A stretch of 64,000 nt of DNA, from the NCBI GenBank assembly GCA_903813345.2, contig CAIIXF020000011.1, forward strand, positions 14,121,754-14,185,753, given 5' to 3'. The stretch comes from Owenia fusiformis. Lineage: Eukaryota > Annelida > Polychaeta > Sabellida > Oweniidae. Position 1 is the stretch's first letter; each line of letters starts with the position of its first letter. The notes beneath the pieces are model-generated. The model was not told the origin of the DNA, did no database searches, and worked only from the letters and a program-made list of their open reading frames with translations. A program made the position numbers and the translations under genes. This document shows, piece by piece, positions 1-64,000 of the stretch.

Positions 1-1133
1 TGGGGTTACAATGCATATTTGACTTTTCCCTCTAAAAGTTTAAAATTCATCTATTCTTTATACTTTTCTTAGTTTGATTCAATAAAATTAACATTGGATT
101 CCAGACAGTTATCAAATTCTCAGACATTTGATTAATATAGATATTTGTACTTCCTTTGACCAGTGGCTGGTGTGACTGAGATTCGAATCTAATCTGTTTC
201 ATTTTTATGTAAATTGAAAGGAATAAGGTTTTATTTTAAGCGTTTTAACTATCTTTTACGTTTGGCGTGCAGCTCAACTTAATACACAATCAAAGGACAG
301 AATACAGAAATAAGAACATGCCTTTTATTTGTTATTCAAGCTCGAGCAATATCCCCGTTATAAAACCAAAATACGCACCTTGGTCATCGCAGAAATGGTC
401 TTACAACAAACCTATATGTGCCGCTTGTGTCTGTAACTTAATATATAAAAAAAGTACTGAATATAAAATACGATTCTGAATAAAAACATTAAGAACGTGG
501 TTTGCGTTATTCATTTATTTATTTATAAGAACGCGCTCGTCTTTTGAACTTTATAAATGAGACCATTAGCTTAATTAGTAATAGTAATTGTTGTACATGT
601 ATTGTTTTCCAGGGTTTTCTAATAATAAAAAATATACGTTCCCAAATAAAAAAAATTGAAGAAGAATCTTGATAACAATCCAATAAACAATATCAAGTTT
701 AAAATCCGACAATAAGCTGCTTACGCGCCGGCCGTTAAAGTTTCTGAATTTAATAACAAAGTGCATGTGACTGTAATTATATCCATTGATGTTGTAAACT
801 TTACTACATGTAGGTTTAAACAGAGACATTTAAAACTGGTTTGCACTCGACAGAGTTATGTTTATGTCTTTTGAACGGTGGCTCTATCTCGATGCATCTG
901 TTAATAAATGATACTATAAGCTTTATTGGATGGTGAATTCACCTTTTCAAATTCAAATCCCCAAAAAATAAAGCACACAATTTAAGCGTGACAAAAAAGA
1001 GCAAAACTAAAAACCTGTTAACCTGTTAACCTATAGTGCCTGACATTATGTTAATGAATAATTTCCACATGTTGAAATATATTGCTATTTGATTGAGTTC
1101 AAGACAAAACATTTTGGAATTGTTTTACATTAT
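1..1133. other. Noncoding AT-rich stretch
   Basis: No gene is supported here. Short ORFs (for example 267-479 and 575-829 minus) are low-complexity, lack homology I recognise and have no splice or codon support. The stretch could contain untranslated or first exons of the downstream IRAG-like gene, but nothing in the sequence identifies them. Confidence 0.5.
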
Positions 1134-1304
1134 ACAAATAGTGACTGCCATTGAGGGCAATAGTGTAAATTATTTCCCCGAGGGAATATCCTCTACAATG
1201 TACTATTCCCGAAGCCTGCGGCTTCGGGAATAGTACATTGTAGAGGATATTCCCAAGGGGAAATCATTTACACTATTGCTCGAAATTAGGCAGTCACTAT
1301 TTGT
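1134..1304. repeat. Long near-perfect palindrome (hairpin, ~170 bp)
   Basis: The arms 1134-1216 and 1220-1304 are reverse complements around a 3-base loop (TGC). The inner 35 bp (1182-1216 against 1220-1254) are perfect. The outer ends read ACAAATAGTGACTGCC and GGCAGTCACTATTTGT. The sequence motif (ATTCCC...GGGAAT) recurs at 1715-1770, so the hairpin is probably part of a larger foldback element reaching about 1845. A further inverted pair, TTTTATTATATACCC near 1304 and GGGTATATAATAAAA near 1828, supports this. Confidence 0.85.
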
Positions 1305-1845
1305 TTTATTATATACCCTATACTGACTCTTGTCCCGTTTCCTCTGCGAAGGCCAAAAAGGCTTAGAAAGCCCCCTCCCCGGGTCCATTGTTAGCATTAT
1401 AAGCTGTGACGTCATCAGATGCTCAACAGAAATTTTTGCCTCTGAGACTCTCACTTGACAAATTCAATCGCGTTTAACACGCGGAATAGATTATCATAAC
1501 ACTTGAAATTACACAGACGTATTGAGCTTAGGGAACTTTATACACGTTGCTTATATTGTATCGTTCACGCATGTCTGTCATGGTGAACGGAGTTGATTTG
1601 TGTTTGTGCTCATCCTCCATTTTTCTGTTTTTCGTCTGTGCAGTGATGATGCGCAGACGTTTCCAAGGGTAATAGAACTTGCAATTGTGACGTCAGCAGG
1701 CAATAGTTCAAATGTATATTCCCGCTGACGTCACATTTGAGGGAATATAACTTTCCGAGGGAAATAGTAAATCTAATCCGGAACACGTGACTAGGTATTG
1801 ACCAATCAGGATTAGTGTTACATATTGGGTATATAATAAAATGTA
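1305..1845. mobile_element. Probable foldback/MITE body next to the palindrome
   Basis: It is bounded by an inverted repeat of about 15 bp (TTTTATTATATACCC at about 1304, its complement at about 1828-1842). It contains two GACGTCA-type sites (about 1408 and 1690) and repeated fragments of the palindrome. No coding sequence is present. Superfamily not assigned. Confidence 0.45.
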
Positions 1846-2680
1846 ATATTCCTCGGATTTGATGCATACCCGGGGATGCATACACATGTTTCAAAATCAG
1901 AGACAAGGGTCTTATGACGGGGTCTTATATTTGGCAAACCAATCAACAAGTAGTATTATATTGTCACAAAAGATAAATTACTTATACCTTTTAAAACTGC
2001 GGTTAGGTAGCATCTTGATTACAGTAAAGACAGGCCATCTAGGAATTAGTTTTGCCTCTCATTTCTTAAACTGGCTTCGTTAAACAGTGCCAAAATATTT
2101 AAGTCGGAGCCAAAAACAAGACTATTTTTTATATTTAAATCCCCTCACCCTGTCAATGTCTATGCCTGCATCTGGTTTTTCCCACCTTCGGGAGGGAGCT
2201 AGTATACACATAGATTACTTACTGGCCATGGATGGGGGGCACAGAAACGAACATTCTGGGGTCATAAGGGATAATTGGGGAAGGGGAGGGGTGGTGGTGA
2301 ATAGTGAAGTCCGGGAGTGAAATTAAGGGGTACTGAAATCTTTCTTTTGATATTTAGTGCTTGGATAGAGACTTGTTTCCACTCCCCACATTCTAGTTGA
2401 ATTTAAATATTTGATCCAAAGGAGTTATTTCAAATCAAACTTGCATTCCGATTAATTAACACTCCCATGATTGTACCGCTTCACTATTGTCTAAGATAAT
2501 CATAATGCATTCACGGGACACTATAGTCTTCCTTTTAAACTTTAGTGGTTGGGTGGAGACTTGTGTCCCTGACCCGTACACTAGTAAATTTGTTAATTTT
2601 AAATATTTGATTTAGGGAGGTATTTGCAATCCAACTCTGATGATGCAAGACTAGTCAGCCAAGACTAAATTATGGACTTA
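1846..2680. other. Noncoding, with a diverged ~185-bp duplication
   Basis: The stretches near 2340-2450 and 2520-2640 share a diverged pattern (TTTAGTG...TGGA.AGACTTGT..CC...TAAATATTTGAT) and look like an old tandem duplication. ORFs at 1859-2083 and 2087-2320 show no protein-like features. Confidence 0.4.
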
Positions 2681-2681
2681 T

Positions 2682-4130
2682 TAGGAGGCCCCATCGGGGG
2701 GCCTCCTATCAATTTTGTAGATATTATTCTTTATTCTTTATTCTTTATTCTTTATTCTTTATTATTATTTATTCTTCCTCCCTCTTTTTCTCCTACTTCT
2801 AGCTAGGTCTGAGTTAACTCTTATATGCTCCTACTAGGAACCTTGGCGGGAAAGGAATTTTTATCTAGGTCAAGGTCAAAGGTCAAAATCTAGGTCAACT
2901 CTAAGTTTTTTTAAAGTTTCTCAAATCCTGACACTACACATCAATATTTTTGGCTGAATTTTTGCATACAGATAGATATTAGTATTCTATTAGTCTTAGC
3001 CTTTTGCCGTCTAGAGAAATTTTGCCTAGATTTTGAGATATTGAAGGTCAAAAAAAGGTCAAAAAAGGTATTTTTTCAACTTGCTTCAAATTGACCAATT
3101 TTTTTTTTAAAACTCATCTACAAGTTCTCAGGATTCCAAATCTGACCTTACTTTTGACCTTTGACCTTTGGTTGACCTTCAATGACCTCCGAAAGGTCAA
3201 AAAAGTTGATTTTTCAAATCGACTTTCTGGATTCAAATTTAGGTATATTTATTCACAAAATATCTTCTGAGGTCTAAAAAAGTAAAATTTGCAAGGTCAA
3301 AGGTCAAGGTCATCAAAGGAAATCACAAACTGTGTTTTCTAAGTTTCTCAAAATTGGAGACTACAAATCAATTTTTTTTACTGAAAGTCAGAATATATAT
3401 TCCTCTAAAGGTTCTACACATATTAGCAATTGACTATTTATTAAAATTTTGCTCCAGTTTTGAGATATTAGAACTCAAAAACTGAAAAAAGGTCAAATTT
3501 CAAAATTTTTCAAGCTCAAATTTCAACTTGCTCTAAATTGACCTAACTTTTTTTTAAAAAGCATCTACAAGATCTCAGGAACTCAAATCTGACCTTAGTT
3601 TTGAACTATGACCTTTAGTTGACCTTCAGTGACCTTCGAAAGGTCAAAAAAGTTAATTTTTCAAATTGATTTTCTGGATTTAAATTTAGGTTTCTTCAAT
3701 CAGAAAAGATATACTGAGGTCTAAAAAAGTAAAACCTGTAAGGTCAAAGGTCAAGGTCATCAAACAAGATCACAAACTGTGTTTTCTAAGTTTCTCAAAG
3801 TTTGTGACTACAAATCAATATTTTTGAATTAAAGTCAGGATATACATTCCTCTAAAGGTTTTACACATAATAACAATTGATTATCTATTAAAATTCTGCA
3901 CCAGTTTTGAGATATTGGACCTCAAAAACTGAAAAAGGTCTAATGTTGAAATTTTCAAGGTCAAATTTCACATTGCTTCAAATTGACCAAACTTTTTTTT
4001 AAAAATCATCTACAAGATGCCTGGAGTTCATATATGTCCTTGTATTTAAAATTTGACCTTTGGCTGACCTTTAAATGTTCAAAAAAGCCTACAGGGCCTC
4101 CGTAAGATTGCTTGCAATCTTCTAGTTATT
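2682..4130. mobile_element. GGTCA-rich interspersed repeat with ~430-bp internal tandem units
   Basis: It starts with a hairpin AGGAGGCCCC/GGGGGGCCTCCT (about 2683-2708) and a TATTCTT microsatellite (about 2723-2765). About three diverged units of about 430 bp follow, each with AAGGTCAAAGGTCAAGGTCA, AAACTGTGTTTTCTAAGTTT and TCATCTACAAG...CTCAGGA blocks. The right end (about 4087-4130) carries GGGCCTCCGTAAG and a small palindrome AGATTGCTTGCAATCT. Fragments of the same family occur at 24.5-25.3 kb and 47.70-47.89 kb, so it is dispersed. No coding capacity. Confidence 0.7.
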
Positions 4131-5321
4131 ATTTAGACTATTGAGTTCATTAAATTATAATTCCATAGATATCGTATTTAATCCTGTCAACACAATCATG
4201 GTATTAATTGGCATGATGAGTAATCAGGTTTAAAAAGTTGTTTAGATTAATGATAGTATTAGGAAAATCCTAATTCAAAGTTTTTGTTCTCTCGCAATCC
4301 AGAGCAAACCACTCGCCGGGCAAGTATTCTTTAAAAACGTGAAGTTTTCACCATGTTGAGCAGTTTTGAAAATTGTCCAATTTGAACCATCGCCTTGTAT
4401 ATTTTTATAACTGCCCCCCCCCCTTGACACTCAAGTGTAAGAATCCTTTCCACACTGTCAATGGTTTTACAAAACAGTTCATTTCAGGAAGGGGGAGGGG
4501 TGAGTGTGGAGAACAATCACTGACTGCGCATTTGTATGATTGAACATTATACACTTATCATAAATTCGTAAAGAATAGTTTTAAAATAAACATGAGTTAC
4601 TTGTAATTATCAGACCGATCTTTTATGGACAATATTATATATCAGACTCTTTTATGGACAATTTTATATGTGCGAAGAATTATTAAACGCTTGCTGCATG
4701 CAAACATACAACACTTTTTAATTGGAATACTTTACTTAGTTAATTAACACAGTAGTCATATGACACACGGATAAGACGTAACTGGTCCGGGGATAAGCTC
4801 TATCTATCTAAATAGTGTGAACTTTTTATTCCTGAGAATTAGTGGTTAGTCTTGATTATTACTTATGGATAACACATAACGTATTCTTTCTTAGTAGTGC
4901 TTACAAAATAGTGTTTCCCGTTGTGTTAGTAGGGGGTTCACCCTTGGCCATTTTTTTCAAAATCATGCGTTTTTTACCATTCAGAGCACTTTTCAAGTAG
5001 TTTTTGGTCAAAATTGTCAAATGAGAACCCAAAGGAGTTTTTTGAAAAGTAAACCCCTCTTGCAATAACTGGCTATGGGGCTGTATGATATCATAAATCA
5101 TTCTTAAGCACATTAAAACTAGGCTTGATGGAGCAACTCCACAAGAAGTTCAGATGGCTCAACCAGATGCACTTTTATGCATAAAAGTTCATATTTTTGA
5201 AATTAAGGGGGGAGAACATATTTATTTGATACCCTGTACAATTCTCAGAATTAATTTATGTTTTGAGAACATAGTAAAGTGATGCATGCATAAAATATTC
5301 ACACCATTTTATAAATTTCAG
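4131..5321. other. Noncoding; upstream of the first recognised IRAG exon
   Basis: Only short features are seen: a C-rich/G-rich complementary pair near 4415 and 4490, and a 31-bp tandem duplication with TTTTATGGACAAT near 4620-4662. Any upstream coding exon of the IRAG-like gene was not recognised. Confidence 0.4.
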
Positions 5322-5381
5322 AAGTCCACAAAGCTTGATGAATTACTTAGCCTGTTGAATGAATTGACAAGAGCCAATGAG
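5322..5381 (+). CDS. IRAG-like exon 1 of those recognised
   Basis: This 60-nt phase 0-0 exon lies between AATTTCAG and GTGAGT. It encodes KLDELLSLLNELTRANE, a short helical Leu/Glu-rich segment that joins in frame to the 9046 exon. Earlier exons must exist because there is no start codon. Confidence 0.72.
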
Positions 5382-8300
5382 GTGAGTTTCATTTTCAAAC
5401 TCAGGTTGATATTGTTGACTAATGTATCTCTGTCTTTCATAACAAAGAGTTAAATAATTACATGATAGTACTGTTTAATTTGTGAAAAGTAAGATAAAAC
5501 TCAATAGAAATAGCAAAGTCCTATACACCAATCCAAAAGTGAGAGTAGGAAAATAGGTCAATTTTTTAATTTTGAAATCTCATAAATCGAATGAATAGTA
5601 TTTCATTGTTAATTATAGGCTACCATGTCACTAAAAATTGGGAGGAAATATATTCACAAGAGTATAGGTAGAGTGTCTGAGTTTTCATTGCGCATGTAGT
5701 AGATGCTTTTTTGGTGGTGGCTCTTCATATGCTGTAGTTGTATGATTATACATATTCAAATTCCAGGGTGTGAATAGCTTTTTATAATAGCTCCTACTAA
5801 TACTTGTGTAGTCTTTATTATCCTACACCTAGTGTACTAAATGTATATAAGAACAAAAAAATGAATTTGATATCTATCAGTCTATTAGCAAAATGAATAA
5901 CTGGTTGATATCACCACAATATACTCCGGAGCACCAATATGCAGAGGATATTTTGATGAATACCCCAGAAAACCCCATATTGCTATTTTAGTACACTACT
6001 AGCAAGTGTAGGATAAAAAGAACATCCTATGATTTTTTAGAATATCATTTTAATCTACTCAGTGATATTGCGCGCAGATATCAATATCACCTCGTAGATG
6101 AAAATGATATTCCTCAAAATCATAGAATATCCTATAAACATCCACTTCTATGATAAATATTGTTACATAGTCATCTTGCGCTTGGTGTGGGAGCCAGCAT
6201 GTGTGTGTCTACAGCTAGCTTGCTGTGTTTTACCTGAAACTTAAACCCAACCCTGATTTATGTAGTGTGTAGAATTGTGTACTGATATTTCTAGCATGTC
6301 TTTACATCACTTTCCCAAATGATGTACAGTATCAGGCCCGTAAGACACTTTTCTCCAAGGGGGGTGCGGTTTTAACTAAAGAGAAAATAAAATTGTCAAT
6401 TTTTTGCCGTGTAAATCAAATTGCGTAAGTCAAGGGGGGGGGGTCGGTTACTCCCTATATTTTGTAGTATTTTATTGTTTTCGTATTGTTTTTAGACTAA
6501 ATATTGTATGAGAAATTTAAATGCCCGAGAACTTTTACCAGTTCAAGATCACATTTAGTGATTTCTGGACCCTTTCAAGGTGTTTTAATTGAAATAGAAT
6601 CTATTGATAAGAAATTCAGATTTTTTCAATCATTTTCTTCTTAGGGGGGCAGCAAGGAAAATTTTACTAATTCAAGTTGCTGTCTGGTTATTTCTGAGCA
6701 CTTTTAATGTGTTTGAGTAAATGAATGCTTTAGTTTTTGGAGTGGGTTGCCAGAAATTTAAATTTTTATGTTTTTATGATTTCATTATGTCACTTGGTGA
6801 CTTCTAGGCACTTTTAAAGTGTTTAAAATAACAAATGCAACTTCCAAACTTGTGAGGAGTGACCCACTCCCCTTAGAAAATTTTACACTTTTGAGATGCC
6901 ATTTGGTGCTTTCTGGGCACTTTTAAAGTGAATGAGTCAATAAAAAGTGAATTTTTTTTCAAATTCTTTTTGGGGATGTCAAAGAGAATGAGAGGGTGAA
7001 GTGGGGTGGAGTGCCAGAGGGGGGGGGGGGCGAGGGGTTGCCCCAAGAAACAATGACCATATCAAGGTGCCATTTGATGATGTCTGGGCACTTTAAAAAT
7101 GTCTGAGACAATACATGAAATTCAGAATTTCCTCAATTGTTTTGTGGGGGTGTGAGGGGTGGCCAACTCTTCCAGAAAATTTTACAATTTTAAGATGATA
7201 TTTGGTGCTTCTGGGCACTTTTAAAGTGTATGATTACATTTTTTTAAATTGTTGGGGGTGTCAAAGGGGATACCAGAGGGGGAGGTGGGATTAGGGTGCC
7301 AGAGGGGGAGCAAGTGTTTGTCCCCCATATCTGCCCCCAGAAACATTGACCATATCAAGGTGCTATTTGATGAAGTCTTGGCACTTTAAAAGTGTCTGAG
7401 ACAATGCATGAAATAAATTCAGAATTTTTGTCAATTGTTTTGTGGGGGATGTGAGGGGTGGCCTACTTCCCTGGAAAATTTTACAATTTTAAGATGCTAT
7501 TTGGTGCTTCCTGGGCACTTTTGAAGTGTATGACACGATAAAAAAATTTGAAAAAATCACAATATTTTGGGGGATGTCAAAGGGGGAGGGGTACCAGAGG
7601 GGGGGGGGTGGGGATGCAAGAGGGCGAGTAAGTGTTAGTCTCCCAGAATCATTGACTATATCAAGGAGCTATTTGATGATGTCTGGGCACTTAACATGTG
7701 TCTGAGATGATACATAAAATAAATTCAGAACTTTTCAATTGTTTTTTGGGGTGTGAGGGGTGGTCCACTCCCCCTACAAAATTTTACAATTTTAAAACGC
7801 TATTTAGTGCTCTCTGGGCACTTTCAAAGTGTATGAGTTAATTTAAAAATTGAGAAAATCACAATTTTTTCAATTTTTTGGAGGGGTGTCAAGGGGGGCG
7901 AGGGTGCCAGAGGGGGAGGTGGGATGGGGATCCCGAAGGGGAGCAAGTGTTAGTCCCCCAGAAACATTGACTATATCAAGGAGCTATGTGATGATGTGTG
8001 GGCACTTGGGCACTTTAAAATTGTCTGAGACAATACATAAAATTAATTCAGAACTTTTCCATTGTATTGAGGGGGTGTGAGGGGTGGCCCACTCCCTCTG
8101 GAAAATTTTACAATTCTAAGATGTTATTTGATGCTTTCTGGGCACTTTAAAAGTGTATGAGATGATGAAAAAAAATTAAAAATTTTCAAAATTCTTTTTT
8201 TAATTTTTAAATTTTTTTGGGGGTGTCAAAGGGGGGTGCGGTCGCACCCATCGCACCCCCCCATCTGACGGGCCTGAGTATAAAGATCTTTTTCCACCTG

Positions 8301-11300
8301 GGGATATCCCTGCATTTTCTGAATCTTTAGAAATAGTATTCATGCATTCATTCATCATTCTATTTTGCCTTATTCATGTGTAATGTCTTTTATCAGAATT
8401 TTATAATTGCTTTATTAGTGACTAATAACGCAGATGCGAGTAGGTAGTTACCAGTTTCACCACCAGGTGGCTCGTTCGGGTCAGATAGCATGGCGGGTAT
8501 AGTAGAAAGTTCCCTTTAACTTAAATTACATCTGTTTTAGTGGTTCAATTTTCATATAACCCTTATGTATCTAATAGTTATGCAAATCAAAATATGTCCA
8601 GTAAATGAAAATGTTATCTGACCAATACAAGAAAAGATATTCGACTTTTTGTGATTTCGTAACATGGGCTCTATGGAGAATCAACCCGAACTAGAAGTCA
8701 CACTTTCAAAAATAATTAAATTTTCAAACTTGATAAACAATTTTCGAAACCATATTTCTAGATGTACTTTTACATGTAGATTTCAAATATAACATCGCTT
8801 TGACTGAATTTTGAATATTTAATGGCGTAAATCAAGATTTTTTCTACTCGCATCTAGTCTATTGATTGTGAACTCTGAAATTCTCCCTTCTCCCTATTGT
8901 GTGTGTATTGTTAAGTTAAGTGTTCCGTATATTTATAAGTATAAGATTGATTTCAGTGATATAGTAGTTAAATCTTAAAATATGTTAACTTATTGTAAAA
9001 CATATTCTCTGGACTGTAGAGCTCAACTTTTCTTTTAATTTAAAGGTTCTTAAGACAGAGAAAACAGAACTACATAATGAACTAGTGGAAGTCAGGAGAA
9101 CTGTAGCAAGGTATATGTCATAAAGTTCTTATCATTTCTTGTCTGTCATGAGAAATTTTGTAATTGCATGATTCACTGGTTTTTAACAGTTGGTATCTAA
9201 GAAGTACATGTACATGCAAATAGGAGCTCACAAAATAGAGGCATGTGAATTGGAATGACATGCATGATTCACGGATTTAAACAGTTGGTGTCTGAGAAGT
9301 ATATGTACATGCAAATAGGAGCTCACAAAACAGAGGCATGTGAATTGGAAATGACAGAAGTTTAGACTATGCCGGATTTTTTAGAAGCCAAAGCCATTAC
9401 CTAAATAAATTACCTAAGTAAAAACTTATAATAGAAAAACAATCTTTCGGAGTAAAGGATGCCTGCGCCATTTTCAATACCTTTGTTTTTGATCAGAACT
9501 GGGTTCCAACAGAATGCCTGCAAAGTTACAAATGAAATAGCCATTGCATGGAGTGCTCTATTTTGTCAAAAATGAAACAGGTTTTAAGGTCAAAAATATT
9601 AATATAAATATTAATATTAAGTTCTAAATAATTGCTATTTCTTTGTAAATTGTCATGCTTCAGTGAATTGGGAAAATTATTTGATCGCAACCCTTGATCC
9701 CCTCTGTCACGCCATCTGATATCCTATCATCTCATTACCCTGCCATGTAATGTACAAAATATGATTTTAATTTCCATTAATCTAATGTTTCAGTCTTGAA
9801 GAAAGACAAAGATGTGCCACACCACTTCTAGACTCCACTGATGATGACATCATGCCTATTAAGCTTGCCCCAACTGCCAGCAGCACCCCCTTTAGGCAGC
9901 CTGCCTCATTAGGTTCTGAGTTGAGAGACCAGGTCAGTGAAATTGTATATGACCAGGCCCGTAGCCAGGGGGGATTGAATATGCGATCAACTCTAATTCT
10001 GTTCAAATGTATCCTCTGTATATATGAAATATTATAGAGGATGTCCTTTGATTTTTGAGGGATATCATTTTTTATCCATGAGTGGATATCTCATTCACTC
10101 ATGCTACGCTCATTTTGGAGATGGGTAATATTCATGAGTGAAAGAAGTTGATAGCCAAAGAAAATCATAGGATATCCTATTTATCCCAGTCTTGTCACAT
10201 TTAGTTTTTCAATGAAGATTGGCTTTTTAGTATTAATAAAATTATGTATATTTTTCATGTTTTTGAGTATGTATCATGTATTAATGATATTATGATTATG
10301 AATTTCATTGCAGATAATGGTAGATGACACTGACTTGCCTTCCCCACTTTGTGAGAAACCATTCGAGTTGAGGCCTCCTTCATTCAACAATGAATATTTT
10401 GGTAAATAACACTTACTTCACTTTGATGCATATGACATACTAGTTTTCTGCATGAAAAAATTGTGTATATGATGTCAATTCTGACCCGTCGCCATTACTG
10501 AATATATACTAGTGTATACATGTACCAAAATGCAAGCAAAAGTGTAAACAATATACTAACACACACAATACAATGTATTTCATAAATAAACAAAAATGGG
10601 TGACTTAAAATGCTGAAAGATATGTACATTTTCTACAAGTTTTGGTATGAAAACACACAAAATATTATGATATAAACTCTCCCATTTATTGTCCTGTTAC
10701 AGCCGAGTGTGTGGCTGAGAGAGACTGGCAAGCAGAAGAGGATGAAATAGCTGCCCTCCTGCAACAAAAAACAACTGGCATGAAAGATGGCATTGAAAAC
10801 ATTGTGAGTTATGAATTGTATATTGAGACGATATTGTTCAATTTACTCTTCCCATTGCAGGTGTTAACACTCGTTATTGGTCGAAAGACTAATATCACAC
10901 CGGAATAGCCCGATAACGGTAAAGTTAGATGCCGTTTTCTCATATGACTAGCAAAGATACAGCCATCTTTATCCCATGCAAGATATTGCCATCTTTCATC
11001 CTAAAAAGTAACACGTGCAAGATGAGATTTACTTATTGTTTCAATATATGCTAACACCCCTACAACGAACAATATTGAAACATGGTGGCAGCGGTGGGAT
11101 TTCTTGAGTGACATTCTTGACCCAATACGTCAACTTATGAAAAAGGACGTAAACTTCTATTGGGGACCTTCTCAAGAAGAAGCTTTTCAAAAGATGAAAG
11201 ATCTTGCAACTAAAACTCCTATTCTTAGGTATTATGATCCGTCTAAAGAATTAGTCATTCAATGTGATGCTTTGGAATAACCTTCCACCAGATTTTAGAA

Positions 11301-14300
11301 CTGGTCAGCCAATTTCAAGATTTAAAAGAATAGTAAGAGGCGATGGAAGCCATGCTTCTACCCTATCAACGTCAAAACTAAAAAATGCCATGCCTCGCTA
11401 CCTAGAAATTCCATTAAACCGACTCAGGTCCGGACTTCTCTTGCAAGCTCACCTCCATGCACACAACTTTGAACGGGTTGCTAATCCTAAATGTTTATGT
11501 GACAATATAAACCAGACAACTTTACATTTCCTGTTGAAATGCCCTCTGCTGACAGAACAGAGAACAACACTACTTGCAGGACTGGAGACGATAGGGATCC
11601 GTACCCACTATGATGGACTTAATATGCATGATCAATCCCAGTTCTTACTTTTTGGAGATAATAAATTTCCAGTAGATGTCAATGAGAAACTAATGAACAT
11701 AGTAGCATATTATATCCACCAGGGTCTAGATCTTTTGGACATGTAATCGATTACAACATGTTACAACTGAAATCCCTCTGGCCAAGGGAAAAAACCTTAC
11801 ACATCTTTGTGATATACGAGTGTAGTGTGATGATATTTTATTGACTTTTTCTTTCATCTATTTTAACAATAACATGACATAAAAATAACTTATTATGTAA
11901 AAATTTAATAACATTCCTTTGGATTTCACTCAAAATTGCCGACAATGTCACTAGACTTTGGCAATTGTTTAAGTTTGTACAGCTGTATTTTATGGAATAT
12001 AATAAAGATGATTAATAAAAAAAAAAAAAAAAAATGTGATGCTAGTTCTACTGGATTAGGCGCAGTGCCAATGCAAGAATCTCAACCAATTGCATATGCT
12101 AGTCGAGCTATGACACCTACTGAGCAACGTTATGCTATGATTGAAAAGGAACTATTAGCTGTGTGCTGGTCTGTTGAGAAATACCATCACATGACATTTG
12201 GACGAAAGGTTATTGTGTACTCTGACCACAAACCTCTTGAAATTCTCATGAAAAAACCTCTAGATCGTGTTCCTAAACGACTACAGAACATGATGATACG
12301 TCTCTCTAAGTATGATGTCGAAATAATCTACCAGCCTGGCAAGCTGCAGTATTTAGCTGACACTCTCTCTAGAGCATACTTAACTGACACTGAAAATGAT
12401 GACACTAAAGATCAGTATCCAGTGAATATGGTATCTTACCTTGCAATCACTGATCGTCGACTCAATGAAATCAAAACTCATACTGACAAAGACGAAACTT
12501 TGCAAATTCTTAAAGCTACTATACTTGATGGGTGGCCAGAATTTAAAAAGGACCTGAATTCTCAAATTCACCCTTATTTCAACTTTAGGGACGAACTTGT
12601 AGTCCAAGATGGTCTGATTTTTAGGGGAAACCGAGTTGTTATACCTTTGACTCAAAGACAGATCATAAAAGAAAAACTACACAATTCACACCTTGGTGTT
12701 GAAGGAACTCTTAGACGTGCTAGAGAACTCATCTACTACCCTAACATGAACGCTGACGTGAAACAATTCATTCAGCAATGCGATGTATGTCGGGAATATG
12801 ATGTTGCACAACCCAAAGAAAAATTAATGAGCCATGAAATTCCTACTAGACCCTGGCAAAATGTTGCATCTGACATTTTCACATTTGACTCGACTGATTA
12901 CCTTGTGACAGTTGATTACTTTAGTGATTTCTTTGAAATTGATAGACTACCTGACATGAAAGCTACAACTGTAGTTAGAAAGCTGAAAACTCATTTCAGT
13001 AGATATGGATGCCCTGACAAGCTTACTTCAGACAATGGTGGACCATATGACTCTGAACAATTCAGAAAATTTGCTAAAGAATGGGATTTTGACCATACTA
13101 CATCTAGCCCCTATAATTCAAAAGCAAATGGTAAATCTGAATCAGCAGTGAAAATTGCTAAACAACTGCTAAGAAAATGCAAAAAATCAAAACTTCAAAT
13201 GCATTGTTGACAACTCAAAGCATGAAAGAACAAAGAAAGAAAATCATGTTGAAAAGAGTAGATCAAGAAGGCTACTACAATAAAAATGCAAAAAACTTGA
13301 ATCCACTTGATGAAGGTGATTCTGTAAGAATGCAACCATTCAAATTGGGTGAACGTTCTTGGAAAAAAGCAACTGTTCAAAAACGACTTGATGAACGTTC
13401 ATATGATGTAGAATGTGACGGTACTGTTTATAGACGTAATAGACAACATTTACGAAAACAACCTGACATTCCACTTAATCAACCTCAACCTTTAACTCCT
13501 TCAAAACCCCTCCCTACTCCCAATTCTCAGTCTCAAGTGCCTGAAGTTAATCTGGACATACAAAGTGTTCCTACTGGAAATATAGTCAAACCAGTTATTC
13601 AACCTAGACCACAGCGTACTAGGAATGCACCTGCATATTTAAAGGACTATGTTACTAAATAATGTTTATCTTAACATGAACTTTTGCAATCAAAATGAAA
13701 TGATTCAAATTCAAATAACTCAGGTGTGTTAAATTGTAATTATCTGAAAATGTGAGGTATTAAACACATGTCATATGTGACAACTAAAGATAACTTTTAA
13801 CAAAAACATTGCATGATACTGTGATGAGCTATTACATAAGTTATAGTTTTTGTAATCAAAAGTTAAAAACAGCTTAGCCTTAAGGAAAATAGTTATCAGA
13901 TTAGGATTATTTTAAGTACAATTTAAATGTTCTGCTCACTCACTAGGAAAACAAACAGATCTAATCTTTTATTTCCCATGCAATCATACATATTGATGTC
14001 ATGAATCACATTACATTATTTGTAATACATGTACTTAAGCTTATCTTCTGAACATCTTGATTCAAAAACTTCGGAAAGGAAAGGATGTTTCAATATATGC
14101 TAACACCCCTACTTTATATATTGAACTAATCCAATGTACTATATGATATGTATCTTTACCTGTTTGAATCACTTATGACTTACTTCTTATTATCCCATCG
14201 AACGAAGTTCCGAGGGATATAGGGAACGCCTCCGTCCGTCCGTCCGTCCGTCCGTCCGTACGTACGTCCGTCCGTCCGTACGTCCGTCCATCCGTCTGTC

Positions 14301-17300
14301 CGTCCGTCCGGGCAATAACTCAAATAGCGTTGGCCCGATTTTGTTCATATTTTGTACACATATACCCTATGGGGGTAGAAGTTCTGCTCGAAAGCCGATT
14401 TTCAAAATGGCCGCTCATTTCAAAATGGCGGCCATTTGAGTGCCGAATTTGCAGTAATTTAGGTGCAATATGTAAAACTGTTATAGCAATATGTTTTAGA
14501 TGTAAAAAATTATACAGGACATTAATAAAGCTAGAAATGTAGATATTTAAGAAGCACATGGCAGCCATCTTGAAAAATGGCGGTCTTTACTTGTTATTTT
14601 ACGATTTTTGCTGTAACTCGAAAAGTAGTGGAGCGATTTTGTTCATATTTGGTATGTGAATACTATAAACATTGCACACTGTCTAAAGACACTTTTGGTA
14701 GAAAATGGCCATTTTAAAAAATGGCCGCCATTTTGAAAAATGGCCGCCATTTTAACCTATTTTACTATAACTCAAAAAGTAGTGAAGCGATTTTGTTCAT
14801 ATTTGGTATGTGAATACTATAAGGATGGCACACTGTCTTATGACACTTTTGGAAGAAGGCGGCCATTTTGAAAAAAATTTTGAAAAATGGCCGCCATTTT
14901 TATGTATTTTATAATAATTCGAAAAGTAGTGAAGCGATTTTGGCACAGTGTCTAATGACACTTTTGGTAGAAGGCGGCCATTTTTCAAAATGGCCGCCAT
15001 TTTAACGTATTTTACTATAACTCGAAAAGTAGTGGAGCGATTTTGTTCATATTTGGTATGTGAATACTAAAAGCATGACACACTATCCTATGACACTTTT
15101 AGTAGAAGGTGGCCATTTTGAAAAAAATTTTGAAAAATGGCCGCCATTTTAATGTATTTTATAATAATTCGAAAAGTAGTGAAGCGATTTTGTTCATATT
15201 TGGTATGTGAATACTGTAAGCATGGCACACTGTCTAATGACTCTTTTGGTAGAAGGCGGCCATTTTTCAAAATGGCTGCCATTTTAACATATTTTACAAT
15301 AACTCGAAAAGTAGTGGAGCGATTTTGTTCATATTTGGTATGTGAATACTATAAGTATGCCAAATGGTCTAATGACACTTTTGGTAGAAGGTGGCCATTT
15401 TGAAAAATGCCTGCCATTTTTGCTTTATACTTTGTTTGTAAAAACGCCATCCATGGCTGTTCGATGGGATTCGCTACGCTTTGGCGTTGCCGTTGTTCTG
15501 GTTGCTCTTAAGTCCATCTTCTTAAGATGCTTGAATAAAGTTTACTCTATTAAACTTACTAACTATAGCGTTATGTATCAATTACCAGTCGACAACGAAC
15601 AATATTGAAACACTTATGACATCACAGGTTTAAAAACATCATCAGCATGACAACGGATACATTGTTAATATGAGTATCCATGCTCATTCTACAAAATAAG
15701 TTGTGACGTCATAACAATCGGACTTTGTTGCCACGCGTAACCATGTGTTTTCTACAACATTGTTGTGACATCATAACAATTGAAAGATGAAGTTCCATTA
15801 ATTTGAAGCTATTTTCACTAATTTTTTATCATAAAACGGTGAAAATATGGCATAATTTAGAGTCATATGAGAAAAACTTTCTTGTACTCGTACCTGTGCA
15901 ATATCGTCCATTCTTGACTCGCTTTAATAATGTTTCTTTATCTCATCTGCGACTCGATAAAGAAGAATTATCAATTTGAAAGCTCATCAAGAATGGACGA
16001 TCTTGCACAGGTACTCATATAAGAACCTCTATGTCACAAATGGCAGACATAACCGTCGCTTCAACTGTTTAATCACTTGATCCTCATTTCTTGGGATTTT
16101 ATCGTCGCTAATTCTGTGCATGTATTACTGTAAGCTATTGCGATGATGTTTCATATGAAATCGCAATTTCGATCAAATTGGGTTGTGAATCGCCACAATA
16201 TAGCAACTTGGATATTGTCAATGCCAACGTACGGCATCTAAATCTGAATAATTTAGAAAGACAACGGCTTATGGTAATTACAGTGTCCGTTGTCCCGTAT
16301 CTCATTTTGATCAGTTAAATTAAAGACTTTATTTCGATGGTAGAACATTATTAACTGTACAATGAGTATTAAGACACTTTGATTGATTGTTGTAGAAAAG
16401 GAATTTAATCTAGGTGCTCTTTAAACATACACTGTACAGTTCATGAAAATCTAATTGAAGCGACGGTTATGTCCACCATTTGTGACAACGGTACCTGACT
16501 TTACCGTTGTGAATATCTGATAGTTTAGAACGACAATTACCTCCTGTTTTGAAGGGCTCTCATGTTGGGTACAGATTTTGTTACATCCAGGTTCTGTTCC
16601 ATTGAAATATACAGGGTCCAATTTTAAACGCAATATTTCAGCTGTATTTGATATTCTTGTGGACATATATTTGCACAATCAATAAGAATATATGTTCTAT
16701 TGACAAACTTCAAAGCTTTTGCACAAATATTTTCTGAAACTGACAATACTCATGAAAATTAATGTGATGTCACTGAATTCATTCCGGGAAGCCGAGACAC
16801 AATGACTTGATATGAAACAAGAAGCAATTTCTTGTTTATATAATTGTAGGTTGAATGGTTCAATGTTCATGGATGTCTTGGACTCAATGGATTGTGATAA
16901 TGGTTTCTGAATGACAAGGGAGAGTGGTATTAGACATGGTTTCCTTACATAATATATCATAGGTTGGGATATTTAAGGATTGTTTTCCTTATGACTACTG
17001 ATTGTGCTCTGTTTTGCAACACATTTCTGTTTTTTCCATTTGGCACTTGTGCTAGAATATGTTTTGAATATATCTATATGTACGCAATTGTGTTTTTTCA
17101 GACTAGCCAGTTTAACAAGAAAAAGGAGTTTGTGCTTGAACAAATCCAACAGCTCTCCACATTCAGACCCAACTCACCTGTATTGTCTTCTAGGTTGCCT
17201 AGCAACATACCTAGATCTCCTAGGTTTCCTAGCAACCTGCCAAGATCTCCAAGGTTACCCAGCAACCTAGCATCATCACCTAGGCTATTGAATAACCCAT

Positions 17301-20300
17301 CAAAATCCCCACATCCCTCTCCCAAGATGACCATTTCTGGCAACATTGGGAAATCTCCATTATCCTCCCCTTTACACAAGGGAATTAAGAAACTACAAGT
17401 AGGAGGAGCTAAAATTGAAAGTGGGAGTGGCAAGTTGCCAGTGGGTGTGAAAAGTGTTAATCAAGATGTAGCCCCCTCCCCCAAGGTGGTGCAACAAAGA
17501 CTGAAAGAGGAACTAGAAGGGTTTGCGGTTCAAGTTGCTGCACTGGACAGAGCCAAGCAGATGTCAGACAGAAGAGCTGAGAAACTTGCAAATGTTGTAA
17601 GAAGATTGAAAGGTCAGTTGAATATGGCATTTTTATTTGGTTGGATATAAATTGCGCATACTTGCATCTTGTTTAATCAAGCTTTGGACCTATCCACAAA
17701 GAATGTAGTAATTTAGTGTGGAATTGATAATGGGACATTTGAATATAACCTAGAATTCATTCCATGATTCAAAATATATTCAAGCTTATCAAAGTTTTCA
17801 TTATTTTTCAGTTATACATATACAGTATCATATCTTCTTGCCTTTAAATATGTGTAAAATCTTTATAAAAAAGGTGTACAACCTGCATATATTTCATCTC
17901 ACTATTCTTTATTTAATTCTAGACCGCAATGAGACCCAAAGATTAGAACATGAGGCTAGCATACGTAAGTTAGAGGAGACCTTTGATTTTGACAACAGTA
18001 TAGAGCAGAGACTGGGTTCATTAGCAACACAGTTAGAGGCAGAAAGAAAATATGTGACAGACTTGGAGAATAAGGTAATGAAATATGTGACAGACTTGGA
18101 GAATGAGGTAATGAAATATGTGACAGACTTAGAAATATGTGACAGACTTGGAGAATAAGGTAATGAAATATGTGACAGACTTGGAGAATAAGGTAATGAA
18201 ATATGTGACAGACTTGGAGAATAAGGTAATGAAATATGTGACAGAGTTGGAGAATAAGGTAATGAAATATGTGACAGAGTTGGAGAATAAGGTAATGAAA
18301 TATATGACACATGATAGTAAGGTAATCTATCCCATGTCTAAGTGATTCTTAGCAATTTGACTGTTCAGTTGTGATAATGTACATTTCAGGGCCATAGGGA
18401 GAGGGAAATTTTGAGTTAATTAGACACTGTTTGGAATTTGAACGATATTTTATTAGATTCAAATTTTATGATGTTGGATGACATTTCGTCATGTTAATGC
18501 CTTATTCCTCATATAATGCACTAGATAACCGGTACATATTATCTGATGTCAAATCACCATAAAAATAACCTGACAATGTTAGATTTAAATAAAATATTTT
18601 TTTCCAGGTTTTCCAGATTTTTTCCCAAAAATTTTTCTTCTGAAAAACCTAACAAGATTCCACAAAGTAAAAAGTATCGAAAACGTTCAGTACTTTATAA
18701 AAGTACAACCATCTGGAATTGTCAGGCATCTCCATTCTCACATTTAGGATTTCTCAAATAAAACTGTGAAAATGTCTTTTTTTGTTTTTTTAAATCTATT
18801 TCTATCATTCATTAGCATACAAATCAACATTTCAAAATGCAATATTTCAGATAACTGTTAAAATGTAGATAAGTGGTCTCCCTAGGTTTTTTTCTCAGGT
18901 AGGTGCAAAATTCTCATTTTCACAATTTATACCAAAATTGATTTTTCTAATTTTCAAGTGGGTGCAAATGTATTTTCAGATGGGTGCAAGCGCCCGCTTG
19001 CTATAATGCTGGGGAGATCATGGAGATTATGTCAAACTTTTATTAGGCTAAACTGGTACTATTCTGATATATTAGACATTGAATTGTAGATTTGCTTGGA
19101 TTCTTTTCGCTTCATACTGGCATCTCTTTCAATTTTGATGAGACAAATGTTTAAAAACAATGCACAAAAGCATAAAATTGCTAGTAAAACAAATGTCCAC
19201 TTGAAGCAAAATTGTCCAAAGCACTCATTTGATCCTGGCGGGCTGTTCAGTTTATAACTAAATCCAAACAATTGTTGAAATCCGAACATTCCAATGGTTT
19301 GTGCAAAGACAAGAACTCCATAGTTTTGACCAAAATATTTGATTCCAAATAATTCAATAGAGAGACATTGTATTTGCACATAAAGTGCCCCATATGAAAG
19401 TCCAGTCAAAATTGTACTGATGAACAACCCAAAGAATCCCTGGTTGGAGAAAATTATAACAATTAGCCCAAAGCACATTAATAATGAGCAAGGGAGTGGA
19501 TATATCGACTTAGGAATATTATCCCATTTTAGGAGGATATAATTTGTCATCAGTGTTACAACAATTTTCCCTAATGAACCGAATATTGGAAGGCAAATAG
19601 TAAAAACTGCAATGTCATACTCTCGATGAACTGATTTCAAGACTATGGCGATGTTGTTCATAAACGTAACACCAATTCCACCTAGAATCATAATTATCAG
19701 AAAGAGGTAATAAAATTGCAATGTTTGTATCATTTGCCAGAAATTCAGGTCAAGTGAACAAGCAGTACTGTCTTTGCAATTTGCATTTGCAATCAATTCA
19801 TCCTTTTCATTGAAGTGTTTGTCATCTATGCTGTCATCAGTTTCTTCCATGACTCTGTCTTGTTCAAAACTTTTGAACAGCTCGTTTAAATCACTTTCAT
19901 CCGTTTTGAATGTTTCCTTTGCTGGAATTTCCTTTAGAAACACAATGCATAACAAATTAATGATCATCGAGAGCACAGCTAGAAATAGCATATAATCTCC
20001 ATACTTTTGATTCTCAGCATCTTTTATGTGGCCTTGTACAAACAATCCTTGATAGATGGCGCTAAACAGAGCTGGGGCAATCCCAAATACGCAACCAAGA
20101 ATCACCTGTACCCAAACTCTTTGTGTCCCTTCAAAGTTCTTACTGTTTACTCCTATACTTGTTAAGTACAGAAATGACGTTCCAAATAATGTAGCAAAAT
20201 AAATGAGAACCTGCAGCCAAGCATTAGCTGCAAAAAATGTGTAAAACATTGTCGTCATCCATAATACGATAAATCCAACTCCAGTGAAAATTAGAGAAAG

Positions 20301-23300
20301 TATACAAGAAGGTCTTGGTCCAAATCTGTCAAATACAAATCCCGCTGGAATCATAAAGCACTGGCCTATGTCCGCACTTGATGCTATATACTCCACTTCT
20401 ATCTGTGTGTAGTTGAATGTATTTTTCAAGGAAAGTGCATATGTGTTAAAACTATATAACATTCCTGACATGATCACACCAAGTATTCCTGCCATAAGAG
20501 AAATATATTTTTGCATATTGACTTTTTGTATTTTGAAAATATCAGGCATTTTTCAATAGTTCTTTTGTTCTCACTTGTTATTATTTTATATTACTGTTTT
20601 CAAATTTTGAACATGAATGTTATTTTGTATTTGTTGTTCACCATATTGTATTGTGCATCCTGAAACTAAACCTCAGCTTTTAACTTCTTCTTGATCCTTT
20701 TAAGTGTCTGTGTGACACTATTGGCACTATAATGCTGCCTTTGGACACTGGTTACTTTAAGCTATTCACTTTTGTACTGAACTATGAACTTTTCAGCAGG
20801 CAGCAGATGTATTTAAAATCACCCAGTGTGGCAGTGTGTTGTAAATTAATTTGTATGGTGCTTTTGAGCATAGGCTTATTTAATCTATCTAATTTCCTTA
20901 ATGGGCTGCAGGGAGGGGGGTACTCGAGCACGGTCTTTAAGTAATAGTAAGCTGTATATAGAAGCAGCTTACTATTACTTAACCCTTAGCCTATGCTTTT
21001 GAGAAACATCAACATTTCCCATGGTTCAGTATACTGGACACCTTTGTTTGATATACACTGTGAATTATGAGTATTAAATGATTGAATTATGAATATTAAA
21101 TTATTAAAATCAAAATCATTTATACTTGCATCTAGTCTTTTGCTTAGCAGAGACTTTATATGAAGGTATCTCTTCTGTAACTCATCTTGAATTTAATCCA
21201 ATATTAATTAACATTTTTCAATTCATAAATGATACAGTCAATCCGGCTCTTTCCTAATCCAAAGCACAAATACTGTTGATGTTTCAAAAATCATGTTTTG
21301 GATACATTTTCAGTTTAATCTACTTAATTGTTGTAATAAGACTTCTTTGATATTGAAGAAGCAGTTATTTTGGCACTAATTCAAATCATAAACAATAGGC
21401 AGGTGGAAATACATACTTTGATATGAGCATGAACTTGAAGTCATATTCAGTGCTAAAAATAAATAAACCTTATTCTCTTCAAATCAGTAGAAATAATATG
21501 CCTATGAGCATGAACTTGAAGTCATATTCAGTGCCAAAAATGAATAAACTTTACTCTCTTTAATTAATTAGAATAGAAATAATATGCCTATGAGCATGAA
21601 CTTGAAGTCATATTCAGTGCCAAAAATGAATAAACTTTACTCTCTTTAATTAATTAGAATAGAAATAATATGCCTATGAGCATGAACTTGAAGTCATATT
21701 CTGTGCCAAAAATGAATAAACTTTACTCTCTTTAATTAATTAGAATAGAAATAATATGCCTATGAGCATGAACTTGAAGTCATATTCTGTGCCAAAAATG
21801 AATAAACTTTACTCTCTTTAATTAATTAGAATAGAAATAATATGCCTATGAGCATGAACTTGAAGTCATATTCTGTGCCAAAAATGAATAAACTTTACTC
21901 TCTTTAATTAATTAGAATAGAAATAATATGCCTATGAGCACGAACTTGAAATCATGTCTAATGTCAAAAATGAATAAGCCTTATTCTCTTTAATTGATTA
22001 TTAGATTAGACTATACCTGGAAAGATACTGGCCATATGTAAGTTCCATAAATAAATACATACAATCAACTGTAACTCCCCCCCTCGAAATGAAATGCCAA
22101 TAAGCATGAACAACTGTATTTAATAACAAAATCATGCATTCAATTCATTTGATACATGTTTTTTCATATTATAAATCATCTTATTCTTAAACTAAATACA
22201 GTAATGTCCATAATATGGTTGAAATAGTTGCAACCACTTGGTAAAATGCAACTGAAACAATGGTTTGTAATGGTTGCAAATGATTGCATAATTTCAATGA
22301 TATGCAACCAAAGTTTTCAACCAAATTTTAATGGTTGATATGTTATGGTTGGAAACCATTTCAAATGGTTGCAGTAATGGTTACGCAATGATTTTTAAGT
22401 TATGTAATGGCTTTTAACGGTTGAAATTCAGAAAAAATGGTTGTTTTTTTCTAAGGGATATATCAGATCAAATTTGAATGATGGCCCATTTGTTAAACAT
22501 CGGCTGAATGACATGAGACAACTATTTATTTTGAAGCTTTCAAAGTTCATGATCCAAGCAATGGCATAATAATTGCCAAAGCAACTTGGTGACAGGTACA
22601 TGTACATTAACAGAGACATCAATTTTACTCAATTTTGATGAAAAGATGTACAGGGTGGGCCAATAAAAATGTCCATATTTTTTTTTGTAATATCTTCGCT
22701 GGTATGTTAAAGATATTCATAAATTTAATATCATTTGAAAGATAATTCAGTTTCCAACAAAGTGATGTTTGATTCATAAAATATGAATGGCTATTGGTGA
22801 CTCTATGGTCATTTCCGTATCATGGGGTAGTAATAGTCAAAAACAACATTTCGCTATATGTTTTGAGCTTAATACATACTATTGCATTGCTTAATCAACA
22901 CTTTTAGGCCTTTACATATGAAGAAAAGCTATTGGAGTCAAGTAAATCATTTTATACACTGTAGCTCTAAAATAATCATGGAACCTATTTTATGCATTGT
23001 AGTCTGTTATAAAGTAAGATTGAAATGGATATTTGCTTCAAACATGTTTTGCAAAGAAACTAAGTTGAAATTTTGCCATAACCCATGATATGGAATACAT
23101 TTCCATAATTTCCTCTTCTGTCGTCTATTATTGCATTGTCTGCCATTCAGAATGTCAGTTAAGTTAAGTTATATAAGTACAACATCATTCTTGATCATTT
23201 CATGATAATTTTAGCTTATAATAGGCATTATCCCAAAAATGTCTTGAAATGAGTAAATATTAACTATTTGATGCAGATTTCTCCGCGTTATTTAGGCTAT

Positions 23301-26300
23301 ATTATCACCAATACCTATCAAATTCGTAAAAGAACTCAAAAATATTGTATTTGTAAATTAATTTGCTTTCATTTGAGACTTATATCCTTAAACTTCTGTC
23401 TGTCTATATACATGTATCTTTATAATATCGTATATATTTTGTTTTATTTCAAAACATGGTTTTTGAAGGACTTTTTGTACGAAAAATTGTGAATTAATGT
23501 AAAACTAGGTCACATGTTTTTTTAATAAGGATAATTCACACCAATACATAGCATTCATTCTCATATGTTTTCTGCTGAAAAAATGAGGAAAATTGGTTCA
23601 TAAAGAGGTGAGAAATGTAGTCATCAATGCATGAAAATGGTTCAGAGAAAATACATTTTAAAATTCTAGTTCTCATAGAAACCAATTGTACATTGATATT
23701 TAAGACATAATATTTTTTTTTTTATCATCTTTCATATTTATTGTAAGCACAAGTCATTTAGATACAATTACAAGGGGCAAAGCGCTGTAAGCATTAGATG
23801 TCCCCTTATATAAATAAACAATAAAGTACAATATTCATCATAACCTGGATGTCACCTGTAAATGGTAGAATGCCTTGCAATGAAACAAAAGATAGGAGGG
23901 CTGCTGATATTCTTCCCTTTAAACTGGTTAGACAATCAACATTGGTTTATTTTGGAAGTTTTTGCAACTTGAGTGATGTCACGATGATTGATGTCACGAT
24001 GATTGATGTCACTTAGGTTGTTAAATATTTTTGATATTCTAAAACATTGAAGTGGCACATTTGATATGACATTTTATTATTGAAAAAGTATGTCCTCTGT
24101 TCAATCTTTGCATTGGTGTTAAAAAGATATGATTTTGCACTGTATAGTGGAATATTTGATGATTAAAAAATTTCAACTTTACGTATTTGAAAAATGGATT
24201 TGAATATTTGAGAAATGAAAAGCTGACAATTGTTTTTTCAAAAATCTCTGTCATGACAAGTAGTAAATGAATGATAAAAACATATTCTCTACAAATTGCT
24301 CAATATGCCAGCATTACGTTTTTACCAATTTTGAGATATTTGAAGTCAAAAAGGGTAAAAATTATGTGACTACCAAAAAGTATTGTTATGGTCTCTGTTT
24401 TTTAGTGACGGCAATCGGCGCTTGGTGATCGGCGGGTGGCGGTTGGCATCTGTAACAAATTATTAAAACTTCCAATTACTTAACAAATAAGTATTTAGAC
24501 TGACTTCAGTTTTTTTCAAAATCATCTACAAGTTTTCAGAAGTTCAAATTTTACTTTATATTTAAGATTTGACCTTCAGTGACCGTTTCAAGGTCAATTC
24601 AATTCAATTCAATTCAATTTATTTCATAATTCTTATATAATATACACTATAAAAACAAGCCGCTAGACACCCTAGTGGGTATATGTTGCGGTTTAACAGA
24701 AATCATTAAAATGACATCTAGACTACATATAAAAGAAAACACTTATATTATGTTACATGTAGGTATATAAAAATGGTATTAACAATTAATCTAAGGATGT
24801 ACAATGTAAAAATGTTACAAAAATCAGGTATCAGTATAAAATCAACAGTATAGTATGATATTGGTATTATACATTATCGATAGATGAGTAGTTTTTTATA
24901 TGAAGATTTGAAAATATTTAGAGTGGAGCATTTTTTAATATCATGTGGTAGAGCATTCCAAAGATTAGGACCTAGATAGCGAAGGGAAAGTTTAGAGCAT
25001 TTAGGGATATGAAAATAATGCAATTGTCTTGTGTAATGATGATGAATATTAATGTTGATATCAAACAAGTCTTGAAATAGATTTTTTGGAAGACTTGCTT
25101 CAAATTTACCAATTTTTTTTTCAAAATCATCTACAAGTTCTCAGAAGTTCAAATCTGACTAAGATTGAACTAATAATATCGTGAGCAGCTAGGTGGCGAC
25201 ATTTTGTCATTTTTAATGCCTTGTTTTTCAACTTGCTTCGATTTGACCCAATTCTTTTTTTAAATCATCTACAAGTTCTCAGTTCAAATGTGACATTAGT
25301 TATGAGATGTGACCTTTACTTGACCTACAGTGAAATCACAGCTCATTCTATTGTGTTGCTATCTGTAAGTGGGGTTTATTACAAGTCATATAGTCAACAT
25401 AGTGTAGATATGCAAATGAGCTTTAAAATGATGCAAACCAAATTAAAATCAGAACAAAACTGTTATGTACATAAAGGTGAAAATCATATCCCCATTAGTA
25501 ACAAGCACCTGCTACAATAGCGTTTCCTAAAAAAAAACGTACAACTCTGAATCGTTATTTAGCTCTAGTTCCATATACCCAAGTATAAGCTTTCCAACGG
25601 TATATAATTTATCCAAGGTATTTTGGAAATTAAACTGCGCTTTTATGCAACTTTTTTGGCAATTGGCTACTGCCCTACAGGTATAAAAACAAATCATTAC
25701 TAAATTTTTCAGGACTCCAAATTCTCAACTAAACTGGATGGAGCACCAAAACGCTTTAATGTTGGAGAGATCCTGGATCAATATACAGCGTTTATGTTTA
25801 TTTCTAGTTGCAGTCAATTTCCAAAGATCTGAGGGTTTCTCAAGATAAATACAACTCAATCAGCAAAGCCTACACTGATCTTCAATATCAGTACAGAAAG
25901 ATGGAAGTTGAGCATTCAGATCTGAAGAGGTAAGCAGCTGTATACAGTAAAACCTGTATAAGTGAGACACCTTTGGTACCTAAAATATGGTTCCACTTTT
26001 GATGTGTTCTATAATTAAGAAGGTTCATTTTATTTAAAGAGGACTCTAAAAAGTGTTCAACTTATTTAGGAGTTCTACTTAGAGAGGTCCATATAAAGAG
26101 AATTTGGAAAAGTGTTCCACTTATTGAGGTGTTCTTTGTTCTACTTATAGAATTGTTTTCTCACAATTGGTTTATATAGATGTGTATTTGGAAAAAACAC
26201 TAAAAATGGACCTCCAGGCCTGCATATAAACAGTATCAATTTTAAAGCATGTACACTGTCTTATGACAATTTTGCTAGACAGCCTGCCATTTTGAATGAA

Positions 26301-29300
26301 AAATTGCCGCTTTTTTTATGTGTGTTAATACTATTACGTTTTTTATTAAAGCTTGTTAAGTGGTGGAGTGATTTTGTTGAAACTTTTTATTTGACGACTT
26401 ACAGTGTGGGCCAATAAAAATTGGAACGTTTTTTTATTTGTTCAATTGTCTTTATTTTTGCAGTTCAATCCACAAAAATTCAGTTAATGGTAAAATGATT
26501 ATTTGTGAAAATGTTAAAGATAGAAATATGTATGTATATGATTATCTTTGGCTTGACGTTGTCATGATCTGTATTCTGCATGTGTCATGAAAATTTTTGT
26601 AAGCTTGGGACATCACTGCTGAAAATACACAATATGTATCCTTCAAATGGTCTCAACACAATTTCCATCAATTAAAACATATGTAGTTATCTCTAGGAGA
26701 AGCAAGACATGTCTCCCTTGGACAATATAGCTTAATTAACTGACCTCAGTTTTTTTTAAACTGGCACAATATGTCTCAAAACCTGTCATTTAAGTATGAT
26801 TGTCAAATACATCTCAGACTGATTGTTCAGGAAACCCTTGCATTGAGAAAAAAATTTGAACATTTTTCCATTGATTGTAACTTTTTTTGTTAGTCATGTA
26901 TTATCTTCAATACTTTAGGAAATTGAAAAACAATTCATTGTTACAGCTTGTGTAAATATGAATATACAAGCTCAACATTTAATTACTGAACATGTCCTCC
27001 ACCCACCTGAACAATCAGTCTGAGCTATATTTGACAGTCATGTATGGCTTTGATGATAGGTTTGAGACATATTGTGCCAGTTTTGAAAAAGGCTGAGGTC
27101 AGTTATAAGCTATATTGTCCAAAGGAGACATGTCTTGCTTCTCCTAGAGATAAATACATATACATGTTTCAATTGATGGAAATTGTGTTGAGACCATTTG
27201 AAGGGCATATATTGTATGGTATGAGATACTGTATTTTCAGCATTGATGTCTCAAGCAGAAAAAATTTGAAAAATTTTCATGACAGTCACGCAGTATACAG
27301 ATCATGAACAATTTTTACTGGCCCACCCTGTAGAAGCATATTACACTTTCCTCAGACAATTTGGCCAGTGAGCACCTATTTTGAAAATATATGGCCACCA
27401 TATTTACGTTTCTGTGTAATTTAAAAAGTATTGACAGCAATGGCTGTTCGATGGGATTTAATACACCTTTGCATTGCTGTTATTAAGTTAATTTTGGATA
27501 TATTATGTATTAACATTTTGCCAGTCACCTTTAAAGGCCTATGTGAGCTGATTGTTTTTTGTGTGCTTGGTGTTTTGAAATTCAAATGCAATATTGATCC
27601 TTGGGTGTATTTGCTGTGCTTGAGTGATATTGCCCTTCGTGTTTTGATTGTTTTAAGGCATTCCATAATGTATTTTCAAGACTGAATTCACTCCAGATTG
27701 ATGTATCAGATAATAAATTGTTCTATCATTCTAGCTTATTTCATCTTCAGACTGTATATGCTTTCAGGTCCAATACAGAGCTGACTGAGCAGTGCACCAA
27801 AGTAAAAGGTAATTATAATGCTCAGAAAACAAGATTACTTCAAAGATAATGAATAGAATACTTGTTTTGCTAATATGAGTAATGTTATGAATTGTATTTT
27901 ATTCCAAACTTTTTTATCACATTTCATATTTCAGGAGATATGTCAGATGTTCAGGAGGAGCTGATCAAGTCAAAGGAGGTAATTGCACAAGAGAAGAAGA
28001 AAGCTGAACAATTAGAGGTATGTAAAATGAGGAATTCATCCTCCTTATTATCCCACCAAACAAAGTTCGAGGGGGATATTGGAAAGCCGTCCATCCATCC
28101 ATCCCTTCGTTCGTTTGTGCGTCATTGCTATAACTCAAATATGGTTTGACGAATTTGACATAAATTTTATGGGCTTATGCCTTATTGGTGTAGAACCTCT
28201 GCTCGAGAGGGAATTCTCAATATGGCCATAATTTTTCGTAAAAAAATGTAAACTCAAATAGTAGTTGATGGATTTGGTCTAAATTTTATATGTTGATGCC
28301 TGTGGACACAGGAGGTCTGCTTAAGAAGAAGTTATCAAGATGGCTGCTGAATTTCAAAATGTCCACCATTTTTTGTAAAAATATCTAATGTTTGATAACT
28401 CAAATTCAGTGAAGTGAACGGATTAGGTTAAAGCTTTATATGCTGATGCTAAAGACACAGTAGCTCTGTTTGAGAAAGGATTTTCAAGATGGCAGCTTTT
28501 CAAAATGGCCACCATTTTTCGTTAAAAAAACAAAATGTTTGATAACTCAAATACTTACTAGTGAATTTTATATGCTGATGCCTAGGGACAAAGGAACTCT
28601 GCTCAAGAGAAAATTTTCTAGATGATAACAGAATTTCAAAATGGAAGCATTTTTTGATAACTCAAATACCAGTGGATTGATTTGGGTCAAATTTTATATG
28701 CTCTGCTCAAGAAGTTATTTTCAAAATTTCCATTATTTATCAAAACGGAGGCCATTTGTCATTAAAAATACCACTTGATGAATTTGGTTCAAATTTTATA
28801 TGCTGCTACTTTGGGACAAAGGAACTCTTAAGAAAAAACTTTTAAGATGGCAGCTGAATTTCAAAATGGCCACAATTTTTCAGTAAAAACATAATCTTTG
28901 ATAACTCATATACCAGCGGATAGATTTGGTTCAAATTTGATATACTGATATGCTCTGTTCAAGATGGCAGCAAGTGCAAGATGAAATGTTCAAGATGGCC
29001 ACTAATTATCAAAATATGTTTTGTTCAGTGGGATTTGCTACTCCGTGGAGTTTCTTCTTCAATACAATACAATATGTATATATTTTCAGTCATTACATAC
29101 AATGTGTATGGAGAATGAGAGTGTTCAGATCTACCAGAGACTCCAGTATCACATGGAAGTACTAGCCCAGTCTACAAATAGGATGTCTAGTAGGGCAGAG
29201 GTCTTAGAGTCAGTACACCAAGAGAGACGTCTCAGCAGTGCAATTGAGGTATATAATTTGATTGCATAGTTTTACAGTTTTTCATCAATTCTATGTTCTA

Positions 29301-32300
29301 TTCCAAACTAGACTTCCCCAATTGTTTGGATTTTTGACTAAGAGAAAAGGAAACACAAGTTTTTGATACAATGAGGTACATATACATTTTCAGAAAAAGT
29401 CATTTTTATTATTGTTTTGAGAAAGTCCAGTGATATAGCACAATGCCATTTAACTGGTACATAAAAACCTGTGTAAGTGGAACATCTGTAAGTGATGAAA
29501 GTGTTCCACTTACACAGAACACCTGTAAGTGATGAAAGTGTTCCACTTACACAGAACACCTGTAAGTGATGAAAGTGTTCCACTTACACAGAACACCTGT
29601 AAGTGATGAAAGTGTTCCACTTACACAGAACACCTGTAAGTGATGAAAGTGTTCCACTTACACAGAACACCTGTAAGTGATGAAAGTGTTCCACTTACAC
29701 AGAACACCTGTAAGTGATGAAAGTGTTCCACTTACACAGAACACTTGTAAGTGATGAAAGTGTTCCACTTACACAGAACACCTGTAAGTGATGAAAGTGT
29801 TCCACTTACACAGGTCTTAAAATTGAGAAACAAATTCAAAATGTATTCCAGGAACAACCTTTAACAATGTGATCATATACATGATACTAAAGTATGTTTA
29901 TAATTAATATGTAATGATTTAATTATAATGTAGGCATATGTTTTCATTTGTTCAGGTTATGGTTCAACATACTGAGAACCTGAAGAGATTGTACGAGAGA
30001 GAACACCATGAACTGGAGGAGACAAGGAGGATCCTACAAGAGAACAACCTCTATACTCCTTCAACAAGCCCAGACATAGGTGAATATATGGGGACTTAGT
30101 CATGCATCTTCTCCCTCCTACTAATAATCCCACTAGATTACACCGAATGAAGTTTGAGTAGGGATATAGAAAAGCTGTTTACCTTTCAAGCGGATAACTC
30201 AAATACCAGTGGACAGATTTAATTCAAACTTTAGAGGCTGATGCCAAATGGGCATAGGACCTCTGCTTGAGAATCAATTTCCAATATGGCTGTTTAAATC
30301 AAAATGGCTATCATATTTGACATGACAAAAATTTCACGATTTTGTCAATCTGAAATGTTACATGGGCATTAAATTCCACTGTTTGAAGAAATATCCAAAT
30401 GAATTCAATGTTAAATCAAACATTCACTGTGCCCTTAATTTCACACCTTTTAGCAAAAATAGTAAAAATTAGGGCACATTGAAAATTCGGGCTTTTACAG
30501 TGATTAGTTTATGTGAGCATAATCAGATTACATAAACGTGTGTGATTGTTTTACAGCAGGGGAATGCACTATTGGTAAGAGGTCTATGTCGGTGACAGAG
30601 GGAGCCACTAGTCTCAAGGTACATTGTAAAAATAAGCGCTTCACTATTGTGACAGAATTCAGTCAAACATTATCTCATTTGACAGCCTTTTTGTGAATGG
30701 TTATTGAGTTCAGGTTTCAATATCTACATATTTACTGCATTTATAATTTTCTATTAGTGATATAGATTGGCCTAGGTATAAAGGAAAGGTTCTTGATTGA
30801 ATCTTTTCTGATTCACAAGAAAATAAAAAGATGGCTGTTTTTCTATAAATCTTAGTATTTTCATATGACAAAATATCTGTTTGTTTGTCAATCCATCTGG
30901 TTACAGTTGTGGCATATTTCATAATGATTATACTTTTAGTTTTTTGTTTTTTGATTAGTTACCCATGCGAAAACACTTTCTCTGCAGTTTCTTCACATAT
31001 TAGCTCTGGAAAATCAAAACATACCTTGACATTACTGTCGCTACCTCTTCCACCACATGGTGGGTGATAAGACAGTACTATAAATCAGTATTGTCAATGT
31101 TGCAGTATTGTAGTCTTAAACATGTTCTTCAGGTTGGATTATCAAATCACAAAAATATTTTTTCTTCTTTTGGTAAACTAATATGACGTATTTTTTTTTA
31201 TTTAGTTGTTTTGTAGCGCTTCAGTTCATTTTTTACAGTTGAAAAAGGATCCAGACAGGATCCGAAACGTCCTGTTTAGTAAAATAAAGGTTGTGAAAAG
31301 AAAAAAAAAAATGTTTGTGGAGAATTGTATTCATATCACTGTTGTTCTTTTGATTTTGTTGTTAAACTACAGTGAAACCTGTATATCCAAACACCTTTCT
31401 CAATGTGAACTTATTATAAGGTTCCAATTTTGTTATTTCTCATTGATGTACATATTGGGAAGCCTTGAAATATGAATACCTGCTTATTTTAACTTTATAT
31501 TTGACGAATAAGTCCAGAATTGAAAAAGCTAGGGACCAGGTGATTTAGAATAGGCTCAGTAGATGGAGAGGATGGTCTTTATGAAACACCCTGTACATGT
31601 AGTATATTTTGTGTTGTTCATTGTTTAGGAAACTAGAAGGCGTGCTAGCGTAGCGGTGGGTGCTTTAGGAAGACAGGCCAGTGTCTCAAATGTAAGAGCT
31701 CATGTTTCACCCGCTTGCAACATAAATATATTTTCTAATGTTTTATATTTTACATATACAGCAATGATTCTGATGATATCATTTACCTATTAAATCCAAA
31801 ACTTTCATTTTGTAGCCAATAACAAAAGTGATTTCATTTATAAATAGTATGTATGTATAATGATTACAACAAAAATAACTTAAATTCTTCAGTGAACTTT
31901 TGAGTCATTGCAACTATTATATATGAATAACAATGATATGTCCAGCATTGCACCTCATTAGAAATTCAAAAATGACACGCTACCCTGTTCAAAATCTTTT
32001 TGCACCCTATCAAAAAGATTAATTATTTACATGTTATCCAAAAAGTATAAGATAGGTGTGAAATCCCTGTTGAGAAAAAACGCGAAAAAACGTCAGAAGA
32101 TCACTGAATAAATAGAAAATTTATAAGAAATTAAAAACCCAAAAACTTTTGACTTTTTAGGATCCAAAAAGTCAGAGCATAGTAGCATCTACCTCAGCAG
32201 GTAACAAGAACTCCATCTTTAGTGTTGTGAGACGGGCTTCTATGGCAGATAAAGGAGACAGTAGTCCAACAGGACAGTCCGAACTGTCCCCCATATTATC

Positions 32301-34795
32301 TAGTCCTACTCTAGAGAAAACACAGGAGCTCAACCCCAATGATATCAAGGAATCCCTTCAGCCAGTAGTTGTGTAAGTCATAACTGTTTGTGATACATAA
32401 ACCAAATTCTGCAACGATGTATCACCTTACCATGATAATTCTTGTTCTGAAGATAAAGCACCATTATATATTGTGTTTTTAAGTCACCACCACGTTTGGT
32501 GGTAAGTGTTCATCAATTGGCATCTGTAACAAATGGCAGGCGGTGACATTTTGCATTTTAATACCTTGTTTGATTTGCAGAGCAGTTAATTTGTTTGTAT
32601 TTATTTGTCTGTTAAACTATTATTCTTAAGCCTGAAATGAATCATATTGCGTCCTCAAAAAGTATGTATGTATGTATGTTAAGAAAACAAAATGCCCCCA
32701 GATGAATTTTTGTTTAATATTTGCAACAAGTATAATTAATGTTTTCCTAAATTGCCATTATCTTAAATAGATTCAATACAAGTTTTGCATTTCTTGTTTC
32801 AGTTCAAATGGGTCTACAAGCGCCTCCATTGACACCATATCAAGCTCAACTCTAGCTTCCCCAACTTCACAAGGTACAACTTTAGTGAGACGGTCAGTCA
32901 CCTACTCCAAGGATGGTTCTGATAAGTCCATTGATCATAAAGCTAACTGTAATGAGGAAGAAATATTTCAAAAAGGGTAAGAATTCACATAGATATTCAA
33001 ATCTCACAAATGCTTCAAAAATGCATGAGCCTTTGACCCTTTGAAAAGAATATTATTATGAATCATATAAGACTAGCATTAATTGAAGCATTGCAATCGA
33101 GTCACATTTTATATATCATAAATCTTATCAAGTCTCATTCACTAAATTACATGTACATGTATAGATACGCTATTATTGTTTGACTATTGTAGCTACGAAG
33201 AGGGAATTAAAGCCAAGGTGTCTCAGGATTTAGAAGACTTGAGAGAACAACAGAAAGTATTCTGTGATACCCTAGAAGACCTCATGGATCAGAGTGAGAT
33301 AGCAGAGCAGATGGAAGCTTGGTAAGATATCTTAAATACTCTTACATCTATTTCAACTCTATAATTAAAGTCTTCCATCAAGGTGCCCATCCCCCTTCCT
33401 TTGATGTCATATTGCCCCATCTTGTAATGTTATGTTCATCATTAGTTTGAAATGGAAGCTCGATAAGATTTCATTAAAGGCTGACAATGCGTATTGAGGA
33501 GCAAAAAGGAAAATAAAACATAAAAAAGATCCTTGGAATATGTCAATCTCATAGTCAGTTGAATATGATATATAAAGCTTCTTTCGTGCAAATATTAAGC
33601 TGAGAAAAAAGTTACTCTTGTAAGAACAGCGTGAGATGTTTCGGACATCTGTTTTTACATTTAAGTACTTTTGTAAAACCAGAGCTATGGTCATTGTAAG
33701 TTACACCTTTCTCACAACATTGTTCTGTGGAAACAAGATTTCATGGTTTATTATCATTTAAAAAACTTAATGGAGTAGGCCATGATTTTTTCAAAACATA
33801 TTCTTTTCACATAATATATGAAGTTAGGAACGCTACTGGCATGCAAAGAGCATAGTTTTACTTCAAGGATCTACATACAAATTCTCCTTTATTATCTATT
33901 TGATAAACAAGATAGGATGGCTGGCAGATATCAACATTCAAATGTTATATGTACAGTACAGATACATGTCCTAAATAATTAAATACAATTTTAAGGAAAA
34001 TAATGTAGTATAGCCTAGTACAAAAAACTGAAGTTAATAATCTAATCTGGTTGTTGGTAATTCCATGAGAATATCATTGAATTTAGTTGTATTTGCAATG
34101 AGAGTCCTTGAAACTATGAGATTCTCATTACATGCGAGTCAATGAGATATCCAGAATATGGGACTGGAAAGTATTTGCATGTTATTGTAGCTATAGTTAT
34201 TCATACATGGATGGTCACTTGAAGTCAGGACAGTTTACCTTGTAAACCTTGATGTTCATGCCCTGATATTCTTCTCAATTCATCTTTAAACTTAATATTT
34301 TCTCCAGATTATTTCAAAGTGTTGAAATCCCAGTTTTTGATCTTTTCGATTGTTTTTTATAACTCCGATATTCCTTATTTTTTATTTAATTCATTTTGAT
34401 TTTCTCCCAAATTTCCAGAAAATGAACTCAGCATATTCAATTAATACTGATAAAAATGTTTTTTATTTGATAGTGTATGTAGCAGGTAGTTCTTGCCATG
34501 ATATGATGACAATTAACATTATGTTCCTTGTATTTGCAGTGAGAGCAGAGAGACATCTATTGAGAAAGTCTCAAAGATAAAACCAAGACATGAACTAATA
34601 AACTCAAAGTTCAGTTGGGACAAATCAGGGAAGCAAATGCGCTTTTTGCTGGCATGTATATTGTTTGGAATAGCCGTACTGACTGTATTGTTTACTTTGA
34701 TGACTGGTGGACCTGCTAGTAACACAGATACGTCAGTAGAGGAAATGCTGCGACCTCATATTTCAGTTAGACATTATCGTGCACCACCTAGTTAA
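5322..34795 (+). CDS. IRAG1/IRAG2-like: IRAG/LRMP (MRVI1/JAW1) family tail-anchored coiled-coil protein, 18 exons, 5' partial
   Basis: Eighteen exons with AG/GT borders join in a consistent phase to 2535 nt: 844 residues plus stop. The 5' end is not identified. The recognition rests on residues ~453-547, which hold the conserved block of the MRVI1/LRMP family (SRAEVLESVHQERR and HTENLKRLYEREHHELEE). Order: acidic/low-complexity N-part (1-151); Ser/Pro-rich repeats (152-320) ending in a helix; coiled coils (322-547); Ser-rich region with PKG/PKA consensus sites at S574 (RRRAS), S615 (RRAS) and S690 (RRS); a short coiled segment (717-760); a membrane helix (793-814); a 30-residue tail ending APPS. 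Family knowledge: IRAG1 is a PKG-I substrate that restrains IP3-receptor calcium release, while LRMP/JAW1 binds IP3 receptors and SUN proteins through a KASH-like tail. The membrane topology and the KASH role here are inference. The introns are full of mobile elements and host an antisense MFS gene. Confidence 0.88.
5382..6332. other. IRAG intron with two small foldback elements
   Basis: About 5818-6015 is bounded by TTATCCTACACCTAGTGTAC and its diverged reverse complement, a MITE-like unit of about 200 bp. About 6022-6135 is a hairpin (CCTATGATTTTTTAGAATAT against ATCATAGAATATCC with GATATTG/CAATATC near the loop). A related hairpin lies at about 10030-10190. No genes. Confidence 0.55.
6333..8276. 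mobile_element. CAGGCCCGT-ended DNA transposon with internal ~300-bp tandem repeats
   Basis: The terminal inverted repeats are CAGGCCCGT (6333-6341) and ACGGGCCTG (8268-8276). They are flanked by a 5-bp direct repeat AGTAT on both sides, which is the target-site duplication. The body holds about 4.5 units of about 300 bp with CTGGGCACTTTTAAAGTG, GTGTGAGGGGTGGCCCACTC and GGGTGTCAAAGGGGG blocks. No transposase ORF remains, so it is non-autonomous. Single ends of similar type (CAGGCCCGTAGCCAGG) occur at about 9954 and 38161. Confidence 0.82.
8431..8857. mobile_element. MITE with CAGATGCGAGTAG/CTACTCGCATCT ends
   Basis: This is a 427-bp unit bounded by inverted repeats of about 12 bp. A second, reverse-oriented copy occupies 42246-46124 and is split by a large insertion; matching blocks include CCACCTGGTGG and ATCTACATGTAAAA. 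No coding capacity. Confidence 0.8.
9046..9110 (+). CDS. IRAG-like exon 2
   Basis: The acceptor is TTTAAAG and the donor GTATAT. It encodes a charged helix (KTEKTELHNELVEVRRTVA) that continues the heptad-like pattern of exon 1. It ends in phase 2. Confidence 0.72.
9111..9793. other. IRAG intron with a ~90-bp tandem duplication
   Basis: Two tandem copies of about 90 bp (about 9168-9257 and 9261-9354) share ATGATTCAC, GTACATGCAAATAGGAGCTC and AGAGGCATGTGAATTGGAA. The remainder is unremarkable AT-rich sequence. Confidence 0.7.
9794..9932 (+). CDS. IRAG-like exon 3
   Basis: The acceptor is GTTTCAG and the donor GTCAGT. Its phase fits exon 2. The product is SLEERQR, then an acidic STDDDIM patch and a Pro/Ala/Ser-rich linker, ending ELRDQ in phase 0. 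Confidence 0.75.
9933..10702. other. IRAG introns 3 and 4 (around exon 4)
   Basis: Apart from exon 4, this stretch carries a CAGGCCCGTAGCCAGG transposon-end fragment (about 9954) and a hairpin-like relic (about 10030-10190, GAGGATGTCCTTTGATTTTT against CATAGGATATCC). No other coding sequence was seen. Confidence 0.5.
10314..10401 (+). CDS. IRAG-like exon 4
   Basis: The acceptor is CATTGCAG and the donor GTAAAT. It encodes an acidic, Pro-rich segment (VDDTDLPSPLCEKPFELRPP). It ends in phase 1. Confidence 0.72.
10703..10803 (+). CDS. IRAG-like exon 5
   Basis: The acceptor is CTGTTACAG and the donor GTGAGT. It encodes an acidic helix (ERDWQAEEDEIAALLQQK) and ends in phase 0. The open frame reads a little past the donor, but no homology supports that extension. 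The gypsy insertion begins 233 bp downstream, inside the following intron. Confidence 0.75.
11037..11082 (+). repeat. 5' LTR, internally deleted (46 bp)
   Basis: It keeps only the first 27 and last 19 bases of the LTR (TGTTTCAATATATGC... and ...ACAATATTGAAACA). Compared with the 3' LTR, the middle is missing, with an AC microhomology at the junction. Confidence 0.88.
11101..11271 (+). pseudogene. Gypsy pol remnant: end of reverse transcriptase/start of RNase H
   Basis: The frame reads FLSDILDPIRQLMKKD, then EEAFQKMKDL and KELVIQCDA, the usual thumb/connection sequence just before the first RNase H aspartate. It begins immediately after the primer-binding site, so several kilobases of gag-pro-RT have been deleted. 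It is cut at QCDA by the LINE insertion. Confidence 0.85.
11272..12034 (+). mobile_element. 5'-truncated non-LTR retrotransposon (LINE) inside the gypsy RNase H
   Basis: An 11-bp direct repeat AATGTGATGCT (11261-11271 and 12033-12043) flanks it, and it ends in AATAAA...poly(A) at about 12017-12034. The open part (to stop at 11744-11746) is the C-terminus of a LINE ORF2: LWNNLPPDF followed by a Cys/His knuckle (CLCDN...HFLLKCP). About 760 bp remain. The insertion is a textbook target-primed event and must be younger than the gypsy element. Confidence 0.9.
12035..13200 (+). pseudogene. Gypsy pol remnant: RNase H and integrase
   Basis: After the LINE poly(A), RNase H resumes (CDASSTGLGAV, IEKELLAVCWSVEKY, VYSDHKPLE, ADTLSRA). 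Next comes the integrase zinc finger (HNSHLGVEGTLRRARE..., CDVCREY) and a catalytic core with its three acidic positions visible at ASDIF, TSDNG and KSESAV. The frame ends at a stop near 13208. The long ORF that appears to start at 11936 is an artefact reading from the LINE tail through its poly(A) into RNase H. Confidence 0.88.
13201..13662 (+). pseudogene. Gypsy pol remnant: integrase C-terminal region
   Basis: This is another frame from the upstream piece. It carries EGYYNKNAKNLNPLDEGDSV, KATVQKRLDERSYDVECDG and YRRNRQHLRKQ, then a Pro-rich tail ending at the stop at 13660-13662. The part that normally links the DDE core to this region is missing, so there was a deletion with a frame change near 13200. 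No chromodomain is seen. The YRRNRxHLR ending recalls Mag-type or related gypsy lineages (tentative). Confidence 0.8.
13663..14095 (+). other. Gypsy 3' untranslated segment and polypurine tract
   Basis: This stretch between the pol stop and the 3' LTR is noncoding. It ends in the purine run GGAAAGGAAAGGA immediately before the LTR TG, as expected for a plus-strand primer. Confidence 0.75.
14096..15612 (+). repeat. 3' LTR carrying a nested inverted-repeat element
   Basis: It begins TGTTTCAATATATGC and ends ACAATATTGAAACA. Its unusual 1517-bp length is largely explained by an embedded ATCCCATCGAAC-ended element (14192-15470). The true LTR would then be about 240 bp. Confidence 0.85.
14192..15470. 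mobile_element. ATCCCATCGAAC-ended element with GTCC microsatellite and GGCCATTTT repeats
   Basis: The inverted ends are ATCCCATCGAAC (14192-14203) and GTTCGATGGGAT (15459-15470). Near the left end is a (GTCC)n microsatellite (about 14231-14310). The body has about five tandem ~150-190-bp units with AGCGATTTTGTTCATATTT, TGACACTTTTGGTAGAAGG and AAAATGGCCGCCATTTT. No ORF of a transposase. Diverged copies lie at 28050-29034, 26.2-27.46 kb and about 30.13-30.31 kb. Confidence 0.85.
15613..17101. other. Intron upstream of exon 6 with a hairpin and a MITE
   Basis: A hairpin with arms of about 39 bp lies at 15879-16025 (ACCTGTGCAATATCGTCCAT against GGACGATCTTGCACAGGT). A MITE follows at 16032-16487 (separate entry). 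ORFs at 16451-16678 and 16697-16960 (minus) are not supported. Confidence 0.6.
16032..16487. mobile_element. MITE with 33-bp terminal inverted repeats
   Basis: The left end 16032-16064 (TGTCACAAATGGCAGACATA...) and right end 16455-16487 (...TATGTCCACCATTTGTGACA) are reverse complements with about two mismatches. The 456-bp body is noncoding. Confidence 0.85.
17102..17612 (+). CDS. IRAG-like exon 6, Ser/Pro repeat exon
   Basis: This is the longest exon (511 nt), with acceptor TTTTTTCAG and donor GTCAGT. After a basic start (FNKKKEFVLEQIQQL) come four ten-residue repeats of the type RLPSNxPRSP, encoded by a 30-bp tandem repeat at about 17191-17310. A Ser-Pro-rich stretch follows, then a helix (RLKEELEGFAVQVAALDRAK) that starts the coiled-coil region. 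The many S-P pairs suggest proline-directed phosphorylation (inference). Confidence 0.85.
17923..18074 (+). CDS. IRAG-like exon 7 (coiled coil; donor lies in a tandem repeat)
   Basis: The acceptor is TTAATTCTAG. It encodes coiled coil (TQRLEHEASIRKLEETFDFD...SLATQLEAERKYVTDLENK). The first in-frame donor is GTAATG at 18075. A 33-bp repeat covering the last ~26 exonic bases and this donor is copied several times downstream, so the true 3' border is ambiguous. The donor at 18108 is also in frame; those from 18160 onwards are shifted by one base. Confidence 0.8.
18049..18327 (+). repeat. 33-bp tandem repeat spanning an exon end and its splice donor
   Basis: About eight units of TATGTGACAGACTTGGAGAA followed by TAAGGTAATGAAA occur, with candidate donors (G|GTAATx) at 18075, 18108, 18160, 18193, 18226, 18259, 18292 and 18322. 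The spacing is 33 bp except for one 52-bp step (a unit plus 19 bp) and a final 30-bp step. Translated, a unit reads MKYVTDLENKV, so units could extend the coiled coil by 11 residues. Confidence 0.92.
18328..19038. other. Intron between exon 7 and the antisense MFS gene
   Basis: AT-rich with poly-T runs; no gene seen. The ORF at 18546-18761 is low-complexity. Confidence 0.4.
19039..19044 (-). terminator. Candidate poly(A) signal of the MFS gene
   Basis: AATAAA on the minus strand begins 15 bases after the TAG stop, implying a very short 3' UTR. Confidence 0.45.
19059..20549 (-). CDS. Major facilitator superfamily transporter, nodulin-like/MCH1 type, intronless
   Basis: A single 496-residue ORF. 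About twelve hydrophobic helices can be placed: ~14-36, 56-74, 81-101, 106-131, 145-168, 185-205, then 278-302, 311-335, 348-368, 371-393, 408-430 and 450-472. The loop after helix 2 has FDRFGPR, the MFS motif-A position (DRxGRR-like). The central cytoplasmic loop (206-270) is long and acidic. The start YSFNTYALSLKNTFNYTQ and the layout resemble the nodulin-like/MCH1 monocarboxylate-transporter-like branch; the substrate is unknown. The start is the first Met; MNMQ at residue 11 could be an alternative. It lies wholly within the IRAG exon 7-8 intron on the opposite strand. Lack of introns suggests a retrocopy or a naturally intronless gene; the full-length frame argues it is functional. Confidence 0.9.
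   Translation of the reverse strand: MPDIFKIQKVNMQKYISLMAGILGVIMSGMLYSFNTYALSLKNTFNYTQIEVEYIASSADIGQCFMIPAGFVFDRFGPRPSCILSLIFTGVGFIVLWMTTMFYTFFAANAWLQVLIYFATLFGTSFLYLTSIGVNSKNFEGTQRVWVQVILGCVFGIAPALFSAIYQGLFVQGHIKDAENQKYGDYMLFLAVLSMIINLLCIVFLKEIPAKETFKTDESDLNELFKSFEQDRVMEETDDSIDDKHFNEKDELIANANCKDSTACSLDLNFWQMIQTLQFYYLFLIIMILGGIGVTFMNNIAIVLKSVHREYDIAVFTICLPIFGSLGKIVVTLMTNYILLKWDNIPKSIYPLPCSLLMCFGLIVIIFSNQGFFGLFISTILTGLSYGALYVQIQCLSIELFGIKYFGQNYGVLVFAQTIGMFGFQQLFGFSYKLNSPPGSNECFGQFCFKWTFVLLAILCFCALFLNICLIKIERDASMKRKESKQIYNSMSNISE
20550..21410. other. Upstream flank of the MFS gene; hairpin at 20938-20982
   Basis: A strong hairpin TAAGTAATAGTAAGCTG...CAGCTTACTATTACTTA lies at about 20938-20982. 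It is enclosed by an outer pair AGCATAGGC (about 20869) / GCCTATGCT (about 20989). The ORF at 20732-20944 is unsupported. The MFS promoter should lie here, but no convincing core element was found. Confidence 0.5.
21411..22010. repeat. 86-bp tandem repeat, about 6-7 copies
   Basis: TATGCCTATGAGCATGAACT recurs at 21497, 21583, 21669, 21755, 21841 and 21927, exactly every 86 bp. Diverged partial units lie at both ends. Each unit contains GAATAAACTTTACTCTCTTT and AATTAATTAGAATAG. Confidence 0.92.
22011..22650. other. Intron with a cluster of ATGGTTGCAA-like motifs
   Basis: Between about 22215 and 22440 the motif ATGGTTGxAA and its complement TTxCAACCA recur a dozen times in irregular spacing, a degenerate simple repeat. 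No gene. Confidence 0.5.
22651..24590. other. Intron with a solo MITE end and a retroelement 3' end
   Basis: CAGGGTGGGCCAATAAAAAT at 22651 matches the left end of the 26402 foldback MITE, but no right end was found. About 23711-23840 reads, on the minus strand, GCGCTTTGCCCCTTGTAATT...CAATAAATATGAAAG and then poly(A), which looks like the 3' end of a retroelement. Three short GATTGATGTCACGAT repeats sit at about 23974-24011. No genes. Confidence 0.5.
24595..25085 (-). mobile_element. 5'-truncated LINE fragment, C-terminal ORF2 and (GAATT)n tail
   Basis: On the minus strand the ORF at 24874-25068 reads YTRQLHYFHIPKCSKLSLRY, then LGPNLWNALPHDIKKCSTLN and FKSSYKKLL, the usual ending of CR1/RTE/Jockey-like ORF2 proteins. 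The 3' tail is a pentamer repeat of GAATT type (about 24597-24620 on +) instead of poly(A). It is inserted in a GGTCA-rich repeat whose TTGACC and GACTTGCTTCAAATTxACC parts flank it. Confidence 0.8.
25086..25807. other. Intron; GGTCA-rich repeat fragments
   Basis: It contains pieces of the 2.7-4.1-kb repeat family (TCATCTACAAGTTCTCAG, TGTGACCTTTACTTGACCT) and then unique AT-rich sequence up to exon 8. Confidence 0.5.
25814..25929 (+). CDS. IRAG-like exon 8
   Basis: The acceptor is either TTTCTAG (exon from 25808) or the downstream TTGCAG (from 25814); both keep phase 0 and differ by two residues (LQ). It encodes coiled coil (SKDLRVSQDKYNSISKAYTD) and ends KR at the donor GTAAGC in phase 2. 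Confidence 0.85.
25930..26209. repeat. Interspersed repeat of CAGTAAAACCTGTATAAGTG type
   Basis: It begins CAGTAAAACCTGTATAAGTG and contains repeated AAAGTGTTCCACTT/AGAGGTCC-like blocks. The same opening occurs at about 31373 (CAGTGAAACCTGTATATCC), and related words build the 37-bp array at 29.47-29.82 kb. Confidence 0.55.
26210..27460. mobile_element. Diverged ATCCCAyC-type element split by a foldback MITE
   Basis: The left part (about 26240-26400) has ACTGTCTTATGACA and GCCATTTTGAA; the right end (about 27440-27458) has GGCTGTTCGATGGGATTT. These match the element in the gypsy LTR. A 929-bp MITE interrupts it at 26402-27330. Confidence 0.65.
26402..27330. mobile_element. 929-bp foldback MITE, Tc1/mariner-like ends, TA target
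   Basis: The ends are CAGTGTGGGCCAATAAAAAT and ATTTTTACTGGCCCACCCTG, with TA on each side (26400-26401 and 27331-27332). The two halves (about 26402-26870 and 26990-27330) are imperfect reverse complements; for example GGAGAAGCAAGACATGTCTC pairs with GACATGTCTTGCTTCTCC. A transcript of this intron would form a hairpin of several hundred base pairs. The ORF 27044-27307 is just one arm. Confidence 0.9.
27461..27767. other. Intron remainder before exon 9
   Basis: Nothing recognisable. ORFs at 27421-27666 (minus) and 27431-27685 (+) overlap the transposon end and lack support. Confidence 0.4.
27768..27808 (+). CDS. IRAG-like exon 9 (41 nt)
   Basis: This is a very short exon with acceptor CTTTCAG and donor GTAATT. 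It encodes SNTELTEQCTKVK in the phase demanded by both neighbours, and it continues the coiled coil. Confidence 0.78.
27935..28017 (+). CDS. IRAG-like exon 10
   Basis: The acceptor is ATATTTCAG and the donor GTATGT. It encodes coiled coil (DVQEELIKSKEVIAQEKKKA). It ends in phase 0. An inverted-repeat element begins only 32 bp past the donor. Confidence 0.85.
28050..29034. mobile_element. ATCCCACCAAAC-ended element between exons 10 and 11
   Basis: The ends are ATCCCACCAAAC (28050-28061) and GTTCAGTGGGAT (29023-29034). A (TCCA)n tract lies near the left end, and the body repeats TTTGATAACTCAAAT, ATTTTATATGCTGATGCC and CAAGATGGC.GC in ~130-160-bp units. It is a diverged relative of the 14192-15470 element and ends only 55 bp before exon 11, so it supplies most of this intron. 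Confidence 0.82.
29090..29248 (+). CDS. IRAG-like exon 11 (family signature, first half)
   Basis: The acceptor is TATTTTCAG and the donor GTATAT. It encodes SVQIYQRLQYHMEVLAQSTN and then SRAEVLESVHQERRLSSAIE. This is the conserved hallmark of MRVI1/LRMP proteins as I know the family, and the main basis for the gene call. Confidence 0.92.
29469..29815. repeat. 37-bp tandem repeat with splice-like motifs, about 9 copies
   Basis: The unit reads ACCTGTAAGTGATGAAAGTG, then TTCCACTTACACAGAAC. Copies are nearly identical. Each unit holds a donor-like CTGTAAGTG and an acceptor-like CTTACACAG, and CACTTAC/GTAAGTG are inverted. It lies in the intron between the two IRAG signature exons (11 and 12). 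Confidence 0.93.
29956..30079 (+). CDS. IRAG-like exon 12 (family signature, second half)
   Basis: The acceptor is TTGTTCAG and the donor GTGAAT. It encodes HTENLKRLYEREHHELEE and RRILQENN, completing the conserved IRAG/LRMP coiled-coil block. It ends in phase 1. Confidence 0.92.
30080..30556. other. Intron with a fourth ATCCCA-type element fragment
   Basis: About 30128-30310 resembles the left part of the ATCCCACC element (CACCGAATGAAGTTTGAGTA, TAACTCAAATACCAGTGGA, CAATATGGC). The rest is AT-rich. Confidence 0.5.
30557..30618 (+). CDS. IRAG-like exon 13 (NAGNAG acceptor)
   Basis: Tandem acceptors ACAGCAG allow a start at 30557 or 30560, so one alanine is optional. It encodes GECTIGKRSMSVTEGATSLK. 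The donor is GTACAT, phase 0. Confidence 0.82.
30619..31628. other. Intron 13; no gene seen
   Basis: It includes GGATCCAGACAGGATCCGAAAC (about 31247-31268), a small inverted pair, and a CAGTGAAACCTGTATA repeat start at about 31373. ORFs here are short and unsupported. Confidence 0.4.
31629..31691 (+). CDS. IRAG-like exon 14 with RRRAS site
   Basis: The acceptor is TTGTTTAG and the donor GTAAGA. It encodes ETRRRASVAVGALGRQASVSN; RRRAS fits the PKA/PKG consensus. IRAG1 is a known PKG-I substrate, so the site is suggestive but untested. Confidence 0.82.
31692..32802. other. Introns 14 and 15 (around exon 15)
   Basis: Apart from exon 15, about 32483-32570 is a dispersed repeat (GGCATCTGTAACAAATGGCA, GGTGACATTTTGCAT). 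It reappears at about 24440 and, inverted, in the 51.4- and 56.2-kb repeats. A short (GTAT)n tract lies near 32665. Confidence 0.5.
32161..32372 (+). CDS. IRAG-like exon 15, Ser-rich with RRAS site
   Basis: The acceptor is ACTTTTTAG and the donor GTAAGT, phase 2 at the end. It contains SVVRRASMADKGDSS and Ser/Pro-rich sequence (GQSELSPILSSPTLEKTQ). It is probably disordered. Confidence 0.85.
32803..32976 (+). CDS. IRAG-like exon 16, Ser/Thr-rich with RRS site
   Basis: The acceptor is CTTGTTTCAG and the donor GTAAGA. It encodes a Ser/Thr-rich stretch, then TTLVRRSVTYSKDGSDKS and an acidic end. The phase matches both neighbours. Confidence 0.85.
33193..33321 (+). CDS. IRAG-like exon 17
   Basis: The acceptor is ACTATTGTAG and the donor GTAAGA. 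It encodes an acidic helix (KVSQDLEDLREQQKVFCDTL, EDLMDQSEIAEQMEA) and ends in phase 2. Confidence 0.87.
33322..34539. other. Last IRAG intron; no gene seen
   Basis: AT-rich with unsupported ORFs (33407-33694 minus, 34350-34580 plus, the latter running into exon 18 in another frame). Confidence 0.4.
34540..34795 (+). CDS. IRAG-like terminal coding exon 18: membrane anchor and KASH-like tail
   Basis: The acceptor is TATTTGCAG; the stop is TAA at 34793-34795. A basic juxtamembrane stretch leads into the hydrophobic helix MRFLLACILFGIAVLTVLFT, then a 30-residue tail ending HYRAPPS. KASH proteins share this plan (a single C-terminal helix, then about 30 residues in the perinuclear space ending in a Pro-rich PPPX). 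Here the last four residues are APPS, a close but imperfect match. The last ~105 coding bases are also the first unit of a tandem duplication. Confidence 0.9.
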
Positions 34796-35330
34796 CCATG
34801 GTAATACTCCATGCGTGGATTAAATAATTATGGCGCTGTTTATTTTGATAACTGGTGGAGTTGACAGTACAATAATATACATGTATGAGGCTTGAGGAAA
34901 TACTCAAGCCCATATTTCAGTCAGACATTATGGTGCCCTGACTACTTAAACAAGGGAATATTCCATGCATGGATTAGCTGATTATATGTTGCTGTTTACT
35001 TTGATAATTGGTGGAGCTGCCAGTAAAACAATATATGAGGTTTGAGGAAATACTCAAGCCCATATTTCAGTCAGACATTATGGTGCCCTACTACTTAAAC
35101 ATGGTAATATTCCATGCATGGATTAGCTGATTATATGTTGCTTTTTACTTTGATAACTAGTGAAGCTGCCAGTACAATAATATATGAGGTTTGAGGAAAT
35201 ACTCAAGCCCATATTTCAGTCAGACATTATGGTGGCCCGACTACTTAAACAAGGGAATATTCCATGCATGGATTAGCTGATCATGTTTTGGTTTACTTTG
35301 ATAACTAGTGGACCTGCCCAATACTCCATA
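34691..35330 (+). repeat. ~150-bp tandem duplication of the terminal exon end and 3' flank
   Basis: Units begin at 34691 (coding), 34839, 34995, 35144 and 35292, with steps of 148, 156, 149 and 148 bp. The last unit is cut short. Shared landmarks are TTTACTTTGAT, ACTGGTGGA.CTGC.AGTA, GAGGAAAT.CT, CATATTTCAGTCAGACATTA and TCCATGCATGGATTA. Only the first unit keeps the reading frame; the others carry early stops. Confidence 0.9.
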
Positions 35331-36480
35331 TAATATATCATGAGATAAGATTGTTTAAAACCAATTGATAGAAATTTAGTACAATGTTTAGTATTAGAAG
35401 TAACCATTGGGGCCATTTTGAATGGTAACAGCATATGCTATCAATTTCTATTTTATTATTTTCAACCAGGTTAGTATCTTGTTAACACCATACCTCTTAA
35501 AAAGATTAAATGAGATCACCAGACAGTGAATTACAATGTATAAAACCATTAACTGTTTATCGTTATAAGGGTTGGTATCGATATGGTGAACTTTTTGAAC
35601 ACATGTTTCTCTTAAACCAGTCATCAAAAAATTCTGAAAATTGGTCATCTTCTGAATGGTAATAATATAATTTGAAAAAAATATTTATACTCTTCTCTTT
35701 ATTGTTTTAGAAAACACATCAGACACTTTTTTTGTTCTTGGTATCATATGTTCGAAATGAAATGAAACATCTATCAGAACCTCATTGGAACAAAACGACA
35801 TAAACACAACGTTTTTAGGTCTCTCGATATTGTAATTGTGCAACGAAAATTTGGTTGATTTTAAAAAAGTGTCTTGTTAATGAAATAAAAGGTTTATCTT
35901 AATTTTTATCTATTTTGGGGGGTTTTGTTTTAATGTTTTGAATACTTTTTGTTAAATCAATCAAAGAAAATGTTGTATATGCTATTTTGTTCATACAAGG
36001 TTCGGAAAGACATTTTATTTCATTCTCAAGAATTGGTCAAAAGGAACAAAAAACAATTGCACTAAAAAACCAAAAATGTTAACAAAAACAGTTATATAAA
36101 ATATTTCAAAATAATTTTCGCATTAAATTGTTGTCAGTCAGTCAACATTACATAAAGGACCGTGTTTTTACAGAACATTTTCAATAATTGGTTAAAGAGA
36201 AAAACATTGTTGAATTCAGTTCACCATATGGTACCTATCCTTTTTGGGTTTTATTGTTTTAAAGTTGCTTTGAAATTTTCAATAAATATTTTGTTCATTT
36301 TAAACATGAGTTATTTTTTAAACTGAAGTTTGAGTTGGCTGCAACCTTTGATGGAATGGGGAAAGCATTGTAGACTCCTTTAAAGGGTTACGTATACCTT
36401 ATGGCAGCTCAAAACATTTCTACAAAAACACCCAAGAGGTTTTTTGACTTGATCTATAGATGTCACCCCGATCATTTAAG
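35331..36480. other. 3' flank of the IRAG-like gene
   Basis: About 35575-35730 (GGTATCGATATGG, AACTTTTTGAACACAT, GGTAATAATATAATTTGAAA) recurs with divergence at about 41375-41530. Candidate poly(A) signals lie at 35884 and about 36283. Confidence 0.55.
35884..35889 (+). terminator. Candidate poly(A) signal for the IRAG-like gene
   Basis: AATAAA is followed about 30 bp later by a GGGGGGTTTTGTTTT stretch that could be the GU-rich downstream element. It would give a 3' UTR of about 1.1 kb containing the decayed terminal-exon repeats. A second AATAAA near 36283 is an alternative. Confidence 0.35.
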
Positions 36481-37450
36481 TTGAAATACTGTAATTAACT
36501 GAGACTGGACGAACGTTGCCATCTCCAGGCCTCCTAGACTTCCTGTATAGCCTATGACTAATATTAACAAGAGTCTAATATGGCCTCAGGAGTTTAATGG
36601 GTACATCTACTTCTATAATGGCTACAACCTTCAATTCCAAGAGTCTAAGATGACCCAGCCTCTATAATTTAAAATTGATACAGCCTACAGAGTCTAATAT
36701 GGTACAACATCCAGAGTATAATATGAATTCAACCTCCAGAGACCAATTTGGATTCAGCCTCTAGGGCCAAAGATAGTACAGCCACAATAGTCTATGATTT
36801 CTATGAAAGTCAAGAGTCAAAGATAGGTACAGCCTCCAAGAGTCTAAGATAGTACGACCTACAAGAGTCTGAGATGGTATAGCCTCCAAGAACCTAATAT
36901 GGTATAGCCTCCATAGTCTACAATGGGTACAGCCTCCTAGAGACTAGGATGATATCGCCTCCAGAGTCTTCAATGGGTATAGTCTCCAGAGTCAAAAATG
37001 GTATAGCCTCCAGAACCTTTGATGAGTTCTTGGAACAGCCTTCGAGAGAAGATGGTACACCTTCCAGAACAATGGGTACAGCGGCTGTACTACAGCCTCC
37101 AAGAGTCTACAATGGGTATAGCCTCCAGAGCTTCTAGTGTTTAATGGGTACATCATCCAGAGTCTACAATGGGTACAGCATCCATAATCTAGGATTGATA
37201 CAGCCTATGTAGTCTAAGTTGATAAATCTTCTAGAGTCTAAGATGTCAAGAATCACAATTTTGCCACATATAACATCAATATGTGATTAATAAATAGATA
37301 TAAGATGGTACAGCCTCTAGAGTCTTAGAGGTTGTAGACTCTAGTGTTTAATGGGTACATCCTCCAAAGTCTACAATGGGTAGAATATCCATAATCTAAG
37401 ATTGATACAGCGTACAGGGTCTAAGTTGGTACATCTTCTTGAGTCTAAGA
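36480..37450. repeat. Degenerate ~20-25-bp minisatellite (GTACAGCCTCCAGAGTCTA type)
   Basis: The motif GGTACAGCCTCCAGAGTCTA, with many variants (AAGATGG, CAATGGG spacers), recurs dozens of times. A longer duplication of about 180 bp is embedded at about 37135-37290 and 37340-37500 (CATCCTCCA.AGTCTACAATG, AGATGTCAAGAATCAC, CACATATAACA). Noncoding. Confidence 0.8.
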
Positions 37451-38940
37451 TGTCAAGAATCACCATTTTGTCACATATAACACCAATCTGTGATTAATAG
37501 GTGATAATAGGTCAGGAAATGCTTAGACAGATGGGCAGCAGACGAACAAACAGAGCAGTATTTCAAGAAACAGCATTATTAGTTGTGTTACCATAGCAAA
37601 CGCATATTAATATTATCCAAACCTGTATTTGTTAAAAAAGATCACTAAAACACTAAAACAGTTCTTAAGGATGAATGTAATAAACGATTAAGATTAACAA
37701 GGATTGCCTGAAATGACCTCTACCCACGATTCACATACAATATGTTGTGTTACTATGGCAACCAATTGCAATATATGCAATTTAAATCGAATTGAATCAA
37801 TTGAAAGCCCATGGCCACTGTGAATATTTCTACGCTCGCCGTAGAATTTCTGCGGTCAGATGCTTTTGCAGTCACATTTCCTACGGCAACCACATGGTGA
37901 AATTTATTAATTTAAAAACCACGGCTGCCGTGCGGCCTTTTAAATGGTGTATCATGGTCGCCGTACGGTCTCCTTACGGAGGGCGTAGTTTTTTCCGATT
38001 ACAAAAGCAGATGCAACGTTGCCCTGCGACCGTACTATACGTTGTCCATACACTACTATTTCGAGTATATTTACATATTTGAAAAAGACAATCATGGTAC
38101 TCAAATTTGCATCCTTTGAAAAGGGCAAGTTTTACCATGTATAAATGACTACAAATGTCAGGCCCGTAGCCAGGCTTTGGCAATTTTCAAAAATTTCCAG
38201 GGGGGTCACATTTGACAATTTTGGCCCAAATATGGCTAAAATCACTTGAGAGAAGTGCTCAAAATGGTGAAAAACTGCATGGTTTTAAAGAATTTTTGGC
38301 CAGGGGGAGGGATATTTATATCTTCAATTCATCAGTAAGGTACTTATTTTTAATAAGAAAATAGAAGACTGCGCAATCGAGTACCATCATCATCAAATAG
38401 AGAAATTAGCAATTATATAAGCTACCTGTATTATCTATTTTACTTTTTATTCATTCTGACTGAAAAAAATATTTTCTGCTTTAAGTTTTTGCTGCATGTG
38501 CAGTTACTGTAGAAATTAGGAGCAGCAATAGTGGTTGCAAGAGAATCGCTAGAGAAATTATATTTAGCCTTGGTATTATCTGAAATATTTTGCTGGCTGT
38601 TGAAAATCAAACTCTTCATTTTATGAAAGAACATTATTATTTTCTGGAAAATCATATTTTTTGCTTTAAGATGGTATGTTTTTGAAAATTATAGTGCAAT
38701 TATTAAAGATTTTAGAAGTGTTTTAATATATAATTATCAGAATCATTTCACATTTCCAATAGTTTGCAACTAGAGAAATTATAATTGGCGTTGGTATTAT
38801 CTAAAATATTAAGCTGACTTGAAAGTTAACTCCTAGATTTTATAAAATAACTTTATTCTCTCGTTCTGTCTTGCAAGATCATATTTTTCCCTTCAAAACA
38901 GTGTGTTTTTGAAATTTCTATTTTACAATTATTATTATTT
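37451..38940. other. Noncoding, repeat-rich
   Basis: About 37795-38035 is GC-richer than its surroundings, with inverted motifs (CTACGGCAACC, GCCGTACGG), possibly a transposon fragment. A CAGGCCCGTAGCCAGG transposon end sits at about 38161. Two diverged copies of a ~220-bp unit (about 38549 and 38771; CTAGAGAAATTATA, TTGGTATTATCT) are in tandem. No gene. Confidence 0.5.
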
Positions 38941-40330
38941 TTATTTATTTTTTATATTTCAAAGAAAAAACATGTTAAAGCAATTGCGAAAAACAATTAC
39001 AATTGTATTTACAGTTACATGGTAAACATACATTTTACAATTTTACAATACAGTATTGGTTAAACGTTAGTCTTTAAGAAATTTTATACCACTGGCATTT
39101 TTTTATTTAAAGGAAAAAATCATCAGTATGATTTGTTTAATTTTGCTTCCATGATTTTCCACTTATTGCCTCTGCCAACCCGTTTGTCCATAATAAAATA
39201 TTCCTTCACATTACTTATAAAACCTTTAAGTGTTGGTTTTAGCATAGAATATTTGCACAAATAAACATACCTTTTAAAAATACATAGCATATTATTTAGG
39301 ATGATTGTTTTTTCATTTATACTCTCAGGTCCTATCAATACATTTTGCTTAGTACATAGCAATGTGAGCTTTAAAGGGAGCCATTGTTTAATGTCATCTA
39401 ATAAAGCACTTACAATAGTTCTGACATTCATACAGACGATGGCAATCCTTTCAGGATTTGCTTTACAAAAAGTGCAAATGTTTGACTCTATGAGTCCACA
39501 CATTTTTAAGTATGTATTAGTTGCTAAAAATCTATGAAGAACTTTGTAAGTGAAGGATGATAACTTTGGTTCATAGTTACTCAGTTTGTTAAGTAAGTGA
39601 TTTTGAATCATACCTAAAAAGATCATTTCTTGATCTTACATTGATGGTTTTTAAGGCAGTTTCTTGCCAAGAGTCATCTGTAAGAAGTTGCATCCATGTA
39701 CGTTTGAGGGATTGTTCAAACAGCGTTGGTTCAATCATTTTCAAACCTCCATCTTCAACATTTTGAACTAATTGTGAGAAGCTTACTTTTGCTACTGTAG
39801 AATTCCATATAAATGAAGTAAAAAAAGTTGTTTAATTCTTTTATGATTTACACATGGCAATTTGGACAAGACTAGACATAAATGTACTACTTAAGGCAAA
39901 ACAAACGATTTAGAACTGTCATTTTTCCTAGTATAGACAAGTCTCTTTTTTATATCTACTTATTACAGTTTGCATTTCCTGAATTTTGTTTTCAAAATTA
40001 ATGGATTCAATATTTTGAAGATCTGATTTTTTCCAAGTTGTGTTTACTTCCTAACCATATTGCTGATGTTTTTTCTTTATTAAGTTTTAACCCTGATGTT
40101 TCATGAAACTTGTCAAAAATGTACATACATTGTCTCAAGGAAGAGGGAGTTCCATCTAGGAGGATGAACGTGTCATCTGCGTACATGCCAACCTTTATCT
40201 CTTTATCTAGTACAATTATTGATGAAGTTACAAGTGTTTTTAAATGTCATACATATTTCACCACCTCAGTACATATGTCCTGAAAGTATTTAGCTAGATA
40301 ATTAAGAAAGCAATTGACAATTTGAGACAC
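38940..40330 (-). pseudogene. Decayed LINE: reverse transcriptase end and ORF2 C-terminus
   Basis: On the minus strand the RT catalytic box YADD is visible at 40172-40183 (GMYADDTFILLDGTPSSLRQ), followed by FHETSGLKLNKEKTSAIWLG. Further on, 39123-39626 reads KVLHRFLATNTYLKMCG, ICTFCKANPE and NKWKI, the usual RT-connection/C-terminal Cys motif. Frames are broken between these parts, so it is dead. An AT-rich (ATTATT)n-like tail lies at about 38930-38950. Confidence 0.8.
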
Positions 40331-42245
40331 GTCATTTAATAAGACAGGGCATTAATATCTAATTATTGAATTAAAACTATACCTAATTGTGTCAAACAGA
40401 GGAAACTGTGGATCTACCAGGGAAGATGCAGAGAAGATGCGCCAGAGTAGAAATCAAATATCTTTGAGTATATTTACATATTGAAACAGACAAATCATGG
40501 TACTCTTTGGGGTGTCGACTTTTGGCAATCAACCGAAGATAGCTCAAGAAAAGCCGGAGATTGCCGAAGATTGCCGAAGCTTTTCTTTGCAAACGAAGTT
40601 AGCCGAGGGTACCACGAATGTGAAGAGGACGTCTCTAATTGGTCAAAAATAGAGGCTCGGCATTCTCCGTCAGATTGAATCGGCAAAATTCGGTTGTAAG
40701 GCTTACCTTCAGTTGTATGGCTTACCTTCGGCTGCATGGCCCAACCTCGATTGATTGGAAAAGATGCTGTCCCGTACTCTTTGCATCTTTGAAAAGGGCA
40801 AGTTTTACCATGTCCAAATGAGTACTTTAGTAATCATATTTGTATCTTCAATTTATCGATCAGTATGGTACATATTTTTTGCAGCTTTGAATAAGAAAAA
40901 TAGAACATTGTGAAATTGAGTACCATCATGGTACTCATATTTGCATCCTAAAATAAGCAAGTTCTATTCTGACCATTTGATTACTAAGAATGGTCCTCAT
41001 ATTTGCATCTTTGAACAAGGCAAGCTTTATTGTGCCCAAATGAGCACCAAGAATGCAGCAACATTTCGAACATACAGACTCATCGGAGTTTGAATGTGAA
41101 ATTATGATAGGCATATCAACATACTGCCATTTAGTTGCATGCCAATTGACATGATTGAACTACCAATTTGATATATTTGATGAATCGAGGAATTAGGAAC
41201 TTTTGTGTGGTGTTTCCATATCATAAACAGCAATCTGGCTTGACCAAAACCTCACCAGCCATCTATTTACAGTAAAACATATTGTGAATCATGTAGTGAA
41301 CACCTACGCTGGCGGATCCAAGAGCCAACATTTGGCCCCTAAATCGAAAACATTGCCCAAATTTTGAAAAAGATTGGTATCGATATGGTAAACTTTTTGA
41401 ACACATATTTCTCTGAAACCAGTCATCAAAAACAATTTTACACATCGTCAATTTGATGGTCATCTTTTGAATGGTAATAATATAATTTGAAATATATATA
41501 TATATATATTCTTTTAGAAAACACATCAAACACATGGCAGCCATCTTGTTTTTCCCCTTCAAATTAAACCGGCGGGAAATTCAAAAATTTGGAAAAAATC
41601 ATGCAACTTTTGTGATATTTTTTAAAGCAACAGACACCATTTGCTTTTAGCATATTAGCATACTTGGTAGTGCTGAATTGTTTGTATTAGGATATTTATA
41701 TATGTTTATTTGTTCACATATTTCTTCTAACGGAGGGGTATTTGTTGCAAAGTGATAACAATGATTGGGCTCTAGTTTAAGTTCTAAAGGTGAACGCTAG
41801 GGGCGCTGTGATTTTTAGTTTTCATCGAATTAAAGTACAATATATTTGACGTAATGCTTTGATAATTGAACTATATCAGAAGTGTTTGACATAGAAAATC
41901 TGGAGTATGATCATTTGTTCATATACCATGCGTAGGCACCTGCGTTCAACTGGGACTTTGGTTTTACAGATGATGAGCTAACTGCATATGCGCCGGTGAT
42001 GCGGACACGTATGAGCGTTGATATTGGAGATGTCCAGTTACCGTGTATTCAAAACTAACACGACCACTACCGTATCATACATTTCCAGTTACAAGTTCCC
42101 TTAAGCGGTGGAAGATATCGTTGAACTTCGGCTGTCACGCACTATTTATGAACAAATATTCATACTCCAGAGTTCCCATGTCATATGAGCCTGATTTGGT
42201 TCAAATTTCAACGCCTTATACCAACCATAAAGTAGTTTAATATCC
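40331..42245. other. Noncoding with tandem CATGGTACTCATATTTGCATC units
   Basis: Units with ATGGTACTCATATTTGCATC, AAGGGCAAGTTTTACCATGT and CCAAATGAGTAC occur at about 40495, 40785, 40926 and 40995, and a related copy at about 38090. A copy of the 35.58-kb sequence lies at about 41375-41530. A short open stretch at 41938-42050 has acceptor-like TTTTACAG but no recognised protein. Confidence 0.5.
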
Positions 42246-42356
42246 CAGATGCGAGTAGAAATAATCTTGATTTACGTCATTAAAAATTCACAATCCAGTC
42301 AAACAGTAACTGATGTCATATTTGGAATCTACATGTAAAATTACATTTAGAAATGT

Positions 42357-45300
42357 CACACTACCCTACCACGCGACCACGTTTAAAAGGGAAACAGGGT
42401 ACAGCTAAGTTGCAAATGGAGGACGTGGCTTTAATTCCAAATTTCTGAACGTAAAATACATTTTACATTTATTTCTAGTGTTCTACCAGACATAGAATTG
42501 ATTCATCAAGCAGTTTGTAGAATATTGTTGGCAAAAAAAACACTATAGACAAAGATAGATAATAGTCGGCGCAGTGAAGCAAAACTCGAATGCAATACAC
42601 GATACATCTCAGTAAATCTATCAACGTACATGGTACATGTAAGTTTCCCTTCGAAAATGTTACATTGATGTGTAACAAAAAAATAGTTAATTGTTATTTA
42701 AACTGCGTGTCATCGTGTCATAAGTGGATACGTTTTCCAATATGTTATTCAACTGTATTTTTGTGAATTAATTGTTTTTCTAAAATCTTAGATGCATAAA
42801 AAGTCGTCCAAGAAATGTATCTTTACTTTGTCGTAAGCATAGCATATTGTTAAACATTTTTCCTCTTGTCACAAAGAGGATAATGTTTGTTTCGAGGTGT
42901 CTTGTGATGAGCGTTTCATGATTAAATGCAAAATCACTGGAGCAGATACCATCCAAAAACATCTGACATTAAACACGTCACATAAGACTACGTCTGTGGT
43001 GGTAATAGTTTTTTTACAATAATAGAGAAATACGACGTCATATCAGCGCTACAGCAAATCGTGAAGAACAAAATGCTTTCAAGTCGTGGCATGATAGTAT
43101 TTTGAACAAAATATTTTAAATGATCGGTTTTTGAGGACGGTAGTGAATTAGACCATTCAAGGGGTTATATAGAAAGATTCTTCACAGGTAGTTTAGGCAA
43201 TTTTAATTATTCTGAATAGCGGATAGTCATTAATACTGATAGCGGATAGTCATTTATCATTAACGTGTTCATATTTAATTTCGTTATTTTATTTCAACTT
43301 GATACCCTAGTAACACGTATAAACTAGCGTTCTTATTAATTTAATGACTAAAATGCATATGCGACCTGAAAGCCCGTGTCTAAATCTACAAAATAATGTT
43401 TACTTTATTTGGATTAAATAACAATTGATTATGCCTAAAAGCATCAAAAGGCGGCCTTTTAGCATTATTTTCACTGTTTGCAACGTAAATGTACATGAGA
43501 TCGGGACATAGTATGTCTTTTTAATCAGCTTACTTTCTCGCTCCACGTACTTTTGAACAATTTACATTCCTTGTACCCTGTATTGATCAACTTTTGCAAC
43601 TGTGTACCGTGTACTATGACTTATCAAATATTTTCAAATGTAAAACGATATTATTTACATTCTTTCTTCAACTATCATATAACTTGGAACATGGTATTCG
43701 CTGAACTTTAATGGTTGACCCACTCCGAGCACCAAACGTATTAACCTTTTGACTAAGCAGTCGATATACTCAACAGTGGCGTAGCCAGGATTTGGTGACC
43801 GGGGGTTCTATTTTTATGTTATTCACAAATCCCCCCCCCCCTTATTAGGGTTCCTCAAATAATGCAATTTGTACAATTACACTCTCTCCAAAAGTTTGGC
43901 AATCCTAACTAACCCATTGGATTATGTATTAAAGCAATTTTATATGCATAATTTGTAAAGAAAAGGAGGGGAAATATGATTCATATTAATACCTTCATTA
44001 AATTAAGTAGACAATTGAATTTGAATTTTATTTAACAAATATGATGTCTTTATTTACGTTTTAAGCAAAGTCTGAAAGTAATAGGCTTTATCAAGAAACC
44101 TCTCCCATTGAAATAACACAGGACGTAAAAACGATTATCAAAAATGACCTTGTAGCTTTCTAACTTAAATGTTCACTTTAGGCAACGTTCAAAAAAGTCA
44201 GACAACTTATTACAATTAATTTTCTGCATCAAAATATATTTCGGTGAATCTTTTACTGAATACATATCCTGAAATCTGATTTGCCCCGAATCCAGCATTA
44301 TTTCGTCTGACTTCTAGAAGATCCTGGAGCATGATTTGTTTCCAAGGAATATCAACTATTTCGCACAATTTATTCTTTATAAGCTAGGCCTACTTCATCT
44401 AGGACAAAATAAATCACCTCATGCAATGGCTTGTCATTATTTTTCAGGAATTTTGTTGGAAGCCAGTTCGGATCAAATGCGAGGTTATTAAAATTGGCGC
44501 AAACACCCTGTACTCGGAAAGGTCGTTCTTCTATGATAACTTTTCACAACGTTTATACGAAGGCTTTTTAAACTATCCGGGATAGTCGTATTACTGATGA
44601 AAATATCTATTATTCAAATAAGTGGGTCTCGGTTATGCTTTGTTTTAAAAAGTTAAAAATATTGCTTTGGACGTTCCTGGAGTTGTAAGTCCCCCGGAGC
44701 AGATTAACTGCAACTGATAATAAAAACGTTTTGGTGAATATAAATCATATATAAATACAAGCGACTGTTCGAATATAAAATGTATTTTGTTAAGTTCAGA
44801 CGGCTTGATAACAAATAAAGCTTTCATTACTTGAAGATTAATACCATATGATTTTCAATTTTTTTTATTATGTAATTTATTCGCTAAACATATCATGACA
44901 TTAACATGAAAATGGAGAGCAAGTAAACTGGAACGGTAACAATTTGAATTCTATACAATCTCTTAGATGAGTGGAGTGTATCTGAAAAAACAAAATCATT
45001 TTTTGCAATGATTGATTTTTTTGGAAAGTGATGGGTAAATAAATACTGAACAATTGAAAGAATGAATAAATTTGAACAAATGCTTGTGTTTATAAATGAT
45101 ATACGCTTTTAAATAATTAATTTCACAACGTTTTTAATTATTTAACGAATTGGTTTCGGGGACTATGCCAGCCCCAGGGACGTCCCAAGAAATATTTCAA
45201 ATTTTAATTGAAATAAAACAAAACAGAGATGTACACATTTAATTGAAAGAACATGTGTTTCATCAATATTACAACTTTTCTAGATATTTATTCGTCAATG

Positions 45301-45799
45301 TTGTAAAAATCATTCGGAGTATGGGACGTCTGCATTGTTTTCGAGTTTCAATATCTTCGTATTGGACCAGAACTGGCTTAAAACAAAATTCCTACAAAGG
45401 ACTGATTTAGCCATTGCCCAAGATGGGTTATTTTGTCGAGAAGAAGCAGCTTTTAAGTTAATTGTGCGAAATTATTGTTATTTCTAAATGTAAAATCTCA
45501 TGCTCTGGGGTCTTCCCAAAATTGAATCTCACCCCGTGCCTAAGGTTGCCAAACGTTTTGACATGTTTTTAACAAAATAAGGCTCTCGTGTTCACCATAA
45601 TAAATATCAATTCATTTATTGCTCATATATTTCAAATAGCACAGTAATTTAATGTTTCTGGTTATTTTCACCAAAATGATATTTTGGGAAATCCTGACCG
45701 GGGGTTCGTTCGAACCCCCGCTGCCTACGGCTATGCTCAAAAGCGACCTGGTTGAAAGCCCAAAAAATTGCGCATGTGCTATCGAGGTAGGGTAGTGTG
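42357..45799. mobile_element. CACACTACCCTACC-ended DNA transposon, nested
   Basis: Perfect 14-bp inverted ends, CACACTACCCTACC (42357-42370) and GGTAGGGTAGTGTG (45786-45799), are flanked by a direct repeat AATGT (42352-42356 and 45800-45804). No transposase ORF survives. Its body contains another element at 43774-45735. Confidence 0.9.
43774..45735. mobile_element. CAGTGGCGTAGCCAGG-ended element, nested inside the previous one
   Basis: The left end CAGTGGCGTAGCCAGG and right end CTGCCTACGGCTATG are imperfect inverted repeats. Each is followed inward by a G-rich/C-rich GGGGGTTC block. CTCAA flanks both sides (43769-43773 and 45736-45740). The 1962-bp body has no transposase. Confidence 0.82.
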
Positions 45800-46421
45800 A
45801 ATGTGGTTTTGAAAAGAGTTTATCAACTTTGAAAATTTAATTTGCTTTGAAAATGTGACTTCTAGGTCGGGGAGATTCCCCATAGACCCCATGTTGTAAA
45901 ACCACAAAAAGTGATATATTTTTTCTTGTTTTGGGCAGATAACATTTTCTTTTACTGGACATATTTTAATCTGTATAACTATCAGATACATAAGGGTAAT
46001 ATGATAAGAGAACCACTAAAACTGATGCATATTCAAGTTTAAGGGAATTTTGTAATACACTGCCATGTTAATTCCCCGGATCAGCCACCTGGTGGCGAAA
46101 CTGTTAACTACCTACTCGCATCCGAGTAATTCGATGATGTCAAAAGGGTCTAGTGCACTTTCCATTATGATTACCCCATGAACAAAATGAATCATTTTTA
46201 GGTGTAACATAAAGAATACAATGTCACATAATACTTTGGAAAATATTCAAGCGTTTGGACCAACATGGGCTGAGGTTGAGGCCGGTCATTAAGTTCAGCG
46301 AGGTTGTATTGACTTGACATTGAATGTGCTCCATTGACTTAACATGTGGATATCATCAGATTCCAATGGAGGCCATTGGTTTCTATTGATTTTCACAAAA
46401 ATACCTAAAATACACGATGAC

Positions 46422-47032
46422 CTGGAGTCCGTTTTTGTACCGTTCGTAGTAACGAACGTTCGCAATTCGTAAATTCGTAAATATTTAAAAAGTTACGAAT
46501 GAGTTACGAATTCGTAGAGTTGCGAATGGATCATTTTTGTACGCTTTCGTAAGTCATTCGTAACTTTCCAATTGTTTAGAGTAAGATTTACGAATTGGTT
46601 GACGTCATATTCAACAGTTGTCAGGACAGATAGTACAACAAACAGGGTTGATCAAAATAATAAAACCAAAGTCATACAATAAGAACTTTATAAAAATAAA
46701 GATTCCGTGAAAAGTACTAAAATATATATAGAAATAGGTTGATAATACGTTGATAACGGTGTTGCCCTTTGTGTTCTCTGATTTAGAATGACAAAATGTC
46801 ACAAATCACAATATAAATGAATAAATAAGAGGCCGTTCGCAAAGTTACGAAAGGGTCAGAGGTGGTATTAAATCTACGAACGAAAACAGGCATGACGTCA
46901 CTATTTTCTTAAATTTACGAATCGTTCGTAACTTTACGAATCTTACGAAAATGCAACTTTGCGAAATTCGCAAATTAAACAATGAACTTACGAACGTTCG
47001 TTACTACGAACGGTACAAAAACGGGGCCCTGA
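46422..47032. mobile_element. MITE with long perfect TIRs (CCGTTTTTGTACCGTTCG...)
   Basis: The arms 46429-46462 and 46991-47024 are perfect 34-bp reverse complements, and the similarity continues outward (CTGGAGT against CAGGGCC). Inside, TACGAA/TTCGTA words recur many times. A second small hairpin (CCTGAATCGATTGCAAA/TTTGCAATCGATTCAGG) abuts it at about 47028-47124. Confidence 0.88.
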
Positions 47033-47124
47033 ATCGATTGCAAATTAAATAATTTCACAATATGACACAAATGGTATATCACGTCAGATGTGCAAATATA
47101 AAGTTTGCAATCGATTCAGGTCAT

Positions 47125-48691
47125 ACTTCAAATTAAAAGATTTTTCATCATTTTTTCCCTACAAAATGGCTATAGAAAAATGCTTCAAAAGCAACTTTTA
47201 CACTTATGAAATCCCATACAACTTTGTAAATCCAAAGATTATACTGTTAAAATTCATTAATTCATAACATATTTGGATAAGATGTAGGGATGTGTAGGAT
47301 GCAAATGGATTTTGACAGACACAAAAAGACTTCCTGGTTTGGCATCTCTACCCCTGTACACTTTATGGTTGAATATTGGCCCTAATAAGTGGCCTATTCA
47401 TCGATAGTGCTGAATATAGGTCAAAAAGATATTAGTGTACATATAAATGTAATAATAAAAGCAGTATATTTATTTTGAAAAATCAGATGAATTTATTTTT
47501 TTTCATGGGGAGATCATAATGGAGGGTGCACTACATCCTTTCAACAACCGTCCGCCATCTTGAATACGAAGGTAACGTCAGTTACTTGTGCTTGATACTG
47601 ACCACCGATTAAGGTATGGACCATACATGTAGGTTCTGGGCAGATAAAAAGATGGCAGCACTATCAGAATCCAGTGTTATTATTTTTTCTCTATTACCAA
47701 AGTAAAATTTGCAAGGTCAAAGGTCATCAAACGAAATCACAAACTGTGTTTTCTAAGTTTCTCAAAATTGGAGACTACAAATCAATTTTTTTAAATGAAA
47801 GTCAGAATATATATTCCCCTAAAGGTTCTACACATATTAGCAATTGACTATTTATTAAAATTTTGCTCCAGTTCAAATTTCAACTTGGTGCATGGGATGG
47901 ATGTTATTGTGGTAAATTGTATTTACATTCTGTTTGGATAACGAGATTATTATAAACATATAGCGGATACGTACATATGTAATAGTGGAGTCCACAATCG
48001 CTAGATGGAGCAGGCAACTAGCAGATCTTAGATCTATCGAAGCTACGGATCAAAGAAAACATGCGGATTATGAATTTGGCTTTATTTGATCAGAATTTGG
48101 GCATTGCTGTGTAGCTTTTAAGTGTCATTTTAAACGAGATTTGTATTTTTAATAGTCAGAGACTAAATTTTGTGTCTCCATATCATGAATAAAAACAATA
48201 ATCTAACTGACAAAAACCTCCACTGCCATCTATTTATTTATCTTCATAGCAACTCCTCTATTGGAATTATATTATTACTTCAACACTCGAGTGATCAATA
48301 GGTTGAAAACACAAACGGCAATCAATTGCGAATTTAATGTTAATTCTCTTCCAACATTGGTTCAATTTATATATTTTCAATGAACTGAGAAGAATTTACG
48401 TGAAATTGATGTATTATGCCATCTATTGGCAAATTGATTGCTCAATATTTTTGAACACAACATAAAGAAAAAATGACTATTGTGCATATAGCGTTTCATA
48501 AGTTTTCCTAAAGTCCATTCAAAGGTCATGATGGAACCTGCACACACTTGTTAAATGTTTGAATTCAGATGTATATTTTAAATACAGATGTTCAACAGCA
48601 GCAAATAGAATAATACAGTAGTCAATATCGAATAATGTTTATTGTACACACATATATAAATATGTTCATTATATTAGTACTTTTATGTTAG
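47125..48691. other. Noncoding; GGTCA-repeat fragment at 47.70-47.89 kb
   Basis: About 47700-47890 matches the unit of the 2.7-4.1-kb element (GCAAGGTCAAAGGTCATCAA, AAACTGTGTTTTCTAAGTTT). No gene was recognised in the remainder. Confidence 0.55.
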
Positions 48692-48832
48692 GTCACAATT
48701 TGTTCAACACACAATGTAATCCTAGTCCATAATGGGGTTTCACAACCACCAGGACCATTACCAAGTCTTGGTAACAATTATGGCATCATGAGAGAAGACA
48801 ACCTCCTGTGTGATAATGCTGTTCTCTTCAAG
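48692..48832 (+). other. Exon-like segment at the head of a degenerate module array
   Basis: The 141-nt stretch lies between TTATGTTAG and GTAAGG and is open for 47 codons (ending GNNYGIMREDNLLCDNAVLFK minus its first residues). It is also the best-preserved unit of the array that follows, whose other units have stops. It may be an exon of an unrecognised gene or simply a repeat unit. Confidence 0.25.
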
Positions 48833-50700
48833 GTAAGGATTGTACATACTATGTAATCAGTCAGTAACTAAGTTCAATCACCATCAAGGTGTAGATAACA
48901 GTCATTAGTGGCACAGCGAGAGATAACAGGTTCCTATCAATTACTTTCTATGCAGAGATGGTCTGGGTATCAAGATACATGGTGCAACAGAAGACTGTGA
49001 TAATGTTGTTCTCTTCAAGGTAATGATTCCACACAATATGTAATCAGTCAGTAACTAAGTTCCATCACCATCAAAGTGTAGATACCAGTCATTAGTCATC
49101 TCTCTCGCGAGAGATGTCCACCTCCTATCGATAACTTTCTATGTAGAGATGGTCTGGGTATCCAAATACATTAGTTGTGCAACAGAAGACTGTGATAATG
49201 TTGTTCTCTCCAAAGAAATGATTCCACAATCCACACAATATATAATCAGTTAGTTACTAAGTTCCACCACAATCAGTGTAGTGTAGGTAACAGCCATTAT
49301 TGGCATCGAGAGAGATATTAGCCTCCTATCGATAACTTTCTAGGCAGAGATGTTCAGGGTATCAAAATACATAAGTGGTACCACACAAGAGATAATGTAG
49401 AGCATACCTGAAAGTACATGAAATTGGGGAAAATGTCACCCTGCAATTTGTGTAATAGATGCTGAATGCCAGACATTGGATGCAACTGGCATTACAAAGT
49501 ATCAAAACCAAACGTATCACTTTTAAGAGAATAACTGCATAAACATGCAAAATGTCACCACTGGCCATTTGTCGCACTTTGTTACATTAGCAGAACTTAT
49601 TATTTACAACCATCCAAGAATAACCTTTTTCCGCTCATTAATATGAGAGTATAACAATATGTCACCACTTCTGTTGGTGTACATGCATTGTACATTATCA
49701 ATAAAAAATACTGTACTTACTTGAATTATATCCTTGAGATATCTCTTCCTAAGACAATGCAACAATAATATTATTCTCTCCAAGGTTGGGCTCAGCCACA
49801 AAATAACTAAGTTCCATATCATTTTGAGTCTCGCTTACGAAGTCATAAGTGGTGTCACATAAGATTAGAGACAAGACAATGCTAAGATAATGTGATTCTC
49901 TCCAAGGTTGGGCTTAGCCACAAAATAACTAAGTTCCATATCAGTTGGAGTCTCTGTTACAAAGTTATTAGTGGTGCCATAAGAGTATAATAACTAAGTT
50001 CCACCATCATTACAGTAAAGGTATCAGTCGTTAGTGGTGCCACAAGATGTCGCTCTCTCAAAGGTTAGGAATGGACACAATACAACCAAATTCCACCGCA
50101 ATTGTAGTCTTGGTTACAAAAACATTTGAGGTGCCAGAGCATGATAATGTTCTTCTCTCAAAGGTAAGGTTTACACACAATATGTAATCGTAGTCTATAA
50201 ATGAGCTCAACCATCATTGTAGTTGTAGGTAGCAGAGTCATTAGTGGTGCCACAGAAGAGTATGACCATGTTGTTTTCGCCAAGGTAGGGATTACACACA
50301 TTCCATAACTATGTTGTTTTCACCAAGTTAGGGATTGTACATAGTCCATATAACGGAATTCCATCATAATTACAGTCCAGGTAGCAGGGTCATTAGTTTG
50401 TGCCATAGAAAAGTATGACCATGTTGTTTTCGCCAAGGTAGGGATAACACACAGTCCATAAGTATGTTGTCTTCGCCAAGGTAGGGATTGTACACAGTCC
50501 ATATAACTAAATTCCAAGAATATGATAATGTTGTTCTTTCTAAAGTAAGAATTGCACAGAATATATAATAGCAGTGCATAACTAAATTTGAAATCCATAA
50601 ATCCACAGTCCATCACTACTTCCAATGTAGTCTAAGTAACATGAGACTAATGGGAGTATGATGATGATGTTGTTCTCTCCAATGTACCTGAAAGTACATA
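48700..50700. repeat. Array of degenerate ~140-200-bp modules
   Basis: A dozen or so diverged units share TGATAATGTTGTTCTCTCCA, AAGGTxxGGATTxxACACA, CAxAACTAAGTTCCATCAxC and GTCATTAGTGGTGCCACA. The first three units are spaced about 190-200 bp. Later ones are shorter and rearranged. CTGAAAGTACAT words at about 49408 and 50687 link this array to the macrosatellite downstream. Confidence 0.75.
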
Positions 50701-51060
50701 AAATGAGGGAAAATCAACAACTACTGTATGATTTAAGAGATGATTTAAAGAGAACTTAAATAGAACAAGGAGTTAACATGCAAAATATCACTCTGCCATT
50801 TGTTACAGACACCAAACGGCAATTTAATATTTAGCATGTCACTTTTTCAAATTGTAACCAAAAATCCTTACAAAATTATACCTTTCAAGTGATCAACCCC
50901 TAAAAGAAACAGTAAAACTGAGGCTAACATTAAACATATGGCGAAGACCAAAAACAAAGTATCAAAACAACCCCGAAAACCAAAACTGGTAAAGTTAAAA
51001 ACCCTCTAAAGTTTAAACATTACAAACACGCCCCCCCCCAATTTCAAATATACACATTAT
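50701..51060. other. Noncoding junction
   Basis: No gene; a CCCCCCCCC tract lies near 51032. Sequence homologous to the macrosatellite starts just after. Confidence 0.4.
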
Positions 51061-51098
51061 CTGCGACTGTGAGATGGCTTATAACTAGCTTACCTCAC

Positions 51099-51168
51099 CT
51101 TTGTGGATACAACATTCCAATTGCTGCTTAATCTGCGACCACTTGTCCCTTGGAGTGGTAATTATATG
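51099..51168 (-). other. Exon-like module A, minus strand (70 nt)
   Basis: The acceptor is CTGTAACTACATAG and the donor GTGAGG. It is open and would encode KWSQIKQQLECCIHK at its end. It aligns without gaps to the 55904-55973 module. It may belong to a spliced noncoding RNA or a decayed duplicated gene. Confidence 0.3.
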
Positions 51169-53509
51169 CTATGTAGTTACAGACGTTACAAACAGATTGT
51201 TGATCTTTTTAGAAATTGTCAGATTGTTACGACCTGGAAGTACTTAAAAAAAGAAAAAAGTCAGCAATAATTGGACTTTTTTCTTAAAAGCGATAAGTTA
51301 ATATACCCAACTGTCTGAACTGGCCATTTTTCAGATATGAGTATATTTACATACGGCTTTTAAGTCAATGCATTAACATGCAAAATGTCACCACAGGCCA
51401 TTTGTTACCACCATCCACGAAGAAGTTTTTGTCAACAGAATAGTTTGAGAATATATGTCACCACTTCTTGTGGCGCCATAAAAAATCAAATCATTGCTGA
51501 GTAAGTACAGTTTACTAATAACTATGAATTGAACTATGAATTGTTACTTTAAAAGCTAGCAATATTAATAATATTCAAATGATCAAGACCAAATTGATAG
51601 AGCTAGAACTATTTTGTTGGTAAGTTTCCAAAGTCTCAGAATGAAAATTACCAAACACATGCAAACAGAACCACTGTTCCTTGTGTTGCAGCCAAGAACC
51701 TGCTTTGCTGGAAATACAAAAAAGATGCTGTAGTACTTGTTAATATTACGATTTAAATATATTGCAAAAATTCAAATCAATTAGGAGGGATGGAGTAAGG
51801 TACATGTACACATAGTAATACATCTTAACTAGGTAAAAAATACTGCTTCCAGCGCTGTATAGCTGATTCTTCTGGTGGGTGTATGGTCCTGTGAAAAGAG
51901 AATTCATTTATTAGTAACTTCCGCATGCAACAGTAGTAGTTGTAGTTCAGGCAAGGAGCAGTCTTTAACCCTCTTCAAAACACCTGCAATGAGAAAATGA
52001 TTTTACTGTCTACCTTAACTCCAAAGCATGCAAGGGATTATCATTTACAAAAAAGTTGCCAAGTTGCCTTTATCAATCAGATTCTAGGTCGTAAATACCT
52101 AGATGGTTGATTGCTTATTGGACCAAAACATGGTCGCATTAACACTGACCTCAAAACAAGAAAAAAACAGTCAAATTGAAAAATTGATGATGATTTGATG
52201 AAACTTAAGATCATCTACCAACTCGCACCAAAAAAGAGAATCGGTATCCGAAAACTGAGACTAACATACCAAGGTATGTTAAATCTCAGGTGAAAATGAG
52301 TTTATAAAAAAAAATATGAAGACAATATTTTCCAAATATAGCACACATTACTTCCATTTTGATAAAACCAGGTGGATTCCATTATTCTTTCATGTCAGAA
52401 CATAGAATCTGTTAGGAAGCTTTCAAGCCAACACACCTTAACAAAAGATCAAACATTGGGTGACCATCCCCCTGCTCATGCTGTATGCTGTCCAGAGAGA
52501 TTAAGAAGAATAACAAGAATGACATCCTCGGCCATGCATAATTAGGATACATCACATTAAAAAGATGAAATACAAGACCATACCACTGTCAATTCCCAAT
52601 AGTACCTTTACTGTAACACTGATAAGCAATGTCTACCTACCTAAAGAGTACAAGGTAACATGTATCAACCCCAAGGCCATTCCGTACAGATCCAAGTGAA
52701 CTCTTGCTGCGTCCTCACGAGATCTCTGGATCACACTATATCCGTCATAGCTAACTACTCACATTACAATACGAGCAAGTAAAAATGAGTGGACCTTCAC
52801 CAGAGCTCAACGATACCCCTCCAGAACGACCCAATGCATGCCGGCACCACAGCATGCATTGAAGAAAGAAAATTCAGAATACCTCCTCCTGGTGGGTGCA
52901 AGACCCACCATTTTGACCTGCAAGTAAAGAATGCTTTCACCAGCCATCAGAATATAGGCAAAACAAAGAACCAAGCTCAACAATAAGAATCCAACTTGGA
53001 AACTGTTGGTCGGGACTTACAAGGAATTGATACCTGAAACCCATGCATCTAGAGATTGATAGACACTGATCATCAGAATCACAGTGGAGGTACTACGAGG
53101 AACATCAAACGGTATGACCAAGTAAACCAGAGCTCTCAATGCAATGGATCAGAATGACCCATGCTCAACGATGCCATTCTTAGATATTCCTCAAAATCAA
53201 TCGGGACAACATAAAACATGAACAGGGGAAGGCCTCCCAACACTTGATCAAGTGTTAAGACATGTTTAGCCATCCAGCCTCCTAGCAGATTCCAGGTTCC
53301 TTCACTCCAGAATAATGGGTCGGCCAACAAAATCCACCGGTTCAATCAAAATGGAAGGTGTCCCACTAACGAGAAAACCTGCCGCTCCTAAACCATAGAT
53401 GGAAAACGTGTCTAGCTGGTAGATGACCCCATATGGAATAACTAAGATAACTTAACCAAATAACTAAGATAACTCAACAAGATTACTTAACTTAGGTGAC
53501 AGGAACTTT

Positions 53510-54480
53510 GTGATGAGGCTCATCTTTAAGGGAGTGGAGTCCAGGAGGCGACTCATTTTCCAGTGCATGGCTTATCTTTCAGGGGATTGCTCATTTTCCA
53601 GGGGATTGTTCATTTTCCAGCGGGTGGCTCATATCTCAGCGGGTGGATCATCTTCCAGCACGTTGCTCAATTGCCAGGAGGTTGCTCAATTGCCAGCAGG
53701 TGGATCATCTTCCAGTGGAATGCTCATCTTGCAGTGGGTTGTTCATCTTCCAGTTGGTTGCTCTTCTTCCAGTTGGTTGCTCTTCTTCCAGTTGGTTGTT
53801 CATCTTCCAGTTGGTTGCTCTTCTTCCAGTTGGTTGTTCATCTTCCAGTTGGTTGTTCATCTTCCAGTTGGTTGTTCATCTTCCAGTTGGTTGCTCTTCT
53901 TCCAGTTGGTTGTTCATCTTCCAGTTGGTTGTTCATCTTCCAGTTGGTTGTTCATCTTCCAGTTGGTTGTTCATCTTCCAGTTGGTTGTTCATCTTCCAG
54001 TTGGTTGTTCATCTTCCAGTTGGTTGTTCATCTTCCAGTTGGTTACTCTTCTTCCAGTTGGTTGCTCTTCTTCCAGTAGGTTGCTCTTCCTCCAGTTGGT
54101 TGGTCGTCTTCCAGTTGGTTGTTCATCTTCCAGTTGGTTGTTCATCTTCCAGTTGGTTGCTCTTCTTCCAGTTGGTTGTTCATCTTCTAGTTGGTTGTTC
54201 ATCTTCCAGTTGGTTGCTCTTCTTCCAGTTGGTTGCTGTTCTTTCAGTTGGTTGCTCTTCTTTTAGTTGGTTGCTCTTCTTCCAGTTGGTTGCTCTTCTT
54301 CCAGTTGGTTACTCTTTTTCCAGTTGGTTGCTCTTCTTCCAGTTGGTTGCTCTTCTTCCAGTTGGTTGCTCATCTTCCAGTGGGTTGCTCATCTTCCAGC
54401 AGGTGAATTATCTTCCAGCGGTTGAATTATCTTTCAGTGGGTAGATCATCTTCTAGCAGTTGGATCATCTTCAAGGTTGC
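53510..54480 (+). repeat. 19-bp minisatellite, macrosatellite copy 1
   Basis: The core unit is CTTCCAGTTGGTTGCTCTT, with the variant ...GTTGTTCAT. The edges are degenerate (GGGTGGATCATCTTCCAGC type). This copy is 304 bp (16 units) longer than copies 2 and 3. All three forward frames stay open for 500-880 bp, because 19 is not a multiple of 3; each frame reads the same 19-residue peptide (SSSSWLLFFQLVALLPVGC type). Confidence 0.93.
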
Positions 54481-54639
54481 CATCTTCCACCAGATAGATC
54501 ATCTTCAACTGGGAACTTGGCTTTCCAATGGGGGACTTGCCTTGCAGTGTGTGGCTTCCAGTGTGTGGCTCAGGTACTAGTGGGCTGACCACCTCCAAGC
54601 TAAAGGTAAATCTGGAAGAAATATTGTACATTAGGAAAT

Positions 54640-54750
54640 AAAAATACTGTACTTACTTGAACCCCACATCCTAGAGATAATCTTCCATCCAGGGCAATGC
54701 TTCTTCAGTAACACACAGACATCACCAGAATAACAATATCCTATGTAGAA
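54640..54750 (-). other. Exon-like module B, minus strand
   Basis: The acceptor is TGTTTCTACATAG and the donor GTAAGTACAG (a strong consensus). The start is homologous to module D. Related modules with the same GTAAGTAC donor are at about 49.72 and 55.40-55.48 kb, with near-identical copies at about 59.27, 60.02 and 63.88 kb. Frames differ between modules, so protein coding is doubtful. Confidence 0.3.
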
Positions 54751-54959
54751 ACAGGCGTTGCAGGCAGATGGTGCATATTGAAGTTACTCTCATAAACTCA
54801 TAGGAAAGGACAGAAACTTATCTTCAGGGGAAGAGGAGTGCATCTGAAAGTACATACAAAATAGGAAAAGTTCAGCAATGGTTTCAATTTTCAATTTTTC
54901 AACAAGGCTTCCGTGATCAAGACACTTCCATAACAGGGGGGGGGGGGGGGGAGGGAATG

Positions 54960-55320
54960 CAAATCTCCAGTGAGATCATCTTTCAGCAGTTTGATCATCT
55001 TCCACCAGGAGGATCATCTTCCAACGGATGGATCATCTTCCAGCGGATGGATCATCTTCCAGCGAATGGATCATCTTTCAGAGAGCAGCTTGTCTTCAGA
55101 TGAGTGGCTTGACTTTTTGCAAATGGCTCGTAATCTGGTAGATGGCTCATATTCCAGGAGCTGACTAATATTCTAGTGGTTGCCTCATCTCATCATGGCT
55201 CGTCTTCAAATGATTCTGCATCTTTATGAGGGTGACTCCTCTTCCAGGGGATGGATGATTTTCCAGACAGCATTTTCCGTTCCAGTTGGTTTCATGGCTT
55301 CCAGTTTGTGGCTCAGATTC
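54960..55320 (+). repeat. Short 20-bp array, copy 1, after a poly-G run
   Basis: A G run near 54938 is followed by GGATGGATCATCTTCCAGCG-type repeats to about 55190, then degenerate forms. It is related to the 19-bp array. An equivalent lies at about 59550-59900. Confidence 0.75.
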
Positions 55321-55903
55321 TATTGGGCTGATCAACCCCATGCTAAAGGCAAATCTGAAATACTGTAAATTTGAAAATAAAACTTCAGTACTTACTTGAA
55401 CAGGATCCTGGAGACTTCTCTCATCTTGAACAAAGCTACCGCAGTCGCACAAGGACATTACCAGAATAACAACATCATATGTAGATACAGGTGCAACAGA
55501 CACCAGGTGCTTATTGTAGTTACGATTTGAAACATTCCGGAAAGGGTAGAAGTTTTAACCTCCAGGGTAAGAGGAATGCATCTGTAAGTACATATAAAAT
55601 AGGAAGTCAGCAATGATTTAAATTTTGATTTGTTGTTACAATGCCAAAATGATTGAGCCACTTACTGAACAAGCGGAGGAGGGAATGCCTGAACAGAAGT
55701 ATCTCTATAGAAGTGAATTGTGGTCTATATATTTTTAGAACATGAATTAAAATTATGTTTTTGAACATTGAATTACCCCCCACCCCCAAGCCCAATATAA
55801 TGAATAGTTGTATTCATTTTTTATTCATTCTTTTTGATATGTAAAGTCAACATACATAATATCTCCAAATTGGCTCTTCACTATAGCTAGTAGCTACCCT
55901 TAC

Positions 55904-55973
55904 CTGTGTGGGTGTAACATTCCTGTCGTTTCTTTAGTTGCACACAGCTGTTAGTACAGGCAGTAGCAATATG
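55904..55973 (-). other. Exon-like module D, minus strand (70 nt)
   Basis: The acceptor is GTATCTACAAAG and the donor GTAAGG. It is exactly the length of module A, open in the same phase (ending VQLKKRQECYTHT). An identical copy lies about 4.6 kb on, near 60535-60605. Confidence 0.3.
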
Positions 55974-58395
55974 CTTTGTAGATACATACACTGCAAACAA
56001 CTGACCCAAATCATTGATCCACTTCGAAAGACCACAACCAGGGTAGATATTGTCATGACCTGAAAGTACTTAAAAAAGAAAAAAAAGTCAGCAATGATTT
56101 GACTTTTTTCCTTAAAAGAAACAAGTAAATATACCCATCTCACTGAAATGGCCATTTTTCAGATGTGAGTACATTTACATATAACTTTTAAGAGAATGCA
56201 TGAACATGCAAAATGTCACCACTGGCCATTTGTTAAAGATGCACTTGGTTACAGTAAGCCGAACACTAATTGATTACTGCAATCAAGAAGTTTCATCCAC
56301 CCATCAGTTTGAGAATATAACATTATGTCAACACTTCTGTAGTGACATAAAAATCAAATCATTGCCCAGTAAGTACAGTTTACTAAAAACTATGAACAAA
56401 AATCATATCATTACTGAATAAATTTTCAAATTGTTGCTTTAAAAGCTAGCATTATAGTATTCAAATGATCAAGACCAAATTGATAGAGCTAGAACTATTT
56501 TGTTGGTAAGTTTTCAAAGTCTCAGAATGAAAATTACCAAACACATGCAAACAGAACCACTGTTCCTTGTGTTGCAGCCAAGAACCTGCTTTGCTGGAAA
56601 TACAAAAAAGATGCTGTAGTACTTGTTAATATTACGATTTAAATATATTGCAAAAATTCAAATCAATTAGGAGGGATGGAGTAAGGTACATGTACACATA
56701 GTAATACATCTTAACTAGGTAAAAAATACTGCTTCCAGCGCTGTATAGCTGATTCTTCTGGTGGGTGTATGGTCCTGTGAAAAGAGAATTCATTTATTAG
56801 TAACTTCCGCATGCAACAGTAGTAGTTGTAGCTCAGGCAAGGAGCAGTCTTTAACCCTCTTCAAAACACCTGCAATGAGAAAATGATTTTACTGTCTACC
56901 TTAACTCCAAAGCATGCAAGGGATTATCATTTACAAAAAAGTTGCCAAGTTGCCTTTATCAATCAGATTCTAGGTCGTAAATACCTAGATGGTTGATTGC
57001 TTATTGGACCAAAACATGGTCGCATTAACACTGACCTCAAAACAAGAAAAAAACAGTCAAATTGAAAAATTGATGATGATTTGATGAAACTTAAGATCAT
57101 CTACCAACTCGCACCAAAAAAGAGAATCGGTATCCGAAAACTGAGACTAACATACCAAGGTATGTTAAATCTCAGGTGAAAATGAGTTTATAAAAAAAAA
57201 TATGAAGACAATATTTTCCAAATATAGCACACATTACTTCCATTTTGATAAAACCAGGTGGATTCCATTATTCTTTCATGTCAGAACATAGAATCTGTTA
57301 GGAAGCTTTCAAGCCAACACACCTTAACAAAAGATCAAACATTGGGTGACCATCCCCCTGCTCATGCTGCATGCTGTCCAGAGAGATTAAGAAGAATAAC
57401 AAGAATGACATCCTCGGCCATGCATAATTAGGATACATCACATTAAAAAGATGAAATACAAGACCATACCACTGTCAATTCCCAATAGTATCTTTACTGT
57501 AACACTGATAAGCAATGTCTACCTACCTAAAGAGTACAAGGTAACATGTATCAACCCCAAGGCCATTCCGTACAGATCCAAGTGAACTCTTGCTGCGTCC
57601 TCACGAGATCTCTGGATCACACTATATCCGTCATAGCTAACTACTCACATTACAATACGAGCAAGTAAAAATGAGTGGACCTTCACCAGAGCTCAACGAT
57701 ACCCCTCCAGAACGACCCAATGCATGCCGGCACCACAGCATGCATTGAAGAAAGAAAATTCAGAATACCTCCTCCTGGTGGGTGCAAGACCCACCATTTT
57801 GACCTGCAAGTAAAGAATGCTTTCACCAGCCATCAGAATATAGGCAAAACAAAGAACCAAGCTCAACAATAAGAATCCAACTTGGAAACTGTTGGTCGGG
57901 ACTTACAAGGAATTGATACCTGAAACCCATGCATCTAGAGATTGATAGACACTGATCATCAGAATCACAGTGGAGGTACTACGAGGAACATCAAACGGTA
58001 TGACCAAGTAAACCAGAGCTCTCAATGCAATGGATCAGAATGACCCATGCTCAACGATGCCATTCTTAGATATTCCTCAAAATCAATCGGGACAACATAA
58101 AACATGAACAGGGGAAGGCCTCCCAACACTTGATCAAGTGTTAAGACATGTTTAGCCATCCAGCCTCCTAGCAGATTCCAGGTTCCTTCACTCCGGAATA
58201 ATGGGTCGGCCAACAAAATCCACCGGTTCAATCAAAATGGAAGGTGTCCCACTAACGAGAAAACCTGCCGCTCCTAAACCATAGATGGAAAACATGTCTA
58301 GCTGGTAGATGACCCCATATGGAATAACTAAGATAACTTAACCAAATAACTAAGATAACTCAACAAGATTACTTAACTTAGGTGACAGGAACTTT

Positions 58396-59062
58396 GTGAT
58401 GAGGCTCATCTTTAAGGGAGTGGAGTCCAGGAGGCGACTCATTTTCCAGTGCATGGCTTATCTTTCAGGGGATTGCTCATTTTCCAGGGGATTGTTCATT
58501 TTCCAGTGGGTGGCTCATCTCTCAGAGGGTGGATTATCTTCCAGCAGGTTGCTCAATTGCCAGCAGGTGGATCATCTTCCAGTGGGTTGTTCATCTTCCA
58601 GTGGGTTGTTCATCTTCCAGTTGGTTGTTCATCTTCCAGTTGGTTGCTCTTCTTCCAGTTGGTTGCTCTTCTTCCAGTTGGTTGCTCTTCTTCCAGTTGG
58701 TTGCTCTTCTTCCAGTTGGTTGTTCATCTTCCAGTTGGTTGTTCATCTTCCAGTTGGTTGCTCTTCTTCCAGTTGGTTGCTTTTCTTCCAGTTGGTTGCT
58801 CTTCTTTCAGTTGGTTGCTCTTCTTTTAGTTGGTTGCTCTTCTTCCAGTTGGTTGCTCTTCTTCCAGTTGGTTAATCTTCTTCCAGTTGGTTACTCTTCT
58901 TCCAGTTGGTTGCTCTTCTTCCAGTTGGTTGCTCATCTTCCAGTGGGTTGCTCATCTTCCAGCGGGTGAACTATCTTCCAGCGGGTGAACTATCTTCCAG
59001 CGGTTGAATTATCTTTCAGTGGGTGGATCATCTTCTAGCAGTTGGATCATCTTCAAGGTTGC
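58396..59062 (+). repeat. 19-bp minisatellite, macrosatellite copy 2
   Basis: It has the same unit and flanks as copy 1, but a shorter core. The distance from the GTGGACCTTCACCAGAGC landmark region to CAAGGTTGCCATC is identical to copy 3 (1379 bp) and 304 bp less than in copy 1. Confidence 0.92.
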
Positions 59063-62000
59063 CATCTTCCACCAGATAGATCATCTTCAACTGGGAACTT
59101 GGCTTTCCAATGGGGGACTTGCCTTGCAGTGTGTGGCTTCCAGTGTGTGGCTTCCAGTGTGTGGCTCAGGTACTAGTGGGCTGACCACCTCCAAGCTAAA
59201 GGTAAATCTGGAAGAAATATTGTACATTAGGAAATAAAAATACTGTACTTACTTGAACCCCACATCCTAGAGATAATCTTCCATCCAGGGCAATGCTTCT
59301 TCAGTAACACACAGACATCACCAGAATAACAATATCCTATGTAGAAACAGGCGTTGCAGGCAGATGGTGCATATTGAAGTTACTCTCATAAACTCATAGG
59401 AAAGGACAGAAACTTATCTTCAGGGGAAGGGGAGTGCATCTGAAAGTACATACAAAATAGGAAAAGTTCAGCAATGGTTTCAATTTTCAATTTTTCAACA
59501 AGGCTTCCGTGATCAAGACACTTCCATAACAGGGGGGGGGGGGAGGGAATGCAAATCTCCAGTGAGATCATCTTTCAGCAGTTTGATCATCTTCCACCAG
59601 GAGGATCATCTTCCAACGGATGGATCATCTTCCAGCGGATGGATCATCTTCCAGCGAATGGATCATCTTTCAGAGAGCAGCTTGTCTTCAGATGAGTGGC
59701 TTGACTTTTTGCAAATGGCTCGTAATCTGGTAGATGGCTCATATTCCAGGAGCTGACTAATATTCTAGTGGTTGCCTCATCTTCAGTGGATGGCTCGTCT
59801 TCAAATGATTCTGCATCTTTATGAGGGTGACTCCTCTTCCAGGGGATGGATGATTTTCCAGACAGCATTTTCCGTTCCAGTTGGTTTCATGGCTTCCAGT
59901 TTGTGGCTCAGATTCTATTGGGCTGATCAACCCCATGCTAAAGGCAAATCTGAAATACTGTAAATTTGAAAATAAAACTTCAGTACTTACTTAAACAGGA
60001 TCCTGGAGACTTCTCTCATCTTGAACAAAGCTACCGCAGTCGCACAAGGACATTACCAGAATAACAACATCATATGTAGATACAGGTGCAACAGACACCA
60101 GGTGCTTATTGTAGTTACGATTTGAAACATCCCGGAAAGGGTAGAAGTTTTAACCTCCAGGGTAAGAGGAATGCATCTGTAAGTACATATAAAATAGGAA
60201 GTCAGCAATGATTTAAAGCGGAGGAGGGAATGCAAGACATTCCTTTTATTGATTCTAGTAAATCTCTCATGGCCTTTCACCCCTCCCGGCTCAAGATTTA
60301 CATCATCAAATCAACTAACTGCCTGAACAGAAGTATCTCTGTAGAAGTGAATTGTGGTCTATATATTTTTAGAACATGAATTAAAATTATGTTTTTGAAC
60401 ATTGAATTACCCCCCACCCCCAAGCCCAATATAATGAATAGTTGTATTCATTTTTTATTCATTCTTTTTGATATGTAAAGCCAACATACATATTATCTCC
60501 AAATTGGCTCTTCACTATAGCTAGTAACTACCCTTACCTGTGTGGGTGTAACATTCCTGTCGTTTCTTTAGTTGCACACAGCTGTTAGTACAGGCAGTAG
60601 CAATATGCTTTGTAGATACATACACTGCAAACAACTGACCCAAATCATTGATCCACTTCGAAAGACCACAACCAGGGTAGATATTGTCATGACCTGAAAG
60701 TACTTAAAAAAGAAAAAAAAGTCAGCAATGATTTGACTTTTTTCCTTAAAAGAAACAAGTAAATATACCCATCTCACTGAAATGGCCATTTTTCAGATGT
60801 GAGTACATTTACATATAACTTTTAAGAGAATGCATGAACATGCAAAATGTCACCACTGGCCATTTGTTAAAGATGCACTTGGTTACAGTAAGCCGAACAC
60901 TAATTGATTACTGCAATCAAGAAGTTTCATCCACCCATCAGTTTGAGAATATAACATTATGTCAACACTTCTGTAGTGACATAAAAATCAAATCATTGCC
61001 CAGTAAGTACAGTTTACTAAAAACTATGAACAAAAATCATATCATTACTGAATAAATTTTCAAATTGTTGCTTTAAAAGCTAGCATTATAGTATTCAAAT
61101 GATCAAGACCAAATTGATAGAGCTAGAACTATTTTGTTGGTAAGTTTTCAAAGTTTCAGAATGAAAATTACCAAACACATGCAAACAGAACCACTGTTCC
61201 TTGTGTTGCAGCCAAGAACCTGCTTTGCTGGAAATACAAAAAAGGTGCTGTAGTACTTGTTAATATTACGATTTAAATATATTGCAAAAATTCAAATCAA
61301 TTAGGAGGGATGGAGTAAGGTACATGTAAACATAGTAATACATCTTAACTAGGTAAAAAATACTGCTTCCAGCGCTGTATAGCTGATTCTTCTGGTGGGT
61401 GTATGGTCCTGTGAAAAGAGAATTCATTAATTAGTAACTTCCGCATGCAACAGTAGTAGTTGTAGTTCAGGCAAGGAGCAGTCTTTAACCCTCTTCAAAA
61501 CACCTGCAATGAGAAAATGATTTTACTGTCTACCTTAACTCCAAAGCATGCAAGGGATTATCATTTGCAAAAAAGTTGCCAAGTTGCCTTTATCAATCAG
61601 ATTCTAGGTCGTAAATACCTAGATGGTTGATTGCTTATTGGACCAAAACATGGTCGCATTAACACTGACCTCAAAACAAGAAAAAAACAGTCAAATTGAA
61701 AAATTGATGATGATTTGATGAAACTTAAGATCATCTACCAACTCGCACCAAAAAAGAGAATCGGTATCCGAAAACTGAGACTAACATACCAAGGTATGTT
61801 AAATCTCAGGTGAAAATGAGTTTATAAAAAAAAATATGAAGACAATATTTTCCAAATATAGCACACATTACTTCCATTTTGATAAAACCAGGTGGATTCC
61901 ATTATTCTTTCATGTCAGAACATAGAATCTGTTAGGAAGCTTTCAAGCCAACACACCTTAACAAAAGATCAAACATTGGGTGACCATCCCCCTGCTCATG

Positions 62001-63029
62001 CTGCATGCTGTCCAGAGAGATTAAGAAGAATAACAAGAATGACATCCTCGGCCATGCATAATTAGGATACATCACATTAAAAAGATGAAATACAAGACCA
62101 TACCACTGTCAATTCCCAATAGTACCTTTACTGTAACACTGATAAGCAATGTCTACCTACCTAAAGAGTACAAGGTAACATGTATCAACCCCAAGGCCAT
62201 TCCGTACAGATCCAAGTGAACTCTTGCTGCGTCCTCACGAGATCTCTGGATCACACTATATCCGTCATAGCTAACTACTCACATTACAATACGAGCAAGT
62301 AAAAATGAGTGGACCTTCACCAGAGCTCAACGATACCCCTCCAGAACGACCCAATGCATGCCGGCACCACAGCATGCATTGAAGAAAGAAAATTCAGAAT
62401 ACCTCCTCCTGGTGGGTGCAAGACCCACCATTTTGACCTGCAAGTAAAGAATGCTTTCACCAGCCATCAGAATATAGGCAAAACAAAGAACCAAGCTCAA
62501 CAATAAGAATCCAACTTGGAAACTGTTGGTCGGGACTTACAAGGAATTGATACCTGAAACCCATGCATCTAGAGATTGATAGACACTGATCATCAGAATC
62601 ACAGTGGAGGTACTACGAGGAACATCAAACGGTATGACCAAGTAAACCAGAGCTCTCAATGCAATGGATCAGAATGACCCATGCTCAACGATGCCATTCT
62701 TAGATATTCCTCAAAATCAATCGGGACAACATAAAACATGAACAGGGGAAGGCCTCCCAACACTTGATCAAGTGTTAAGACATGTTTAGCCATCCAGCCT
62801 CCTAGCAGATTCCAGGTTCCTTCACTCCAGAATAATGGGTCGGCCAACAAAATCCACCGGTTCAATCAAAATGGAAGGTGTCCCACTAACGAGAAAACCT
62901 GCCGCTCCTAAACCATAGATGGAAAACATGTCTAGCTGGTAGATGACCCCATATGGAATAACTAAGATAACTTAACCAAATAACTAAGATAACTCAACAA
63001 GATTACTTAACTTAGGTGACAGGAACTTT

Positions 63030-63696
63030 GTGATGAGGCTCATCTTTAAGGGAGTGGAGTCCAGGAGGCGACTCATTTTCCAGTGCATGGCTTATCTTTC
63101 AGGGGATTGCTCATTTTCCAGGGGATTGTTCATTTTCCAGCGGGTGGCTCATCTCTCAGCGGGTGGATTATCTTCCAGCAGGTTGCTCAATTGCCAGCAG
63201 GTGGATCATCTTCCAGTGGAATGCTCATCTTGCAGTGGAATGCTCATCTTGCAGTGGGTTGCTCATCTTCCAGTGGGTTGTTCATCTTCCAGTTGGTTGT
63301 TCATCTTCCAGTTGGTTGCTCTTCTTCCAGTTGGTTGCTCTTCTTCCAGTTGGTTGCTCTTCTTCCAGTTGGTTGCTCTTCTTCCAGTTGGTTGTTCATC
63401 TTCCAGTTGGTTGTTCATCTTCCAGTTGGTTGCTTTTCTTCCAGTTGGTTGCTCTTCTTTCAGTTGGTTGCTCTTCTTTTAGTTGGTTGCTCTTCTTCCA
63501 GTTGGTTGCTCTTCTTCCAGTTGGTTACTCTTCTTCCAGTTGGTTGCTCTTCTTCCAGTTGGTTGCTCTTCTTCCAGTTGGTTGCTCATCTTCCAGTGGG
63601 TTGCTCATCTTCCAGCGGGTGAATTATCTTCCAGCGGTTGAATTATCTTTCAGTGGGTGGATCATCTTCTAGCAGTTGGATCATCTTCAAGGTTGC
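63030..63696 (+). repeat. 19-bp minisatellite, macrosatellite copy 3
   Basis: It is the same length as copy 2 but differs in unit variants near its left edge (a repeated GTGGAATGCTCATCTTGCA). Confidence 0.92.
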
Positions 63697-64000
63697 CATC
63701 TTCCACCAGATAGATCATCTTCAACTGGGAACTTGGCTTTCCAATGGGGGACTTGCCTTGCAGTGTGTGGCTTCCAGTGTGTGGCTCAGGTACTAGTGGG
63801 CTGACCACCTCCAAGCTAAAGGTAAATCTGGAAGAAATATTGTACATTAGGAAATAAAAATACTGTACTTACTTGAACCCCACATCCTAGAGATAATCTT
63901 CCATCCAGGGCAATGCTTCTTCAGTAACACACAGACATCACCAGAATAACAATATCCTATGTAGAAACAGGCGTTGCAGGCAGATGGTGCATATTGAAGT

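Follow-up and report, generated by a model that had tools for sequence, protein, structure and literature searches.

This locus raises the question of which donors can still give a productive message once a tandem repeat has copied the donor at the end of a coiled-coil exon. In the 64-kb stretch of Owenia fusiformis DNA analyzed here (the window), the original prediction had described a donor-bearing 33-bp repeat within a coiled-coil IRAG gene. The array, its donors and a Pfam match to MRVI1 all agreed with this description.

The gene and its 33-bp array

Joining exons 6-12, numbered as in the original prediction, at their splice signals gave a single open frame that is 392 residues long; of exon 12, the acceptor and the initial 110 bases were included. 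The exon ends (Table 1) were placed by frame and splice signals alone. The Pfam profile MRVI1 (PF05781) matched residues 300-387 of the join, a span that starts late in exon 10 and reaches exon 12, with 82.2 bits (cut-off 27) and an E value of 4.6e-23, covering profile positions 233-321 of 533. Judged by its sequence, the gene is IRAG/MRVI1-like. A downstream frame, separate from the joined exons, encoded the hydrophobic FLLACILFGIAVLTVLFTLM followed by a stop, a candidate C-terminal membrane anchor. The exon 7/8 junction was located at residue 221, upstream of the MRVI1 match and in a coiled-coil-like stretch. In the cited account of mammalian IRAG1 and IRAG2, the coiled-coil region is described as required for IP3 receptor binding (PMC10298018).

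Table 1. Features of the array and its neighboring exons (positions within the window; a slash marks a splice boundary)
Feature	Positions	Strand	Description
Exon 6	17102-17612	+	Open frame with splice signals; 3' end AAAG/GTCAGT
Exon 7 with donor 1	17923-18074	+	152 bp; in frame with exon 8
Tandem array	18048-18327	+	280 bp; in order, two 33-bp units, a 19-bp partial unit, five 33-bp units (seven in all) and a diverged 30-bp unit
Donor 1	18075-18080	+	AAG/GTAATG; phase 0; most likely the main productive donor
Donor 2	18108-18113	+	GAG/GTAATG; in frame
Partial unit	18114-18132	+	19 bp
In-frame TAA	18156-18158	+	Just before donor 3; precedes donors 3-8
Donor 3	18160-18165	+	GTAATG; after stop
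Donor 4	18193-18198	+	GTAATG; after stop
Donor 5	18226-18231	+	GTAATG; after stop
Donor 6	18259-18264	+	GTAATG; after stop
Donor 7	18292-18297	+	GTAATG; after stop
Diverged unit	18298-18327	+	30 bp
Extra weak donor-like site	18317-18322	+	ATA/GTAAGG
Donor 8	18322-18327	+	AAG/GTAATC; in the diverged last unit
Exon 8	25808-25929	+	Acceptor TCTAG/TTGCAG; a second AG six bases on gives an alternative start at 25814

Each 33-bp unit was composed of 27 exon-type bases followed by GTAATG. Tandem Repeats Finder gave 33-bp rows for 18048-18137 (93% matches) and 18132-18309 (98% matches), and the irregular step was covered by extra rows of 19, 52 and 85 bp. These rows stop at 18309, and the final 30-bp unit was assigned by direct reading. 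Units 1 and 3-5 were identical across 33 bp. Unit 2 carried a single base change (AAG to GAG ahead of the donor), while units 6 and 7 had one change in common (GAC to GAG, reading GAGTTGG). Compared with two whole units, the 52-bp step had 14 bases fewer and one base different.

A GTAAT donor preceded by AG was present in all eight units of 30 or 33 bp and absent from the 19-bp partial unit. The AGGTAATGAAATATG core, with at most two mismatches, was matched eight times in the window, seven of them inside the array; 100 shuffles gave a mean of 0.42 matches and a largest value of 2. Head-to-tail units were found to cover the exon end, as placed by frame and splice signals. On the minus strand all three frames were open over 18129-18326, which is due to the composition of the repeat. 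Scans of viral contigs for the exact 33-bp unit returned no match, and those for the 80-residue exon 11-12 protein returned ten pattern matches and no relative. Nothing useful came from scanning for bacterial-type promoters and terminators.

Donor phase and protein outcome

The offsets from donor 1, modulo 3, were 0 for donors 1 and 2 and 1 for donors 3-8. The original prediction had placed the first two donors in frame and the later ones one base out, and its arithmetic was borne out. Each of its eight GTAAT sites was exactly located, and its list did not include the GTAAGG candidate at 18317.

Splicing from donor 1 joins exon 8 in frame (LENK/LQSISKDL), with no stop through the join. With donor 2 the exon is 33 bp longer and the protein gains VMKYVTDLENE; the length of 11 residues had been foreseen correctly, but the sequence had been given as MKYVTDLENKV. 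From donors 3-8 the extended exon passes the TAA in the exon frame, so that all six share one common stop. Both the frame shift from donor 3 on and this TAA result from the 19-bp partial unit. Since the TAA lies ahead of donors 3-8, only donors 1 and 2 are productive. Nonsense-mediated decay (NMD) is the expected fate of a premature-stop mRNA with several exons downstream.

The expectation that later donors would change frame was therefore right but understated, as all six share the same premature TAA. The suggested length-variable exon holds at most for donors 1 and 2 (0 or +11 residues) and fails for the later donors, which share a premature stop and yield no longer proteins. The idea of a splice-noise hotspot is plausible, given the equal U1 pairing of the eight donors reported below.

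The number of exon-side bases needed to tell a donor apart was 62 for donors 4 and 5, 46 for donors 6 and 7, 29 for donor 3 and 28 for donor 1. Junction counts from reads with short overhangs are ambiguous because up to 62 such bases are needed.

Choice among the donors

Each of the eight donors had a predicted U1 pairing of -6.6 or -6.7 kcal/mol. Five other donors of the gene spanned -5.8 (exon 11) to -9.6 (exon 8), an interval that includes the array values, and by this measure GTAATT at the end of exon 9 equaled the array donors. A position matrix gave 2.26-2.34 bits for all eight. Neither measure separated the eight donors and, U1 pairing being equal, donor sequence picks no winner. Bases -3 to +6 were identical in donors 1 and 3-7, a point against preferring donor 1 by sequence. 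In a 500-base fold, predicted RNA accessibility was 0.71-0.81 for donors 6-8 and 0.40-0.50 for donors 1-5, which under this model would, if anything, speak against donor 1. Where SRSF1 lies just upstream of two competing donors, the intron-proximal one is described as favored (PMC5585400). If a bias of this type acted at the array, the non-productive donors would be favored.

The coiled-coil register was compared among the in-frame joins with a simple home-made heptad score, by which donors 1 and 2 are little apart. With the acceptor at 25808, donor 1 gave a continuous register (offset 0, score 12.2), and donor 2 gave a stutter with one hendecad added (offset 4, score 11.6). With the acceptor at 25814 the register was broken for both donor 1 (offset 5, score 7.6) and donor 2 (offset 2, score 7.0), and 25808 is therefore favored. 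Exon 8 shortened by 1-6 residues scored 6.6-9.4, compared with 12.2. The register modestly favors donor 1 joined to 25808. The fit of the donor-2 insert was matched or exceeded by 106 of 5000 shuffles; such a fit is expected without selection because the insert duplicates part of the coiled coil. Read in the phase of the array, the last unit gives KYMTHDSK and lacks the leucine of KYVTDLENK, as if it were a copy decayed in an intron.

Two other approaches were set aside. Pfam was tried as a judge of the isoforms, and three of the four in-frame ones (donor 2 joined to 25814 not being among them) scored 82.2, 82.4 and 82.8 bits. Since the match begins downstream of the junction, Pfam cannot choose between them. 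Nor was an exon end at the internal GTAAGT (17965) accepted, since, reasoning from the sequence, it would put exon 8 out of the LQSISKDL frame.

We consider it probable that the array is a mostly neutral, possibly polymorphic minisatellite, with donor 1 as the main productive site and the later donors either suppressed or giving NMD-prone products. A stretch of 33 bp across the end of the coiled-coil exon, comprising 27 exonic and the first 6 intronic bases, would have been tandemly duplicated into a minisatellite. As the duplicated segment spans the exon end, every copy would carry a donor of equal strength. Donor 1 would be the main productive site, carrying an unbroken heptad register into exon 8 at 25808, and donor 2 may yield a minor form whose additional hendecad is tolerated. 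The partial unit after copy 2 of this allele shifts the frame, so that donors 3-8 would yield mRNA with the common TAA, whose products might be truncated or degraded via NMD. The array would persist mostly as neutral intron sequence, provided that donor 1 or 2 was used often enough.

Use of several donors to an appreciable extent, whether regulated or noisy, appears unlikely. Donors 1 and 2 would then supply two coiled-coil lengths and donors 3-8 a poison sink lowering IRAG output, with the dose tuned by array length. Such use is consistent with the equal U1 pairing of all eight donors, with the coiled-coil hydrophobicity kept in both in-frame forms (12.2 and 11.6), and with human IFI6, in which donor use is described for two downstream repeat units (PMC4526556). 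However, the fit of the donor-2 insert (106 of 5000 shuffles) is expected without selection. It is quite improbable that the array works as a length-tunable splicing rheostat, in which competition among equal donors would fix coiled-coil length through the in-frame pair and the extent of message destruction through the stop-bearing group. If it did, the IRAG dose in different individuals would be set by how many repeats they have and by where the partial unit stands.

The array might also once have been coding as 11-residue units, with the exon end further to the right and the 19-bp partial unit as a recent frame break in this allele, which we regard as very doubtful. The length of every other unit is divisible by three, the shifted frame is open over 18133-18345 with repeats of the KYVTDLENKVM type, and the 3-4-4 hydrophobic spacing seen in the sequence (V, L, V, V) suits a hendecad coiled coil. 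However, a stop-free 33-bp unit stays open in one frame trivially, the last copy, KYMTHDSK, is poor for a coiled coil, and copy 1 already joins exon 8 in continuous register. An assembly artefact affecting the copy number or the 52-bp step has the slightest chance. Short near-identical tandem units are in general prone to mis-assembly, but this array measures just 280 bp and several copies have variants of their own (copy 2 with GAG, copies 6 and 7 with GAGTTGG, copy 8 diverged). The 52-bp step, with 14 bases fewer and one changed, is not a homopolymer slip.

Known systems and other arrays in the window

The repeat of human IFI6 has a 12-bp unit at the end of exon 2. In this minisatellite (gene also named 6-16 or G1P3), the donors of two units further downstream are described as being in use, which gives three mRNA species (PMC4526556, citing Turri et al. 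1995). There, as here, a tandem repeat supplies multiple splice donors; however, gene and unit differ, and donor use in IFI6 is described from experiment, while the present donors are known from sequence. The 31-bp VNTR of human CBS, c.1444_1467+7(16_21), is described as polymorphic with 16-21 copies (PMC2630376). By its name, this repeat takes 24 exonic and 7 intronic bases across an exon end, comparable to the 27 and 6 bases found here. Since 31 is not divisible by three, successive CBS donors would change phase, whereas the 33-bp unit holds it as far as the partial unit. Variation is also known for the CBS repeat, whereas the present array is known from one sequence.

Intron gain by tandem duplication is the subject of the AGGT model. 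For potato RdRp, intron gain by tandem genomic duplication is described (PMC4974935). Tandem duplication within a gene affected splicing structure in both cases, but at the present locus the donor of an existing intron was copied and no new intron is evident. The architecture is already known in human genes, and this locus adds a case in another animal gene and not a class. Its distinctive trait is the combination of a phase-keeping 33-bp unit with a partial unit that leaves two donors productive and puts six behind a stop. Here eight donors that pair equally with U1 stand 30-52 bp apart in natural competition, and the outcome carries its own readout (two productive, six with a common stop). 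This makes the locus a tidy test, provided by nature, of spliceosome preference for the first or the last among equal sites.

Tandem arrays made up 15.4% of the window and 12.8% of positions 10000-37500, or 6.8% of the latter for periods of 10-100. One of the 13 mapped splice sites was inside a tandem array. As random placement expects about one or two, no special cause is needed.

In three parts of the IRAG/MRVI1-like gene, arrays touched sequence presumed to be coding. A 30-bp in-frame coding repeat of the SPRLPSNLPR type was located in exon 6 (17186-17284). An array of 149/299 bp (34689-35318) started within the presumed last coding exon, which reads LFTLMTGGPASNTDTSVEEMLRPHISVRHYRAPPS and then a stop; its diverged copies downstream had no long open frame. 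We take the APPS end of this exon to recall the proline-rich tail of KASH proteins. IRAG2/Jaw1 is described with a KASH domain (PMC10298018).

A second multiplied donor-like motif was detected in the same gene. Nine 37-bp units (29480-29813), each with T/GTAAGTGATG, began 232 bp beyond exon 11, which itself ends in a weak donor (GAG/GTATAT, U1 pairing -5.8). The U1 pairing of the 37-bp units was -6.2 in the three of nine that were computed.

Within intron 7, an uninterrupted frame of 497 residues ran on the minus strand (19059-20552). It encodes a Major Facilitator transporter (Pfam MFS_1, 2.1e-24) and may be an intronless gene or a retrocopy. Pfam detected RNase H-like and integrase domains in a frame at 11912-13210, which belongs to a retrotransposon. 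Over 51539-64000 a large block was present three times in tandem, with spacings of about 4.9 and 4.6 kb and 92-97% identity, and every copy of the block carried a 19-bp array, TTGCTCATCTTCCAGTTGG, rich in acceptor-like TTCCAG.
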